NCBI RefSeq assembly: GCF_025642155.1 | Contig: NZ_CP106798.1 | Coordinates: 7,750,001-7,814,000 of the forward strand | Source: Streptomyces sp. HUAS 15-9 | Lineage (GTDB): Bacteria > Actinomycetota > Actinomycetes > Streptomycetales > Streptomycetaceae | Direction: 5' to 3' | DNA length: 64,000 bases | Notes under the pieces: generated by a model | The model's input: only the letters and a program-made list of their open reading frames with translations | The model's database searches: none | What the model was told of the DNA's origin: nothing | Shown: positions 1 through 64,000 of the stretch, one piece after another | How positions within the stretch are numbered: the stretch's first letter is position 1 | Layout of the letters: each line of letters begins with the position of its first letter | Position numbers and translations under genes: made by a program

Positions 1-1
1 G

Positions 2-295
2 CTCGGCCCGACCGCGGCCCTGGTGGAGGAGGAGGCCCGCCGGGCGGGGCGTGACGTCACCGTGCGCACCCTGCTCGTCGAGGACGCCTGGGCCCGCTTC
101 GAGGCCGGCGACGACGAGGGGTACGTACGCCGGGTCGCGGCCGCCGCCGACGCCGTCACCGGCGCCGACGTGATCGTCCTGGCCCAGGCCTCGACGGCCC
201 CGGCCCAGCGGCTGACGACGACCGCGCTCGCGGTGCTGTCGAGCCCCCGGCCGGGCCTGGCGGCGGGGGCCGCGGCGGTCTGCTCGAACTCCTGA
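2..295 (+). CDS. Aspartate/glutamate racemase family protein, C-terminal part
   Basis: The 5' end lies outside the window. The open frame runs from base 2 to a TGA at 293-295 (97 codons visible). The visible part reads GPTAALVEEEA, then a region ending ADVIVLAQAS, which matches the C-terminal half of Asp/Glu/hydantoin-racemase family proteins, where the segment before the last helix carries the second catalytic region. The second catalytic cysteine usual for the family is not visible in the VIVLAQAS segment, so racemase activity cannot be claimed; the family includes many non-racemase members. Family placement is from motif memory, and the substrate is unknown. Confidence 0.6.
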   Translation, partial: LGPTAALVEEEARRAGRDVTVRTLLVEDAWARFEAGDDEGYVRRVAAAADAVTGADVIVLAQASTAPAQRLTTTALAVLSSPRPGLAAGAAAVCSNS

Positions 296-407
296 GCAAG
301 GCCACCCGGGCCCCCGCGTTGCCGCCCACGGGTGAGTGGCGGAGCGGGCGTCGGGTAGGTGGGGGATGAGTCCAGAGGCGATGTCGAGCGACTGGCCGGA
401 GGACACC

Positions 408-665
408 ATGACAACCCCCTATCCGGAACCCGTCGGGCCCGGGCCCACCCCCGGCCCGGACCCCCAGCAGCCGGAGCCGCCGCCCAACCCGGTCCCGGCC
501 CCCGAACCACCGCCGGCTCCCCAGCCGCCGCCCCCGGAGCCCCCGCCCGGCCCCCGGCCGACCCCGCCCCCGGAGCCGTCCCCGTCGCCGATCCCCCCGG
601 GCCCCGAACCGGTCCCGAACCCCGAACCGGGCCCACCGCTCACCCGAAACACACCCGGCCCCTGA
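408..665 (+). CDS. Small proline-rich protein
   Basis: An 85-residue protein that is almost entirely Pro, Glu, Gly and Pro-X dipeptides (PEPPPNP, PPPPEPPPGP and similar). The ATG at 408 is preceded by GGAGGA at about 398-403, which decides this start over a GTG at 336. There is no signal peptide, membrane segment or recognisable domain, so it is probably an extended, disordered cytoplasmic peptide. It converges on gnd with a hairpin between them. The GC-rich low-complexity sequence keeps other frames open too, so coding is likely but not certain. No function is assigned. Confidence 0.55.
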   Translation: MTTPYPEPVGPGPTPGPDPQQPEPPPNPVPAPEPPPAPQPPPPEPPPGPRPTPPPEPSPSPIPPGPEPVPNPEPGPPLTRNTPGP

Positions 666-671
666 AACGCA

Positions 672-707
672 CCCGGCCCCACGCCCCGAAGGGGGCACGG
701 GGCCGGG
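672..707. terminator. Bidirectional hairpin terminator between proline-rich ORF and gnd
   Basis: CCCGGCCCC at 672-680 pairs with GGGGCCGGG at 699-707. The inner CCCC (684-687) pairs with GGGG (691-694 or 692-695), leaving a short internal mismatch and a small loop. It sits between two convergent genes (stops at 665 and 735) and would serve both. There is no T-tract, as is usual in Streptomyces. Confidence 0.6.
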
Positions 708-734
708 ACGACGTAGGGCCGCGCCGGGCGGTCC

Positions 735-2174
735 CTACGCGGACACCTCCGACCGGTCCCCGCCCCACAGCGTGTGGAAGGAGCCGTCCCGGTCCACCCG
801 CCGGTAGGTGTGCGCACCGAAGAAGTCCCGCTGCCCCTGCGTGAGGGCGGCGGGCAGGCGCTCGGCGCGCAGCCCGTCGTAGTAGGCGAGGGCCGCGGCG
901 AAGCCCGGGGTCGCCACGCCCTGGCGGGTGGCGGCGATCAGGACCTCGCGCCAGTCGTCCTGGGCGGCCGCGATCTCCTGCGCGAACGTCTCGTCGGAGA
1001 GCAGGCTCGGCAGGTCGGGCCGGGCGTCGTAGGCGGCGCGGATACGGTCCAGGAAGGCCGCGCGGATGATGCAGCCGCCGCGCCAGATCGAGGAGACCGC
1101 GCCGAGGTCGATGTTCCAGTCGTACTCGTCGCTGCCCGCGGCGATCTCGTGGAAGCCCTGGGTGTACGACACGATCTTCGAGGCGTACAGCGCCTGCTCC
1201 ACCCGGTCGGCGAAGGCCGCCGCTTCCGACTCGGACAGTGCCGTGGGCTTCGGCCCGGCAAGGCCCCGCGAGGCCTCGCGCAGCGCCGCGTGACCGGACA
1301 GCGAGCGGGCGAAGACCGCCTCCGCGATTCCGGAGACCGGGACGCCGAGGTCGAGGGCGATCTGGACGGTCCAGCGGCCGGTGCCCTTCTGCTCGGCCTG
1401 GTCCACCACGACGTCGACGAAGGGCTTGCCGGTCGCCGCGTCCACGTGCGACAGGACCTCCGCCGTGATCTCGATCAGATAGGAGTCCAGACGGCCCGTG
1501 TTCCAGGTCCGGAAGATGTCCGCGATCTGCGCGGGGGAGTACCCGGCGACATCGCGCAGCAGCTGGTAGGCCTCACCGATCAGCTGCATGTCGGCGTACT
1601 CGATGCCGTTGTGCACCATCTTCACGAAGTGACCGGCGCCGTCCGGGCCGACGTGCGTGACGCAGGGCGCGCCGTCCGCCGCCTTCGCGGAGATCTTCTC
1701 CAGCATCGGGCCGAGCGAGTCGTACGACTCCTTCGGGCCGCCCGGCATGATGCTCGGCCCGTGCAGCGCGCCCTCCTCACCGCCGGAGACGCCCATGCCC
1801 ACGAAGTGGATGCCCTGCTCGCGCAGCGCCCTCTCACGGCGGCGGGTGTCCGCGAAGTGCGCGTTGCCACCGTCGATGATCATGTCACCGGGCTCCAGCA
1901 GCGGGGCGAACTCCTCGATCACCGCGTCCGTCGGGCCGCCGGCCTTGACCATGATGACCAGGCGGCGCGGCCGCTCGAGGGCCGCCACGAACTCCTCGGC
2001 GGTCTCGGCCTTGATGAAGTCCCCCTCGTTCCCGAACTCCTCCACCAGCGCCTTCGTCCGCGACACCGTACGGTTGTGCACGGCGACCGTGTAGCCGTTG
2101 CGTGCGAAGTTCCGCGCGAGGTTGCGGCCCATGACCGCGAGACCCGTGACGCCGATCTGCGCTGAAGTGCTCAT
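735..2174 (-). CDS. gnd: 6-phosphogluconate dehydrogenase, decarboxylating (NADP+)
   Basis: 479 residues, the full length of dimeric long-chain 6PGDHs. The N-terminal Rossmann motif is GVTGLAVMGRNLARN, followed by HNRT at the end of the second strand, where Asn-Arg-Thr favours the NADP 2'-phosphate. The central signature GSGEEG-type loop appears here as SGGEEGALHGPS, and the catalytic KMVHNGIEYADMQ follows. The C-terminal part carries FFGAHTYRR, typical of the family. It makes ribulose-5-phosphate and NADPH in the oxidative pentose phosphate pathway in the cytoplasm. The ATG has GAGGAGC upstream on the minus strand. It is monocistronic here, converging on the proline-rich ORF and divergent from the Rpf/M23 gene. 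Confidence 0.97.
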   Translation of the reverse strand: MSTSAQIGVTGLAVMGRNLARNFARNGYTVAVHNRTVSRTKALVEEFGNEGDFIKAETAEEFVAALERPRRLVIMVKAGGPTDAVIEEFAPLLEPGDMIIDGGNAHFADTRRRERALREQGIHFVGMGVSGGEEGALHGPSIMPGGPKESYDSLGPMLEKISAKAADGAPCVTHVGPDGAGHFVKMVHNGIEYADMQLIGEAYQLLRDVAGYSPAQIADIFRTWNTGRLDSYLIEITAEVLSHVDAATGKPFVDVVVDQAEQKGTGRWTVQIALDLGVPVSGIAEAVFARSLSGHAALREASRGLAGPKPTALSESEAAAFADRVEQALYASKIVSYTQGFHEIAAGSDEYDWNIDLGAVSSIWRGGCIIRAAFLDRIRAAYDARPDLPSLLSDETFAQEIAAAQDDWREVLIAATRQGVATPGFAAALAYYDGLRAERLPAALTQGQRDFFGAHTYRRVDRDGSFHTLWGGDRSEVSA

Positions 2175-4898
<2,724 letters not shown>

Positions 4899-5126
4899 GA
4901 GCTGTTCCTCTGCGTGAGGCCGGGGCCCTGAGCCCGGTTCGACGAACGGTCTGCTTCCATGGCCAACACTCTGCCGTGTCGAGTTCTTCCCGTCGTCGTA
5001 CCTGAGCAGGCAATGGGTCCTACTGCCGATGGAGTACGCCTGGACCCCGATCATCCCCAGGGTGGGCGACGCAGGGTGGAGACCCTCGGGGGCACGCTGC
5101 TACCGCCCCTGGTACTACTGCTGCTC

Positions 5127-5885
5127 GTGGACCTCGACCCGGACCTTGCCGCGCTCCGCCCGCTCGGCGGTTTCTTCGTCCTGCGCACGGCAGGAGAAGC
5201 GGCCGCGGCAACACCGGGAGGACCGCCCACACTTGCCGAAACCTACGAAAAAGCGACGGCGGACATCGATGACAACGCGCTGACGTTCCGCGTCGAGACC
5301 GTTGCACACCGCCTCCGCACCCGGGAGTCCCGGGTGGCGGCGTCGATCGCCCACCAGGCGCTCGCGGCCCGCCTGTGGTCGTCGGCCCTCGGCTGCGCCG
5401 CCCTGTACGGCCGCCTCCCCGACCTGGACCCCCAACTGCTGCGCTGGGACCCGGCCGCCGTCGCCCCCGACGACCTTTGGCTGACCGAGCCGCGCCCGCT
5501 GCCCGGGAACCCCGGGAACGCCGCCACCCTTGCCGCCGCCGTGCTGCGGGGCCATCTGGCGCCCCTAGGGGAAGCCCTGAGAGCCCGGTACGGCCTCGCG
5601 GCCGGCCTCCTGTGGGGGAACGCGGGCTCGGCGCTCGTCGGCGCGGCCCGCGAGCTCGATCGGTGGGCCCGCGGCGACGGGCGCGGCGACGTGGCCGACC
5701 GGGCGCGCGCGCTCACCGCCGAACTGTTCACCCACCCCCTCCTGAAGGACACCGGCACCCTCACCGGCACCTCCTTCCGGCGCCGCAGCTGCTGCCTCTA
5801 CTACCGGGTGCCCGGCGGCGGGGTCTGCGGTGACTGTTGTTTCACACGGCCACCGTGCTCTTCCCCGGGCGCCCCGTCTGGGTGA
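5127..5885 (+). CDS. FhuF-like (2Fe-2S)-binding protein
   Basis: 252 residues from a GTG at 5127. An in-frame ATG at 5013 is also possible, but the bases 5013-5126 have much poorer third-position GC and no clear ribosome site fits either start, so the N-terminus is uncertain. The C-terminus carries the FhuF-type cluster ligands: CCLYYRVPGGGVCGDCC, with the two adjacent Cys followed by C-x2-C. In Escherichia coli FhuF this motif binds a 2Fe-2S cluster used to reduce ferric iron from siderophores. No siderophore genes adjoin it here, so the iron role is by family only. Its stop lies 38 bp before the start of glgA, so the two could be co-transcribed. Confidence 0.75.
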   Translation: MDLDPDLAALRPLGGFFVLRTAGEAAAATPGGPPTLAETYEKATADIDDNALTFRVETVAHRLRTRESRVAASIAHQALAARLWSSALGCAALYGRLPDLDPQLLRWDPAAVAPDDLWLTEPRPLPGNPGNAATLAAAVLRGHLAPLGEALRARYGLAAGLLWGNAGSALVGAARELDRWARGDGRGDVADRARALTAELFTHPLLKDTGTLTGTSFRRRSCCLYYRVPGGGVCGDCCFTRPPCSSPGAPSG

Positions 5886-5923
5886 CCATGAGGGGACCGG
5901 CCGGTGAGACCAGGGGGTTGCGG

Positions 5924-7093
5924 GTGCGAGTGGGACTGCTGAGCCGGGAGTACCCCCCGGACGTGTACGGCGGCGCGGGCGTCCATGTCGAGTTCCTGGC
6001 CAGGGAGTTGAGGCCACTGGTCGACCTGGAGGTGCACTGCTGGGGCGAGGGCCGCGCAGTGGGCGTCGTACGTCACCGGCCCTGGTCCGCGCTCGACACC
6101 GCCAACGACGCGCTGCGCACCTTCTCCGTCGACCTCTCCATCGCCGCGGCCCTCGAAGGCCGCGAACTCGTCCACTCCCACACCTGGTACGCCAATCTCG
6201 CCGGCCATGTCGCCAAGCTCATGTACGGCGTCCCGCACGTGCTGACCGCCCACTCGCTGGAGCCGCTGCGTCCCTGGAAGGCCGAGCAACTCGGCGGCGG
6301 ATACGCCCTGTCCGGCTGGGCCGAGCGCACCGCGATCGAGGCCGCCGACGCCGTGATCGCCGTGTCGGCGGCGATGCGCGAGGACGTCCTCGGCTGCTAC
6401 CCCGCGCTGGACCCGGCGCGGGTCCACGTCGTGCACAACGGCATCGACACCACCCTCTACCGGCCGGACCACGGCACCGACGTGCTCACTCGCGTCGGCC
6501 TGGACCCGGATCGCCCCTATGTGCTGTTCGTCGGCCGGATCACCCGGCAGAAGGGCGTGCCCCATCTGCTGCGCGCGGTGCGGCACATCGACCCGGCGGC
6601 ACAGATCGTGCTGTGCGCGGGCGCGCCCGACACCCCGGAGGTCGACCGGGAGTTCCGTGACCTGTTCCAGGAGCTGAGCCGGGTCCGCGAGGGCGTGCAC
6701 TGGATCCCGCAGATGCTGCCGCGCGCGGACGTCATCCAACTCCTCACGCACGCCGCCGTCTTCGCCTGCCCCTCGGTGTACGAACCGCTCGGCATCGTCA
6801 ACCTGGAGGCGATGGCCTGCGGCACGCCCGTCGTGGCCTCCCGGGTCGGCGGGATTCCCGAGGTCGTCGAGGACGGGGTGACGGGCCTGCTCGTCCCCGT
6901 GCACAAGGAGGGCGAGGACGCCGGGGAGTTCGAGGCGGGCCTGGCGCGGGCGCTGGACGCGGTCGTCGGCGACCGTGAGACGGCCCGGCGGATGGGGGAG
7001 GCCGGACGGGAGCGCGCGGTGGGCGAGTTCGGCTGGGACACGGTGGCCCGGCGCACGGTCCGGCTGTACGAGGAGATCCTCAAGCAGGCTTAG
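5924..7093 (+). CDS. glgA: Glycogen synthase, actinobacterial GT4 type
   Basis: 389 residues from the GTG at 5924 ([12 protein letters not shown] after re-coding of GTG), chosen because AGGGGG lies seven bases upstream and the protein then begins directly at the first beta-strand. An upstream ATG at 5888 lacks a ribosome site. The GT-B fold shows [14 protein letters not shown] (donor/acceptor glycine loop), the hinge, and the C-terminal [34 protein letters not shown] (E-x7-E GT4 signature). Actinobacterial GlgA of this GT4 type (GlgM-like) can also make maltose-1-phosphate from ADP-glucose, so the product may be maltose-1-phosphate rather than glycogen directly. It is followed by glgC 52 bp downstream, which supplies ADP-glucose. 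Confidence 0.9.
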
Positions 7094-7145
7094 CACGCCT
7101 TTCCCGGGGGCAGGCATGGGGCAACCAGGGTGAGGGGGAGCGGCC

Positions 7146-8366
7146 ATGCGTCGTGGAGGACCTTCAGTTCTCGGAATCGTGCTGGCGGGCGGCGAGGGCA
7201 AGCGGCTGATGCCCCTGACCGCGGACCGGGCCAAACCCGCGGTCACCTTCGGCGGCACCTACCGTCTCGTCGACTTCGTGCTCTCCAACCTCGTCAACGC
7301 CGACATCCTGCGCATCTGTGTGCTGACCCAGTACAAGTCGCACTCGCTGGACCGGCACATCACCACCACCTGGCGGATGTCGAGCCTGCTGGGCAACTAC
7401 ATCACCCCCGTCCCGGCGCAGCAGCGGCTGGGCCCGCGCTGGTACCTGGGCAGCGCGGACGCGATCCTGCAGTCGCTCAACCTCGTCCATGACGAACAGC
7501 CCGACTACGTCGCCGTGTTCGGCGCCGACCACGTCTACCGCATGGACCCGCGCCAGATGCTCGCACAGCACATCGAGGGCGGCGCGGGTGTGACGGTCGC
7601 GGGCATCCGGGTGCCGCGGGCGGAGTCCTCCTCCTTCGGGGTGATCACCCCCGGCTCGGACGGGCAGAGTGTGGAGCGCTTCCTGGAGAAGCCCGCCGAC
7701 CCTCCGGGCCTGGCGGACGACCCGGACCGCGTCTTCGCCTCGATGGGCAACTACCTCTTCACCACCAAGGCGCTGATCGAGGCGCTGCAGCGGGACGCCG
7801 AGGACGAGCGGTCCGTGCACGACATGGGCGGTTCGATCCTGCCCCGGCTCACCGGCCGGGGCGAGGCGCAGCTGTACGACTTCAGCGACAACCACGTCCC
7901 CGGCGAGACCACCCGGGACAAGGGCTACTGGCGAGACGTCGGCACGCTCGACGCCTACTACGACGCCCATATGGACCTGATCGCCGAGCGCCCCGCCTTC
8001 AACCTCTTCAACCGCGGCTGGCCCGTCTACACCCACTCGGGCCAGCTCTCCCCGGCCCGCTTCGGCGCCGGCGGCATGGCGAGCGAGTCCATCATCAGCT
8101 CGGGCTGCCTGATCCGCGGCCAGGTCACCCGCTCCGTCCTGTCACCCGGCGTGGTGGTCGACCCGGGCGCGGTCGTCCAGGGCTCGATCCTGCACGACAA
8201 CGTCCACATCGGCCGGGGCGCGGTCGTGCGCGGTGCCGTCCTCGACAAGAACGTCGAGGTGCCGCCCGGCGCGACCATCGGCGTCAATCCCGAGCGGGAC
8301 ACCGAGCTTTACACGGTCTCCAAGGGCGGGGTGATCGTCCTCGGGAAGGGGCAGCGGGTCTCGTAG
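7146..8366 (+). CDS. glgC: Glucose-1-phosphate adenylyltransferase (ADP-glucose pyrophosphorylase)
   Basis: 406 residues; the ATG follows GAGGGGGA. The N-terminal nucleotidyltransferase domain has [22 protein letters not shown] (catalytic and ATP-binding loop) and [11 protein letters not shown]. The active-site [10 protein letters not shown] and the glucose-1-phosphate region FLEKPADP follow, and the C-terminal third is a left-handed beta-helix of hexapeptide repeats ([31 protein letters not shown]). It makes ADP-glucose for glycogen or trehalose polymers together with glgA just upstream; spacing and strand suggest one operon. Confidence 0.96.
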
Positions 8367-8500
8367 GTCTCGTACGCCTGTTTGGTGGCTCCCTCTTCTG
8401 GCGCGACGCGTTTTGTTCAATTAGCCCTGGATGCCCGGGTTTCGGATCTCCGACCCTCACGATGCAGACAGCGATGTCTAACCATCGGAGGTCATCCGAC

Positions 8501-10822
8501 ATGAGACGGACCCGGCACCCGCGGCTGTGCCTGGCCGGGGTGATGACAGCGTCCGCGCTGCTCGCCGCCCCCGCCGCAGGGGCCGCCGAGCCGACCGGCG
8601 GTCACCTCACCGACCTGGTGAACCCGTTCATCGGGACCCAGAACGAGGGCAACACCTTCCCCGGCGCGGCCATGCCCTTCGGCATGGTGCAGCTCTCGCC
8701 CGACACCGGGCACAGCACCGGCTACGACTACTCCCAGAACCGCATCCGTGGCTTCTCCCTGGTCCACCTCTCGGGCGTCGGCTGCCGGATCGGCGGTGAC
8801 CTGCCCGTCCTGCCGACCATCGGCGACGTCACCCAGACGGACAACGCGAAGTACGCCGTCGGCTTCCGGCACGAGGACGAGACGGCGGGCCCCGGCTACT
8901 ACCGGGTGGGTCTGGCGTCCGGCATCGGAGCCGAACTCACGGCGACCGCGCGCACCGGCGTCCAGCGCTTCTCCTTCCCCGCCACCGACAAGGCCAATGT
9001 CCTGCTCAACGCGGGCCAGTCGCTGCACAAGAAGGTCTCCGCCAAGGTGGAGGTGCTGGACGACCGCACGGTGCGCACCGCCGTCACCGGCCATGGATTC
9101 TGCCGGGACACCCTGCCGTACACGGTCTACACGATCACCCGCTTCGACCGGCCCTTCACCGCGTACGGCACCTGGGACGGCAAGGCCGTCACGCCCGGCT
9201 CGCGGACCGGGAAGGACGGCGCCTACGTCCGCTTCGACGCGACCCGGGACCGTACCGTCACGGCGACCACCGCCCTGTCCTACGTCGACGCCGACGGAGC
9301 GGCGGTCAACCTCCGTGCGGAGGGCGGCCGTTCCTTCGACGCCGTACGCGACGCGGCCCGGCGGGCCTGGGAGGAACGCCTCGGCACCGTCCGGGTCCAG
9401 GGCGGGGACGAGACCCTGCGGCGCACCTTCTACTCGTCCCTGTACCGGTCCTTCCTCGCCCCGAACACCGGCAGCGACGCCGACGGCCGCTACCGGGGCT
9501 GGGACCTGCGCGTCCACCGCGCCCAGGGATTCACCTACTACCAGAACTGGTCCCTGTGGGACACCTACCGCACCCAGTGCCAGCTCCTCGCCCTGCTCGC
9601 GCCCCAGGAGGCCCGCGACATGGCGCTGTCGGTGCTGAAGGTCGGCGAGGAGGGCGGATGGCTGCCCAAGTGGGGCTACGGCACGGTCGAGACGAACATC
9701 ATGACCGGCGACCCGGTCACCCCGTTCCTGACCACCGCCTACCAGCAGGGCCTGCTGAAGGGGCATGAGGAACAGGCGTACCGGCTGCTGCGCCGCAACG
9801 CCGACGGTGTGCCGCCCGCCGACCTGCCGATCGCGGGCCGGGAGGCCAACGCCGAGTACATCGCGAACGGCTTCGCGCCCTACGTCAAGGGCCGCCCGCA
9901 GACCAAGCTGGGCGACTCGGACTACCACCAGGGGGCCTCGGTCACCTTGGAGTACGCCCTGTCCGACGCCATGCTGGCGCAGATGGCGCGCGGCCTCGGC
10001 CACGTCGCGGACGCCGAGCGGTACGCGGCCCGCTCCCGCAACTACCGCAACATCTTCGACCCCTCGACCGGGTTCTTCCGGGCCCGGGACGCCTCCGGAG
10101 CCTTCGCCGGACCGGACGACCCGGCCCTGAGCGTGGGCTTCCACGAGGGCACCGCCTGGCAGTACCAGTGGCTGGTGCCGCAGGACCTGCCGGGCATGAT
10201 CGGACTGATCGGCGGCGAACGGGCGGCCAACGACCGGCTCGACGCGTTCTTCGCCTACGACCGGCTGCTGGCCGACCCCGAGCGCACCGCGCGCGAGGTG
10301 TGGGTGCACGGCAACGCGTACGCCTACTACAACGCGGCCACCTACAACCCGCAGAACGAGCCCGACCTCATCGCCCCGTACACCTATCTGTCGACCGGAC
10401 AGCCCTGGAAGACCACCGACGTGGTGCACGCGGCACTGACGCTCTTCACGGACTCGCCGACCGGCATGACCGGAAACGACGACCTGGGCACGATGTCCGC
10501 CTGGAACGTGCTGTCGTCGATCGGACTCTTCCCGGTCCAGCCCGGATACGGCACCTGGGGTCTGTCCACGCCCGTCTTCGACCGGGTCGACCTCGCCCTG
10601 GACCGCCGCTACTGGCCGGGCGGCCGGCTGACCGTGACCGCGCCCGGCACCTCGGCCGGCGACCGCTACGTCCAGTCGGCCCGCACCGACGGATCGCCCT
10701 ACGGCCGGACCTATCTGACGACCGATGCGCTGCGCTCCCTGCGCCAACTCGCCTTCACCGTCGGCCCCGACCCGTCCGAGTGGGGTACGTCACGAGAGGC
10801 GGCGCCACCGGTGCTGAACTGA
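8501..10822 (+). CDS. Secreted GH92 alpha-mannosidase
   Basis: 773 residues from the ATG at 8501, with GGAGGT at 8487-8492; an in-frame ATG at 8474 lacks a site. A signal peptide ends near AAPAAGAAEP. The GH92 pattern is clear from the start: VNPFIGTQNEGNTFPGAAMPFGMVQLSPDT, then GYDYSQNRIRGFSLVHLSGVGC, WSLWDTYRTQ and, near the C-terminus, NEPDLIAPY and GNDDLGTMSAW, which surround the calcium and catalytic acid residues of the family. GH92 enzymes are calcium-dependent exo-alpha-mannosidases, mostly alpha-1,2. It would trim high-mannose N-glycans outside the cell, which fits the N-glycan locus at 20.4-31 kb, although it lies 11 kb away and has no copy of that operator upstream. Confidence 0.93.
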   Translation: MRRTRHPRLCLAGVMTASALLAAPAAGAAEPTGGHLTDLVNPFIGTQNEGNTFPGAAMPFGMVQLSPDTGHSTGYDYSQNRIRGFSLVHLSGVGCRIGGDLPVLPTIGDVTQTDNAKYAVGFRHEDETAGPGYYRVGLASGIGAELTATARTGVQRFSFPATDKANVLLNAGQSLHKKVSAKVEVLDDRTVRTAVTGHGFCRDTLPYTVYTITRFDRPFTAYGTWDGKAVTPGSRTGKDGAYVRFDATRDRTVTATTALSYVDADGAAVNLRAEGGRSFDAVRDAARRAWEERLGTVRVQGGDETLRRTFYSSLYRSFLAPNTGSDADGRYRGWDLRVHRAQGFTYYQNWSLWDTYRTQCQLLALLAPQEARDMALSVLKVGEEGGWLPKWGYGTVETNIMTGDPVTPFLTTAYQQGLLKGHEEQAYRLLRRNADGVPPADLPIAGREANAEYIANGFAPYVKGRPQTKLGDSDYHQGASVTLEYALSDAMLAQMARGLGHVADAERYAARSRNYRNIFDPSTGFFRARDASGAFAGPDDPALSVGFHEGTAWQYQWLVPQDLPGMIGLIGGERAANDRLDAFFAYDRLLADPERTAREVWVHGNAYAYYNAATYNPQNEPDLIAPYTYLSTGQPWKTTDVVHAALTLFTDSPTGMTGNDDLGTMSAWNVLSSIGLFPVQPGYGTWGLSTPVFDRVDLALDRRYWPGGRLTVTAPGTSAGDRYVQSARTDGSPYGRTYLTTDALRSLRQLAFTVGPDPSEWGTSREAAPPVLN

Positions 10823-10838
10823 CCTCAGGCGGCTCTTG

Positions 10839-10868
10839 AGTCCCGTCCGTTTCACTGGAGGCGGGACT
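10839..10868. terminator. Hairpin after the GH92 gene
   Basis: AGTCCCG (10839-10845) pairs with CGGGACT (10862-10868), with inner TCC/GGA pairs and a two-base bulge around the loop GTTTCACT. It starts 17 bp past the GH92 stop. No T-run follows. Confidence 0.5.
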
Positions 10869-10967
10869 TAATCTGCTGTTAACTGAGCGTAGCCTGATCG
10901 TACTTGACCGTAATTGCTTGTGGGAGGTTGACTTCTTGTCCACCCACCGTCGACGCGAGGCAAGCCC

Positions 10968-12305
10968 TTGACTGCTGACCTGCTCGCTCCCCTCGACCTG
11001 GCGTTCTGGAACATCGAGTCCGACCGGCACCCGATGCACCTGGGCGCACTCGGTGTCTTCTCCGCGCACTCGCCCACCGCGGGTGCCCACGCGGCCGATC
11101 TGCTCGCCGCCCGTGCCGCCGCCGTGCCCGGACTGCGGATGCGCATCCGGGACGTCTGGCAGTCACCGGACCTGCGCCGGCCGCTGGCCTTCGGCGGTGC
11201 CACCCGCGAGCCCGACCCCGGCTTCGACCCGCTGAACCATGTACGGCTGCACGCCCCCACCGCCGACTTCCACGCCGCTGCGGGCCGGCTCATGGAGCGC
11301 CCGCTGGAGCGCGGCCGGCCGCCGTGGGAGGCCCATGTCCTGCCGGGGGAGGACGGCGTCTCCTTCGCCGTGCTCTTCAAGTTCCACCACGCCCTCGCCG
11401 ACGGCCTGCGCGCGCTCAAGCTCGCCGCCGGGGTCCTGGACCCGGTGGAGCTGCCGGCGCGCACTCCCCGCCCGATCGAGCCGCCGCGCGGTGTGCTGCC
11501 CGATGTGCGCAGACTGCCCGGCCTGCTGCGGGGCGCGCTGTCCGATGTGGGCCGGGCCCTCGACATCGGCGCCTCCGTCGCCCTGTCCACCCTCGGCATC
11601 CGCTCCTCCTCGGCACTGACCGCCGAGCCCAGCGGCACCCGGCGCACCGCCGGGGTGGTCCTGGACATCGACGACGTGCACCGGATCCGCAAGGCCGTCG
11701 GCGGGACCGTCAACGACGTGCTCATCGCCGTCGTCGCGGGCGCCCTGCGCCGCTGGCTCGACGAACGCGGCGACGGCAGCGAGGGCGTCGCGCCCCGCGC
11801 CCTGATCCCCGTCTCCAGGCGCCGCCCGCGCACCGCGCACCCACAGGGCAACCGGCTCTCCGGCTATCTGATACGGCTTCCCGTCGACGACCCCGACCCG
11901 GTCAGCCGCCTCGGCACGGTCCGCACGGCGATGAACCGCAACAAGGACGCCGGCCCCAACCGGGGCGCGGGCGCCGTCGCCCTGCTCGCCGACCACGTGC
12001 CCGCGCTCGGCCACCGCCTCGGCGGCCCGCTGGTCGGTCAGGCGGCCCGGCTGTGGTTCGACATCCTGGTCACCAGCGTGCCCCTGCCCGGCCTCGGGCT
12101 GCGGCTCGGCGGCCACCCGCTGACCGAGGTCTACCCCTTCGCGCCGCTCGCCCCCGGCCAGTCCCTGGCGGTGGCGATCTCCACCTACCGCGGCCGGGTG
12201 CACTACGGGCTGGTCGCCGATGCACGGGCGGTGCCCGACCTCGACGTGCTCGCACGGGCGGTGACCGACGAACTGGAGTCACTGATCGCCGCCTGCGACC
12301 CCTGA
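10968..12305 (+). CDS. Wax ester synthase / diacylglycerol acyltransferase (WS/DGAT)
   Basis: 445 residues from a TTG at 10968 with GAGG seven bases upstream; the protein begins MTADLLAPLDLAFWNIES, the usual N-terminus of the family. The catalytic HHxxxDG motif is HHALADG (H140, H141, D145, G146). Later conserved segments include the GTVNDVLIAVVAGALRRWL helix and the PLPGLGLRLGG-type region near the C-terminus. The enzyme transfers acyl-CoA to diacylglycerol or long-chain alcohol for storage lipid in the cytoplasm or at the membrane. The 145 bp before it hold A/T-rich bits that may be a promoter, but I could not fix the boxes. It is likely monocistronic. Confidence 0.92.
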   Translation: MTADLLAPLDLAFWNIESDRHPMHLGALGVFSAHSPTAGAHAADLLAARAAAVPGLRMRIRDVWQSPDLRRPLAFGGATREPDPGFDPLNHVRLHAPTADFHAAAGRLMERPLERGRPPWEAHVLPGEDGVSFAVLFKFHHALADGLRALKLAAGVLDPVELPARTPRPIEPPRGVLPDVRRLPGLLRGALSDVGRALDIGASVALSTLGIRSSSALTAEPSGTRRTAGVVLDIDDVHRIRKAVGGTVNDVLIAVVAGALRRWLDERGDGSEGVAPRALIPVSRRRPRTAHPQGNRLSGYLIRLPVDDPDPVSRLGTVRTAMNRNKDAGPNRGAGAVALLADHVPALGHRLGGPLVGQAARLWFDILVTSVPLPGLGLRLGGHPLTEVYPFAPLAPGQSLAVAISTYRGRVHYGLVADARAVPDLDVLARAVTDELESLIAACDP

Positions 12306-12327
12306 GGGACCGGCCCGCGGACCGAGT

Positions 12328-12357
12328 TTGGCGGTTCGTCCCGGCGCTCCGTAAAAT
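12328..12357 (+). promoter_or_regulatory. Candidate promoter of the zinc-ribbon SDR gene, inside an inverted repeat
   Basis: TTGGCG (12328-12333) and TAAAAT (12352-12357) are 18 bp apart, 64 bp before the ATG at 12421. The -10 box lies in the spacer of a 9-bp inverted repeat, CGGCGCTCC (12342-12350) and GGAGCGCCG (12384-12392), which could be an operator or the terminator of the preceding gene. Confidence 0.4.
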
Positions 12358-12420
12358 TCCCCGTTCGAAAGCGGTCGCGAGTCGGAGCGCCGCGCGAGTG
12401 ACCAGGGAAACGGCAGCGCG

Positions 12421-13914
12421 ATGACGGTGACACAGGACGGCCCGACGGCCGAGGACGAGGCGGTCTACGGCCCCGGCATCGACCCCGAGCGCCTGGCCGT
12501 CTGCCTCAGTGTGCTCGAGGAGCTCGACCAGCTGGACGTCGACCATCCCGACGCCCTCACGGTGCGCCGGGCCACCGCCGGCATCTACCGCACGGTCAAG
12601 CAGCGCCGCCGCCAGGAGCGCCGGGCCGCCAAGACCGCCCACGACAAGGCGGTCACCGAGGCCACCGCGACCGGCTCCGCCCAGCGCATCGACGACGAGA
12701 CGGAGGGAATCCTGCCGTCGTCGATCACCGAGGAGGGCAGGATCGCGGGGATACTCCAGCGTCCCCGCTCCTGCTACACCTGCAAGGCCCGGTACGTCGA
12801 GGTCGACTACTTCTACCACCAGCTCTGTCCGGACTGCGCCGGGACGAACCGGGCCAAGCGCGACGCCCGCGCCGACCTCACCGGCAAGCGCGCGCTGCTC
12901 ACCGGCGGCCGCGCCAAGATCGGCATGTACATCGCGCTGCGGCTGCTGCGCGACGGCGCCCACACCACGATCACCACCCGCTTCCCCAAGGACGCCATCC
13001 GCCGCTTCAAGGCCATGGACGACTCGGCGGACTGGATGCACCGGCTGGAGGTCGTCGGGATCGACCTGCGCGACCCGGCGCAGGCCGTGGCCCTGGCCGA
13101 GCAGGTCGCCGAGGCGGGCCCGCTCGACATCCTGATCAACAACGCGACGCAGACCGTGCGCCGCCTGCCCTCCGCCTACGCGGCCCTGGTCGAGGGCGAG
13201 AGCGCCCCGCTGCCCGCCGGGGAGCTCCCCGCCCACCACGTCATCGGCGCCTTCGGCTCCGGCGCCGTCGACGGCATCGCCGCACTGCCCCTCGGCACCG
13301 GCGGCCTGGACGCCCAGAAGGTCGCCGACCTCGCGCTCGTCGCGGGCAACGCCAGCGTCGCCCGGCACCTCGACGGCACCGCCATCGACGCGGGCGGCCT
13401 CGTCCCCGACGTCGTCGAGAGCAACACCTGGGTGCAGACCATCGACCAGATCTCGCCGGTCGAGCTGCTGGAGACCCAGCTGTGCAACTACACGTCGCCG
13501 TTCATCCTGATCAGCGCCCTGCGCCCGGCGATGGCGGCCGCCGCGAAGAAGGCCGCCAGCCGCCGTGCCTACGTCGTCAACGTCTCGGCGATGGAGGGCG
13601 TCTTCGGCCGCGGCTACAAGGGCGCCGGGCACCCGAACACCAACGCCGCCAAGGCGGCCATGAACATGGTCACGCGGACCAGCGCCCAGGAGATGTTCCA
13701 GACCGACGGCATCCTCATGACGTCCGTCGACACCGGCTGGATCACCGACGAGCGTCCGCACTACGACAAGCTGCGCCTGGCCGAGGCCGGCTTCCACGCC
13801 CCGCTCGACCTGGTCGACGGCGCGGCCCGCGTCTACGACCCGATCGTGCGCGGCGAACAGGGCGACGACCTGTACGGCGTCTTCATGAAGGACTACGAAC
13901 CGGGCAAGTGGTGA
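12421..13914 (+). CDS. SDR-fold oxidoreductase-like protein with an N-terminal zinc ribbon
   Basis: 497 residues, about twice a normal SDR. Residues 1-115 are helical and charged (KQRRRQERRAAK). A ribbon with four cysteines follows: C118 and C121 in CYTC, C136 and C139 in CPDC. The Rossmann domain starts with TGGRAKIG (161-168) and has LINNAT (238-243). A long insertion of about 130 residues precedes VNVSAMEG (Ser389). The active-site lysine is K411, but the residue four before it, where SDRs have Tyr, is T407, so the YxxxK motif is broken. NAD(P) binding is likely; the reaction is unknown, and it may not be a classical dehydrogenase. It stands alone, with its own promoter candidate, and converges on the SDR pseudogene. 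No function is assigned. Confidence 0.7.
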   Translation: MTVTQDGPTAEDEAVYGPGIDPERLAVCLSVLEELDQLDVDHPDALTVRRATAGIYRTVKQRRRQERRAAKTAHDKAVTEATATGSAQRIDDETEGILPSSITEEGRIAGILQRPRSCYTCKARYVEVDYFYHQLCPDCAGTNRAKRDARADLTGKRALLTGGRAKIGMYIALRLLRDGAHTTITTRFPKDAIRRFKAMDDSADWMHRLEVVGIDLRDPAQAVALAEQVAEAGPLDILINNATQTVRRLPSAYAALVEGESAPLPAGELPAHHVIGAFGSGAVDGIAALPLGTGGLDAQKVADLALVAGNASVARHLDGTAIDAGGLVPDVVESNTWVQTIDQISPVELLETQLCNYTSPFILISALRPAMAAAAKKAASRRAYVVNVSAMEGVFGRGYKGAGHPNTNAAKAAMNMVTRTSAQEMFQTDGILMTSVDTGWITDERPHYDKLRLAEAGFHAPLDLVDGAARVYDPIVRGEQGDDLYGVFMKDYEPGKW

Positions 13915-13960
13915 CACCCGCCCCGGGGCGGTAACCCGGTGGCCGATGCGCAGGTCACGC

Positions 13961-14824
13961 TCACATTCCGCCGGGCGGGCCCTCGCCGGGTCCGCCGCCC
14001 TCCAGGACCGCCCCCGCGGCCGACTCGATCCCGGGCGCCCGTCGCAGCCGCTCGTGCACCGCATACGGCCCCGAGCCGGACGCGGCCCGCACCCGGGTCC
14101 CGCCGTCCACCAGCAGATCGGCGCCGGTGACCCAGGCGGCCGCGTCCGAGACCAGCCACAGCACCGCCCGCGCGACGTCCTCGGGCTCCCCGATCCGCCC
14201 GAGCGGCAGCCCCGCGGCGATCTCCTCCTCGCCCGCCTCCCACACGAACCGGGCCAGGTCCGTGCGGACGAGGCCGGGAGAGACGGAGTTGACCCGCACC
14301 CGGGGAGCGAGCTCGCCCGCCAGCTGCTGGGTGAGATGGACGAGAGCGGCCTTGCTGGTGCCGTACGCCCCCACACGCGGCCCGACGTGCCCCGCGCCCT
14401 CCGTGCAGATGTTGACCACCGCGCCACCGTGCTCGCGCATCCACCCCCGCCACGCGCACTGCACCAGCCGCAGCGGTGCCTCCACGTTCAGCGTGAACGC
14501 GTCACGCCACGCCTCGGGGTCGACGTCCATGAGCGGCCCGTACGGCTGGTTGGTCGCCGCGTTGTTGATCAGGACGTCGAGCCTGCCGAACTAGCGGAGG
14601 GCCAGATCCGTCAGCCGCCGCGGTTGCTCCGGGTCGGCCACGTTCCCGGCCAGCCCGATGCCGCCCAGCTCAGCGGCCGTACGCCGTACCTCGTCCGCGT
14701 CCCGCGCGCTCACGCACACCAGCGCCCCGGCGGCCGCAAGGGCTGCCGCGACGGCGCGCCCGATCCCGCGCGTGCCGCCGGTGACGACGGCCGCCCTGCC
14801 TTTGAGCCCGTACGACGACGTCAT
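13961..14824 (-). pseudogene. SDR (FabG-like) oxidoreductase gene interrupted by an in-frame TAG
   Basis: The frame starts MTSSYGLKGRAAVVTGGTRGIG and runs 77 codons to a TAG at 14591-14593, then continues in the same frame as FGRLDVLINNAATNQ, through the catalytic YGTSK and LVDGG to a TGA at 13961. Without the amber codon the product is a normal-looking 287-residue SDR with TGGTRGIG, NNAA, Tyr and Lys all present. A single base change (for example CAG to TAG) explains it. The N-terminal fragment alone is inactive; an internal ATG at 14530 would give a fragment without the cofactor loop. The next gene upstream on the same strand is also broken, so the pair was probably lost together. Confidence 0.85.
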
Positions 14825-14849
14825 CGCCGTACCGTCTCATGACGGACCG

Positions 14850-15255
14850 TCAGTCGACAGCCCCCAGCGGTGAGTTCCGGGCCGAGACCAGCTCCAGCAC
14901 GGTGCGCCAGTCCTCCAGGACGCCGGCGTCGAATCCGGTGGTCCGGCTCTCCTCGTCCGCCTGGCGCAGCCGCTGGAGATCGTCGTCGGCGGGGCCGAGG
15001 GGACCGCGGTGGTGACGTACGAGGTGGGAGACGCGCTCGCCCAGCAGGGGCCGTACCGCGTCGGCCGCGCGGTCCGCCTGGCCGGTCTCGCCGTCCGGGT
15101 CCACCAGCCGGCCGATGCCGTGCACCAGCCCGGCCAACCTGGAGCTCCTTGTCGGCGGGACGGCTGCGACGCAGCAGGGCCGCGGTCCGCAGCGCGTGCT
15201 GATGCCGGCAGGCATACAACAGATCCATCAGCTCCTCGACGCTGCGCAGCTCCAT
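14850..15255 (-). pseudogene. HD-domain protein gene, frameshifted and internally shortened
   Basis: From the ATG at 15255 (GGGAGGAC upstream) the frame reads MELRSVEELMDLL and HALRTAALLRRSRPADKELQ, then goes wrong. Removing one A at 15136-15137 (plus strand) restores AGLVHGIGRLVDP and DRAADAVRPLLGERVSHLVR, through GVLEDWRTVLELV to a TGA at 14850. This resembles small HD proteins whose metal motif is HDIGH; here it reads HGIGR, so the His-Asp pair is also lost, and the segment between LVRHH and the C-terminal helix looks 20-30 residues short. The family match is from memory. It lies 25 bp upstream of the amber-broken SDR on the same strand. Confidence 0.75.
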
Positions 15256-15703
15256 GCGTCAGTCCTCCCGCGAGACAGCCGTTGCGGTACCTCAGCAGAT
15301 CATGGCGAGCTTGCGGCGGGGCCAACGGCACTTGAACTGCACGACGTGGTCGTTCATATACGCCAAGTGGGTGATCCGAACCGAGCAATATGTAATGAAT
15401 AGTCCCAGAATGGTGCCGATGGAGTACCGAGCGACTCGAGATAGTTACACCTTGTTTGCACTCCCTATCGAGCGGACCCCCGCTCATTTGGTTAGTCTGT
15501 ACTCCGACGGACAGCAGTACAGGGTTCTACCCACACCCACGGTCCGTCCCGGGACGAGCCGGTTCATCACGGCCTGCCCTTCCGAGTGACCGGCGCCACC
15601 GCGTCCGAACTGGCCTTCAATCCAGACCCGAGCGGGCGTCAGGCACCGGATCGCAGACTGACCGGTACGCCCCGAGGGTGACCCGACACATAAGGAGTGC
15701 GCG
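15256..15703. other. 448-bp region without a convincing gene; low-GC segment
   Basis: Between divergent features, bases 15330-15520 are visibly poorer in G+C than anything else in the window. TTGAAC (15332-15337) stands 17-18 bp before CATATA or ATATAC (about 15355-15361), a possible promoter. A frame from ATG 15395 to TGA 15589 (64 codons) has no ribosome site and poor third-position GC, so I do not call it. The segment may be a long regulatory leader for the 57-residue gene or foreign DNA. Confidence 0.45.
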
Positions 15704-15877
15704 GTGACACCGGAGAAGACGAATCGCGATCAGCGCCCCAAGGAACGCACGGAGCGCACGGGCCGCAGGCCCGGAGAGCTCGGCAGCCTCGACGTGTGGG
15801 CCCGGTCCGCCCCGATCCGCCTCGCGGGCTACGAGGACGACCTGGCCGAACCCCACATCCTGCCGAGCGTGGACTGA
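15704..15877 (+). CDS. 57-residue hypothetical protein
   Basis: A short gene beginning GTG, with AAGGAG at 15692-15697 (six-base spacing), ending TGA at 15875-15877. The N-terminal half is very hydrophilic (TNRDQRPKERTERTGRR). The second half reads SLDVWARSAPIRLAGYEDD, then LAEPHILPSVD at the C-terminus. No signal peptide, membrane segment or cysteine is present. A strong ribosome site, an in-frame stop that coincides with the end of good codon usage, and a distinctive acidic C-terminal motif argue that it is real. A basic leader with a compact conserved-looking tail resembles a peptide that is modified or bound by a partner, but no maturation enzyme is adjacent. Function unknown. Confidence 0.6.
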   Translation: MTPEKTNRDQRPKERTERTGRRPGELGSLDVWARSAPIRLAGYEDDLAEPHILPSVD

Positions 15878-15932
15878 CCCACCGGTCAGCCGGATCGCGT
15901 TCGCCTGGCATGGGCGTGCGAGACTCACGCCC

Positions 15933-16418
15933 ATGCTGATCAGAGAAGCCGTGGCCGACGACTGGCCTCGGATCTGGCCTTTCTGGCACCGGATCGTCGC
16001 CGCTGCCGAGACCTACGCCTGGGACCCGGACACTTCGCAGGAAGCGGCCCGCGCACTGTGGACGGGCCCGGCCAAGCGGGTCTACGTCGCCGAGGACGAC
16101 ACCGGCGCCGTGGTCGGCTCCGCGTATCTCACCCCGAACTACGGCGGCCCCGCCGCGCGCGTCGCCAACGCCGGGTTCATGGTCGACCCGGACCGGGCCG
16201 GCCGAGGCTACGGCCGCGCCCTCGCCGAACACCTCCTGGCCGAGGCCGAGGCGCAGGGCTACCGCGCGATGGTCTTCAACGCCGTCGTCGAGACCAACCC
16301 CGCCGTGAAACTCTGGACCTCCCTCGGCTTCACGATCCTGGGCACGGTACCGGAGGCGTTCGACCATCCCCGGCACGGGCGGGTGGGGCTGCACATCATG
16401 TACAAGGCGCTGGGCTGA
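15933..16418 (+). CDS. GNAT-family N-acetyltransferase
   Basis: 161 residues starting MLIREAVADDWPRIWPFWHRIV. The acetyl-CoA pyrophosphate loop is RAGRGYGRALAEHLL (consensus R/Q-x2-G-x-G/A), preceded by strand FMVDPDRAG. The C-terminal NPAVKLWTSLGF is the typical last helix of small-molecule GNATs of the phosphinothricin or MnaT type. The substrate is unknown. It follows the 57-residue gene on the same strand with a 55-bp gap and converges on the amidase gene. Confidence 0.85.
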   Translation: MLIREAVADDWPRIWPFWHRIVAAAETYAWDPDTSQEAARALWTGPAKRVYVAEDDTGAVVGSAYLTPNYGGPAARVANAGFMVDPDRAGRGYGRALAEHLLAEAEAQGYRAMVFNAVVETNPAVKLWTSLGFTILGTVPEAFDHPRHGRVGLHIMYKALG

Positions 16419-16440
16419 CGGACGGCGCGGGACGCGTGCG

Positions 16441-17784
16441 TCAGTCGAGCGGTGCCGTGCGCTGCCACGGGTGCAGCTTCTCCAACTGCTCGGCCAGCTC
16501 CAGCAGGTCCGCCTCCGTGCCCGGACGGCCCACCAGCTGTACGGCGCAGGGGGCGCCCGAGGGCAGGGTGCCGAACGGGACGGACATCGCGGGCCAGCCC
16601 GTCAGGTTCCACGGCGGCGTCATCGGCGAGTAGTTGGTGTTGGCCAGGACGTTGGGCAGCCAGCCCCGCTCGTGCCACGGCACGGACCTGGGGGAGCGGC
16701 GGGCCAGGGCCGGGGTCAGCAGGACGTCGTGCTCGGTGAAGAAGGGGGTCAGCCGGCTTAGGAGGCGTTCGCGCTGCGCGCCGGTGCGTACTCCCCGTAC
16801 GAAGCGGCGTCCGACGGCCGCGTGCACGCGGGTCCGCCGGGCCAGCCGCGCCGGGTCGAGGCCCTCGGCGTCCACCGCCGTGCCCGCCGTCCAGTGCTGG
16901 AGCGCGGTGACGCCGAGCGAGAGGGGGTACGGCGGATTTGCCCGCCGTACCTGGTGACCGGCCCCGGCCAGCACACCGGCCGCCTCACGGACCGCGGTCG
17001 TGTACGGCTTGGTGACGGCGACACCGGCCAGGGGGCTCCGTAGCGAGACCGCGATCGTGCGGGTCGCGGGCTCCTCCCGGTGTACGAACTCCTCCTGGGC
17101 GAGGATTGAGAGGACCAGGCGCAGATCCTCGACGGTGGTCGCCAGCGGTCCGTTCTCCGACATGCCGAACCAGTCGCCGTTGCCGATCCCGGCCGGCACC
17201 ACCCCGTGGCCCGGCTTCAGCGTGACGAGGCCGCAGTTGGCCGCGGGTATGCGCAGCGAACCCATGCCGTCGTTGCCGAGGGCGACCGGGACCATCCCGG
17301 CGGCCACCGCGGCCGCGCTGCCACCCGAGGAGCCGCCCGCAGTCCGCGAGGTGTCCCACGGGTTGCGGGAGGTGCCGAGAGCGCCCTCCGTGGTGCCGAA
17401 GATGCACAGCTCGGGCACATTGGTCAGGCCCACCACCACCGCACCGGCCGCCCGCAGCCGGGCCACGGTGACATGGTCGTCGTCGGCCGGTGTGTCCGGG
17501 GTCGCGGCCGAGCCGATGAGGGTGGACTCGCCGCGCACGGCCAGATTGTCCTTGACCGCCACGGGCACGCCCGCCAGGGGGAGTTCGGCCAGATCGGAGC
17601 GGGCCGCCAGTTCGTCGGCGGCCACGAGCGCCGAGTCGGCCAGCACCTTGCGGAACGCGCCGACGCGGCCGTCGAGGCGCTCGATCCGCGCCAGGTGCTC
17701 CGCCAGCACCTCACGGGGCGTGGCCCGCTTCTCGCGTACGGCGGCGGCGATCTCGGCGGCGGTCCGGCCGATCCAGCTGGTCAC
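16441..17784 (-). CDS. Amidase signature enzyme
   Basis: 447 residues from a GTG at 17784 with AGGAGC about six bases upstream. The Ser-cisSer-Lys triad can be read: K78 in PVAVKDN, the GGSSGGSAAA loop (about 150-158), and S176 in GMGSLRIP, which stands where the family has GGSIRIP. The C-terminus (NLTGWPAMSVPFG, GAPCAVQLVGRPGTEADLLELA) is typical of GatA-like amidases. Unlike gatA, it has no gatC or gatB beside it, and the length and spacing fit a catabolic amidase hydrolysing a small amide. Substrate unknown. The Trypco1 remnant lies 128 bp upstream on the same strand. Confidence 0.88.
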   Translation of the reverse strand: MTSWIGRTAAEIAAAVREKRATPREVLAEHLARIERLDGRVGAFRKVLADSALVAADELAARSDLAELPLAGVPVAVKDNLAVRGESTLIGSAATPDTPADDDHVTVARLRAAGAVVVGLTNVPELCIFGTTEGALGTSRNPWDTSRTAGGSSGGSAAAVAAGMVPVALGNDGMGSLRIPAANCGLVTLKPGHGVVPAGIGNGDWFGMSENGPLATTVEDLRLVLSILAQEEFVHREEPATRTIAVSLRSPLAGVAVTKPYTTAVREAAGVLAGAGHQVRRANPPYPLSLGVTALQHWTAGTAVDAEGLDPARLARRTRVHAAVGRRFVRGVRTGAQRERLLSRLTPFFTEHDVLLTPALARRSPRSVPWHERGWLPNVLANTNYSPMTPPWNLTGWPAMSVPFGTLPSGAPCAVQLVGRPGTEADLLELAEQLEKLHPWQRTAPLD

Positions 17785-17912
17785 GGGCGCTCCTGGGGAG
17801 GGTGCGGGGTGGTGCGCGGGCGCGTACCGGTCGGTACGTAGGGAGAACTGTGCACGGTCGCGCGCGGCGCGTCGAGAGGTCGTCGGCGGCGGGATGCCTG
17901 TCGAGCCGCCGG

Positions 17913-18571
17913 TCATCCCCCGCGCTCGACGTACGCCCGCAGGTCGGCGGGCAGCAACTCCGCGATGCGTGACCGTTCCGCAGGCTCTGCATCCGGGTCC
18001 CGCGCCAGCCGCAGCAGCCCGACGTGCGCGTCGGCGGGCTCGTGGGCCGCGATCAGCTTCTCGGCCGCCTGGATCCGCACGGTGACGGGCACGTCCTGGT
18101 CGGCGAGCACCGAACGCAGGACTTCCCGCGCCCGGTCGCGTGCCGAACGCCACCTCATGAGCCCGTCCGCCGCCAGGACACGGTGGCGGGCGTGTGCGTG
18201 TCCGTCCTCCACGACCCGGCGGTAGGCGGCCTCCGCCTCGCACCCGACGTCCAGCTGCACCCAGGCGGCAGCCACGCTCAGATGGGCCTCGGGGTCCGTC
18301 GTGCCGGGACCGGAGAGCGACCGCAGGACGGCCCGGCCCTCCTCGCCCAGGTCCTCGGCGAGCAGAGCGGCGGCCCGCGCGTGCCCATGGCACGGGCGAC
18401 CGCAGTCAGGCCGTCGAGCACCGGTTCGAGAAGGGGGCGGCGCCAGCCGATCTCCTGTTCCTCACCCAGGTCGAGCCCCGGCTGCCGTCCGCCGGGAGCG
18501 ACCGACATCAGCACCGTCTGGCCGTCGATCTCGACCGGGACCATCGTCTCCGCGCCCTCGTCCAGCCCCAT
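17913..18571 (-). pseudogene. Remnant: Trypco1 (CU044_2847-type) N-terminus joined out of frame to a repeat-rich C-terminus
   Basis: From the ATG at 18571 (GGGGAAGGGA upstream) about 63 codons read MGLDEGAETMVPVEIDG and EEQEIGWRRP, then AVARAMG. This looks like the first half of Trypco1, the trypsin-co-occurring domain of bacterial conflict proteins (about 110 residues). At about 18383-18392 the sense moves to another frame: ARAAALLAEDLGEEGRAVLR, EAHLSVAAAWVQLDV and AEKLIAAHEPADAHVGLLRLA, a helical repeat (HEAT/TPR-like) tail ending in TGA at 17913. The rest of Trypco1 is missing, so a deletion probably fused two coding regions out of frame. The domain name is from memory of the motif; the decay is read from the sequence. 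Before the IS insertion this was the next gene after lacI. Confidence 0.6.
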
Positions 18572-18615
18572 GTCCCTTCCCCCGCGACCGACTTCAGCTT
18601 GATCTAGCGCGGGAC

Positions 18616-18635
18616 CCCGGGCGTTCACGCGCGGG
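18616..18635. repeat. Left-end subterminal hairpin of the IS605-family element
   Basis: Stem CCCG-G-GCG, loop TTCA, stem CGC-G-CGGG, with a single G:G mismatch in eight positions. It begins 12 bp inside the inferred left end. TnpA of this family binds such single-stranded hairpins. Confidence 0.75.
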
Positions 18636-18695
18636 AGGAAGCGCTTCTCTGGATCGCTCTGACCCGCAGGTGTCCACGGGCCTGCACTGTTGACC

Positions 18696-19145
18696 TCAGC
18701 CAGGTCGCTTCTGGTTCTCGATGTACTCCTTGATGATCTCCAGCCGTGCTCCGCCGCACGAGGCGGCGAAGTACGAAGGTGACCAGAAGTGGTCACCCCA
18801 CAGGTACTTGCGGATATGGGCTGGGAACTCCTGACGGAGGCGCCGGGCGGAGACACCTTTGAGGGAGCCGACCAGCCGGGACAAGGCGACTTTGGGCGGG
18901 TAGTGCACCAGCAGGTGGACGTGGTCCCTCTCCCCGTTGAACTCCACCAGCTCGGTGTTGAAGTCCGCGCACACGTCACGCATGACTTCCTCGCAGCGCC
19001 GAAGGATCTCATCAGTGAACGGGCCGCGCCGATACTTGGGTGTGAAGACCAAATGTGTCTGGAAGGTGTAGCCGCCTGTTCTGCCCCTGTGGATACCGGG
19101 GGTTTGGTTTCCCAGCGTGGTGACACAGGGCGATGATACGGTCAC
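18696..19145 (-). CDS. tnpA: IS200/IS605 TnpA, Y1 HUH transposase
   Basis: 149 residues from a GTG at 19145. The Y1 HUH fold is complete: strand YTFQTHLVFTPKYRRG, the HUH pair H75 and H77 in DHVHLLVHYPP, and the catalytic tyrosine Y141 in IIKEYIENQ near the C-terminus. The region SLKGVSARRLRQEFP and YLWGDHFWSPSYFAAS is typical of Actinobacterial TnpA. It cuts and joins single-stranded DNA at the element ends, recognising the TTCA-loop hairpins. Its start lies 4 bp from tnpB on the other strand, so the two share a tiny divergent promoter region. Nothing suggests inactivation. Confidence 0.93.
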   Translation of the reverse strand: MTVSSPCVTTLGNQTPGIHRGRTGGYTFQTHLVFTPKYRRGPFTDEILRRCEEVMRDVCADFNTELVEFNGERDHVHLLVHYPPKVALSRLVGSLKGVSARRLRQEFPAHIRKYLWGDHFWSPSYFAASCGGARLEIIKEYIENQKRPG

Positions 19146-19149
19146 GTAA

Positions 19150-20307
19150 GTGAAACTCGTTGTGCAGGTGAAGCTGATGCCGGAGGCCGAGCAGGCCGCC
19201 GCGCTTCTCGCGACCCTGCGCACGGTCAACGAGGCCGCGAACTGGGTATCGGCGGTGGCGTTCGAGCAGGGTGTGCCGCGCGAGTACGAGTTGCGCAAGC
19301 ACACCTACGCGGAGTTGAAGTCGCGGGGACTGGGGGCCCAGGCGGCCCAGCACACCATCAAGAAGGTCCGCGACGCCTACGCGACGCTCAAGGCCAACAT
19401 CAAGGCCGGGAACCTTGGCAAACCGGGGTCGAAGCGGCGCCAGAAGGCCGAGTCCAAGCCCATCGCCTTTCGGTCCGAGGCAGCCCAGCCGTACGACGAC
19501 CGGTGCCTGAGCTGGCAGTACGACGCGCAGACGGTGTCCATCTGGACCACCTCCGGACGCATCCGTGGTGTGCGGTTCGCCTGCTCCGCCGACGGCCTCA
19601 AGATGCTGCGCGAGCACCGACAGGGCGAATCGGATCTGGTGGAACGCGACGGCGTGTTCTACTTGATCGCCACCTGCGAGGTCCCCGAGGAGAAGAGTTA
19701 CGAGCCCGACGGGTTCATCGGCGTCGACCTCGGCATCGTCAACATCGCCACCACGTCCACCGGCTACCAGGCCGCCGGGCGCGACCTGAACCGGCACCGC
19801 AAACGCCACGGCGATCTACGCGCCAAGCTCCAGCGCAAGGGCACCAAGTCCGCCAAGCGGCTACTGAAGAAGCGCAACCGGCGCGAGCAGCGCCATGTCT
19901 CCAACACCAACCACGTCATCGCGAAAACGATCGTGACCGAGGCTGAACGCACCTCGGCCGGAATCGCCCTGGAAGACCTGGGCGGCGTCCGGCAGAGGGT
20001 ACGGCTCCGCAAGCCCCAACGGGTCACGCTCCACTCCTGGGCCTTCGCCCAGCTCGGAGAGTTCATCGCGTACAAGGCACGCCGCAAAGGCGTGCCCGTG
20101 GTTCACGTCGACCCTGCCCACACCTCACAGATGTGCTGCGAGTGCGGGCACGTCGACAAGAAGAACCGGGTCGACCAGGCCCTCTTCATCTGCCGGAACT
20201 GCGGGGTCGTTGCCCACGCGGACCGGAACGCTTCCCACAACATCGCCCAACGTGGCGCCGTGGTGTGGAACGCGGGGCGTGAGTCACGCGTCCCTGCCAC
20301 CCCGTAA
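19150..20307 (+). CDS. tnpB: TnpB, RNA-guided RuvC-like endonuclease of IS605 type
   Basis: 385 residues from a GTG at 19150. After the helical N-terminal (OrfB HTH/WED-like) part, the RuvC triad is intact: D193 in GVDLGIVNIA, E275 in IALEDLGG, D358 in HADRNASHNI. The four-cysteine zinc finger lies between the last two: TSQMCCECGH (C329/C330 region to C332) and CRNCG (C348, C351). TnpB proteins of this family use an RNA from the element's right end to cut DNA beside the target motif, which keeps the IS in place. Length and all key residues match active relatives such as ISDra2 TnpB. Its 3' end merges into the presumed guide-RNA region. Confidence 0.94.
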   Translation: MKLVVQVKLMPEAEQAAALLATLRTVNEAANWVSAVAFEQGVPREYELRKHTYAELKSRGLGAQAAQHTIKKVRDAYATLKANIKAGNLGKPGSKRRQKAESKPIAFRSEAAQPYDDRCLSWQYDAQTVSIWTTSGRIRGVRFACSADGLKMLREHRQGESDLVERDGVFYLIATCEVPEEKSYEPDGFIGVDLGIVNIATTSTGYQAAGRDLNRHRKRHGDLRAKLQRKGTKSAKRLLKKRNRREQRHVSNTNHVIAKTIVTEAERTSAGIALEDLGGVRQRVRLRKPQRVTLHSWAFAQLGEFIAYKARRKGVPVVHVDPAHTSQMCCECGHVDKKNRVDQALFICRNCGVVAHADRNASHNIAQRGAVVWNAGRESRVPATP

Positions 20308-20391
20308 GGGGTGTCTGGACGGAGGAGTCCACCCAGCAGCCAGCTGGGCACTACCTCCAAGCCCGGTCCTTCAGGACCGGGTCAAGTTGAC
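20160..20391 (+). ncRNA. Presumed omegaRNA (reRNA) of TnpB; guide begins at 20392
   Basis: In TnpB elements the guide RNA spans the tnpB 3' end and the right end, and its guide is the flanking DNA just beyond. Here the right end has the perfect TTCA-loop hairpin (20362-20381) and TTGAC. The 5' border is only an estimate from the size of known omegaRNAs (about 230 nt). The guide would be bases 20392 to about 20411, which lie in the 3' end of lacI. Confidence 0.5.
20362..20381. repeat. Right-end subterminal hairpin of the IS605-family element
   Basis: CCCGGTCC, loop TTCA, GGACCGGG: a perfect 8-bp stem ending 10 bp before the inferred right end. It is the partner of the left-end hairpin at 18616 and probably also folds in the guide RNA. 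It may double as a terminator for tnpB. Confidence 0.85.
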
Positions 20392-21449
20392 ACGGACGGC
20401 TCATCGTGGCGAGCGGCGGCCGCGGTGCTGCCCCGGACCGTCAGGCGCGGCACCGGCACCCGCACCGCGTGCGCCGCGCCCCCGTCGAGCAGCGCGGTCA
20501 GCTCGCGTGCCGCCGTACGCCCGAACTCCCCGCTGTCCCGGGACAGCGCCGACAGCCACGGCTTGACCATGCGGCACAGCGCCGAGTCCTCCCAGGACAC
20601 CACGGACACGTCCGCCGGGACCGAGAAGCCGAGTTCGGCGGCGGCGGCGACACCGGCGACCGCCATCACGTCGTTGTCGTAGATGAGGGCGGTCGGGGGA
20701 GGGGAGCCGCGCAGCACTCGGCGGGTCACCGCGGCGCCCTCCGCGTCCGAGTAGTCGGTGGTCACCGACGTCACGCCGGTCAGACCCCGCCGCTCGGCCT
20801 CGGCACGCAGCGTGCGGATACGGCGCTGGGTGTGCGCGAGCCCGGCCAGTCCGGCGATATGGACGATCCGGCGATGGCCCAGCGCGGTCAACTCGTCGAC
20901 GACCGAGGCCATCGCGCCCGCGTCGTCCGCCCACACCGTCGACAGACCGGGGTGCCGCTCGTCGGGCGCGCCGCCGATCACCACGGCGGGCAGGCCGAGT
21001 TCGTCCAGCAGATCGGGACGCGGATCGTCCGCGCGCGGGTCCACGACGAGCACACCGTCCACCCGGTGCTCGGCCCACCAGCGCCGGTACACCGCGCACT
21101 CGTCGGCGACGTCCTCCACCACCTGGAACAGCAGTCCGAGATGACGCTCCGCCAGCACCTCCTGGATCCCGGCGACGAGCTGCAGGAAGAAGGAGTCCAC
21201 ACCGAGCGTGTGGGCGGGACGGGCCAGGACGAAGCCGACCGTGGCCGCGCCCTCCCCGGACAGCGCGCGGGCCGCCGCGCTGGGCCGCCAGCCCAGCTGT
21301 TCGGCGACCCGGCGCACCCGGTCACGGGTGACCTCGGAGACGCCCGGACGGCCGTTGAGCGCGAAGGACACCGCGCTCTCGGAGACACCGGCGCGCTGCG
21401 CGATGTCCTTCATCGTCGGCCGGCGGGCGGGGGAACGCTTGGCTGTCAC
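20382..21449 (-). CDS. LacI-family transcriptional regulator of the N-glycan locus
   Basis: 355 residues from a GTG at 21449, with GGGAGC five bases upstream. The LacI helix-turn-helix reads MKDIAQRAGVSESAVSFALNGRPGVSE, followed by the hinge helix PSAAARALSG, so the DNA-binding domain begins near residue 15. The ligand domain has the usual FVLARP, VDGVLVVDPR, VIGGAPDERHPGLSTV, and GHRRIVHIAG segments and ends ARHDEPSVST. It is divergent from the ABC importer operon, and two inverted operator copies lie between them, so it very likely represses that operon and itself until a glycan-derived sugar binds. Its last two codons and stop (20382-20390) lie inside the IS605 element; the insertion changed the end from V-S-S to V-S-T without altering length. 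Confidence 0.92.
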   Translation of the reverse strand: MTAKRSPARRPTMKDIAQRAGVSESAVSFALNGRPGVSEVTRDRVRRVAEQLGWRPSAAARALSGEGAATVGFVLARPAHTLGVDSFFLQLVAGIQEVLAERHLGLLFQVVEDVADECAVYRRWWAEHRVDGVLVVDPRADDPRPDLLDELGLPAVVIGGAPDERHPGLSTVWADDAGAMASVVDELTALGHRRIVHIAGLAGLAHTQRRIRTLRAEAERRGLTGVTSVTTDYSDAEGAAVTRRVLRGSPPPTALIYDNDVMAVAGVAAAAELGFSVPADVSVVSWEDSALCRMVKPWLSALSRDSGEFGRTAARELTALLDGGAAHAVRVPVPRLTVRGSTAAAARHDEPSVST

Positions 21450-21477
21450 GTTGCTCCCATTTCTGCGCGGATTGCAG

Positions 21478-21491
21478 CTAATGCGCTTGAG
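21478..21491. promoter_or_regulatory. LacI-type operator, copy 1
   Basis: CTAATGCGCTTGAG, a near-palindrome around the central GCGC. It is the reverse orientation of copy 2 (21502-21515). LacI-family operators are characteristically even palindromes with a central CG. It lies between the lacI start (21449) and the importer operon. Confidence 0.75.
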
Positions 21492-21501
21492 TACGAGAAC
21501 C

Positions 21502-21515
21502 CTAAAGCGCATTAG
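21502..21515. promoter_or_regulatory. LacI-type operator, copy 2
   Basis: CTAAAGCGCATTAG, nearly palindromic. The 11-mer AAGCGCATTAG (21505-21515) is the exact reverse complement of CTAATGCGCTT in copy 1 (21478-21488). The operator centres are 24 bp apart. A -35-like TTGACC follows at 21547, so both copies sit upstream of the importer promoter and near the lacI promoter. Confidence 0.8.
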
Positions 21516-21669
21516 CGATCCATGGCAAGTTTTCGGCCATGCTGTCTTGACCTGCACTAATGTCAGGAGAATTTCTTTAGCTGTGGCCAATCCATTGACT
21601 TCTCCCAAACGCCGCGGGCATGGTCGCTGGCGTCCCAGCCGCCAACGCCGCCAAGGGAGTCGTGTCACC

Positions 21670-22962
21670 GTGCCCACATCCCGCAGAGCCTTCGCCGCTG
21701 CCGCCGTCGCCGCCCTCGTCCTGCCGCTGAGTGCCTGCGGCTCCGGCGACGACGGCGGCGGATCGACCGACGCCTCCGGCAAGGTCGAGGGCGACATCAC
21801 CTTCCAGACCTGGAATCTGCGCGCAAACTTCAAGCCCTACTTCGAGGGCGTGATCGCCGACTTCGAGAAGAAGTACCCCGGGACCCATGTGAAGTGGATC
21901 GACCAGCCCGCCGAGGGATACGCCGACAAGATCAGCGCCGACGCGGCGGGCGGCACCCTGCCCGACGTCGTCAACGTCTCACCGGACCTCGTCGCCCCGC
22001 TGGCCAGGGCGGGCCTCGCGCTCGACCTCGACAAGGCCGCCGCCCGGTACAAGTCCGAGTACCTGGACGGGGCCTGGGCGAGCCACCGGATACCGGGGAC
22101 GAGCGGGACGTACGCCTTCCCCTGGTATCTGAACACCGGCCCGCTGTTCTACAACAAGTCCCTGTTCAAGAAGGCCGGGCTCGACCCGGAACAGCCCCCG
22201 AAGACCTACGACGAACTCTTCGCCGACGCCCTGAAGGTGGCCCGGCAGAGCGACGGCAAGGTCGCCACCCTCGCCAACGTGCCCACGATCGAGGACTTCG
22301 GGCGCTACGGCGTCGAGCTCATGAACCAGCAGGGCACCGGCTTCGCCTTCGACGACGCGAAGGGCGTCGAACTCCTCACCAAGTACAAGGAGTTGTACGA
22401 CGCCAAGGCGCTCGACCCGCAGGCCCTGACCGCGACCCCGGAGTCCTCCGGCAAGAAGTTCCTCACCGAGGCCGTCGCCATGAACCCCGGCAGCGCCCTC
22501 GACCTCGGCAACTTCAAGAAGCAGGCGCCGAACCTGTACCGGAACATCGGCATCACCGACCAGATCACCAGCACCGGCCACGTCAACATGTATGTGATGG
22601 GCGTGATGGTCAACTCCCGCACCAAGCACCCGCCCGCGGCGGTCGCCTTCGCGCACTACGTCACCGACGCGCGGAACCAGATGTCCTTCGCCAAGAAGGT
22701 CGCCATCTTCCCGAGCACCGCCGGCTCGCTCGGCGACCCGTACTTCACCAAGGAGGACGGGACCGACGAGACGAAGGTGCGGATCGCCGCCGCCAAGTCC
22801 CTGAAGAACGCGGTCAATTACACGCCGGTGCTGTTCAGCGAGCAGATGAAGACCGCGCTGCGCAACGAGGTGGCCAAGGCGCTGCAGGGCAAGGAGAGCC
22901 CCAAGACGGCTCTTGACAACGCTGTCAAGGCCTGTGACCGGCTCCTCCAGCAGCAGGGCTGA
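21670..22962 (+). CDS. CUT1-family ABC transporter sugar-binding lipoprotein
   Basis: 430 residues from the GTG at 21670; AAGGGAG stands at about 21652-21658, a slightly long spacing. A short basic N-terminus and hydrophobic core end in the lipobox LPLSACGS, so the mature protein is a lipid-anchored receptor outside the membrane. The rest is a family-1 extracellular solute-binding protein: FQTWNLRANFKPYFEGVIADFEKKYPG, GTLPDVVNVSPDLVAPLARAG, FPWYLNTGPLFYNKSLFKKAGLD. It begins the operon of two permeases and three glycosidases and is expected to capture the oligosaccharide released by the GH85 enzyme. No ATPase gene is present; CUT1 systems of Streptomyces usually share the multitask ATPase MsiK encoded elsewhere. 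Confidence 0.93.
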   Translation: MPTSRRAFAAAAVAALVLPLSACGSGDDGGGSTDASGKVEGDITFQTWNLRANFKPYFEGVIADFEKKYPGTHVKWIDQPAEGYADKISADAAGGTLPDVVNVSPDLVAPLARAGLALDLDKAAARYKSEYLDGAWASHRIPGTSGTYAFPWYLNTGPLFYNKSLFKKAGLDPEQPPKTYDELFADALKVARQSDGKVATLANVPTIEDFGRYGVELMNQQGTGFAFDDAKGVELLTKYKELYDAKALDPQALTATPESSGKKFLTEAVAMNPGSALDLGNFKKQAPNLYRNIGITDQITSTGHVNMYVMGVMVNSRTKHPPAAVAFAHYVTDARNQMSFAKKVAIFPSTAGSLGDPYFTKEDGTDETKVRIAAAKSLKNAVNYTPVLFSEQMKTALRNEVAKALQGKESPKTALDNAVKACDRLLQQQG

Positions 22963-22968
22963 ACCGGC

Positions 22969-23861
22969 ATGGCGGATCTCACGGCACGCTCCCGGGTGCG
23001 GCGCCAACTCCCCACCAGCCCATGGCTGTTCGCGGCCCCGGGGCTCCTCGTCACTGGCGCCTTCGTGCTCTACCCCTTCCTCTCCACCCTGCACAACTCC
23101 CTCACCGACCGGCGCACCCTGATCCCGGGCCGCTTCGTGGGCCTCGCCAACTTCCGCGAACTGCTCCACGACGACATGTTCTGGACCGGGCTGCGCAACA
23201 GCTCGCTCTACGTCCTCGGCGTCGTACCGGCACTGGTCGTCCTGCCGCTGCTGCTCGCCCTGCTGGTGCAGAAGAACATCCCCGGCATCACCTTCTTCCG
23301 GTCCGCCTTCTACACCCCGGTCGTCGCGTCGATCGTCGTGGTCGGGCTCATCTGGGTGTGGCTGCTGGACGAACGCGGACTGGTCAACTCCCTCCTGGAG
23401 ACGCTCGGGATCGGCCGGGTCGGCTTCCTCAGCGACCAGTGGCTGCTCCTGCTGAGCGCCATGGCCGTCACGGTCTGGAAGGGCCTCGGCTACTACATGA
23501 TCATCTATCTGGCCGCGCTGGCGAACGTCCCCCGCGAACTCCACGAAGCCGCGGCGGTGGACGGCGCGGGCCCCGTGCGCCGCTTCCTGAACGTCACCGT
23601 GCCCGCCGTGCGCTCGACCATGGTCCTGGTCGCCGCGCTCTCCTCGGTCGCCGCCTTCAAGGTGTTCTCCGAGGTCTATCTGATGGCGGGCCCGAGCGGC
23701 GGCCCGGCCGGCGAGGACACCACCCTCGTGATGCTCGTCCAGCGCACCGGCACCGGCCTGACCGGCCGCCTCGGCTACGCCTCCGCCCTGTCCGTCGTCG
23801 TCTTCGCCGTGACCGTCGTACTGATGCTGCTGGTCCTGTGCGCCGACCGGAGGGACGGGAC

Positions 23862-23865
<4 letters not shown>
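22969..23865 (+). CDS. CUT1 ABC transporter permease (MalF-like)
   Basis: 298 residues beginning 6 bp after the binding-protein stop. Six membrane helices are visible: LFAAPGLLVTGAFVLYPFL, SLYVLGVVPALVVLPLLLALL, and others to FAVTVVLMLLVLC. The EAA loop that contacts the ATPase reads ELHEAAAVDGAGPVRRFLNVTVP. A second conserved stretch is LYPFLSTLHNSLTD near the first periplasmic loop. It pairs with the next gene to form the channel. Confidence 0.93.
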
Positions 23866-24767
<902 letters not shown>

Positions 24768-24796
24768 ACCCCGACCACCGCTCGCAAGGACACCGC

Positions 24797-26053
24797 ATGC
24801 CTCCTGCCGTGCGCTTCGGCGTCAACTACACCCCGAGCGAAGGGTGGTTCCACCACTGGCTGGACTTCGACCTCGACTCCGTACGCGCCGACCTCGACTC
24901 GATCGCCGCACTGGGCCTGGATCACATCCGGGTCTTCCCGCTGTGGCCGTACTTCCAGCCGAACCGCACACTGATCCGGCCGCGTGCCGTGGAGCAACTC
25001 GTCGCGCTCGCCGACGCCGCCGACGAGCGCGGCCTCGACGTCAACGTGGACGGACTGCAGGGGCACTTGAGCAGCTTCGACTTCCTGCCCGCCTGGACGG
25101 GCACCTGGCACCGGCGCAACCTCTTCACGGACCCGGACGTGGTCGAGGCGGAGGCCGGCTATCTGCGGACCCTCGCGGCCGCCCTCGCCGACCGGCCCAA
25201 CTTCATCGGGATGACGATCGGCAACGAGGTCAACCAGTTCGCCGCCGGGCCCCACCCCGACCCCGACCGCATCACCGCCGAGCAGGCGGCACGGTGGCTG
25301 TCCCGGCTCCTCGCCGCCTGCGCCGACGGTGCTCCCGGCCGGCTCCATCTGCACGCCTCGTACGACGCCGCCTGGTACCAGGACGACCAGCCGTTCACCC
25401 CGGAGCACTCGGCCCGCCTCGGCGGCGTCACCGCCGTGCACTCCTGGGTCTTCGACGGCACCGCCCAGCGCCACGGCCGTGCCTCCGTGCCGACCGAACA
25501 CCACGCCACGTATCTGATCGAACTGAGCAAGGCCTGGGCCGACGACCCGCACCGGCCCGTGTGGCTCCAGGAGGTCGGCGCGCCCGCCCCGTTCATCCCG
25601 GCCGCGCACGCGCCTGCGTTCACCGAGGCCACCGTAGCGAACGCGCTGGACTGCCCCGATCTGTGGGGCATCACCTGGTGGTGCTCCCACGACGTCTCCC
25701 GCACGCTCGCCGACTTCCCCGAACTCGAATACGCACTGGGCCTGTTGACCAACGACCGACGGCCCAAGGACATCGCGCGCGTGCTGGCGGCCGCCGCTCG
25801 CGCACCCCGGGCCGCACCCACTGCCCGCGCTACGGCACTCGTCGTACCCGCCGACCCGGCCCACCGCTCCCGGTGCGCCCCCGGCGGACCCGTCTTCGAT
25901 GCCTTCTTCCGGCTGGTGGCCGACGGCGCCCGCCCCACCACCGTCCTCGACTCCCGCGCGGACGACAAGGACCACCTCGCCGCCCGCGGCATCACCGAAG
26001 TCGTCACTCCCGACCAGGTACTCCCCACCCCACAAGGAGGCACCCGCTCGTGA
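24797..26053 (+). CDS. Intracellular GH5-type glycoside hydrolase, likely beta-mannosidase
   Basis: 418 residues; the ATG at 24797 follows AAGGA. There is no signal peptide, so it should act in the cytoplasm. A (beta/alpha)8 clan-A pattern is clear: FGVNYTPSEGWFHHW at strand 1, the acid/base glutamate E144 in GNEVNQF after strand 4, and the nucleophile E259 in WLQEVGAP after strand 7. In Bifidobacterium longum, high-mannose N-glycan clusters carry a GH5_18 beta-mannosidase that splits Man-beta-1,4-GlcNAc; the same company here (GH85, GH38, importer) suggests that role, but the subfamily is my inference. The stop overlaps the GTG of the next gene (GTGA). Confidence 0.8.
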   Translation: MPPAVRFGVNYTPSEGWFHHWLDFDLDSVRADLDSIAALGLDHIRVFPLWPYFQPNRTLIRPRAVEQLVALADAADERGLDVNVDGLQGHLSSFDFLPAWTGTWHRRNLFTDPDVVEAEAGYLRTLAAALADRPNFIGMTIGNEVNQFAAGPHPDPDRITAEQAARWLSRLLAACADGAPGRLHLHASYDAAWYQDDQPFTPEHSARLGGVTAVHSWVFDGTAQRHGRASVPTEHHATYLIELSKAWADDPHRPVWLQEVGAPAPFIPAAHAPAFTEATVANALDCPDLWGITWWCSHDVSRTLADFPELEYALGLLTNDRRPKDIARVLAAAARAPRAAPTARATALVVPADPAHRSRCAPGGPVFDAFFRLVADGARPTTVLDSRADDKDHLAARGITEVVTPDQVLPTPQGGTRS

Positions 26054-28050
26054 ACCCCACCCGACGCACCGTCCTGATCGCCGCCGGCGCGGCGGCCCTG
26101 ACGCCGTCCCTGCCCGGCGCCGCGGCCCCGAAGGCCGGCGCCGCGACCCAGCCGTACGCCTCCTACTGGTACCCGGACTCGTTCCCCTCGGGCACCCCGG
26201 ACACCGGCGTCACCTGGCGCAGCCTGAAGAGCTGGCGGGCCGCCGACGACCCCGACCTCGCCTTCAACGCGGCCACGGTGCCGCTCGCCGCCCGCTTCAC
26301 CCCGACCGCGGCCAACACCACCGCCCGCTCGGGCCAGGCCCGCGTCCAGGCGCTGGTCGCCTTCGGGCCCACGTCGAGCAACCCGTCCCAGGGCTCCGCC
26401 ACCGCCGACTACTACGCCCTCACCCACTGGGCGTACCTGGACGAACTCGTCTTCTGGGGCGGCTCGGCGGGCGAGGGACTGATCCTCGCCCCGAACGCGC
26501 CGATCGTGGACGCCGCCCACCGGCACGGCGTGCCCGTCCTCGGCAACATCTTCCTGCCGCCCGTCGCCTACGGCGGTCAGCTCCAGTGGACCCGCGACCT
26601 CGTCCAGAAGGACTCCACCGGGCACTACCCGCTGGCCGCGCAGCTCGTGGCCGTGGCGGCGGCCCACGGCTTCGACGGTTGGTTCGTGAACGCCGAGACG
26701 GGCGGCGGGAACAGCGCCCTGGGCTCCGCCATGCTCGGATTCGTACGGGAGCTGAAGTTGCTCGCCGCGGCGCAGGGGCAGCGGGTCACCTGGTACGACG
26801 CCATGACCGTGAACGGGAGCGTGAGCTGGCAGGGGGCGCTCGACAGCCGGAACCAGGCGTTCTTCCAGGCCGCCGACGACATGTTCGTCGACTTCCGCTG
26901 GAGCTCGGGCACGCTCGCCTCCTCGGGGCGCAAGGCCGTCCAACTGGGGCGCAGCCGCTATGAGTTGTGGGCGGGCGTCGATGTCGAGTCAGGCGGCTCG
27001 AACACCTCGGTGAACTGGGACGCGATCGTGCCGACCGGGAAGACACACGTCACCTCGATCGGCTTCTACCGGCCCGAGTGGACGCGCAACCATCTGCCGG
27101 CGGGGCGCACCCCGGGCGACTTCCACGCCGCCGACGACCGGTTCTGGACCGGGCGGTCGCTGGATCCGTCGCGGCCGGACGGGAGCGACCCGTGGCGGGC
27201 GCCGGCGGTGTCGGTCGCGGACCGTTCGACCGTGTCGTCGGTGCCGTTCGCGAGCGTCTTCAACACCGGGCACGGGCTGCGCTGGTACCAGGACGGAGCG
27301 GTCGCCTCGGACACGCCGTGGAACCACCTCGGCCTCCAGGACCGGCTGCCGTCCCGCCGATGGGTGGTGCGCGCGAGGGGGCAGCGGCCGACCGTCACCT
27401 TCGACTTCGCGGACGCGTGGCGGGGCGGCAGCAGTGTGCTGGTGGACGGTGAACTGGATCAACCGGTCGTGCTGGACCTGTATGCGACACGGCTGCCGAT
27501 CACTGTTGACACGGTTGTCGAGCTGACGCATCGGGCCGACGCTGGGGGTGTGAACGTCGAGCTCGCTGTTGCCACCGCCGAGCCGGGCGGCGCCGGTGCG
27601 ACACTGCCGTACGCCTACCTGCCTGTGAACTCGGTCAACGCCTGGCACACGTCGACGGTACGGCTCACCGGCCTGTCCGGGACGATCCACGCCCTCGGTA
27701 TCCGTCTCACCGTCCCGGGCGGCGGCTCCGTGCGCTGGCGGCTGGGCGGCCTCGCCGTCCACGACACCGCCGCGACCCCGGCTGCCCCCGCCGACCTGCG
27801 GATCACTGCCGCCTCCGGGGGCGACCTGCGCTTCGCCTGGGGCGCCGCTCCCGGCCCCGTACGCCACTACGAGCTCCACCGCCTCCTGCCCGACGGCACC
27901 CGCCGTTTCCTCGGCGGTACCTGTCAGCGCGCCTACCACGTGGCCGGTCTGCAACCCGCACCGGGAGAGACGACCGCACGATTCGAAATGCGCTCGGTGG
28001 GGGAGCTGTACAACGCCTCGCCTCCCGTGACCGTCACCCACACCTGGTAA
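26050..28050 (+). CDS. Secreted GH85 endo-beta-N-acetylglucosaminidase
   Basis: 666 residues from the GTG at 26050 overlapping the GH5 stop. A signal peptide (TRRTVLIAAGAAALTPSLPGAAA) with an Arg pair may be Tat-type. The GH85 domain has YASYWYPDSFPSG at its start, NIFLPPVAYGG, and the active-site FDGWFVNAETGGG, where N214 orients the acetamido group and E216 is the acid; this Asn/Glu pair is the hallmark of the family. After about residue 400 come beta-rich accessory domains and a fibronectin-III-like end. The enzyme cuts the chitobiose core of N-glycans, releasing the glycan with one GlcNAc. It is the only signal-bearing hydrolase of the operon and thus the releasing step. Confidence 0.92.
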   Translation: MNPTRRTVLIAAGAAALTPSLPGAAAPKAGAATQPYASYWYPDSFPSGTPDTGVTWRSLKSWRAADDPDLAFNAATVPLAARFTPTAANTTARSGQARVQALVAFGPTSSNPSQGSATADYYALTHWAYLDELVFWGGSAGEGLILAPNAPIVDAAHRHGVPVLGNIFLPPVAYGGQLQWTRDLVQKDSTGHYPLAAQLVAVAAAHGFDGWFVNAETGGGNSALGSAMLGFVRELKLLAAAQGQRVTWYDAMTVNGSVSWQGALDSRNQAFFQAADDMFVDFRWSSGTLASSGRKAVQLGRSRYELWAGVDVESGGSNTSVNWDAIVPTGKTHVTSIGFYRPEWTRNHLPAGRTPGDFHAADDRFWTGRSLDPSRPDGSDPWRAPAVSVADRSTVSSVPFASVFNTGHGLRWYQDGAVASDTPWNHLGLQDRLPSRRWVVRARGQRPTVTFDFADAWRGGSSVLVDGELDQPVVLDLYATRLPITVDTVVELTHRADAGGVNVELAVATAEPGGAGATLPYAYLPVNSVNAWHTSTVRLTGLSGTIHALGIRLTVPGGGSVRWRLGGLAVHDTAATPAAPADLRITAASGGDLRFAWGAAPGPVRHYELHRLLPDGTRRFLGGTCQRAYHVAGLQPAPGETTARFEMRSVGELYNASPPVTVTHTW

Positions 28051-28079
28051 TCACCGGAACCCAGCAGGGAGCACCCCGC

Positions 28080-31000
28080 ATGCATGACGACCGCAGCCTG
28101 GTCGAAGCCCGACTGAGGCGCGTCCTCGACGAACGCGTCCGCCCCGCCGTGTACCCCGAGTCCGTGCCCCTCCAGGTCGCGGTGTGGCACGCGCCCGGCG
28201 AACCCGTACCGGTCGACGAGGGGCTCACGGCCGAGCCCGAGCCGATCGCGGTCGGCGACCGGTGGGGTGCGCCCTGGGGCACCAGCTGGTTCCGCGTGAC
28301 CGGGACCGTGCCCGAGGCCTGGGCCGGAAAGACCGTCGAAGCCCTCCTCGACCTCGGCTTCGACGAGAACATGCCCGGCTTCCAGTGCGAGGGCCTGGTC
28401 TATCGGCCCGACGGCACCCCGGTGAAGGGCCTCAACCCCCGCAACCAGTGGGTGCGCGTCGGCGCGCCCGTCGAGGGCGGCGAGGAGATACGGCTGCACA
28501 TCGAGGCGGCCTCCAACCCCGTCATCCTCGACTACCACCCCTTCCGGCCCACGCAGTTGGGCGACAAGGAGACCGCGGGCAGCGAACCGCAGTACACCCT
28601 CGCCCGCATGGACCTCGCGGTCTTCGACGAGACCGTGTGGCAGCTGGTGATCGACCTGGAGGTGCTCGGCGAGCTGATGGCCGAGCTGCCCGTGGAGTCG
28701 GCCCGCCGCTGGGACATCCTGCGCGCGCTGGAGCGGGCGCTCGACGCCATCGACCTCCAGGACGTCAATGGCTCGGCGGCGCGGGCCCGTTCATGCCTCA
28801 CCGAGGTCCTCTCCGCTCCCGCCGTCCCCTCCGCCCACCGCATCAGCGCCGTCGGCCACGCGCACATCGACTCGGCGTGGCTGTGGCCGCTGCGCGAGAC
28901 GGTCCGCAAGGTCGCCCGTACGACCGCCAACATGACCGCGCTCCTGGAGGACGAACCCGACTTCGTCTTCGCCATGTCGCAGGCCCAGCAGTGGGCATGG
29001 GTGAAGGAGCACCGGCCCGAGGTATGGGCGCGGGTGAAGAAGGCGGTGGCGGACGGTCGGTTCGTGCCGGCCGGTGGCATGTGGGTGGAATCGGACACCA
29101 ACATGCCCGGCTCGGAGGCGATGGCCCGTCAGTTCGTGCACGGCAAGCGGTTCTTCCTCGACGAGTTCGGCATCGAGAACGACGAGGCCTGGCTGCCCGA
29201 CACCTTCGGCTTCGCCGCGGGGCTGCCGCAGATCATCAGGGCCGCGGGCGCCAAGTGGCTGCTCACGCAGAAGATCTCCTGGTCGCAGACCAACAAGTTC
29301 CCGCACCACACCTTCCAGTGGGAGGGCATCGACGGCACGCGGATCTTCACGCACTTCCCGTCCGTCGACACCTACAACTGCTCCATGCGCGGCGCCGAGA
29401 TCGCCCACGCGGCCCGCAACTTCAAGGACAAGGGATCCGCCCGGCACTCCCTCGCGCCCACCGGCTGGGGAGACGGAGGCGGTGGCACGACCCGCGAGAT
29501 GGTCGCCAAGGCCGCCAGACTGCGCGACCTGGAGGGCTCGGCGACGGTCGTCTGGGAGAGCCCCGGAGCCTTCTTCGAGAAGGCGGAGGCCGAGTACGCC
29601 CATCCGCCCGTCTGGGTCGGTGAGCTCTACCTCGAACTCCACCGCGCCACCCTCACCAGCCAGGCGCGGACCAAGCAGGGCAACCGCCGCAGCGAACACC
29701 TCCTGCGCGAGGCGGAGCTGTGGGCGGCGACCGCTGCCGTGCGCACCGGATTCCCTTACCCGTACGAAGAGTTGGACCGTATCTGGAAGACGGTCCTGCT
29801 GCACCAGTTCCATGACATCCTGCCCGGTTCCTCCATCGCCTGGGTGCACCGCGAGGCCCGTGCCACGTACGACCGTCTCGCCGCCGAGCTCGACGCGATC
29901 ATCGACGCGGCCCAGCGGGCCCTGGCCGGCGAGGGGCCGACCCCCCTCGCCTTCAACGCGGCCCCGCACGCCAGGGCCGGTATCCCGGCGGGCGGCGCGG
30001 GCACCCCGGTGACCGAGGGCGGGACGACCCTGGCAGCCGGCCCGGACGGCGGACACGTGCTGGACAACGGCCTGCTGCGGATCGTGATCGACGCCCACGG
30101 CCTGGTCGTGTCGGTGTACGACATCGAGGCCGACCGCGAGACGGTCGCCCCGGGCCGGGCGGCGAACCTCCTGCAACTCCACCCGGACTTCCCGAACATG
30201 TGGGACGCCTGGGACGTCGACGCCTTCTACCGCAACACGGTCACCGACCTCACGGACACCGACGAGGTGACCGAGGGGGAGGACGGCCGGTCGGTGCGGA
30301 TCGTACGGTCCTTCGGCGCCTCCCGGGTCACCCAGATGCTGTCGCTGCCGCCGGGCGAGCGGCGGCTGGTCCTCGACACCGAGGTCGACTGGCACGAGAC
30401 GGAGAAGTTCCTCAAGCTGGCCTTCCCGCTGGACCTGCACGCCGAACGGTATGCGTCCGAGACCCAGTTCGGGCACTTCCACCGGCCCACCCACACCAAC
30501 ACCTCCTGGGAGGCGGCCAAGTTCGAGGCCTGCAACCACCGCTTCGTCCATCTGGAGGAGCCAGGGTGGGGAGTCGCGGTCGTCAACGACTCGACGTACG
30601 GCCATGACGTCACCCGTACCGTGCGCACCGACGGCGACCGCGGTACGACCACCACGGTGCGCGTCTCCCTGCTGCGTGCCCCGCGCTTCCCCGACCCCGA
30701 GACCGACCAGGGCGTCCACCGTTTCCGGCACGCGCTGGTACCGGGCGCGGGCATCGGCGACGCGGTCCGCGAGGGCTGGCGGATCAACCTCCCGGAACGC
30801 AGGCTGACCGGCGCCCACGAGGTCGCTCCGCTCGTCACGGTGGACGACGACGCGGTCGTGATCACGGCGGTGAAACTCGCGGACGACGGCAGCGACGACG
30901 TGGTGGTGCGCCTGCACGAGGCCCACGGCGGGCGGGCCAGGCCGACGCTGAAGGCGGGCTTCGAGGTCGCGGACGTCACGGCCACGGACCTGTTGGAGCG

Positions 31001-31115
31001 GCCTTGGGACGAGGGGGCGGCCCCGGAGCGGGACGGCGATCGCGTCACCGTACGGCTGCGCCCGTTCGAACTGGTGACGTTGAGGCTTTCCCTGGCGCGG
31101 GCCCACCTACGATGA
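28080..31115 (+). CDS. GH38 alpha-mannosidase, intracellular
   Basis: 1011 residues with no signal peptide. The GH38 catalytic domain has GHAHIDSAWLWPLRET (zinc-binding His and Asp, about residues 258-262), the nucleophile Asp in WLPDTFGF (about 371), and LHQFHDILPGSS, where a further zinc His lies. A beta-rich C-terminal half (FGHFHRPTHTNTSWE, ALVPGAGIGDA) completes the bacterial class-II-like form. It hydrolyses alpha-linked mannose from imported oligosaccharides. It starts 29 bp after GH85 and is the last catabolic gene of the operon; the small DUF4231 gene follows after one base. Confidence 0.95.
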   Translation: MHDDRSLVEARLRRVLDERVRPAVYPESVPLQVAVWHAPGEPVPVDEGLTAEPEPIAVGDRWGAPWGTSWFRVTGTVPEAWAGKTVEALLDLGFDENMPGFQCEGLVYRPDGTPVKGLNPRNQWVRVGAPVEGGEEIRLHIEAASNPVILDYHPFRPTQLGDKETAGSEPQYTLARMDLAVFDETVWQLVIDLEVLGELMAELPVESARRWDILRALERALDAIDLQDVNGSAARARSCLTEVLSAPAVPSAHRISAVGHAHIDSAWLWPLRETVRKVARTTANMTALLEDEPDFVFAMSQAQQWAWVKEHRPEVWARVKKAVADGRFVPAGGMWVESDTNMPGSEAMARQFVHGKRFFLDEFGIENDEAWLPDTFGFAAGLPQIIRAAGAKWLLTQKISWSQTNKFPHHTFQWEGIDGTRIFTHFPSVDTYNCSMRGAEIAHAARNFKDKGSARHSLAPTGWGDGGGGTTREMVAKAARLRDLEGSATVVWESPGAFFEKAEAEYAHPPVWVGELYLELHRATLTSQARTKQGNRRSEHLLREAELWAATAAVRTGFPYPYEELDRIWKTVLLHQFHDILPGSSIAWVHREARATYDRLAAELDAIIDAAQRALAGEGPTPLAFNAAPHARAGIPAGGAGTPVTEGGTTLAAGPDGGHVLDNGLLRIVIDAHGLVVSVYDIEADRETVAPGRAANLLQLHPDFPNMWDAWDVDAFYRNTVTDLTDTDEVTEGEDGRSVRIVRSFGASRVTQMLSLPPGERRLVLDTEVDWHETEKFLKLAFPLDLHAERYASETQFGHFHRPTHTNTSWEAAKFEACNHRFVHLEEPGWGVAVVNDSTYGHDVTRTVRTDGDRGTTTTVRVSLLRAPRFPDPETDQGVHRFRHALVPGAGIGDAVREGWRINLPERRLTGAHEVAPLVTVDDDAVVITAVKLADDGSDDVVVRLHEAHGGRARPTLKAGFEVADVTATDLLERPWDEGAAPERDGDRVTVRLRPFELVTLRLSLARAHLR

Positions 31116-31116
31116 T

Positions 31117-31590
31117 GTGCCGATGAGACGAACAAGGGTCCCCGACAACTCCTGGGCCGCGGAGCCCGATCCCCTGCTCGCCCTCGCCCGACGGGAGTTG
31201 ACGTTCTACGCGCGGACCTGTGACCGGTCCAGGAGGCTGCACCACGTCACCGAGCTCGGCGCTCTCCTCACCACGTCGGTGACGGTCGTGGCGGCCGGTC
31301 TGCATGCTCCCGCCTGGCTGACCGCGCTGATCGCGGGCGGCGCCGTGTTCTTCACCGGCATGCGTCAGCTGTACGGCGCCGGCTCGCGCTGGGTGCTGGC
31401 CGCGCAGGCGCGCGAAACCCTGCGCCGGGCGATCGACCGCTACCTCCTCCTGCCCGAGTCCGAACGCGACACCGAGGCCCGGCAGGCGCTGCAGACGGTG
31501 GTCGAGGAGGTCGGGGCGAATGAGTTGCGGGCGTGGTCCGAGGCGCGGGGAGGGCGCCCGGAGCCGCCGGTGCCCGCGGTGGGAGGCTGA
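31117..31590 (+). CDS. DUF4231-like small membrane protein
   Basis: 157 residues from a GTG at 31117 (an ATG at 31123 is equally possible). Two hydrophobic helices lie at about 46-64 (LGALLTTSVTVVAAGL) and 67-85 (WLTALIAGGAVFFTGM), flanked by charged segments, with an amphipathic C-terminal part. This is the pattern of the DUF4231/SLATT-like group, seen near effectors in some systems and alone in many Streptomyces. It directly follows the mannosidase stop, so it is probably co-transcribed, yet a role in glycan use is not evident. Converges on the GntR gene. Confidence 0.6.
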   Translation: MPMRRTRVPDNSWAAEPDPLLALARRELTFYARTCDRSRRLHHVTELGALLTTSVTVVAAGLHAPAWLTALIAGGAVFFTGMRQLYGAGSRWVLAAQARETLRRAIDRYLLLPESERDTEARQALQTVVEEVGANELRAWSEARGGRPEPPVPAVGG

Positions 31591-31605
31591 GCGGATGCGG
31601 GCGGG

Positions 31606-32307
31606 TCAGGGCCCCAGTTGGGCTCTGAGCCACTCCTCCACCTCGCACACGTGTGCGGCCGCCGCCGCGCGGGCCGCGTCCGGGTCGCGGGCGGCCAGGG
31701 CGCGGTGGATCGCCGCGTGTTCGCGGCGGGTGCGGGCGAACGCGCCCTCTTCCTGGTAGCCGCGCCAGACGCGGGCGCGGAAGGTGCGGGAGGACAGGCC
31801 CTCCAGGATCGCCGCCATGGTGTCGTTGCCCGCGGCGGCCGCGATCTCGCGGTGGAAGGCGAGGTCGTGGGCGAGGATCTCCTCGGGGTCGTCGGTGGCG
31901 TTCATCGCCGTCAGATGCTTCTCCACCTCGGCGAGCCGGTCCGGGGTGATGCGCGCGGCGGCCAGGGCGGTCGCCGTGGACTCCAGGATCCGGCGCACCT
32001 CCAGCAGTTCGACCAGACGCGGGCCCCGGGAGAGGTCGGCGACCACCCCGAAGGTCTCCAGGAGGTCGCCCGCCTCCAGCGCGGTCACATAGATCCCGGA
32101 TCCGTGCCGGGCCTCCAGGACGCCCAGCACCGTCAGCGCGCGGATCGCCTCACGCATCGAGCTGCGGGAAATGCCCAGCTGGGCGGCTAGATCCCGCTCG
32201 GTGGGCAGACGCTGGCCCGGCTCGAGGCTGCCGTCGGCGATCATCGCCTTGATCCGCTCGATGGCGCGCTGCGTCACGGTGCCCTTCTGCGGGGCTTCTT
32301 CCTCCAC
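31606..32307 (-). CDS. FadR-subfamily GntR regulator of the deoxy-sugar operon
   Basis: 233 residues from a GTG at 32307 with GGAGGAA upstream. The winged helix is RAIERIKAMIADGSLEPGQRLPTERDLAAQLGISRSSMREAIRALTVLGVLEARHGSGIYV. An all-helical FCD ligand domain follows, with HDLAFHREIAAAAGN and REHAAIHRALAARD, where its metal-binding His residues lie. It is divergent from the binding-protein gene, with a TGGT-N3-ACCA operator in between, and most likely represses the operon until a sugar acid or sugar intermediate binds. Confidence 0.93.
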   Translation of the reverse strand: MEEEAPQKGTVTQRAIERIKAMIADGSLEPGQRLPTERDLAAQLGISRSSMREAIRALTVLGVLEARHGSGIYVTALEAGDLLETFGVVADLSRGPRLVELLEVRRILESTATALAAARITPDRLAEVEKHLTAMNATDDPEEILAHDLAFHREIAAAAGNDTMAAILEGLSSRTFRARVWRGYQEEGAFARTRREHAAIHRALAARDPDAARAAAAAHVCEVEEWLRAQLGP

Positions 32308-32352
32308 GCCATTCCTCCAGTCGCCGAGTGCGTCGCAGTCTAACCACCAAGG

Positions 32353-32363
32353 TGGTCCGACCA
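32353..32363. promoter_or_regulatory. FadR-type GntR operator
   Basis: TGGTCCGACCA, a perfect palindrome around CCG that matches the FadR-subfamily consensus T-N-G-T-N3-A-C-N-A. A further ACCACC-AA-GGTGGT pair (32343-32356) overlaps it on the left. It is 46 bp from the gntR start and 109 bp from the importer start. Confidence 0.75.
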
Positions 32364-32471
32364 CTACGGGCAAGAAGCGGCGAAATCTGCGTTCGCGGGC
32401 TGTTGTGCCAAGGGAATGGTCTGATAAGTATGCGGGCATCTGCTCGAACACGCTCGATGAGGAGCTGTCAG

Positions 32472-33551
32472 ATGCCCGGCAGAACACTGAGGAAACCGAG
32501 GAAGCGGAACAGGACCCGGATCATCGGCGTGGCGGCCCTCACCGTCGGCGCCTCGCTCGTACTCGCCGCTTGCGGCAGCACCAAGGACGACGGCGCCACG
32601 GGTGCCAAGGGCGGCGGCACCGGCAAGGTCGGGGTGATCCTGCCCCTGCTGACCTCGCCGTTCTGGCAGTCGTACAACGACTACGTGCCGAAGATGGCCA
32701 CGTCGGAAGGCGTCGACGCGCTGAAGACCGTCAACTCCAACAGCGACGCCTCGCAACAGATCACCGACATCAACAACGAGCTCACCCAGGGCGTCAGCGG
32801 CCTGGTCGTCGCCCCGCTGGACAGCGCCGCCATCGAGGCCGGACTCGACCAGGCCGACCGCAAGGGAGTGCCGGTCGTCGCAGTCGACGTCGCGCCCGAC
32901 AAGGGCAAGGTCGCCATGGTCGTCCGCGCCGACAACGTCGCCTACGGCACCAAGGCCTGCGACTACCTCGGCAAGCACATCACCGGCGGCAAGGTCGTGC
33001 AGATCATGGGCGACCTCGCCTCGGTCAACGGCCGTGACCGCTCCGAGGCCTTCCGGACCTGCGTGAAGAAGAACTACCCGAAGCTCAAGGTGCTGGAGAT
33101 CCCCGCCAAGTGGGAGTCCGACACCGCGGCCTCCGAGCTCGACACGCTCCTCAACGCCAACCCCGACATCAAGGGCATCTACCTGCAGGCGGGCGGGGTG
33201 TATCTGGCGCCCACCCTGCAGACCCTCAAGTCGAAGAACATGCTCAAGGCGGCGGGCCAGAAGGGCCACATCGCCATCGTCTCCAACGACGGCATCCCGC
33301 AGGAGTACGACGCCATCCGCAAGGGCGAGATCGACGCCACCGTCTCCCAGCCGGCCGACGCCTACGCCAAGTACGGCATGTACTACATCAAGGCGGCGAT
33401 GGAGGGGAAGACGTTCCGGCCCGGCCCCACCGACCACGACTCGACGATCGTCAAGCTGCCCAGCGGCATCCTCGAGGACCAGTTGCCCGCGCCCCTGGTC
33501 ACCAAGGACAACGTCGACGACCCGAAGCTGTGGGGCAACACGGTCCAATGA
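32472..33551 (+). CDS. CUT2-family ABC transporter sugar-binding lipoprotein
   Basis: 359 residues from the ATG at 32472, behind GAGGAGC. The lipobox is LVLAACGS. The periplasmic-binding-protein I fold typical of ribose/rhamnose/fucose receptors shows VGVILPLLTSPFWQSYNDYV, GVSGLVVAPLDSAAIEAGLDQADRKGVPVVAVD, GKVVQIMGDLASVNGRDRSEAF and IVSNDGIPQEYDAI. It begins the nine-gene operon; its stop overlaps the ATPase gene start. Confidence 0.93.
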   Translation: MPGRTLRKPRKRNRTRIIGVAALTVGASLVLAACGSTKDDGATGAKGGGTGKVGVILPLLTSPFWQSYNDYVPKMATSEGVDALKTVNSNSDASQQITDINNELTQGVSGLVVAPLDSAAIEAGLDQADRKGVPVVAVDVAPDKGKVAMVVRADNVAYGTKACDYLGKHITGGKVVQIMGDLASVNGRDRSEAFRTCVKKNYPKLKVLEIPAKWESDTAASELDTLLNANPDIKGIYLQAGGVYLAPTLQTLKSKNMLKAAGQKGHIAIVSNDGIPQEYDAIRKGEIDATVSQPADAYAKYGMYYIKAAMEGKTFRPGPTDHDSTIVKLPSGILEDQLPAPLVTKDNVDDPKLWGNTVQ

Positions 33552-35050
33552 GCGCACCCGAGAACGCGCCGCTGGTGGAGGCACGCGGCATCGTCAAGCG
33601 CTACGGCCCCACCCTCGCCCTCGCCGACGGCCGCCTCACCGTGCTGCCCGGCGAGTCCCACGCCCTGGTCGGCCGCAACGGCGCGGGCAAGTCCACCCTT
33701 GTGGGCGTCCTCACCGGCCTCCAGGCGCCGGACGAGGGCACGGTCCGCTTCGACGGCCGGCCCGCGCCCCCGCTCGGCGACCGCGACGCCTGGCGGAGCA
33801 AGGTCGCCTGCGTCTACCAGAAGCCCACGGTCGTACCGGAGTCGACGGTTGCCGAGAACCTCTTCATCAACCGCCAGCCGCTCAACCGGGGTTTCATCAG
33901 CTGGCGCAGGCTGAAGACCGAGGCCGCCGAACTCCTCGACACCTGGGACGTCCATGTCGACCCCGAGGACCGCACCGCCGACCTCAAGGTCGAGGACCGT
34001 CAAATGGTCGAGATCGCACGGGCGTTGAGCTTCGGCGCCCGGTTCATCGTGCTCGACGAGCCGACCGCCCAGCTCGACAACCGTGAGATCGAGCGGCTGT
34101 TCAGTCGCATGCGGGCGCTCCAGGACTCCGGCGTCACCTTCCTGTTCATCTCCCACCACCTCCAGGAGGTGTACGAGGTCTGCCAGACCGTCACCGTGCT
34201 GCGCGACGCCCGCTGGATCACCACCGCCCCCGTCGCCGACCTGCCCAGGGCGGCCCTGGTGGAGGCGATGGCGGGGGAGACGGTCACCCGGTACGACCAC
34301 GCGCGCGCCACCGTCGCCGCCGATTCCCCCGTCGTGCTCGACGTGCGCGGCCTCCACTCCGCCGCGTACCGGGACGTCGACCTCACCGTTCGCGCCGGTG
34401 AGGTCGTCGGACTCGCCGGAACCAGCGGCAGCGGCAAGATCGAGCTCGCCGAGTCGCTCGCCGGACTGCACACCCCGAGCGGCGGGTCGGCCCGGATCGA
34501 CGGGAAGGCGCTCCCCTTCGGCGACGTGCGGGCCGCGCTGACGGCGGGCGTCGGCTGTGTCCCCCGCGACCGGCACGAACAGGGCCTCGTCCCCTCCATG
34601 ACCATCGGCGACAACACCACCATGAGCGTCCTGGACCGGCTCGGCCGTCACGGCTTCGTCGGCACCCGGCGCAGGCGCGGCTTCGCCACCGAGCTGATCG
34701 AGCGCCTCGACATCCACACCGAGGGCCCCGAACAGCCCGTCGCCGACCTCTCCGGCGGCAACGCGCAGAAGGTCGTCATGGCCCGCGCGCTCGCCTCCGA
34801 CCCCCGCCTCCTCGTCCTCATCAACCCCACCGCCGGCGTCGACGTGAAGTCCAAGGAGTCCCTGCTGGCCCGCATGGACGGCGCCCGCGAGGACGGCACC
34901 GCCGTGCTCGTCGTCTCCGACGAACTCGACGACCTGCGCCGCTGCGACCGCGTCCTCGTCCTCTTCCACGGCCGCGTCGTCGCCGAGCACCCGGCCGGCT
35001 GGCGCGACCACGAGCTGATCGCCTCCATCGAAGGAGTGGACCATGGCTGA
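33548..35050 (+). CDS. CUT2 ABC transporter ATPase, two fused domains (RbsA-like)
   Basis: 500 residues, two nucleotide-binding domains. Domain 1: Walker A GRNGAGKST, Q-loop VYQKPTV, Walker B FIVLDEPTAQLD; the signature region reads DLKVEDRQMVEIARAL, lacking a canonical LSGGQ, as is common in this family. Domain 2: degenerate Walker A GTSGSGKIE, signature DLSGGNAQKVVMARAL, and Walker B-like LLVLINPTAGVD in which the catalytic Glu is Asn, so only the first site should hydrolyse ATP well. The start (ATGA at 33548) and the end (35043-35050) both overlap the neighbours. Confidence 0.94.
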   Translation: MSAPENAPLVEARGIVKRYGPTLALADGRLTVLPGESHALVGRNGAGKSTLVGVLTGLQAPDEGTVRFDGRPAPPLGDRDAWRSKVACVYQKPTVVPESTVAENLFINRQPLNRGFISWRRLKTEAAELLDTWDVHVDPEDRTADLKVEDRQMVEIARALSFGARFIVLDEPTAQLDNREIERLFSRMRALQDSGVTFLFISHHLQEVYEVCQTVTVLRDARWITTAPVADLPRAALVEAMAGETVTRYDHARATVAADSPVVLDVRGLHSAAYRDVDLTVRAGEVVGLAGTSGSGKIELAESLAGLHTPSGGSARIDGKALPFGDVRAALTAGVGCVPRDRHEQGLVPSMTIGDNTTMSVLDRLGRHGFVGTRRRRGFATELIERLDIHTEGPEQPVADLSGGNAQKVVMARALASDPRLLVLINPTAGVDVKSKESLLARMDGAREDGTAVLVVSDELDDLRRCDRVLVLFHGRVVAEHPAGWRDHELIASIEGVDHG

Positions 35051-36068
35051 CACCAAGGCCCCACCGCTCACCCCGGTACGCTCCGCCGACCCGTGGGCGG
35101 CCAGGGCCGTACTGATTCGCCGGGCCCGCGAACTCGCCCTCGTACCCGCCCTGTTGCTGCTCATGGCGCTCGGTGCGGCGGTCAACGACTCGTTCCTGAC
35201 CGAGCGCAACCTCGTCTCCGTCCTCGGCGCCTCCGCCGCGCTGGCGATGGTCGTGCTCGCCGAGTCGCTGGTGCTCATCACCGGAAAGTTCGACCTGTCC
35301 CTGGAGTCGGTCGTCGGCATCGCGCCCGCCGTCGGAGCGCTTCTGGTGCTGCCCTCCGCCCAGTCCGGCTGGGGCACCGAACTCCCGGCACCGCTCGCGC
35401 TGTTCGCCGTCCTCCTCGTCGGCGCGGCCGTCGGTGCCTTCAACGGCATCCTGGTCGTCAAGTTCCGGCTCAACGCGTTCATCGTCACGCTCGCGATGCT
35501 GATCGTGCTGCGCGGACTGCTGGTCGGCGCGACCAAGGGCAAGACGCTCTTCGGCATGCCGGACAGCTTCTACTCGCTGGCGACCACCACCTTCCTCTCC
35601 GTCCCGATGTCGGTGTGGCTCGCCGCCGTCGCCTTCGCCGCCGCCGGGTTCGTACTGAAGTACCACCGTGTCGGCCGCGCCCTGTACGCCATCGGTGGCA
35701 ACGCGGACGCGGCCCGGGCGGCCGGCATCCGGGTCGAGCGCGTGATGCTCGGCGTGTTCGTCGTCGCGGGGGTCCTCGCCTCGGTCGGCGGGATCATGCA
35801 GACCGGCTATGTCGGCGCGATCAGCGCCAACCAGGGCAACAACATGATCTTCACCGTGTTCGCGGCGGCCGTGATCGGCGGCATCGGCCTGGACGGCGGC
35901 AAGGGCACCATGTCCGGCGCGCTCACCGGCGTACTCCTGTTGGGTGTCGTACAGAACCTGCTCACCCTCGCCCAGGTGCCGTCGTTCTGGATCCAGGCCA
36001 TCTACGGCGGGATCATCCTCGTCGCCCTCATGATCGCCCGCGTGACGACGGGCCGGGCCCAGGACTGA
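35043..36068 (+). CDS. CUT2 ABC transporter permease (RbsC-like)
   Basis: 341 residues; the ATG at 35043 lies inside the ATPase gene. Eight to ten helices, with the RbsC-family blocks [58 protein letters not shown] and [20 protein letters not shown]. It completes the importer with the preceding two genes. Confidence 0.94.
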
Positions 36069-36109
36069 CCCCCCGCCCGCCCCCTCCTCACCGACCGAAA
36101 GGCCCTTCC

Positions 36110-37450
36110 GTGACCCCGCCCCCCGCCCGTGTCACCGCGCTCGACACCTACGACATCCGCTTCCCCACCTCGCGCGAGCTGGACGGCTCAGACGCGATGA
36201 ACCCCGACCCCGACTACTCGGCGGCGTACGCCGTGCTGCGCACCGACGCGCCCGACGGACACGAGGGGCACGGGTTCACGTTCACCATCGGGCGGGGCAA
36301 CGAGGTCCAGGTCGCCGCGATCGACGCACTGCGGGGCCATGTGCTCGGCCGCTCCGTGGACGACCTGTGCGACGACCCGGGCTCGCTCCACCGTGATCTG
36401 ATCGGGGACAGCCAACTGCGCTGGCTCGGGCCCGAGAAGGGCGTGATGCACATGGCGATCGGGGCCCTGGTGAACGCGGTCTGGGACCTCGCGGCCAAAC
36501 GCGCACGCAAGCCGCTGTGGCAACTGCTCGCCGACGCCGAACCCGAGTGGATCGTGCGCCAGATCGACTTCCGGTACATCACCGACGCGCTCACCCCCCA
36601 GCAGGCGCTGGACCTGCTGCGCCGTGGCCGGGAAGGGGCCGCGCAGCGCAGAGTCCGGCTGCTGGAGCGCGGCTTCCCCGCCTACACCACCTCCGCCGGC
36701 TGGCTCGGCTACGACGACGACAAGCTCACCCGGCTGGCCGCCCGGGCCGTCGCCGACGGCTTCCGGCAGCTCAAGCTGAAGGTGGGCGCCGACCTCGCCG
36801 ACGACGTACGCCGCTGCCGGGTCGCCCGCTCGGTCGTCGGACCCGGCATCCGCCTGGCCGTCGACGCCAACCAGCGCTGGAACGTCGACGAGGCGATCCG
36901 CTGGACCAAGGCCCTCGCGGAGTTCGACCCGTACTGGATCGAGGAGCCCACCAGCCCCGACGACGTCCTCGGACACGCCGCGATCCGCGGGGCCGTCACC
37001 CCAATCAAGGTCGCCACCGGCGAGCACGTCCAGAACCGGATCGTCTTCAAGCAGATGCTCCAGGCGGGCGCTCTCGACGTGGTCCAGATCGACGCGTCCC
37101 GGGTCGGCGGCGTCAACGAGAACCTCGCCATTCTGCTGCTCGCGGCCAGGTTCGGCGTCCCCGTCTGCCCGCACGCGGGCGGCGTCGGACTGTGCGAACT
37201 CGTCCAGCACCTGGCGATGTTCGACTACCTCGCGGTCTCCGGCACCACGGACGACCGCGTCATCGAGTACGTCGACCATCTGCACGAGCACTTCCTGGCC
37301 CCGGTGGTGATCCGCCAGGGTCACTACACGGCACCCACCACGCCTGGCTTCTCGGCCACCATGCGGCCCGAGTCCATCGCGCGGTACACCTTCCCCGGCG
37401 GCACCTTCTGGGCCGCCGACCCCGACACACAGAAGGGACGGGCGGCGTGA
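36110..37450 (+). CDS. L-fuconate dehydratase-like enolase-superfamily enzyme
   Basis: 446 residues from the GTG at 36110 (GAAAGG upstream). The N-terminus [40 protein letters not shown] is the hallmark of fuconate dehydratases. The barrel carries [15 protein letters not shown] (catalytic Lys pair), [12 protein letters not shown] (first metal Asp), IEEPTSPDD and ATGEHVQNR (second and third metal ligands), and [11 protein letters not shown] with the general acid/base His. It would dehydrate L-fuconate to 2-keto-3-deoxy-L-fuconate. The nearby AKR, SDR, mutarotase and lactonase fit that pathway. Confidence 0.9.
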
Positions 37451-38202
37451 GCGACTTCGAGGGACTGAACGCCCTGGTGACCGGCGGCGCCTCCGGGATC
37501 GGCCGGGCCACCTCCGCACTCCTGGCCGCACGCGGCGCCCGGGTCGCCGTCCTGGACGTCGACCCGTCGTCGGTGGACAAGCCACTGCTCGGCTGCCGGG
37601 CCGATGTCACCGACGACGTCTCGGTGCGCGCGGCAGTCGAGCTGGCGGCCGGGGAACTCGGTGGGCTGGACATACTCGTCAACAACGCCGGCATCGGCGC
37701 CCAGGGCACCGTCGAGGACAACGACGACGCGGAATGGCGCCGCGTCTTCGACGTCAACGTCCTCGGGATGGTCCGTACCGCCCGAGCCGCCCTCCCGCAC
37801 CTGCGCCGGTCGCGGCACGCCGCGATCGTCAACACCTGCTCCATCGCCGCCACCGCCGGACTGCCCGGGCGGGCGCTCTACAGCGCCACCAAGGGCGCCG
37901 TGTACTCCCTGACCCTGGCCATGGCCGCCGACCACGTCCGCGAGGGCATCCGCGTCAACTGCGTCAACCCCGGCACCGCGGACACCCCGTGGATCGGCCG
38001 GCTGCTGGACGCGGCACCGGATCCGGCCGCCGAGCGCGCCGCACTCGAAGCCAGGCAGCCCACCGGCCGCCTCGTCTCCGCGGAAGAGGTCGCGGGCGCC
38101 ATCGCCTACCTGGCGAGCCCGCTGTCCGGCGCCACCACCGGCACCGCCCTGGCCGTCGACGGCGGCATGCAGGGCCTCAGGCCGCGCCCGGCGGGCCGAT
38201 GA
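37447..38202 (+). CDS. SDR dehydrogenase of the fucose-type pathway
   Basis: 251 residues; its GTG overlaps the preceding stop (GTGA). Classical [11 protein letters not shown] (12-19), NNAG (79-82), Ser132, Tyr145 and Lys149 in YSATK; Asp37 at the end of the second strand favours NAD+. In bacterial fucose clusters an SDR of this kind acts as L-fucose 1-dehydrogenase or as 2-keto-3-deoxy-L-fuconate 4-dehydrogenase. Because the next gene (AKR) can do the first oxidation, I favour the second role, but the sequence alone does not decide. Confidence 0.88.
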
Positions 38203-39167
38203 GCGCCCTCGGCCGCAGCGGCGTCGAGGTCAGCGCGCTGGCCTTCGGTGCCGCCGGGATCGGCAACCTGTACACCGAGGTCGGCGAGGGGCAGGCGCAC
38301 GAGGCGGTGGCCGCCGCCTGGCAGCGCGGCATCCGCTACTTCGACACCGCCCCGCACTACGGCCTCGGCCTGTCCGAACGACGACTGGGCGCGGCCCTTC
38401 GGAACTTCCCCCGGGCGCAGTACACGGTCTCCACGAAGGTCGGCCGCCGCCTGGAACCCGCGGACCTGCCCGGCGACGACCTGGCCAACGGCTTCGCCGT
38501 GCCCGCCACATGGCGCCGCGTGTGGGACTTCAGCGCCGACGGCATCCGCCGCACCCTGGAGGCCAGTCTGGAACGGCTCGGCCTCGACCGGGTGGACGTC
38601 GCCTACCTCCACGACCCCGACGACCACGCCGAACAGGCCTTCCGCGAGGGATACCCGGCCCTGGCGAAACTCCGGGGCGAGGGCGTGGTCGGCGCGATCG
38701 GCGCGGGCATGAACCAGACCGCGATGCTCACCCGCTTCGTCCGCGAGACCGACGTCGACGTGGTGCTGTGCGCCGGCCGCTACACCCTCCTCGACCACAG
38801 CGCGCTCACCGACCTGCTCCCGGCCGCCCGCGAACGCGGCACGTCGGTCGTCATCGGCGGCGCCTTCAACTCCGGCCTGCTGGCGGATCCACGGTCGGGA
38901 GCGACGTACGACTACGAGGCGGCGCCGCAGGAACTGCTGGACCGCGCCCTACGCCTCAAGACGATCGCCGAGCACCACGGCACCACCCTGCGTGCCGTCG
39001 CCCTCGCCTTCTGCGCCGCGCACCTGGCGATCGCGAGCGTCCTGGTCGGGGCCCGCTCGGCGTCCGAAGTCCACGACTGCGCCGACCAGTTCGAGGCCAC
39101 GGTCCCGGAGGCTTGCTGGCGGGACCTCCGACAGGCGGGCCTTCTGCCGAGCGAGGAGCTGTCATGA
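38199..39167 (+). CDS. Aldo-keto reductase, probable L-fucose (6-deoxy-sugar) dehydrogenase
   Basis: 322 residues; the start overlaps the SDR stop (ATGA at 38199). AKR barrel with ALAFGAAGIGNLY, FDTAPHYGLGLSERRLG (catalytic Asp and Tyr), VSTKVGR (Lys) and VAYLHDPDD (His). Residues near the C-terminus (IASVLVGARSASEVHDCADQF) bind the cofactor. It resembles D-threo-aldose/L-fucose 1-dehydrogenases, which oxidise the sugar to its lactone with NAD(P)+. Confidence 0.88.
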   Translation: MSALGRSGVEVSALAFGAAGIGNLYTEVGEGQAHEAVAAAWQRGIRYFDTAPHYGLGLSERRLGAALRNFPRAQYTVSTKVGRRLEPADLPGDDLANGFAVPATWRRVWDFSADGIRRTLEASLERLGLDRVDVAYLHDPDDHAEQAFREGYPALAKLRGEGVVGAIGAGMNQTAMLTRFVRETDVDVVLCAGRYTLLDHSALTDLLPAARERGTSVVIGGAFNSGLLADPRSGATYDYEAAPQELLDRALRLKTIAEHHGTTLRAVALAFCAAHLAIASVLVGARSASEVHDCADQFEATVPEACWRDLRQAGLLPSEELS

Positions 39168-39478
39168 GAGTCGCCCTGCACACGAAGGTCCGCGCGGATC
39201 GCGTGGCCGCGTACGAGGCCGCTCATCGTGAGGTTCCGGTCGAGCTCACGGATGCCATCCGGGCCGCCGGGGCCACGTCCTGGACGATCTGGCGCAGCCG
39301 TACCGATCTCTTCCACCTCCTGGAGTGCGAGGACTACGGCCGCCTCCTCGCCGAACTGGAGAAGCTGCCGGTGAATGTCACCTGGCAGATGCGGATGGCC
39401 GAACTACTCGACGTCGTGCACGACTACTCCGCCGACGGCGCGGGCGCCGGCCTGCCCGTCGTGTGGGAGCTGCCGTGA
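39164..39478 (+). CDS. L-rhamnose/L-fucose mutarotase-type protein
   Basis: 104 residues, overlapping the AKR gene by four bases. It shows the RhaM/FucU-like ferredoxin fold pattern: MRVALHTKVRADRVAAYEAAHREVP (with the conserved His in AHREVP), SWTIWRSRTDLFHLLECEDY, and the C-terminal WQMRMAELLD. It interconverts anomers of the incoming 6-deoxy-sugar so the dehydrogenase receives the right form. Its presence argues that the operon takes free fucose or rhamnose. Confidence 0.88.
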   Translation: MRVALHTKVRADRVAAYEAAHREVPVELTDAIRAAGATSWTIWRSRTDLFHLLECEDYGRLLAELEKLPVNVTWQMRMAELLDVVHDYSADGAGAGLPVVWELP

Positions 39479-40314
39479 TCGTCGACGCCCACCACCACGT
39501 CTGGGACCTCTCGGTCCGCGACCAGGACTGGATCAGCGGTCCCGAACTGCGGCCGCTGCGCCGGAACTTCACTCTCGCCGAACTAGCACCGCAGGCGCGT
39601 GCGGCCGGAGTCGACCGCACGGTTCTGGTCCAGACGGTCACCGTGCCCGAGGAGACCCCCGAGTTCCTCGCCCTTGCCGAGGCGCACGAGCTCGTCGGCG
39701 CGGTCGTCGGGTGGACCGATCTGACCCGCCCCGATGTCGCCGACGAACTGGCCCGGCTGCGCGAACTCACCGGCGGCCGGTACCTGAAGGGCATCCGTCA
39801 CCAGGTCCAGGGCGAGTCTGACCCACAGTGGCTGTTTCGTTCGGACGTCCGCCGAGGGCTCGCCGCCGTGGCCGACGCGGGCCTGGTGTACGACCTCGTC
39901 GTACTGCCCCATCAGCTCCCCGCCTGCGCCGAGGCGGCCGCATGGCTGCCCGGGCTCACCTTCGTCCTCGACCACTTGGGCAAACCCCCCATCGCCTCGG
40001 GGGAGCCCGAGCCCTGGGCGACGGCAGTCCGTACCCTCGCCGCACTCCCCAACACGGTGGCCAAGCTCTCCGGCCTGGTCACCGAGGCCGACCACGCCTC
40101 CTGGGCGGTCGGCGACCTGCGCCCTTACACGGACGTGGCCCTGGAGGCCTTCGGCCCGCACCGCCTGATGTTCGGCTCGGACTGGCCGGTGTGCACACTG
40201 GCCGCCGGCTACGGCGAAGTGCTCATCGTCGCCGGGGAGTTGACCGCCGAGCTCAGCGAGCCGGAGCGCGCCGCCGTCCTCTCGGGCACCGCCACCCGTG
40301 TCTACCGCCTCTGA
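39475..40314 (+). CDS. Amidohydrolase-family sugar lactonase (L-fuconolactonase-like)
   Basis: 279 residues; its GTG overlaps the mutarotase stop. The metal-dependent amidohydrolase (TIM-barrel) fold begins VIVDAHHHVWDLSVRDQDWI, with the His pair, and ends RLMFGSDWPVCTLAAGYGE with the terminal Asp; a further block is FVLDHLGKPPI. It resembles L-fuconolactone and L-rhamnono-lactone hydrolases. It should hydrolyse the lactone formed by the AKR to L-fuconate, the substrate of the dehydratase. Last gene of the operon; its 3' end overlaps the convergent gene by 13 bp. Confidence 0.9.
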   Translation: MIVDAHHHVWDLSVRDQDWISGPELRPLRRNFTLAELAPQARAAGVDRTVLVQTVTVPEETPEFLALAEAHELVGAVVGWTDLTRPDVADELARLRELTGGRYLKGIRHQVQGESDPQWLFRSDVRRGLAAVADAGLVYDLVVLPHQLPACAEAAAWLPGLTFVLDHLGKPPIASGEPEPWATAVRTLAALPNTVAKLSGLVTEADHASWAVGDLRPYTDVALEAFGPHRLMFGSDWPVCTLAAGYGEVLIVAGELTAELSEPERAAVLSGTATRVYRL

Positions 40315-41723
40315 ACAGTCTCGGCGAGCCGCGTCGGCGGCAGATACTCCCGCACAAACGTCCGCTCCCAGCACGCGCCCGTCTCCCGCAGCTCCCGCCA
40401 GGTCGTGTAGCGGTAGCGGAAGAGACGGGCGCGGATGTAGCGGGGCGGCTCGTCGGGCGGGAACGGCGAGCCACGCAGCAGCTTCAGCGTGTCCCGGTCG
40501 TTCTCCAGCAGCCGCTCCACCAGGCCGCCGAACCAGGACCCGGCGTACGCGGGCGAGAGCGCGGCGAACCACATCAGCCAGTCCAGCCGCAGATGGTACG
40601 GCGCGAACTGGCGCGGCCAGCGCCGTGGATCACCCGGCTTGCCCTTGAACTCGTACTCCCGCCAGCGCGCGTCCTCGTGCGGGACGTCGTCGAGCGTGCC
40701 CTCCACCACCACCTCGTAGCGGATACGGCTGACGCTGCCGAACGCGCCGTAGGTGTTCACCAGGTGCAGCGGGTCGAAGGAGCGGTTCATGACCTGGCGG
40801 CGGGAGATCATGTTCGTCACCGGGCGGTAGCTGAGCCAGACGATGAGCGCGGCCACGGCGAGGACCACGATCTCGTACCAGAGCGGCGCCGGCGGCACGG
40901 ACGGCGCGGCGGCGGGGATCCGCAGCGCCGACAGGGCCAGCACGATCGTGATCCAGTTCAGCCAGGAGAAGTTGCCGGACAGCACGAGCCACAGCTGGGT
41001 GACGATCATCAGGGACGCGGCGGCCGTCGCGATCGGCTGCGGGGTGAACAGCAGGACCGGCACCACGAGCTGGGTGAAGTGGTTGGCGGCCACCTCGACG
41101 CGGTGCAACGGCTGCGGCAGATGGTGGAAGAACCAGCTCAGCGGGCCCGGCATCGGCTGGGTCTCGTGGTGGTAGTAGAGGCAGGTCAGCTTCCGCCAGC
41201 AGGCGTCGCCGCGCATCTTGATCAGACCGGCGCCGAACTCGACGCGGAACAGGATCCAGCGCAGCAGGAACAGCACCACGACCGGCGGCGCCACCTCGTC
41301 GTTGCCCACGAAGGCGCCGAGGAAGCCCACCTCCAGGAGCAGCGACTCCCAGCCGAACGCGTACCAGGTCTGGCCGACGTTGACGACCGACAGATACAGC
41401 GCCCAGGGCACCAGCCACAGCACCAGCCCGCCCCACAGGGGCAGTTGTGAGTCCAGGCCCGCGAGCAGCGCCGCCGACACGGCGCAGCCCGCCCAGCAGC
41501 AGCCCGCGAACATCCGGTCCGAGTAGTGGAGGTGGAACAGGCTGGGCGCGTCCCGGAACCGTACCCGGCGCAGAAAGTGGGGGATCGGCAGCATGCCCCG
41601 CTCGCCCAGCAGGGCGCGGAACTGCAGGGCCGCGGTCAGGAACGCGACGAGATACACGCCGGCCAGAGCCCGCTGGAAGATCAGTCGGCTCCACCAGTAC
41701 TCGGGTGCGGTGAACCAGTCCAC
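40302..41723 (-). CDS. Lipase maturation factor family membrane protein
   Basis: 473 residues from a GTG at 41723 (AGGAGC about ten bases upstream), beginning MDWFTAPEYWWSRLIFQRALAGVYLVAFLTAALQF. At least six membrane helices occupy residues 15-310, and the C-terminal hydrophilic part carries RYEVVVEGTLDD and FAPYHLRLDWLMWFAALSP, as in LMF1-like proteins, which assist secreted lipase folding in vertebrates. The bacterial role is unknown. The signature GWESLLLEVGFLG followed by RWILFRVEFGAGLIKMRGD is typical. It is divergent from the DUF6777 gene. Confidence 0.85.
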   Translation of the reverse strand: MDWFTAPEYWWSRLIFQRALAGVYLVAFLTAALQFRALLGERGMLPIPHFLRRVRFRDAPSLFHLHYSDRMFAGCCWAGCAVSAALLAGLDSQLPLWGGLVLWLVPWALYLSVVNVGQTWYAFGWESLLLEVGFLGAFVGNDEVAPPVVVLFLLRWILFRVEFGAGLIKMRGDACWRKLTCLYYHHETQPMPGPLSWFFHHLPQPLHRVEVAANHFTQLVVPVLLFTPQPIATAAASLMIVTQLWLVLSGNFSWLNWITIVLALSALRIPAAAPSVPPAPLWYEIVVLAVAALIVWLSYRPVTNMISRRQVMNRSFDPLHLVNTYGAFGSVSRIRYEVVVEGTLDDVPHEDARWREYEFKGKPGDPRRWPRQFAPYHLRLDWLMWFAALSPAYAGSWFGGLVERLLENDRDTLKLLRGSPFPPDEPPRYIRARLFRYRYTTWRELRETGACWERTFVREYLPPTRLAETVQRR

Positions 41724-41832
41724 GGCCGTGCGCTCCTGCCTCCATTGTGGCGCCGCGAGCACGGCGCGCCCCACGTGCTCGTCACTGTGCGTACCGCACC
41801 GCTCCACTTGCGTGACCCAAGCGAGTGAAGCA

Positions 41833-41853
41833 GACAATAGTGCACGAATTGTC
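41833..41853. promoter_or_regulatory. 21-bp palindrome before the DUF6777 gene
   Basis: GACAAT (41833-41838) and ATTGTC (41848-41853) are perfect inverted arms, and the 9-bp spacer AGTGCACGA itself contains the palindrome GTGCAC. It lies in the 149-bp divergent region between the lipase-maturation gene and the DUF6777 gene and looks like a dimer operator. The regulator is unknown. Confidence 0.55.
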
Positions 41854-41872
41854 CCGGCTGATGTGGGAGAAC

Positions 41873-43156
41873 GTGGTGCGGATACCCACCGGAACTGCCG
41901 TCATGGCCCCTCTGGCCTGTCTGCTCGCGGCGGCGCTCCTCGTCGTCGGATGCGCCCGCGATGGCATCAGGGTCACCGGTCCGAGCGGCGAGGTCTTCCT
42001 CCAGCCGGTCGCGGTCCAGGGACCCGACCCCTTCACCGGATCCACGGCGACCGGCGGCCCGGACTCCGCGGACCAGTTCACCCGGGCGGCGCAGTCGGGC
42101 GGCCGCATCGGGAACATCTCCGTGACCGGGAGCGGGGTGCGGTCCGTCTCCGGCGGTACGCCCGGCCTGTACGGCGGCACCGCACGGGTCGGCAGCTGCG
42201 ACGTCGAGCGGCAGATCGGGTATCTGGCCGCCGACCCGGCCAGGGGCAGCGCGTTCGCCCGGGCCGAGGGCATCACCCGGAAGGCGGTACCCGGATATCT
42301 GCGCGGTCTGACGCCGGTCGTGCTGCGCGCGGACACCCGGGTCACCAATCACGGGTTCCGGGACGGGCGGGCGGCCGGATTCCAGTCCGTCCTGCAGGCC
42401 GGCACCGCCGTGCTGGTCGACGACCGCGGTGTGCCGCGCGTGCGCTGCGCCTGCGGCAACCCGCTGAAGCCGCCCACGGCGACGCACAGTGGCTCCGGCA
42501 TCGGCGGGCATGTCTGGTCGGGCTACCGGCCCGGCGAGGTTATCGAGGTGACGCCGGCACCGCACGCCGTCACCAGCATCACGATCATCGACCTCGGGTC
42601 CCACGCCTGGATCGAACGCCCGATCGGCCACGACGTCCAGCACGACCACGTCGTACACCCTCCGGTGAGCGCGACACAGCCGTCGCGCACCCAGCGGCCG
42701 AAGCCGCACGAGCACGAGAACCGTCCCAGTGCCTCCCCCGGTGAGAGCGGCAGGGCGCCGGTGACCGCCCCCTCCGCGGTCCCGTCCGGCTGTGCCACCC
42801 CGACGTCCACGCGCCGCCCGGACTCCGGCGGCGCCTCGGCCCCGGTCGCCGCGGACGTCGGTGGCACCGTGGCCCCGGTACGGCCGCAGGCGCCGGGCTG
42901 CGCCACGAGGACGCCGACCGCGACCGTCCCCGGCACCCAGCAGGCTCCCGTCGGCGGCAGGCCCACCCCCGGCATCGCCAAGCCCTCCACGGACTCCACC
43001 CGGTCCGCGGCCTCCCCGGACACCGCCGACGAGACCGGCCCCGGGACCGTCCCGGACGTCCCCGACCTGTCCGACGGCGGCGGGCTCGTCCCCGACGACG
43101 GTACGACCGTCACCGGCAGCATCTTCGACAGCCCCACCGGCGTCGTCGGCGGCTGA
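41873..43156 (+). CDS. DUF6777 domain lipoprotein
   Basis: 427 residues from a GTG at 41873 with GGGAG about five bases upstream (an alternative GTG is at 41876; a frame to 41825 would include the upstream palindrome). A lipoprotein signal ends in the lipobox LLVVGC. The conserved domain runs from GEVFLQPVAVQGPDPFTGS to WIERPIG, with GGTPGLYGGT, SCDVERQIGYLAADP, RGLTPVVLRADTRVTNHG and DDRGVPRVRCACGNPL, the DUF6777 pattern. The remaining ~170 residues are a Pro/Thr/Ser-rich disordered tail. Function unknown; probably an exported cell-surface protein. Confidence 0.8.
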   Translation: MVRIPTGTAVMAPLACLLAAALLVVGCARDGIRVTGPSGEVFLQPVAVQGPDPFTGSTATGGPDSADQFTRAAQSGGRIGNISVTGSGVRSVSGGTPGLYGGTARVGSCDVERQIGYLAADPARGSAFARAEGITRKAVPGYLRGLTPVVLRADTRVTNHGFRDGRAAGFQSVLQAGTAVLVDDRGVPRVRCACGNPLKPPTATHSGSGIGGHVWSGYRPGEVIEVTPAPHAVTSITIIDLGSHAWIERPIGHDVQHDHVVHPPVSATQPSRTQRPKPHEHENRPSASPGESGRAPVTAPSAVPSGCATPTSTRRPDSGGASAPVAADVGGTVAPVRPQAPGCATRTPTATVPGTQQAPVGGRPTPGIAKPSTDSTRSAASPDTADETGPGTVPDVPDLSDGGGLVPDDGTTVTGSIFDSPTGVVGG

Positions 43157-43215
43157 GCCCCACCGTGTCCTCGATCCCGGTCGAAGAATCGGACGAATCC
43201 TGGCAAGGTGGCCCC

Positions 43216-45303
43216 ATGGCTGATCAGGGGGCGACGGCCCTGTCAGTCCCGGACGACTGGCCCGCCCACCCGGATCCGATTCTCGCGCTCAACCGCATGG
43301 GCTCGTTCGACTGGGACCTGGACAACGGCCTCTTCCACATGGACGCCCAGGCCCACGAGGTGTTCGACATCCTCCCCGAGGAGTACGACGGACGCCCCGA
43401 GAGCCTGTCGCTCCGCGTGCCCCAGCCGGAGGGCAGCCGACTGGACGCCGTGGTCTCCCGGGCCATCAAGGACGGCAGCGAGAACTACGGCGCCTACTTC
43501 CGCATCCGCTGCCGCGACGGCACGCTGCGCTGGACCCACACCCAGGGCTACATCCGGCGGGACGAGACGGGCCGGCCGCGCCGGGTCATCGGCATCGTCC
43601 GGGACGCCACGCAGGAACTGCAGGACAGTGAGGCCCGCAGTCTGCGGGCGGCCCAGGACGAGGCGGTCCGCAGACAGACCAACGTCGTGCAGGTCATCAC
43701 GGCGGCCCTCTCGCACGCCCACAGCGTCCAGGACGTCATCGACGTCCTCAAGGACACCCACGGTGTACGGCACCTGGGCGCGGCCAGTCTGGTCATGGGC
43801 CTGGTGGAGGCCGGGCGGATCCGGCTGGTGGCCGAGGGCCCCGAGGGCAGCTTCGTCCCCGGCACCCGGGTCACCCGGATCGACGAGCCCTACCCGATGA
43901 GCGAGGTCGTACGGACCCTCAGCCCGCGCTTCATCGAGTCCCGCGAGGAGTTCGCCCAGGGGTACCCGATCCTGTGGCCGCACATCACCGACCTGAACAT
44001 CACCTCGGCCGCCTATCTGCCGCTCATCGCCCAGGGCCGCCCGATCGGCGCCATGGGCCTGCTCTACAACGACCGGCAGGGCTTCCCCGACGAGGAGCGC
44101 ACCGTCATCGTCGCGCTCGGCAGCAGCATCGCGCAGAGCCTGCAGCGGGCCATGCTCTACGAGCAGGAGAAGGACCTCGCCCAGGGCCTGCAGCAGGCGA
44201 TGCTGCCGCGCACCATCCCCAGCGTGCCCGGCGGCGACGTTGCCGTCCGCTACCGCTCGGCCTCAGCCGGAGGCTCCCTCGGCCGGGACATCGGCGGCGA
44301 CTGGTACGACCTCATCCCGCTGCCGAGCGGCCGGGTCGGGGCCGTCATCGGCGACGTCCAGGGGCACGACACGCACGCGGCGGCCGTCATGGGCCAACTG
44401 CGCATCGTGCTGCGCGCCTACGCCGCCGAGGGCCACACCCCGGCCACCGTGATGGCCCGTGCCTCCGTCTTCCTGCACGAACTCGACACCGACCGCTTCG
44501 CCACCTGCCTGTACGCGGAGGCCGACCTGTCCACCGGCGTGGTCCAGGTGGTCCGCGCCGGTCATATCGACCCGCTGGTGCGGCGGACGGACGGCAGCTG
44601 CCACCGGGTCTCGGTGGAGGGCGGGCTGCCGCTCGGTCTTTCCGCCGAGTTCGGCCGGCTGGAGTACCCGGTCTCCACCCTCGAACTCGACCCCGGCCAG
44701 ACCCTGCTGCTGTGCACCGACGGACTCGTCGAGCAGCCCGGCGCCGACCTGGACGACGGCGTTCGGACCCTCACCTCGCTGATCGCCACGGGCCCGGACG
44801 ACGTACGCAGCCTCGCCAACCGGCTCATCCAGGTGGCCGAGGCGCGCGGCGGCGACGACGACGTGGCCCTGCTTCTGCTGCGCCGCCGGGTCCTGGACAG
44901 CGTGCGGACCCCCGCCCGGCTCCAGCAGCACGTGGCCCCCGGTGACCCCGAGGCGCTGACACTGGCCCGGCACATGATCCGCGCCGCGGTCCGCGCCTGG
45001 GGCGCGGGCGACCGCGCCGACGACATCGAACTGGTCGCCGACGAGCTGATCACCAACGCCCTGATGCACACGGAGGGCTCCGCGGTGGTCACCCTCAGAG
45101 TCCTCACCGGCAGCGACCGACGCCTGCGCGTGGAGGTCGAGGACACCTCCAGCGCCCTGCCACGCCGCCGCGAGGCGGGGGAGTCGGGGGTCTCCGGGCG
45201 CGGGCTGCTGCTCGTGGACATGCTCACAGACGTGTGGGGCGTGGAGGCACGGGGCGGCGGCAAATGCGTGTGGTGCGAGTTCCTGGCACCGGAGCGCGGC
45301 TGA
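43216..45303 (+). CDS. SpoIIE-type serine phosphatase with PAS, GAF and HATPase domains
   Basis: 695 residues from the ATG at 43216 (AAGG upstream). Domain order: PAS (about 20-130, ALNRMGSFDWDLDNGLFHMD, then YFRIRCRDGTLRWTHTQGYI), GAF (about 150-310, ending DEERTVIVALGSSIAQSLQRA), PP2C/SpoIIE phosphatase (about 330-550; GRDIGGDWYDLIPLPSGR and VIGDVQGHDTHAAAVM carry the metal-binding Asp residues), and a C-terminal histidine-kinase-like ATPase (about 575-690; VADELITNALMHTEG is the N box). The set would read a signal, dephosphorylate an anti-anti-sigma factor and/or phosphorylate it via the last domain, controlling an alternative sigma factor. No partner adjoins it. Confidence 0.93.
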   Translation: MADQGATALSVPDDWPAHPDPILALNRMGSFDWDLDNGLFHMDAQAHEVFDILPEEYDGRPESLSLRVPQPEGSRLDAVVSRAIKDGSENYGAYFRIRCRDGTLRWTHTQGYIRRDETGRPRRVIGIVRDATQELQDSEARSLRAAQDEAVRRQTNVVQVITAALSHAHSVQDVIDVLKDTHGVRHLGAASLVMGLVEAGRIRLVAEGPEGSFVPGTRVTRIDEPYPMSEVVRTLSPRFIESREEFAQGYPILWPHITDLNITSAAYLPLIAQGRPIGAMGLLYNDRQGFPDEERTVIVALGSSIAQSLQRAMLYEQEKDLAQGLQQAMLPRTIPSVPGGDVAVRYRSASAGGSLGRDIGGDWYDLIPLPSGRVGAVIGDVQGHDTHAAAVMGQLRIVLRAYAAEGHTPATVMARASVFLHELDTDRFATCLYAEADLSTGVVQVVRAGHIDPLVRRTDGSCHRVSVEGGLPLGLSAEFGRLEYPVSTLELDPGQTLLLCTDGLVEQPGADLDDGVRTLTSLIATGPDDVRSLANRLIQVAEARGGDDDVALLLLRRRVLDSVRTPARLQQHVAPGDPEALTLARHMIRAAVRAWGAGDRADDIELVADELITNALMHTEGSAVVTLRVLTGSDRRLRVEVEDTSSALPRRREAGESGVSGRGLLLVDMLTDVWGVEARGGGKCVWCEFLAPERG

Positions 45304-45334
45304 CCGGGGCGGCTTCGGATGGCACCCTGGAGCC

Positions 45335-46198
45335 ATGCCGGAACTCCCCGAGGTGGAAGCGCTCAAGGACTTTCTGGCCGGGCAGCTGGTCGGGCACGAG
45401 GTCGTGCGGGTGCTGCCGGTCGCGGTCAGCGTGTTGAAGACGTACGACCCTCCGGTCGGCGCGTTCGAGGGCAGCGAGATCACCGCCGTGCGCCGGTACG
45501 GCAAGTTCCTCGACATCGAAGGGGACAAGGGCCTGCACTTCGTGACGCACCTGGCCCGCGCGGGCTGGCTGCAGTGGAAGGACCGGCTGCCCGACGGCCC
45601 GCCGCGCCCCGGAAAGGGCCCGCTGGCCCTGCGGGTCGCCCTGGAGACCGGTGCGGGCTTCGACCTCACCGAGGCCGGCACGCAAAAGCGCCTCGCGGTG
45701 TACGTCGTACGGGACCCGCAGGAGGTGCCCGGCGTGGCCCGCCTCGGTCCCGACCCGCTCGCCGACGACTTCGACGAGGCCCGCCTCGCCGCCCTGCTGA
45801 AGGACGAGCGGCGGCAGCTGAAGGGCGCCCTGCGCGACCAGAGCCTGATCGCGGGAGTCGGCAACGCCTACAGCGACGAGATCCTGCACGCGGCGAAGAT
45901 GTCCCCGTTCAAGCTCGCCGCGTCCCTGACCCCGGAGGAGACCCGGCGACTCCACGAGGCGCTGCGCGGCACGCTTGCCGAGGCGGTCGAGCGTTCCCGG
46001 GGGCTGGCCGCCGGGAGGCTCAAGTCGGAGAAGAAGAGCGGCCTGCGCGTTCACGGCCGCACCGGTGAGCCCTGCCCGGTCTGCGGCGACACCATCCGTG
46101 AGGTCTCCTTCAGCGACTCCTCGCTCCAGTACTGCCCCACCTGCCAGACGGGCGGCAAGCCCCTGGCGGACCGCAGGATGTCCCGACTGCTGAAGTGA
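45335..46198 (+). CDS. Fpg/Nei-family DNA glycosylase
   Basis: 287 residues. The catalytic N-terminal Pro2 (MPELPEVEALKDFL) and Glu3 are intact, with Lys57 in RRYGKFLDI the conserved beta-elimination lysine. The helix-two-turns-helix segment is DQSLIAGVGNAYSDEILHAAKMSP. The C-terminal zinc finger uses C247, C250, C267 and C270 (CPVCG and CPTCQ). It removes oxidised bases. The final ~20 residues after the finger differ from typical MutM, so the substrate preference (8-oxoG or Nei-type pyrimidines) is not determined. Converges on the anti-sigma gene with a 7-bp gap. Confidence 0.92.
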   Translation: MPELPEVEALKDFLAGQLVGHEVVRVLPVAVSVLKTYDPPVGAFEGSEITAVRRYGKFLDIEGDKGLHFVTHLARAGWLQWKDRLPDGPPRPGKGPLALRVALETGAGFDLTEAGTQKRLAVYVVRDPQEVPGVARLGPDPLADDFDEARLAALLKDERRQLKGALRDQSLIAGVGNAYSDEILHAAKMSPFKLAASLTPEETRRLHEALRGTLAEAVERSRGLAAGRLKSEKKSGLRVHGRTGEPCPVCGDTIREVSFSDSSLQYCPTCQTGGKPLADRRMSRLLK

Positions 46199-46205
46199 GC
46201 CCGCC

Positions 46206-46865
46206 TCACCCCTGTCGGGGCTCGATGGTCAGCAGACGCTCCCCGGTCGCGCTGCGCACCTCGTACCGGGCGATCTCTTCGGGATGCATCGCGGAGCCGC
46301 CGCGCATGGTGTTCGTCCCGGTGCCGTCGCCGCTCTCGCGCCAGCTGGTCACGATCTCCTCCGAGCCGTCGTGGCCGACGGCGACGAGGCTGCAGGAGAG
46401 CGTTCCCGTCGCGTCCTTCACCTTCAGTTCCAGCTGGCTGCCGAAGTCCGCGTCCGCGGTCCTGACCTGCGCCCACACGCCCGACTTCGCGTCGGTCGCC
46501 GCCGTGACCCGGACGGCCTGGCTGTCATGGCCGACGTAGGCGACGATCCCGGGACCGGCCACGGCGAACACCACCGAGGCGGCCAGGCCGTACAGAAAGC
46601 GCCGACGGCGCGCCCGGTGCCGTACGACCACCTCGCCGAGCAGGCGGTCCAGGAGCCGCGGGCCGGCCTGGGTCATGGGGTGCACGAAGCGCGGCGTGGC
46701 CCGCCGGTACAGCATCAACTGCCGTGTCGCAGGCCCGAATTCGGTCACGTGTGCCGCGCAGCGAGCGCACTCCATGAGGTGGTCCTCGAAGCGGAAGGCC
46801 TCCGCCTCGTCCAGCACGCCGAGCGCGTACGCGCCGACGTCGCGATGCCTTTCCAGGGACCTCAT
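46206..46865 (-). CDS. zf-HC2 anti-sigma factor, membrane-anchored
   Basis: 219 residues. The N-terminal anti-sigma zinc motif is H29-x3-C33-x2-C36 in FEDHLMECARCAAH. A single membrane segment lies at about 90-113 (LYGLAASVVFAVAGPGIVAYVG), followed by an extracytoplasmic domain of about 105 residues (LELKVKDATGTLSCSLVAVGHDGSEEIV). This is the normal topology for sensing outside the membrane. The probable partner is the ECF sigma gene 0.8 kb upstream on the same strand, although an unknown gene stands between them. Confidence 0.88.
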   Translation of the reverse strand: MRSLERHRDVGAYALGVLDEAEAFRFEDHLMECARCAAHVTEFGPATRQLMLYRRATPRFVHPMTQAGPRLLDRLLGEVVVRHRARRRRFLYGLAASVVFAVAGPGIVAYVGHDSQAVRVTAATDAKSGVWAQVRTADADFGSQLELKVKDATGTLSCSLVAVGHDGSEEIVTSWRESGDGTGTNTMRGGSAMHPEEIARYEVRSATGERLLTIEPRQG

Positions 46866-47006
46866 GCAGAATCCTCGTGCCGAAGGGTGTGGGTGGGGTT
46901 ACTCCTTGCTCCCACCCGTACGCACCAGACAGCCGAATCACTCAAGGCACCCACAGAATCGTAATCAAGGGATTCGGAGCGGCCGGGCCCGCGGATTGGT
47001 CCTGAA

Positions 47007-47522
47007 TCAAAAAAGATGGATCGCGAGATGTCCGAGGGGCAGTCCGAGCTGCCAGGCGGGTGTCCAGACCTTCGGTCCGTCCTCCTCGCCGACCACCGCA
47101 CCGCCGCCCGGCACCGCGTCCAGGTCGGGGGCGAGCAGCTCGGTCTCCTCCAGCCAGCGCCAGGCCCCGGCCGCGAGGTCCAGGTCGGGCGACGGGGCGC
47201 CGGACTCGGCCGCGGCGGCGGCCAGCTGGGCCATCCGCTCGGCCACCCAGTCCTTCCACGGCTGGTCGTACGCCGTCAGCGAAAGCCAGGTCTCCAGCTG
47301 GGTGACGACCCGGATGCCGGAGAGCTCGCCGTCGGTGTCGGACAGGAAGACGGTCAGCGCCAGCGCGTCCCGGCCGGCCCGGAACTCGAAGGACGTCGGT
47401 GGCATCAGGTCGCCGGTGCGCAGCAGCTCGTCGGCGATGTACTCCGCGTACAACCACGCCATGGGGACGGTCAGTTCACCGCCGCCGGTGCCGTCCGTGC
47501 TCTCTTGACCTCTGTGCAGCAT
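47007..47522 (-). CDS. Hypothetical protein between ECF sigma and anti-sigma genes
   Basis: 171 residues from the ATG at 47522; GGAGGAAGG lies nine bases upstream. After a short polar N-terminus comes a folded-looking soluble protein: MAWLYAEYIADELLRTGDL, PPTSFEFRAGRDALALTVFLSDTDGELSGIRVVTQLETWL, KDWVAERMAQLAAAAAESG and an acidic C-terminal segment ending LGHLAIHLF. I do not recognise the family. Spacings to the sigma gene (146 bp) and to the anti-sigma gene (141 bp) are similar, so each may have its own promoter. Confidence 0.7.
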   Translation of the reverse strand: MLHRGQESTDGTGGGELTVPMAWLYAEYIADELLRTGDLMPPTSFEFRAGRDALALTVFLSDTDGELSGIRVVTQLETWLSLTAYDQPWKDWVAERMAQLAAAAAESGAPSPDLDLAAGAWRWLEETELLAPDLDAVPGGGAVVGEEDGPKVWTPAWQLGLPLGHLAIHLF

Positions 47523-47668
47523 CCCTTCCTGCCTTCCTCCGGTGCGTGCGCGTCGCCCGAACCCGGGCCTGGGGCAGGGCCCCATCCGGAACACGGATGA
47601 AGACAGCTGATTGCTCAAACGTGGTCCTCAGCAAGGCGCTTTGCGAAGGCTTTACGGCGACCCTGGTT

Positions 47669-48217
47669 TCACCGCAGGTCGGCCGCGTATCCCGGAAGCA
47701 CCCGGCGCAGGGCGCGCAGCGCGTAGTACGCGCGAGACTTCACCGTACCGGGCGGAATTCCCAGGGCCTGCGCGGCCTCCGCCACACTCGCCCCATGGAA
47801 ATACACCAGCACCAGGACTTCACGGTGCTCGGGAGTGAGTGTCTTCACAGCCTTGCGGACGTCCAGGGCCGCGGCCGACCGTTCGGCGTGATCGGCGATC
47901 ACCCGTGAGTTCTCCAGGATCGCGTCGCCCACCTCCGGCGGGCGCGCCTGCCGGGCCCGCCGCGCGTCGATGGCGAGCCGCCGTCCCACGGTCAGCAGCC
48001 AGGGCCGTACGGAGTCGAAGTCGTCGGCGCGCAGTGCCTCGGGATGCTGCCAGGCGCGTACGAAGGTCTCCTGCACGAGGTCCTCGGCGCGCTGCCGGTC
48101 GCCGTCGCACAGCCGCAGCAGCAGCGCGAACAGGGGTCGGCCGTGCTCGCGCTGCAGCGCGGCGAGCTCGTGCTCGGCGGTCGTCGTCCCAAGGGGAAGG
48201 GTGGTTCCGGCCGTCAT
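47669..48217 (-). CDS. ECF (extracytoplasmic function) RNA polymerase sigma factor
   Basis: 182 residues from an ATG at 48217. A GTG at 48325 in the same frame would add 36 residues and is also plausible, because no clear ribosome site precedes either. Region sigma-2 is LFALLLRLCDGDRQRAEDLVQETFVRAWQHPEAL, and sigma-4 is LTPEHREVLVLVYFHGASVAEAAQALGIPPGTVKSRAYYALRALRRVLPG with its helix-turn-helix. It directs transcription of a stress regulon, presumably held by the zf-HC2 protein at 46206-46865. The region between its start and the divergent CapA-like gene would hold both promoters. Confidence 0.9.
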   Translation of the reverse strand: MTAGTTLPLGTTTAEHELAALQREHGRPLFALLLRLCDGDRQRAEDLVQETFVRAWQHPEALRADDFDSVRPWLLTVGRRLAIDARRARQARPPEVGDAILENSRVIADHAERSAAALDVRKAVKTLTPEHREVLVLVYFHGASVAEAAQALGIPPGTVKSRAYYALRALRRVLPGYAADLR

Positions 48218-48445
48218 GGCCGTATGGCATCGCAGGGCGCGCTGCCGGGACAGGGTGCGCACCGGGATCTGCGACGGACGGTCGATCGCGTCGACGAACG
48301 GTGCGACGAACGGTCCGTCAGACACGGTCCCGGACACCGGACGGGCTAATGAGACGGCCGAAGCCGTTTGCGACGGCATCCAGATTCGTACCCATGTGGC
48401 TATCGATATGACTGTCCGCTCATACGACGACTCTGGGGTGAGTTG

Positions 48446-49597
48446 ATGATCGCACGCAGACGACAGGTGGCCCTGGCGCTGACCGCGCTCCTCGCGACGG
48501 CCGCCGCCTGCCAGGCCCAGGAGCGGCAGGCCGCCGACCCGCCCGGCCGTCCGGCGCCGGCCGCCGCCCGCGGCTTCACCCTCGTCGCCTCCGGCGACAT
48601 CCTGCCGCACGCCCCGGTCATGGACCGGGCCCGCTTCGACGCCGGCGGCCAGGGCTACGACTTCCGTCCGATGCTGTCCGGGGTCCAACCGGTCGTCGCC
48701 GGCGCCGATCTGGCGCTGTGTCACATGGAGTCCGTCTACGGCGCGGGCAGTGACCGCACCGGCTACCCGGCCTTCACCTATCCGCCGGAAGTCGCCCTCG
48801 GCCTCGTCGCCACCGGCTACGACAGCTGCTCCACCGCCTCCGACCACGCGCTGGACGACGGCGCCGCCGGGATCGGCCGCACCCTGGACGCCCTGGACCG
48901 GGCGGGCGTGCGGCACGCCGGAACGGCACGCACCGAGAGCGAGGCGCGCACTTCCACGATCATGCCCGCGGGTTCGGCCAAGGTCGCCCACCTGTCGTAC
49001 ACCTACGACACGAACGGCCTCGCGCTCCCGCCGAACCAGCCCTGGGCCCTCAACCTGATCGACGAGCGCCGGATCGTCTCCGACGCCCGGGCCGCGCGGC
49101 AGGCGGGCGCCGATGTGGTGGTCGTCTCCCTGAACTGGGGCGCCGAATGGCGGGAGGACCCCGACGACCAGCAGGTCACCCTGGCCAAGCGGCTCACCGC
49201 CTCGAACACCGGCGGCCGCCCCGACATCGACCTGATCCTCGGCAGCCACGCCCGCCTCCCGCAGCCCTACGAGAAGGTCAACGGAACCTGGGTGGCCTAC
49301 GGTCTGGGCGACCAGGTCGTAGGCGATCTGCGCAACGGCCAGGGAGCCCTGGATCTGCACGGCAACCAGTCCACGCTCGGCCGCTTCACCTTCGCCCCGC
49401 CCACCCGGCCCGGCGGCCGCTGGGAGGTGACCAGGGCCGAGTTCATCCCGGAGCTCTACGACCTCGACGCCGGCCGTGTCGTCAACCTCGACGCGGCCAT
49501 CGCGCAGGGCGCCGAACTGACCGGAGTGCGCGACCGGATCCGCGATGTCGTCCTCAGCCGGGGTGCCGCCAAGGACGGCCTGATCATGGGTCAGTGA
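48446..49597 (+). CDS. CapA/PgsA-like secreted metallophosphatase-fold protein
   Basis: 383 residues from the ATG at 48446 (GGGGTGAG upstream), with a signal peptide ending in a possible lipobox (LLATAAACQAQ). The CapA fold shows FTLVASGDILPHAPV, ADLALCHMESVYGA, SDHALDDGAAGIGRTLDALDRAG, DVVVVSLNWGAEW and DLILGSHARLPQPYE, the blocks of the PGA/CapA family (calcineurin-like dimetal site). Such proteins help make or export capsular poly-gamma-glutamate in Bacillus; no other cap genes are here, so only a surface hydrolase-like role can be proposed. Divergent from the sigma gene. Confidence 0.85.
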   Translation: MIARRRQVALALTALLATAAACQAQERQAADPPGRPAPAAARGFTLVASGDILPHAPVMDRARFDAGGQGYDFRPMLSGVQPVVAGADLALCHMESVYGAGSDRTGYPAFTYPPEVALGLVATGYDSCSTASDHALDDGAAGIGRTLDALDRAGVRHAGTARTESEARTSTIMPAGSAKVAHLSYTYDTNGLALPPNQPWALNLIDERRIVSDARAARQAGADVVVVSLNWGAEWREDPDDQQVTLAKRLTASNTGGRPDIDLILGSHARLPQPYEKVNGTWVAYGLGDQVVGDLRNGQGALDLHGNQSTLGRFTFAPPTRPGGRWEVTRAEFIPELYDLDAGRVVNLDAAIAQGAELTGVRDRIRDVVLSRGAAKDGLIMGQ

Positions 49598-49615
49598 CGC
49601 GGTGCCCCGCGGTGG

Positions 49616-51028
49616 TCAGCGTTCGGCGAGCTTCGACCGCTTGTACGAGTAACCGAAGTAGATCACGCACCCGACCACGAACCACACGGCGAACCGCACC
49701 CACGTCTGCCACTTCAGGAACGTGATCAGCCAGATCGAGAAGACGACACCCAGCGCCGGCACGAACGGCATCCACGGCGTACGGAAGGCGCGCGGCAGCT
49801 CCGGCTGCCGGTAGCGCAGCACGATCACCGCCGTGCACACCACCACGAACGCCAGCAGGATGCCGATGTTGGTGAGTTCGGCCGCCTCGCCGATCGGCAC
49901 GAACCCGGCGAGCACGGCCGACGCGAAGCCGACGATCCAGGTGACGCGCGTCGGCACATGCCGCGTCGGGTGCGTCTTCGCGAACCACGCGGGCAGCAGC
50001 CCGTCCCGCGACATCGAGAACCACACCCGGGTCACACCCAGCATGAACGTGAACATCACGGTGAGGATGCCGATGATCGCGCCCACCGCGATCACGTCCG
50101 CGAGCGCGCTCAGGCCCACCGACTTGAACGCCGACGAGAAGCCGCTCTCCGGGTCGATCTCCGTGTACTTCTGCATGCCGGTCAGCACCAGACAGGCCGC
50201 CACGTACAGCACCATCGAGATCGCGAGCGAGTAGATGATCGCCTTCGGCATGTGCCGCGCGGCGTCCTTCGACTCCTCGGCCGCGGTCGACATGGCGTCG
50301 TACCCGAAGACCGCGAAGAACACCGTCGCCGCACCCGTGAACACCCCGCTGATGCCGAACGGGAAGAACGGGTGGTAGTTCGCCTTGTTGATGTGGAACA
50401 CACCCACGCCGATCACCACCAGCACCACCAGCACCTTCAGCGCCACCACGAACGTCTCGAAGCGGGCCGCGCTGCGGATGCCCTGGTTCAGCAGCCAGGC
50501 GATGAGCAGACACAGGACCGCCGCGAACAGATCGACCCGGTGCCCGTGCCCGGTCCCCGGCGCGCCCAGCATCCACGCGGGCAGGTGCGCGCCCATGTCC
50601 TCGACCAGGAACCCGAAGTACCCGGAGATGCCGATCGCGACCACCGCCACGATCGCCGTGTACTCAAGCAGCAGGTCCCAGCCGATGAACCAGCCCGCGA
50701 ACTCGCCGAGCACCGCGTACCCATAGGTGTAGGCCGAGCCCGCCTTCGGGATGAGCCCGGCGAACTCGGCGTACGACAGCGCGGCCGCCGCGCTCGCCAC
50801 ACCGGCGATGAGGAATGAGATCACCACCGCGGGTCCGGCGACGCCGTTGGCCACCGTGCCCGCGAGCGTGAAGATGCCCGCGCCGATGATGCCGCCGATA
50901 CCGATCGCGGTCAGCTGCCACAGGCCGAGCGCCCGGTCGAGCCGGGGGCCCGCGCTGATCTCCGTCTCCTCGATGTGTTCGATGGGTTTGCGCCGGAGAA
51001 TGCCTTCACCCATGCGCACCTTGGCCAT
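49616..51028 (-). CDS. APC-superfamily amino acid permease
   Basis: 470 residues from the ATG at 51028, behind GAGGTGAG. Twelve or so membrane helices, starting LTAIGIGGIIGAGIFTLAGT, the APC signature of helix 1, then PAVVISFLIAGVASAAAALSYAEFAGLIPKAGSAYTYGY. The loop VFFAVFGYDAMSTAAEESKDAARHMPKAI is characteristic of the cationic amino acid/GABA-type branch. Substrate unproven. It follows a LysR regulator on the same strand by 51 bp, which may control it. The CapA gene converges on it with an 18-bp gap. Confidence 0.9.
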   Translation of the reverse strand: MAKVRMGEGILRRKPIEHIEETEISAGPRLDRALGLWQLTAIGIGGIIGAGIFTLAGTVANGVAGPAVVISFLIAGVASAAAALSYAEFAGLIPKAGSAYTYGYAVLGEFAGWFIGWDLLLEYTAIVAVVAIGISGYFGFLVEDMGAHLPAWMLGAPGTGHGHRVDLFAAVLCLLIAWLLNQGIRSAARFETFVVALKVLVVLVVIGVGVFHINKANYHPFFPFGISGVFTGAATVFFAVFGYDAMSTAAEESKDAARHMPKAIIYSLAISMVLYVAACLVLTGMQKYTEIDPESGFSSAFKSVGLSALADVIAVGAIIGILTVMFTFMLGVTRVWFSMSRDGLLPAWFAKTHPTRHVPTRVTWIVGFASAVLAGFVPIGEAAELTNIGILLAFVVVCTAVIVLRYRQPELPRAFRTPWMPFVPALGVVFSIWLITFLKWQTWVRFAVWFVVGCVIYFGYSYKRSKLAER

Positions 51029-51079
51029 CTGGCTCACCTCTTCGCCGACGGGAAACGGCTGACGGCCGATCATGATGGC

Positions 51080-52042
51080 TCAGGGGCGTTCCTCGCGGAA
51101 GACGCCACGCACGGCCTCGGCCCACGTGGGCGTCCAGGTCCTGGCCCCGGCGCGGGCGGGCCGGGCGGCGGCGAGATGCGAGCGGAGCGCGGCGAGCGCC
51201 GGATGGGCGTTGGCGGACTCCCACAGCAGCGAGTGCGGATAGACCGGCGTCGGGTCCCGCACGGTGATCCGGCGCAGATCGTGGCCGGCGGGCCAGACGA
51301 GCCGGGTCTGCTCGCCGACGAAGGTCGCCAGCGCCGAGGAGTCGGCGACCGCGTCCAGGAGCGCCTCGATGCCGAAGTTGGGCCCGATCGAGTCGATGGT
51401 GAGCCCGAACTCGGCGGCCAGGGCCTCGTAGTAGGCGGCCCACTCGGTGCCCTGGACGATCCCGGGCATCCAGATCCGGTGCCCGGCGAGCTGTGCGGGC
51501 GTGACCGAGCGGACCGCCGCGAGCGCGTGGCCCGGCCCGGTGAGCAGTTGGAGGGGCTCGTCGAGGACCCGGGCCGCCTCCACGCCCTCGGGCAGCTGCC
51601 GTCCGGGCATGGTGACGGCCCGGAAGGTCGCGTCGATCGTGCCGGAGCGCAGGGCGGCGACCGCCGCGTCGGCGTCGAAGAGGGTCACGACGTCGAGGTC
51701 GGTCCCGGGGTGCGCGAGATGGAAGCCGCGCAGCAGTGCCGCGGGCGCGAGGCGCTGACCGATCACGTCGACGCGCAGCGCCCGGCGGCCCGGCCGCACG
51801 GAGGCCGCCGCCCGCTCCTCGGCCCGCAGCAGCTCGCGGGCATGCGGCAGGAACGCCTGCCCGTCGATGGTCAGCTCCGCCCCGCGCGGCGTCCGGGCGA
51901 ACAGCCGCACACCCAGCTCCCGCTCCAGCGCGGCCACGCGCTTGGACACGGCCTGCTGGGTGACCATCAGCGCCGCCGCGGCCTCCTGGAACTGTCCCGA
52001 GTCCGCCACCTCGACGAAGGTGCGCACCGCCTTGAGGTCCAT
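51080..52042 (-). CDS. LysR-family transcriptional regulator
   Basis: 320 residues from the ATG at 52042 (MDLKAVRTFVEVADSGQFQEAAAALMVTQQAVSKRVAALERELGVRLFAR is the winged helix). The co-inducer domain begins about residue 90. It is divergent from an MFS gene, with a perfect inverted repeat ACAACC-N3-GGTTGT just upstream at 52055-52069. The typical LysR arrangement suggests it controls the MFS exporter and itself, and perhaps the downstream amino acid permease. Confidence 0.92.
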   Translation of the reverse strand: MDLKAVRTFVEVADSGQFQEAAAALMVTQQAVSKRVAALERELGVRLFARTPRGAELTIDGQAFLPHARELLRAEERAAASVRPGRRALRVDVIGQRLAPAALLRGFHLAHPGTDLDVVTLFDADAAVAALRSGTIDATFRAVTMPGRQLPEGVEAARVLDEPLQLLTGPGHALAAVRSVTPAQLAGHRIWMPGIVQGTEWAAYYEALAAEFGLTIDSIGPNFGIEALLDAVADSSALATFVGEQTRLVWPAGHDLRRITVRDPTPVYPHSLLWESANAHPALAALRSHLAAARPARAGARTWTPTWAEAVRGVFREERP

Positions 52043-52054
52043 GCCCCTCACCGT

Positions 52055-52069
52055 ACAACCGATGGTTGT
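52055..52069. promoter_or_regulatory. Inverted repeat in the lysR/MFS intergenic region
   Basis: ACAACC, three bases GAT, GGTTGT. It starts 12 bp before the lysR ATG, and a further GGTTGT lies at about 52085. LysR sites are usually T-N11-A with dyad symmetry; this palindrome is the only clear candidate between the two divergent genes. Confidence 0.6.
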
Positions 52070-52145
52070 GGCTCATGGGCCGCTGGTTGTTTGATCCCGT
52101 GGCCACCCGCTCGCTTTCATGGGCCCGGTCAACGGGAGGTTGTGC

Positions 52146-53399
52146 GTGGGACGGCGCTTTGGGTGGCTGTGGGCCGCGTACTCGGTGAGCGCGTTCGGTA
52201 CCTGGCTCGCCTTCGACGCGTTCTCGCTGATCGCCGTCCTCGTGCTGCACACCGGGTCGGCCCAGGTGGCGCTGCTCGCCGCGACCGGACCCGCCGTGGG
52301 CGCCGTGCTCGCGGTGCCGCTCGGGCCGTGGGTGGAGTTCCGACGCAAACGGCCGGTGATGACCGGGACGGACCTGGTCCGCTGCGCCGCGCTGCTCAGC
52401 ATCCCGGCCGCCTACGCGTTCGGTGTCCTCGGCCTCGGCCAGCTCCTTGCCGTTTCCGTCGTCGTCGCAGCTGCCGACATCACCTTCAACGCGGCCTCCG
52501 GCGCCTTCCTCAAAGGGCTCGTACCGGCAGACCGGTTGCTCACCGCGAACGCCCGCTTCGAATCCACGACCTGGACCGCCACGGTTCTCGGACCACCCCT
52601 CGGCGGCGCCGCGTTCGGCCTGTTCGGACCGGTCACGACGGTCGTGGCGAACGCGGTCAGCTTTCTGCTGTCGGCCCTCGGCATCCGGGCCGTCGGCGGC
52701 GGCGAACACCGCCCCCAACGCACCGGCACCGCCCGCCTGCGCGCCGCCGACCTGCTCGACGGCTGGCGGCACCTCCTCACCAGCCCGGACCTGCGGCCCC
52801 TGTTCCTCAACACGCTCGCGGTCAACGGCCTGATCATGGCCGCCGCACCGCCGCTGGCCGTCCTCATGCTCGGCCCGCTCGGCTTCGTCCCCTGGCAGTA
52901 CGGCCTCGCCTTCGCCGTGCCCTGCCTGGGCGGCCTCATCGGCTCCCGGCTGGCCCGCCCGCTCGTCACCCGGTACGGGCAGCGGCGGGTGCTGCGCACC
53001 GCGGGCACCCTGCGCGCCCTGTGGACCGTCGGACTGGCCTTCGTCCGGCCCGGCCTGCCCGGACTGCTGCTCGTGATGGCCGTGGAACTCGGGCTGATCA
53101 CCTGCGCGGGCGTCTTCAATCCGGTCTCCGCCACCCACCGCCTGCAGTGCACCCCCGACGACCGCATCACCCGCACCCTGTCCGCCTGGTCGGTCACCGG
53201 CAAGGCCACCACTGCCGCCCTGACCGCCCTGTGGGGGCTGCTGGCGAGCCTCACCGGACCGCGCACCGCCATCGCCCTCGCCGGTGTCCTGCTGCTGGCG
53301 ACCCCACCGCTGCTCCTGCGGGCACCCAGAAGGGCTACGGCACCACCGTCACCGGCCAGCGCCCCGCCTTCACCAGCCGGATCGCCACCGAGCCGATGA
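52146..53399 (+). CDS. MFS transporter
   Basis: 417 residues from a GTG at 52146 with GGGAGG six bases before it; an upstream ATG (52119) is less well placed. Twelve or so membrane helices and the MFS pattern [28 protein letters not shown], with [21 protein letters not shown] at the cytoplasmic loop between helices 2 and 3. This is the enterobactin-exporter (EntS)-like/MFS_3 style. The last 20 residues ([15 protein letters not shown]) overlap the convergent universal-stress gene by 65 bp. Substrate unknown; control by the divergent LysR is likely. Confidence 0.85.
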
Positions 53400-53805
53400 T
53401 GCGGTGGCCCGCCTGCTCCGAGGCGCCCACCACCACCGCGTCCGCCTTCAGCTCGTCCGCCGCCTTCACCAGGCCGTTGTACGGGTCGCCGCGGAACGTG
53501 TGGAACTCCCAGCGCACCTCGAATATCCCCTTGGCCCGCTCGGCCGCGTCCCGGATCTGCCCGATCAGATCCTCGGCGATCTCCTCGGTCGTCTCCGCCA
53601 CCGGCGCCCCCATCGCCGCGCCCGCCGTGAGCAACGGCTGCACATACACGACCGCGAGCAACGCGCGCTGCCGCCGGGCCAGCCCGCCGGCATAGGCCGC
53701 GGCGCGCAGCGACGAGTCGGAACCGTCCACGCCGACCACGATGACCTTCGGCCCGTCCGTGCCCCGCTCGAACCGGTGCGTGTGCTGTTCGTGCTGTTCC
53801 GTCAC
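53335..53805 (-). CDS. Universal stress protein, single domain
   Basis: 156 residues from a GTG at 53805. The USP fold begins [20 protein letters not shown] and ends [33 protein letters not shown], where the usual ATP-binding G-x2-G-x9-G-S/T is altered ([12 protein letters not shown]), so nucleotide binding is uncertain. The head-to-head neighbour lysX starts 87 bp away, so a shared promoter region lies between them. Confidence 0.88.
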
Positions 53806-53892
53806 AGCCGTGAGGCTATCGGAACACCCCGCTCCGGCGATCACGGGACCGCTCGACGAGCGAGCCGCACGGCGCCTTCCTACAGTCGGAAC

Positions 53893-56800
53893 ATGAGTGC
53901 CACCGCGGAGGCCGCCACGGGCAAGGGCGCCGCGGGCCCGATACGGCCGCCCGCGAGCGGCTTCCTCAGCCGGGTGCCCGAGGACTTCGCGACGTTCTTC
54001 GGCGCCCTCGGCCTCCTGTGCGGGCTGCTCGCCATCATCGCCCCGCTGCGCGTGCTGCTGCGCCCGCTCGTCCACATCCTCGACCTGCTCCCCGTCCCGG
54101 TCAGCGCCAACCTCGCCTACGCCGTCTTCCTGTTCCTGCTGGCCGCCGCCACCGGCGCGCGCAAGAAGGTCGCCTGGTGGCTGGTCGTCGTCTATCTGGG
54201 CCTGATCGTCCTCTCGGACATCCTCGGCCTCGTGCTCGGCCAGTACGGCGAGTCGGTCCCGTCCCTGGTGGTGTGCGGTCTCGCGCTGCTCCTGCTGGTC
54301 GTGGCCCGCAAGGAGTTCTACGCCGCCTCCCGGCGCGGAGCCGTATGGCGGGCGCTCGCCGTCCTGGTCGCCGGACTCGCCGTGGCGATCCTGGTCGGCT
54401 GGAGCCTGGTCGCGCTGTTTCCCGGCACCCTGCCCGAGGGCCAGCACCTGGCCTGGGCGGCCGACCGGGTGTGCGGCGGTCTGGTCTCCGACCAGTCCTT
54501 CGACGGCCGCCCGCCCCGCGCCGTCACCTTCGTGCTCGGCCTGTTCGGCGCGCTCGCCCTGCTGAACGCCGCGGCCACCCTCTTCCGCTCACAGCGCCTG
54601 GAGGCCGCCCTGCACGGCGACGAGGAGGCCCGCATCCGCGCCCTCCTCACGGCGTACGGCGAGGACGACTCCCTCGGCTACTTCGCCACCCGCCGCGACA
54701 AGGCCGTCGTCTTCTCGCCCAGCGGCAAGGCCGCCGTCACCTACCGCGTCGAGGCCGGCGTCTGCCTGGCCAGCGGCGACCCCGTCGGCGACCGCGAGGC
54801 CTGGCCGCACGCCATCGCCGCCTGGCTGGACCTGGCCCGCCGCCACGCCTGGGCCCCCGCCGTGATGGGCGCCTCCGAGGACGGCGCCAGGGCCTACGTC
54901 CGCGCGGGACTCGGCGCGCTCCAGCTCGGCGACGAGGCCATCGTGCACGTACCCGGCTTCGACCTGGACGGCCGCGACATGCGCGTCACCCGGCAGGCCG
55001 TGCACCGGGTCCGGCGCACCGGCGCCACCTGCCGCGTGCGCCGCCACGCCGCCCTCACCGACGCGGAGATGGAGGGGGTCGTCGACAAGGCCGACGCCTG
55101 GCGCGACACCGAGACCGAACGCGGCTTCTCCATGGCCCTGGACCGGCTCGGCGACCCGGCCGACGGCGACTGCCTCCTCGTCGAGGCCCTCAGCGACGAC
55201 GGCCGGCTCCTCGCCCTGCTCTCCTTCGTGCCCTGGGGCGGCGACGGCGTCTCCCTCGACCTGATGCGCCGTGACCGCACCGCCCCGAACGGCGTCATGG
55301 AGTTCATGGTCGCCGAACTCTGCGCGGCCGCCCCCAAACTGGGCGTGCACCGCATCTCCCTCAACTTCGCGGCGTTCCGCTCGGTCTTCGAGGAGGGTGC
55401 CCGCATCGGCGCGGGACCGGTCCTCAGGCTCTGGCGCCGACTGCTGCTGTTCTTCTCCCGGTGGTGGCAGCTGGAAGCCCTGTACCGCTCCAACGCCAAG
55501 TACCTGCCCGAGTGGTACCCACGCTTCATCTGCTACGCCGACACCGCCTCCCTCGCCCGCATCGGCCTCGCCTCCGGAATCGCCGAGGGCTTCGTCGCCG
55601 TACCCTCGCTGCGCAAACTCTGGGGAAAGGGGCACTCGAAGGCCGGGCAGCGGCCCACGGCCACCGAGGGTCTGCCGCCCCTGGCGGAGCTCGGTCTCGA
55701 CGGAGGGGGCGAGACCGGGCCCGCGGCCGTGGACGCGGGCCTGCCCGAACAGGTCCGCGTCCGCCACCACAGGCTCGACCGGCTGCGCGCCGACGGCACC
55801 GACCCCTACCCCGTGGGAAGCCCCCGGCCCACCCACGCCCTCGCCGAGGTGACCGAAGGCCGGCAAGTCACCGTCGCGGGCCGGATCATGCTGGTCCGTG
55901 ACTTCGGCGGCATCGTCTTCGTCGTCCTGCGCGACTGGTCCGGCGACCACCAACTCGCCCTCACCCGCCGCGACTCCGGGCCCGCACTGGACCGCTTCAC
56001 CGCCGACACCGACATCGGCGACCACATCACCGCCACCGGCCGCGCCGGCCGCAGCGACAAGGGCGAACCGACCGTCTTCGTCACCTCCTGGCAGCTGACC
56101 GGCAAGTGCCTGCGCCCCCTGCCCGACAAACGCCGCGGCCTCACCGACCCCGAGGCCAAGGTGCGCATGCGCTCCCTCGACCTGGTCACCAGCCCCGCCG
56201 CCCGCGACATCGTCCGCGTCCGCTCCACCGCCGTACAGGCCCTGCGCCAGGGCCTCCTCGACCGTGGCTACCTGGAGGTCGAGACCCCGATGCTCCAGCA
56301 GATCCACGGCGGCGCCAACGCCCGTCCCTTCACCACCCACATCAACGCCTACGACCTCGACCTGTATCTGCGGATCGCCCCCGAGCTGTATCTGAAGCGG
56401 CTGTGCGTCGGCGGCCTGGAGAAGGTCTTCGAGCTGGGCCGCACCTTCCGCAACGAGGGCGTCTCCCACAAGCACAACCCCGAGTTCACGATGCTGGAGG
56501 CCTACCAGGCCCACGCCGACTACGACGTGATGCTCGACCTCACCCGCGAACTCGTCCAGGGCGCGGCCACCGCCGCCTACGGCCGCCCGGTCGCCCACAA
56601 GGACGGCAAGGAGTACGACATCTCCGGGCGCTGGACGGTCAGCACGGTCTACGGCGCGATCTCCGAGACGCTGGGGGAGGAGATCGGTCCCGGCACGGAG
56701 CCGGCGCGGCTGCGCCGGCTGTGCGACCGGGCGGGCGTGCCGTACACCCCGGACGACGGGCACGGCGACATCGTCCTGGAGATGTACGAGCGGCTCGTCG

Positions 56801-57171
56801 AGGAGAGGACCCAGCAGCCGACCTTCTACAAGGACTTCCCGACCGAGGTCTCCCCGCTCACCCGGCAGCACCGCACCGACCCGCGGCTCGCCGAACGCTG
56901 GGACCTGGTCGCCTTCGGAACCGAGCTCGGCACCGCCTACTCCGAACTGACCGACCCCGTGGAACAGCGCCGCCGCCTCACCGCCCAGTCCCTGCTCGCC
57001 GCCGGGGGAGACCCCGAGGCGATGGAGCTGGACGAGGACTTCCTCGACGCCCTGGAATACGCGATGCCGCCCACCGGCGGACTCGGCGTCGGCGTCGACC
57101 GACTGGTCATGTTCCTCACCGGACTGACGATCCGTGAGACGCTGCCGTTCCCCCTTGTGCGCCATCGCTGA
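53893..57171 (+). CDS. lysX: LysX: lysyl-tRNA synthetase fused to lysyl-phosphatidylglycerol synthase
   Basis: 1092 residues. Residues 25-235 hold about six to seven membrane helices, followed by a DUF2156-type aminoacyl-transferase domain (about 270-565), with [40 protein letters not shown] and a C-terminal [19 protein letters not shown] linker leads to an OB-fold anticodon-binding domain ([19 protein letters not shown], about 635-730) and a class II LysRS catalytic core with motif 2 ([18 protein letters not shown]) and motif 3 ([13 protein letters not shown]). It charges lysine and transfers it to phosphatidylglycerol, which protects against cationic peptides; in mycobacteria LysX has this role. 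No clear ribosome site; -10-like TACAGT lies 7 bp before the ATG, so a leaderless mRNA is likely. Confidence 0.95.
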
Positions 57172-57260
57172 CCGCCGGGACTGGGCCGAGCGGGTGCTTT
57201 CCGGGGGCCGTACCGGTGTCGCTGTGGTGTGCCGGAGCCTCTTCGGGCGACTGATGAGTC

Positions 57261-58094
57261 ATGCAGAAGGATCTGTTGCTCACACGGCGCCGGGTGCTGC
57301 TCGGTGCCGCCGCTCTGGGAGCCGCCGGTACCGCGGGACTGCTCATGTCCGGCACGGGCGGCGAATCGGTACGGTCGGCGGCGCCCGCCTGGGGCCCGCA
57401 GGCGCGTGCCGCGCTCAAGCCAGGCGCCTACCGGCTCCAGCCCCTCGCCGGTGACGCACCGCCACGCAGGCGGCCCGGCAGGGTCGCGGTGCGCAGCGAG
57501 CCCATCATGGAGTTGCCCGTGCACGGCCGGCTCATGGTGCTGACCTTCGACGACGGACCCGACCCCCGCTACACCCCCGACATCCTGGACACCCTGGACG
57601 AGTACGGCGTCCGCGCGATGTTCTTCGTGTGCGGGGAGATGGCCGTGGACAACAAGGAACTGCTGGCCCGGATGGCCGAGGCCGGGCACATCGTCGGCAA
57701 CCACACCTGGACGCATCCGCTGCTGACCCAGCTCGACCGCGCCGAGATCCGCTCCGAGATGGTGCGCACCAGCGATGTCATCGAGGACGCCTACGGGGAA
57801 CGGCCCTGGTGGTTCCGGGCGCCCTACGGGGCCTGGAACCGCGCGGCGTTCCAGCTGGGCGCCGAGATGGGGATGGAACCGCTGGCCTGGACGGTCGACA
57901 GCCTCGACTGGACCACCCCGGGCACCCGCACCATCATCGACCGGGTCGAGAACGGCGCCGCCCCCGGCGTCGTCGTGCTCTCCCACGACGCCGGGGGCGA
58001 CCGCTCGCAGACCGTGCGGGCACTGCGCAAGTGGCTGCCCCATCTGCTCGACGACGGCTACCACTTCACCGTTCCCCGACGCCGCACCGCCTGA
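57261..58094 (+). CDS. Secreted polysaccharide deacetylase (NodB domain)
   Basis: 277 residues. An N-terminal twin-arginine-like stretch TRRRVLLGAAALGAAG suggests Tat or lipoprotein-free export. The NodB homology domain runs from about residue 87: motif 1 TFDDGPDPRYTPD (catalytic D97, metal D98), motif 2 HTWTHPLL (H148, H152), motif 3 RAPYGAWN, and motif 5 VVVLSHDAGGD. It should deacetylate a surface polysaccharide or peptidoglycan GlcNAc. It follows lysX by 89 bp on the same strand and converges on the sortase gene. Confidence 0.92.
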   Translation: MQKDLLLTRRRVLLGAAALGAAGTAGLLMSGTGGESVRSAAPAWGPQARAALKPGAYRLQPLAGDAPPRRRPGRVAVRSEPIMELPVHGRLMVLTFDDGPDPRYTPDILDTLDEYGVRAMFFVCGEMAVDNKELLARMAEAGHIVGNHTWTHPLLTQLDRAEIRSEMVRTSDVIEDAYGERPWWFRAPYGAWNRAAFQLGAEMGMEPLAWTVDSLDWTTPGTRTIIDRVENGAAPGVVVLSHDAGGDRSQTVRALRKWLPHLLDDGYHFTVPRRRTA

Positions 58095-58122
58095 GGGACC
58101 GGCCCGCCCCGCCGGGGAACGC

Positions 58123-58794
58123 TCAGCGCACCTCGGCCAGGCGGGCGAAGACGACGACGTTGCCGTCGTAGCCGTGCTGCTTGGAGAATCCGCCTCCGCA
58201 GGTGATGACACGCAGCTCGGGCGTGCCCTTGGAGCCGTAGACCCGGTCGCCGGGGAAGTTGTTCTTCGCGAAGACCTCGATGCCGTAGATCTCGAAGACC
58301 GCCGTCTTCCCGTCCTTGCGGGCGACCTCGATGCGGTTCCCCTTCTTCAACGACCCGAGTCCGTAGAACACGGCCGGGCCCTGCTTGTTGTCGACGTGTC
58401 CGACGATCACCGCCGTGCCCTTCTCGCCGGGCGAGACGGCGCCGGTGAACCAGCCGGCCAGGTTCGGGTCCTCGGGCGGCGGCGCGCCGACCCAGCCGTT
58501 CGAGTCCAGGCCCACGGTGATGATCGGTGCGTCGACCCGGATCGAGGGGATCCTGACCCGGTCGGGCGCGGCGAACGGCAGGGCCTGCCGGCCCCCCGCG
58601 ACGGTGGCACCGGGCACCCGGCTGTCCGCGGCCGCTGCCTGGGCGGGCTGCGGCGGCCCGACGTCGAACTCCCCCGAGCCGTTGCGGATGAGCGCGAGCC
58701 CGGTCAGCAGAACAAGCGCTATCACGCCCCAAGGGGCGCGCTTCCTTTTCCGCTCCTCCACTTCGACGAGCTCGGAGAGCCCGGACGCATACAT
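58123..58794 (-). CDS. Class F sortase
   Basis: 223 residues. An N-terminal membrane anchor (WGVIALVLLTGLALIR) with cytoplasmic basic head is followed by an extracytoplasmic sortase fold. The catalytic His is H133 in VGHVDNKQG and the Cys is C199 in VITCGGGF; Arg218 in VFARLAEV fills the usual C-terminal Arg position. GHVD, TCGGG and short length mark class F. Such enzymes cleave an LPxTG-like signal and join surface proteins; the adjacent divergent gene at 59129 encodes a repeat-rich exported protein without that motif. Confidence 0.92.
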   Translation of the reverse strand: MYASGLSELVEVEERKRKRAPWGVIALVLLTGLALIRNGSGEFDVGPPQPAQAAAADSRVPGATVAGGRQALPFAAPDRVRIPSIRVDAPIITVGLDSNGWVGAPPPEDPNLAGWFTGAVSPGEKGTAVIVGHVDNKQGPAVFYGLGSLKKGNRIEVARKDGKTAVFEIYGIEVFAKNNFPGDRVYGSKGTPELRVITCGGGFSKQHGYDGNVVVFARLAEVR

Positions 58795-59128
58795 TCGCCA
58801 TCCCCTCTCGACGAAGCCGTCGCCACGTCATTCACGCATACGAGAACGCTAAGTCCCGCACGCGCGACCGGCGACGGGGCCTACGGCGAACGGGTGGCCC
58901 GGACGCCCATGGGTGCGCCATCCGAGTTGCCATCGGCCGGAAATTTTCTGACGGTCCGTGACCTGCGATGTTGTCCGATTATGCGGTTTTCCGTCGGCGT
59001 GTCCACTCACCAGGACGGACCATTCTCGACATGCGGGCGTGTTCCCCGCGCCCGAGGGTCTTTCCTGGAGGTGCTTTCTCGCCGATCGACCGGGGACGGG
59101 TCCCGGGGTGCCTCCCGCGGAGGATCAC
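58795..59128. other. 334-bp divergent intergenic region, sortase / surface protein
   Basis: No gene or convincing promoter. It is richer in A/T in places (around 58930-59000: GAAATTTTCTGAC, GATTATGCGGTTTTCC), as expected for promoter DNA. The GGAGG site for the rightward gene is at its end (59119-59123). No strong inverted repeat. Confidence 0.4.
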
Positions 59129-60145
59129 ATGAGGAACACACGTGCCCTGGCGGCCGCGGCCTTGACGGCCGCCGCCCTCGGGCTCGCCGCCCCCGCGGCC
59201 GTCGCGGACGGTGTGGGCAGCGGCGGCGGTCCGAGCAGCACCGATCTGAACGGTGTGAGCGGCGTAGGCGGCGTGAGTGGTGTAGGCGGCGTGGCCGGTG
59301 TAGGGGGTGTGGGCGGCGTCGGCGGTGTAGGTGGCGTGCTCGTCGGGGGTGATCAGGGCAACAACGGGCTCCGCCCCGGCAACAACAACGGGTACGGCAA
59401 CAACAACGGCAACAACAACGGGAACAACGAGAACCGGCCGGGGAACAACAACGGGTACGGGAACAACAACGGTTCCGGGAACGGAAACGAGAACCGGCCC
59501 GGCAACAACAACGGGTACGGGAATGCCAACGGTTCGGGGAACAACGGCGTCGGGAACAACAACAACGGTGCCGGGAACAACAACGGTGCCGGGAACAACA
59601 ACGAATCCCGGCAGGGCACCGAGAACGGCGCCGGGAACAGCAACGGGGTCGGCACCAACAACGGCGTCGGGAGCAACAACGGGCCAGGGAGCAACAACGG
59701 CGCCGACAACAACAACGGGCCGGGCAACAACAACCTGGGTGACTTCGCGCGGAACATCAACGCCGCGCCCAACGCGATCGCCGCGGGCGGCCGGCTCACC
59801 ATCACGGCGGAGGGCTGCCGGGGCGGTGGCACGGCGTCCTCGCGTGCCTTCCGCGCCATCGCGCTGTCGCCGCTCGCCGGCACGACCGACACCGCGCGGG
59901 GCATCGCGACGGTCAACAACGACGCCCTGGCCGGACCGTTCGACATCGACGTCAACTGCAACGGCCGTACACTGACCCGCCCGGCGGCCTTCAATGTGCT
60001 CGGCGGCGTCAACGGCGGCGTCGGTGGCAGCGTCTCGTCCGGGGCGACGAAGACCGACATGGCCATCGGCGGCGGTCTGGTGGCCGCGGCCGTGATCGGC
60101 GGCGGGGCCTTCTGGGTGCGCCGCAGGCACGAGAAGCGGATCTGA
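59129..60145 (+). CDS. Asn/Gly-repeat secreted surface protein with C-terminal membrane anchor
   Basis: 338 residues from the ATG at 59129, after GGAGG. A signal peptide ends near LAAPAAVADG. A Val-Gly repeat block (GVGGVSGVGGVAGVGG) is followed by about 130 residues of Asn/Gly repeats of the type NGYGNNNG, NGAGNNNG and NRPGNNNG (residues about 70-210). A folded segment (GDFARNINAAPNAIAAGGRLTITAEGC to ALAGPFDIDVNCNGRTLTRPAAFNVL) then precedes a Gly-rich C-terminal helix GGGLVAAAVIGGGAFWV with a basic tail RRRHEKRI. There is no LPxTG motif, so it seems to be membrane-retained. The repeats could be elastic or wall-spanning. Function unknown. Confidence 0.8.
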   Translation: MRNTRALAAAALTAAALGLAAPAAVADGVGSGGGPSSTDLNGVSGVGGVSGVGGVAGVGGVGGVGGVGGVLVGGDQGNNGLRPGNNNGYGNNNGNNNGNNENRPGNNNGYGNNNGSGNGNENRPGNNNGYGNANGSGNNGVGNNNNGAGNNNGAGNNNESRQGTENGAGNSNGVGTNNGVGSNNGPGSNNGADNNNGPGNNNLGDFARNINAAPNAIAAGGRLTITAEGCRGGGTASSRAFRAIALSPLAGTTDTARGIATVNNDALAGPFDIDVNCNGRTLTRPAAFNVLGGVNGGVGGSVSSGATKTDMAIGGGLVAAAVIGGGAFWVRRRHEKRI

Positions 60146-60474
60146 CCGGGCGGCCCCTCTCCCTGGCAAGGTCCCCTTCGGAGAGAGCAGCGCACGGTGA
60201 CAGGCCTTCGCCCCGGTCCTCGACGGATCCCGGGGCGAAGGCCTGCAAGGGCGTTGACGGGCGCGGACACCGTCCGAGGCAACGCGTATCGCGCCCATGG
60301 TCTGTCCCTCCGGTCACCGAGGAGCGGCGGCGGAACCGCTCCGCTCGCGCCTGACATGCACCTCGCTGATTCGAACGCTAGGCATGTCGGCCCACGGGCG
60401 CGATCGGGGTGGGGCGAACGGGTTGGGCCCGTGGGCCGCACGGGTGAGGGGACGTCCCCCGGCCGTCGGCGTCC
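60146..60474. other. 329-bp convergent intergenic region
   Basis: Lies between the surface protein and the DUF4239 gene ends. Its main content is the long hairpin at 60201-60245. A second, smaller hairpin GGAGCGG (60321-60327)/CCGCTCC (60336-60342) could end the opposite-strand transcript. No gene is seen. Confidence 0.5.
60201..60245. terminator. Strong hairpin terminator
   Basis: A perfect 16-bp stem: CAGGCCTTCGCCCCGG (60201-60216) pairs with the complementary arm at 60230-60245, with a 13-nt loop. It starts 55 bp after the surface-protein stop and is the best hairpin in the window. No T-run. Confidence 0.75.
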
Positions 60475-61239
60475 CTATCCCTTGACGTGCGGGAAGAACG
60501 CGAGGAACGGTTCGGCCGTCGCCGCGATGCCCCGGCTGTAGGGCGCGTCGAAGTCCCAGATGAGGAACAGCATGAAGGCGATCGTCGCGGAGAACAGCCC
60601 GGCCAGGACGAGTTCGCGTGTGGTGCGTCTGATCTGCAGGGCGAAGACCATGCCGATGGTGACCGCGGCCCCGGTGAGCAGCCCGAACCACACCACGCCG
60701 GGCATCGTCGCCCCGGTCGAGTCGGCGCGGGCGTTGCGCGCCTGGTCGGCCGTGGCCACCTGGTCGACCAGCGGCTGGTAGGCCTGTGCCTGGAAATCCG
60801 TCTTCGGCTGGAAGTCGGTGACGTCGTGGCGGACACGGTCGAGCAGTTCGGTGCCGCGCGGGGTGAGCCGGCCGTGGTCGGTCATCGACGTCCACTCGGT
60901 GGTGACGACGTGTCCGACATAGGCGTTGACATCGGCCCGAATCCGGTCGCGGACATCGGGCGGATAGACCCGGACCCGCTCCGAGACCTCGTGCAGCGCC
61001 TGGGCCTCCGCCTGTACGTGGTCCTGGGCGGCGCTGCGTGCCTCCCACACCCCGGCGATGGCCAGGCCCAGCACGATGGCGTACACGACGCCGATCCACA
61101 TGGTCATGTACTCGATGACGTCGGGGGTCTCGCTGGGATCGTCGTCCTCGGCGGCCGTGCGATGCCGTACGAGGGTGACGATGACCACCACGGCGCACGC
61201 GCCCAGCATCGCGAGGGCGAGAACAAGCCATTCCGACAA
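60475..61239 (-). CDS. DUF4239 membrane protein
   Basis: 254 residues from a TTG at 61239, with GGAGG seven bases upstream. Two N-terminal helices (LVLALAMLGACAVVVIVTLV and YMTMWIGVVYAIVLGLAIAG) and two near the C-terminus (VVWFGLLTGAAVTIGMVFAL and LAGLFSATIAFMLFLIW) bracket a helical soluble region (residues about 68-178). This is the layout of DUF4239 proteins, whose function is not known. Its partner, 42 bp upstream on the same strand, is a proline-rich exported protein. Confidence 0.8.
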   Translation of the reverse strand: MSEWLVLALAMLGACAVVVIVTLVRHRTAAEDDDPSETPDVIEYMTMWIGVVYAIVLGLAIAGVWEARSAAQDHVQAEAQALHEVSERVRVYPPDVRDRIRADVNAYVGHVVTTEWTSMTDHGRLTPRGTELLDRVRHDVTDFQPKTDFQAQAYQPLVDQVATADQARNARADSTGATMPGVVWFGLLTGAAVTIGMVFALQIRRTTRELVLAGLFSATIAFMLFLIWDFDAPYSRGIAATAEPFLAFFPHVKG

Positions 61240-61281
61240 CAGGTGCCTCCAGAGAACAGCGCGTGTCCGTGCGTCGACGCG

Positions 61282-61809
61282 TCAGCGCGGACGCAGCGCG
61301 GCGACGGCGACCACCGCGGGGACGGTGATGAGCAGGACGTAGGTGACCGGGGACGTACGCCCGTGCGTCGTCCCGCCGGTCGGCTTGGGCCGGTAGTGCG
61401 GGTACCTCACCGGCGTCGGCGACGGGTGCGGGGTGGGCTTCGGCCTGGGCCTGGGCTTCGGTGGCGGGGGAGTGGGCGTCGGCCGGAGCGGGGGCGGCGC
61501 GGGGGCGGGCGGCGGCTTCGGCGCGGGCTTCGGCGGCGGGGGCGGCGTCGGACGCGGGGCGGGCGGCGGCCTCGGCGGCGCCGGGGTGGGCGTCGGCGTG
61601 GGAGTGGGCGACGGGCAGGCGGGCGGCGTGGGCCAGGAGCGGCCCCCGGCGACGGCCACCGCGACCATGCCGTCCGGGCCGGCCGAGGCGTACGCGCAGG
61701 CGTCGGCCGCCGCGGGTCCCGCCGGGCAGCCTACCAGGGTCCACGTCAGCGCCAGCACCGCCAACGCCCTTGGAGCGGGCGCGAGTCGGGTCCGTTCGGG
61801 TCCATGCAC
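61282..61809 (-). CDS. Proline-rich exported protein with C-terminal membrane helix
   Basis: 175 residues from a GTG at 61809; no clear ribosome site, so the start is tentative. A signal region ends in TLVGC, resembling a lipobox. The middle is a long Pro/Thr/Lys-rich rod (PTPTPTPTPAPPRPPPAPRP, then PPPKPRPRPKPTPHP) that could cross the cell wall. The C-terminus has a helix, TYVLLITVPAVVAVAALRPR. Probably cotranscribed with the DUF4239 gene. No known function; frames in such GC-rich repeats stay open by chance, yet the signal and end helix are consistent. Confidence 0.6.
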   Translation of the reverse strand: MHGPERTRLAPAPRALAVLALTWTLVGCPAGPAAADACAYASAGPDGMVAVAVAGGRSWPTPPACPSPTPTPTPTPAPPRPPPAPRPTPPPPPKPAPKPPPAPAPPPLRPTPTPPPPKPRPRPKPTPHPSPTPVRYPHYRPKPTGGTTHGRTSPVTYVLLITVPAVVAVAALRPR

Positions 61810-62078
61810 GAGGAGATCATGGGCAGCGGAACACCGCCCCACGCCGCCGTGCCCGGGGATTGCCCCGAAGGGGGGACCGACGCCGCACGGCGGTTTGAAC
61901 GGCGGGGCGCGGCGGCCGGGCGACTGCGCACGCGCGTGCGGTGTGCGGCGGGGTGTGGCACAGCGTGCGGAAAGAAATTTGTGCGCCGGTTGAACACAAC
62001 GGCCGTCCCCATCCGTACCCAATGTCGTGCGGCGGCGCAGAGGCCCTGCAATATCCAGGCAATTATGGGGAGTTGACG

Positions 62079-63044
62079 ATGAAGACCTCCTGGCGGAGCG
62101 CCTCACTTGTGGCCACGGCCGCGTCGGTGCTGATGCTCACGACGGCGTGCGGTCAGGACAATGCCACCACTCCGTCGTCGGCGGCCCAGAACGTCGGTGC
62201 GACGGCCGCGGCGGGCGATTACGGCAGCGCCACCGCCGGTGCGGGCACCGGCGCCGGCAACGGCTACGGCGCCGACGGCAGCCAGAGTTCGAGTTCCCCG
62301 AGCCCGGCGGCCCCCGCCGGTAAGCTGTCCGTGGCCGCCAACCCGGACCTGGGCAAGGTGCTGACCGACGGTTCCGGTCTCACCCTCTACCGTTTCGACG
62401 CGGACACCGCCAATCCCCCCAAGTCGAACTGCGACGGCGACTGCGCCACGACCTGGCCGCCGGTTCCCGCGGACGACGCCACGGCCGGTGAGGGCATCGA
62501 CAAGTCGCTCCTCGGCGAGGTCACCCGCTCCGACGGCACCAAGCAGCTGACCATCGGCGGCTGGCCGGCGTACCGCTACGCCAAGGACGTCAACGCCGGT
62601 GACGTCAACGGCCAGGGTGTGGGCGGCAAGTGGTTCGCGCTCGCCCCCAATGGCAAGAAGGCGACCCTCTCCGCTCTGCCCGGTCTGTCCGTCCGCAAGG
62701 ACGCCAAGCTCGGCGACATCGTCGTCGACAAGAACGGCATGACGGTCTACCGCTTCATCAAGGACAAGGCATGGCCCAAGTCCGTCTCGAACTGCACCGG
62801 GCCCTGTCTGGAGAAGTGGCCGGCGGTCGCCGAGGTCAGCGCGAACGACACCAAGGGCGTCAAGAAGAAGGGCCTGATGGGCTTCACCCGGCCCGACAAC
62901 GGCACCAAGCAGATGACGGTCAACTGCTGGCCGATCTACACCTTCTCCGGTGACAAGGCCCCCGGGGACACCAACGGTCAGGGCGTCGGCGGCACGTGGT
63001 ACGCCGTCTCGCCCGAAGGAAAGCTGGTCGGCGCGTCGGAGTAG
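62079..63044 (+). CDS. SCO0930-type lipoprotein with two COG4315-like repeats
   Basis: 321 residues from the ATG at 62079, with GGGGAG upstream. The lipobox is LTTACGQ. Two related domains follow a Ser/Gly-rich linker: the first from LGKVLTDGSGLTLYRFDADTAN to VGGKWFALAPNG, the second from LGDIVVDKNGMTVYRFIKDKAWP to VGGTWYAVSPEG. Each has a paired cysteine motif (CDGDCATTWPP and CTGPCLEKWP) and a WP.Y motif. This is the duplicated DUF of the SCO0930 lipoprotein family. Function is unknown, perhaps electron transfer or surface binding. A strong hairpin follows 113 bp downstream. Confidence 0.88.
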   Translation: MKTSWRSASLVATAASVLMLTTACGQDNATTPSSAAQNVGATAAAGDYGSATAGAGTGAGNGYGADGSQSSSSPSPAAPAGKLSVAANPDLGKVLTDGSGLTLYRFDADTANPPKSNCDGDCATTWPPVPADDATAGEGIDKSLLGEVTRSDGTKQLTIGGWPAYRYAKDVNAGDVNGQGVGGKWFALAPNGKKATLSALPGLSVRKDAKLGDIVVDKNGMTVYRFIKDKAWPKSVSNCTGPCLEKWPAVAEVSANDTKGVKKKGLMGFTRPDNGTKQMTVNCWPIYTFSGDKAPGDTNGQGVGGTWYAVSPEGKLVGASE

Positions 63045-63157
63045 AGATCACCTCCCCAGGGTTGATCGCCTCGCCCATGTCGTATCGGACCCACCGCGGA
63101 AGGGAGGGACGAGGACGAGCGAGAGTGCCGGACGCACGACAATCGGCGCGCGACCAC

Positions 63158-63196
63158 AGGTCCGCCCCCTTCGCACCGCACGGAGGGGGCGGACCT
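63158..63196. terminator. Hairpin terminator after the lipoprotein gene
   Basis: AGGTCCGCCCCCT (63158-63170) pairs perfectly with AGGGGGCGGACCT (63184-63196), with a 13-nt loop. It lies 114 bp past the lipoprotein stop. Confidence 0.7.
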
Positions 63197-63230
63197 CTTC
63201 GCGTGGGCGCGGGGCCGCGCGCTTTGTGGA

Positions 63231-63276
63231 GACGGGGGGAACGGAGACGACGGGGGGAACGGAGACGGGGGGAACG
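63231..63276. repeat. Three 13-bp direct repeats GACGGGGGGAACG
   Basis: Identical copies at 63231-63243, 63249-63261 and 63264-63276, with unequal spacers of 5 and 2 bp. Runs of six G on one strand could form G-quadruplex structure. Upstream of the DUF574 gene. Confidence 0.6.
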
Positions 63277-63471
63277 GGGCGACTGGCCACGAACCGCCCG
63301 CACCCGACCGACGGGCCGAACACACCCCAAAGCGCAGCCCGGTGTTGCTGCAGGCAGTGACCGGGAACGGACGGTCAATTTCCGGTTCGGGTCGCTCCAT
63401 TGGCGGGCGATCAGTAGCCTCTGCTCGAACACCGGATCGGCTGACCTGTCGCCTACGCCTTGGAGAGATAC

Positions 63472-64000
63472 ATGGAGCGTCCCGCCTGGGCCCCACGAAG
63501 CATCGACATCACGGTGCCGAGCGTTTCGCGTATCTACGACTACTACCTGGGCGGATCGCACAATTTCGAGGTCGACCGCGAGGCGGCCCGCAAGGCCATG
63601 GAGTTCATGCCGGGCCTCCCGAAGATCATGCAGGCCAACCGGGCGTTCATGCGCCGGGCCGTGACCTTCGCGGCCGAGGAGGGCATCGACCAGTTCCTCG
63701 ACATCGGCTCGGGCATCCCGACCTTCGGCAACGTCCACGAGGTGGCCCGGACGGCCCGGCCCGACGCCCGCGTCGTGTACGTCGACCACGACCCGGTGGC
63801 CGTGACGCACTCCCAGGCGGTCCTGGCGGGCAACGAGCGCGCGGATGTCGTCGCCGCGGACCTCCGAAAGCCCCAGGAGATCCTGTCGAGCCCCCAAGTG
63901 GAGCGTCTGATCGACCTGAATCGGCCAGTGGCGCTGCTTCTCGTTGCCATACTGCACTTCGTGGAAGACGCGGACGACCCGTACAGTGCGGTGGCCGAGC
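63472..64000 (+). CDS. DUF574-type SAM-dependent methyltransferase, N-terminal part
   Basis: The gene runs off the window; 176 codons are visible from the ATG at 63472 (GGAGAG upstream). The reading starts MERPAWAPRSIDITVPSVSRIYDYYLGGSHNFEVDREAA, the hallmark of this Streptomyces-rich family, and continues with the SAM-binding FLDIGSGIPT and VVYVDHDPVAVTHSQA. The natural substrate is not known. Complete members are about 265-275 residues. Confidence 0.9.
   Translation, partial: MERPAWAPRSIDITVPSVSRIYDYYLGGSHNFEVDREAARKAMEFMPGLPKIMQANRAFMRRAVTFAAEEGIDQFLDIGSGIPTFGNVHEVARTARPDARVVYVDHDPVAVTHSQAVLAGNERADVVAADLRKPQEILSSPQVERLIDLNRPVALLLVAILHFVEDADDPYSAVAE

Follow-up and report, generated by a model that had tools for sequence, protein, structure and literature searches.

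An intact IS605-type insertion sequence in Streptomyces sp. HUAS 15-9 with target TTCAG and an apparent niche at opposite-strand TGA stop codons

Streptomyces sp. HUAS 15-9 carries a 1,794-bp element that is very probably a complete IS200/IS605-family (IS605-type) insertion sequence of a Streptomyces-centred lineage. Its corrected borders, derived from end alignments of relatives and from empty sites, are positions 18598 and 20391 (forward strand) of the window, the whole 64,000-nucleotide stretch of contig NZ_CP106798.1 analyzed here. The target of the lineage is TTCAG, both ends form hairpins, the right end covaries in the manner of a structured RNA, and insertions are enriched at TGA stop codons of opposite-strand genes, an enrichment linked to the sequence of the right end. 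An intact IS605-type element with target TTCAG, a guided TnpB and a niche at TGA stops is, with high confidence, the best overall explanation. Elements of this kind are already known; the stop-codon niche is apparently unreported.

Borders and target of the element

The features of the element and its surroundings are as follows, with the evidence for each in parentheses.

18593-18597 (+): target pentanucleotide TTCAG, host DNA (37 of 48 left flanks; empty sites of relatives; frame check)
18598-20391 (+): whole element (aligned ends, empty sites, flank counts)
18599-18603 (+): TTGAT inside the left end, unconserved, not the target (TTGAT there in 3 of 48 left flanks)
18606-18645 (+): left-end hairpin with TTCA loop (13 pairs over 32 sequences; DNA fold)
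18696-19145 (-): tnpA, Y1 HUH transposase, 149 aa (PF01797, NF033573, PDB relatives)
19150-20307 (+): tnpB, RNA-guided nuclease family, 385 aa (NF040570, PF07282, fold match, dN/dS)
20267-20391 (+): predicted right-end (omega/re) RNA scaffold, overlapping the 3' end of tnpB (30 pairs, covariation)
20362-20381 (+): right-end hairpin with TTCA loop, DNA structure for TnpA and last stem of the predicted RNA (covariation, DNA fold)
20382-20391 (+): right-end tail TCAAGTTGAC, whose end is the right border (TTGAC in 63 of 76; stop counts)
20392-20411 (+): predicted guide, the first 20 nt right of the element (analogy with ISDra2, from parts of PMC8612924)
20382-21833 (-): open frame of a LacI-type regulator whose 3' end carries the insertion (PF00356, 52.5 bits; PF13377, 114.9 bits)

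A search for relatives in 392 genomes of the genus yielded hits in 253, often short or weak ones, and named genome records contributed 43 loci, mostly of Streptomyces and also of Nonomuraea, Streptosporangium, Kribbella, Actinoallomurus and others. Similarity between the aligned ends passes 18604, where an earlier note on this DNA had placed the left border, and extends left through TTCAGC-N-TGAT. Of 48 distinct left flanks, one from the window and the others from relatives, 37 have TTCAG as the last five bases before 18598, and conservation sets in sharply at this pentanucleotide, position -6 and those further out being mixed. The 11 other flanks have TTCAA (two), ATCAG, TTCGG or TGCAG (one each), are too short (one) or deviate otherwise (five: L012, L015, L017, L028 and L030). 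Three of these five (L015, L017 and L028) have a common CAGCA before CTAGC and perhaps represent another left-end type, and in L030 TTCAG is shifted two bases leftward. A sister group preceded by TTCAC (L249 to L251, in genome G040), with the right end GGTAGTTGAC, possibly reflects a change of the fifth target base.

At the other end, TTGAC (20387-20391) is followed by host DNA from 20392, as the earlier note had it. TTGAC ends the element in 63 of 76 distinct right flanks and CTGAC in five, and the base after the border shows no preference. The right border thus stood, whereas the left border lies between 18597 and 18598. The same note had taken TTGAT as target and TAM. At its place, TTGAT is found only in the window copy (L001), L006 and L175 among the 48 left flanks, and elsewhere there are ATGAT, GTGAT, CTGAT, GGGAT, TTGTT and the like. 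These counts and the empty sites of relatives, the cleanest of which has TTCAG joined to the right flank, lead us to reject TTGAT as the target.

For empty sites, 15 pairs of joined flanks were searched in the 392 genomes, with two candidates scored per genome, and five of the 15 sites gave loci for hand alignment. The cleanest is locus L132, which corresponds to the L008 copy with 90% identity across the join and reads TTCAG and then the right flank, with no duplication. For the L080 copy, 11 loci have TCAG and then the right flank, mostly as CTCAG, with a left side that is often diverged, so that several align well only on the right. The L007 site gave one locus with TTCAG (L153), one with CTCAC (L145) and one that is ambiguous (L146); the L069 site gave GTGAG rather than TTCAG (L131); and at the four loci for the L009 site divergence is too great for a decision. 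TTCAG joined to the right flank in empty sites identifies TTCAG as host DNA that preceded the insertion, which means that there is no target duplication and that the element spans 18598 to 20391. For the window copy itself, the search for an empty site was negative: the LacI side is conserved, and the left neighbor is not adjacent to it in relatives.

Three features of the IS200/IS605 family are present: a Y1 HUH transposase of the TnpA(IS200) kind, subterminal hairpins in place of terminal inverted repeats, and insertion 3' of a short fixed target without target duplication, the last judged on the relatives rather than on the window copy. The strain's own genome (9.6 Mb in three contigs) holds one full copy and four further partial matches; with a single full copy there is no sign of recent movement in it. 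Just left of the element starts a minus-strand frame of 97 residues (18278-18571) that seems to be frame-shifted near 18393; a Pfam search of this frame gave no match.

Transposase and nuclease genes

TnpA matches PF01797 (Y1_Tnp) with 149.1 bits (cut-off, 23) and NF033573 (IS200/IS605 transposase) with 146 bits (cut-off, 55), and related PDB chains include the ISHp608 transposase and others labeled as transposases. TnpB matches NF040570, the model of guided TnpB, with 197.8 bits (cut-off, 100) and PF07282, the Cas12f-like zinc-ribbon domain, with 75.5 bits. A residue check found H75, H77 and Y141 of TnpA and D193, E275 and D358 of TnpB exactly where the earlier note had placed them. The RuvC D-E-D triad of TnpB is accompanied by the zinc-ribbon cysteines and by a predicted TnpB/Cas12 fold. 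The description of the element as an intact IS605-type insertion sequence was borne out.

The two genes are divergent with 4 bp between their starts, as the sequence and open frames confirm. The earlier remark that this layout differs from that of ISDra2 is correct; it is not unusual for the kind, as successive, divergent and overlapping positions of tnpB relative to tnpA are all described in parts of PMC7290912. Both genes are apparently intact in 31 of 46 copies with both ends, tnpB only in 10, tnpA only in two and neither in three, in a count that keeps duplicates and leans to tnpB because part of the sample was found through TnpB. The dN/dS ratio of the window tnpB against eight relatives is 0.22 to 0.38, and two pairs of relatives gave 0.22 and 0.60, the latter for a close pair. 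By these sequence comparisons, tnpB is under purifying selection.

The predicted model of TnpB (pLDDT, 84.6; pTM, 0.63; 25 sequences in the alignment) has as its best fold matches the first chains of AsCas12f and OsCas12f, with TMq of 0.66 to 0.71 (0.69 for 8dzj), compared with 0.55 for ISFba1 TnpB and 0.48 to 0.58 for ISDra2 TnpB, which we take structure 8h1j to be. The best sequence match in the PDB is 9nzq, with 90.2 bits, and ISDra2 TnpB (8bf8) reaches 29.1 bits. In both sequence and predicted fold, Cas12f proteins resemble this TnpB more closely than ISDra2 TnpB does; the Cas12f2 model scores 138.6 on it against a cut-off of 450. The strain's genome has 13 stretches with a Cas12f1-like TNB domain (e.g., G000:C1:2863869 and G000:C2:128708); two of these, on different contigs, score identically and so may represent a single element in two copies.

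Structured ends, predicted right-end RNA and guide

TTCA-loop hairpins at both ends, reported in the earlier note, are recovered at 18616-18635 and 20362-20381 from the sequence and by DNA folding. The left one has an outer 5-bp stem (18606-18610 with 18641-18645) around the inner 8-bp stem (18616-18623 with 18628-18635). It is 97.4% paired over 32 left ends (of 40 sequences, eight with insertions or shifts having been left out), with changes on both sides at seven of the 13 pairs; two of 500 shuffles reach seven double-changed pairs, and none of 500 reaches the covariation score. In the window copy, G faces G at 18620/18631, the one mismatch of its hairpin; 30 of the 32 left ends have a base pair there.

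The right 125 nt form four helices with 30 pairs over 52 sequences, near-duplicates and ends other than TTGAC or CTGAC having been left out; the stems of the predicted scaffold lie at 20272-20297, 20321-20358 and 20362-20381. These pairs are 97.0% paired, a percentage biased towards the window copy, on whose sequence the structure was drawn. The stronger evidence is the double-sided changes at 11 pairs, which fall in helices 2 and 3, both outside the end hairpin, and in helix 4; helix 1 hardly varies. None of 500 shuffles was as good, and the fit was far above that of slid versions. With one constant G-T pair omitted, there are 64 G-T cells versus 32 A-C cells, an imbalance that tends to favor a plus-strand RNA. 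A search of Rfam gave no match.

The covarying, RNA-like right end makes it most likely that TnpB uses a right-end RNA whose guide starts at 20392, with TTCAG as the predicted TAM. In ISDra2, according to parts of PMC8612924, the TAM is the transposon target, and the ribonucleoprotein cuts the donor joint beside this target; the element is then regained when the break is repaired from the sister copy. By analogy with that system, the guide position proposed earlier can be retained as a prediction. The strain's genome was scanned for a second guide target, defined as TTCAG followed by guide bases 1 to 11; no place matches perfectly, one place has one mismatch and nine have two (the element's right junction excluded), and up to three mismatches are found at 142 places versus 58 for a reversed control pattern. 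A search of openly accessible papers found no report of TTCAG together with TnpB. In the relatives, the L080 guide matches, with few mismatches, a gene end (a frame with a glycosyl hydrolase family 6 domain) in other species, mostly beside CTCAG (loci L128 to L157).

Several relatives are internally deleted, non-autonomous copies (L163, L161, L227, L169 and L160) in which the left end is joined to approximately 200 to 300 nt of the right end (about 266 bp in L163); L160 has most of tnpA and the right end, without tnpB. Parts of PMC7290912 describe a similarly built, PATE-like copy from Halanaerobium. The shortened right ends cluster: 11 of 23 shortened copies keep 175 to 238 nt (L158, L159, L162, L164, L168, L226, L228 and the deleted copies), a count biased in that many were picked for shortness and four cut by contig ends were left out. 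This is close to the length of a native right-end RNA, that of SfaTnpB being 204 nt long according to parts of PMC12781874. Such shortened right ends might be independent guide RNAs that a TnpB encoded elsewhere uses in trans.

Insertions at stop codons

Read on the opposite strand, TTCAG is CTGAA, i.e., C-TGA-A. In the window, the CTGAA opposite 18593-18597 contains, by a frame check, the TGA with which the LacI-type gene presumably ended before the insertion; this gene probably starts near 21422, judging from the position of the LacI domain. On the minus strand, read from the host gene, the tail TCAAGTTGAC becomes xxG-TCA-ACT-TGA and supplies an in-frame replacement stop; the end of the LacI-type protein changes from Val-stop to Val-Ser-Thr-stop, with two added residues.

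The frequency of such insertions was assessed on approximately 300 bases right of each insertion, with the requirement that third-position G+C be highest and >0.8, that there be no in-frame stop and, as an added condition, that codon positions one and two be in the order expected for an opposite-strand gene. By this rule, 29 of 86 distinct insertions lie on the TGA stop of an opposite-strand gene, versus 20 of 380 background sites, i.e., the other TTCAG sites in the window and the fetched loci (Fisher p 1e-11). The 86 right flanks show no similarity to one another. Insertions that keep a TTCAG or TTCAA left end with enough flank gave 11 of 35, frame-shifted controls gave four and none of 86, and the pattern of a forward-strand gene was found at five of 86 insertions (L019, L065 and L068 among them) versus three of 380 background sites. 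The added condition followed a judgment by eye that two of the 15 first hits (L065 and L068) are insertions inside forward-strand genes. An earlier, looser test, replaced by the tightened rule, had given 15 of 35 versus 25 of 418, 20 of 51 further right flanks and, for stop-restoring versus nonrestoring right ends, 35 of 72 versus none of 14.

A Pfam scan of 25 of the 29 host frames, besides the window's, found domains in the relevant frame in 22 and none in L009, L011 and L167. In nine (L006, L078, L092, L095, L102, L104, L161, L175 and L176), no more than 10 residues separate the domain end from the site; in others, the domain ends lie far from the site and support the frame, not the gene end.

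Occupation of stop codons is linked to the right-end sequence. At the first-pass stop-codon sites, the right end supplies an in-frame stop in 15 of 15 cases, compared with 15 of 20 at other sites. Over the 86 insertions and 19 sister copies, right ends that restore a stop within four codons are at a stop codon in 30 of 74 cases and nonrestoring ends in none of 31 (p 3e-6), although the two groups are partly split by lineage and the rows are not independent by element descent. In the main family alone, the values are 29 of 72 and none of 14 (p 0.002). Twenty sister copies were fetched from four genomes (G307, G160, G040 and G318), and 19 were used; L234, whose right end has no match to TTGAC, was dropped. 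Of the 19, 17 have other tails, and the single copy at a stop has a tail that restores it. A search of openly accessible papers, judged by title and the start of the abstract, found no earlier report of IS605 insertion at stop codons.

Proposed mechanism and alternative explanations

We infer the following course of events. TnpA would bind the subterminal hairpins of the plus strand and cut 3' of TTCAG at the left end and 3' of TTGAC at the right end; the resulting single-strand circle would reinsert after another TTCAG without target duplication. The RNA bound by TnpB would derive from the right end together with the 3' end of tnpB and have the flank from 20392 as guide, and TnpB would cut the empty donor site (TTCAG plus guide), so that repair restores the element. 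Since TTCAG reads C-TGA-A on the complementary strand, a large proportion of the insertions that survive lies exactly on opposite-strand TGA stops, where the right end would give a new in-frame stop and leave the host protein whole apart from two extra residues. Selection would be the cause of the stop-codon niche.

The competing accounts concern the target, the origin of the niche and the state of TnpB. That the element is ISDra2-like, starts at 18604 and uses TTGAT as target and TAM agrees with TTGAT at 18599-18603 and TTGAC at the right end of the window copy, and is nevertheless exceedingly improbable given the rarity of TTGAT at that place (3 of 48), the conservation that reaches TTCAG and the clean empty site with TTCAG joined to the right flank. 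An unlikely but more serious account attributes the stop-codon excess to a preference during insertion (e.g., for single-stranded or R-loop DNA at gene ends) instead of survival. The excess of 29/86 over 20/380 exists among available TTCAG sites whatever its cause, but a pure preference of TnpA would not predict that nonrestoring ends are at stops in none of 31 cases, including none of 14 in the main family. Survival is the simplest reading, in which gene-body insertions would be lost and stop-site insertions would persist if the end restores the stop.

TnpB-derived repressors exist. It is conceivable, if distinctly improbable, that TnpB is no longer a working nuclease or is an RNA-guided repressor and that the element is a decaying relic, an account with which the single copy and the mismatch in the left hairpin are consistent. 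The retained catalytic triad and zinc-ribbon cysteines, the dN/dS values against the eight relatives and the conserved scaffold argue against it. An extension of the survival reading is more tentative: the lineage may be adapted to gene ends, with a target that is the complement of a TGA stop, a built-in matching replacement stop and, at such sites, a guide from the last codons of the host gene that would permit homing to the same gene end in other strains, a possibility that we hold a little short of an even chance. The published targets or TAMs of other members (TTAC, TTGAT, TTTAA and TTAT, in parts of PMC8612924 and PMC12908284) each hold a stop codon on one strand or the other, by our own reading, and the rule might be wider.

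The motif on which any laboratory test depends is hereby corrected to TTCAG, not TTGAT, and a TnpB assay beside TTGAT would probably fail if TTCAG is the target and TAM. With that replacement of the predicted TAM, the earlier view of this TnpB as a good nuclease candidate is one we share: it is a compact, high-GC candidate with a covariation-supported RNA scaffold. The niche suggests how a nuclease-carrying insertion sequence can be nearly harmless, by landing where it replaces what it breaks, and target choice, host fitness and guide content are joined in one testable model.

Comparison with known systems

ISDra2 of Deinococcus radiodurans shares with the element a Y1 TnpA, a TnpB, structured ends, a pentanucleotide target on the left and a guide from the right flank, as described in parts of PMC8612924 and PMC2806898. 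The two features of the ISDra2-like subgroup, a TTGAT target and overlapping tnpA and tnpB in the same direction, are both absent here, where the target is TTCAG and the genes are divergent and 4 bp apart, and similarity to ISDra2 TnpB is weak (29.1 bits to 8bf8). The IS605-type elements of Halanaerobium hydrogeniformans, according to parts of PMC7290912, likewise have divergent tnpA and tnpB with tnpA at the left, decayed copies and one PATE-like copy consisting of ends only. They differ in belonging to a different host lineage.

The type V-F effectors AsCas12f and OsCas12f provide the best PDB sequence and fold matches of TnpB (9nzq and 8dzj). Cas12f effectors work with CRISPR arrays; in contrast, tnpB here lies inside an insertion sequence beside tnpA, with no close direct repeats. 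A search of 10000-30000 for direct repeats of ≥23 nt lying no more than 120 bases apart found none, and 18500-20500 has none in array form. Some mobile elements restore the 3' end of the gene that they enter, e.g., islands at tRNA genes. The present element resembles them in that its end replaces the lost 3' end of a host gene and differs from them in that the replacement is a two-codon tail and a stop, the genes entered encode proteins, and the element is a Y1 transposon with a 5-nt target.
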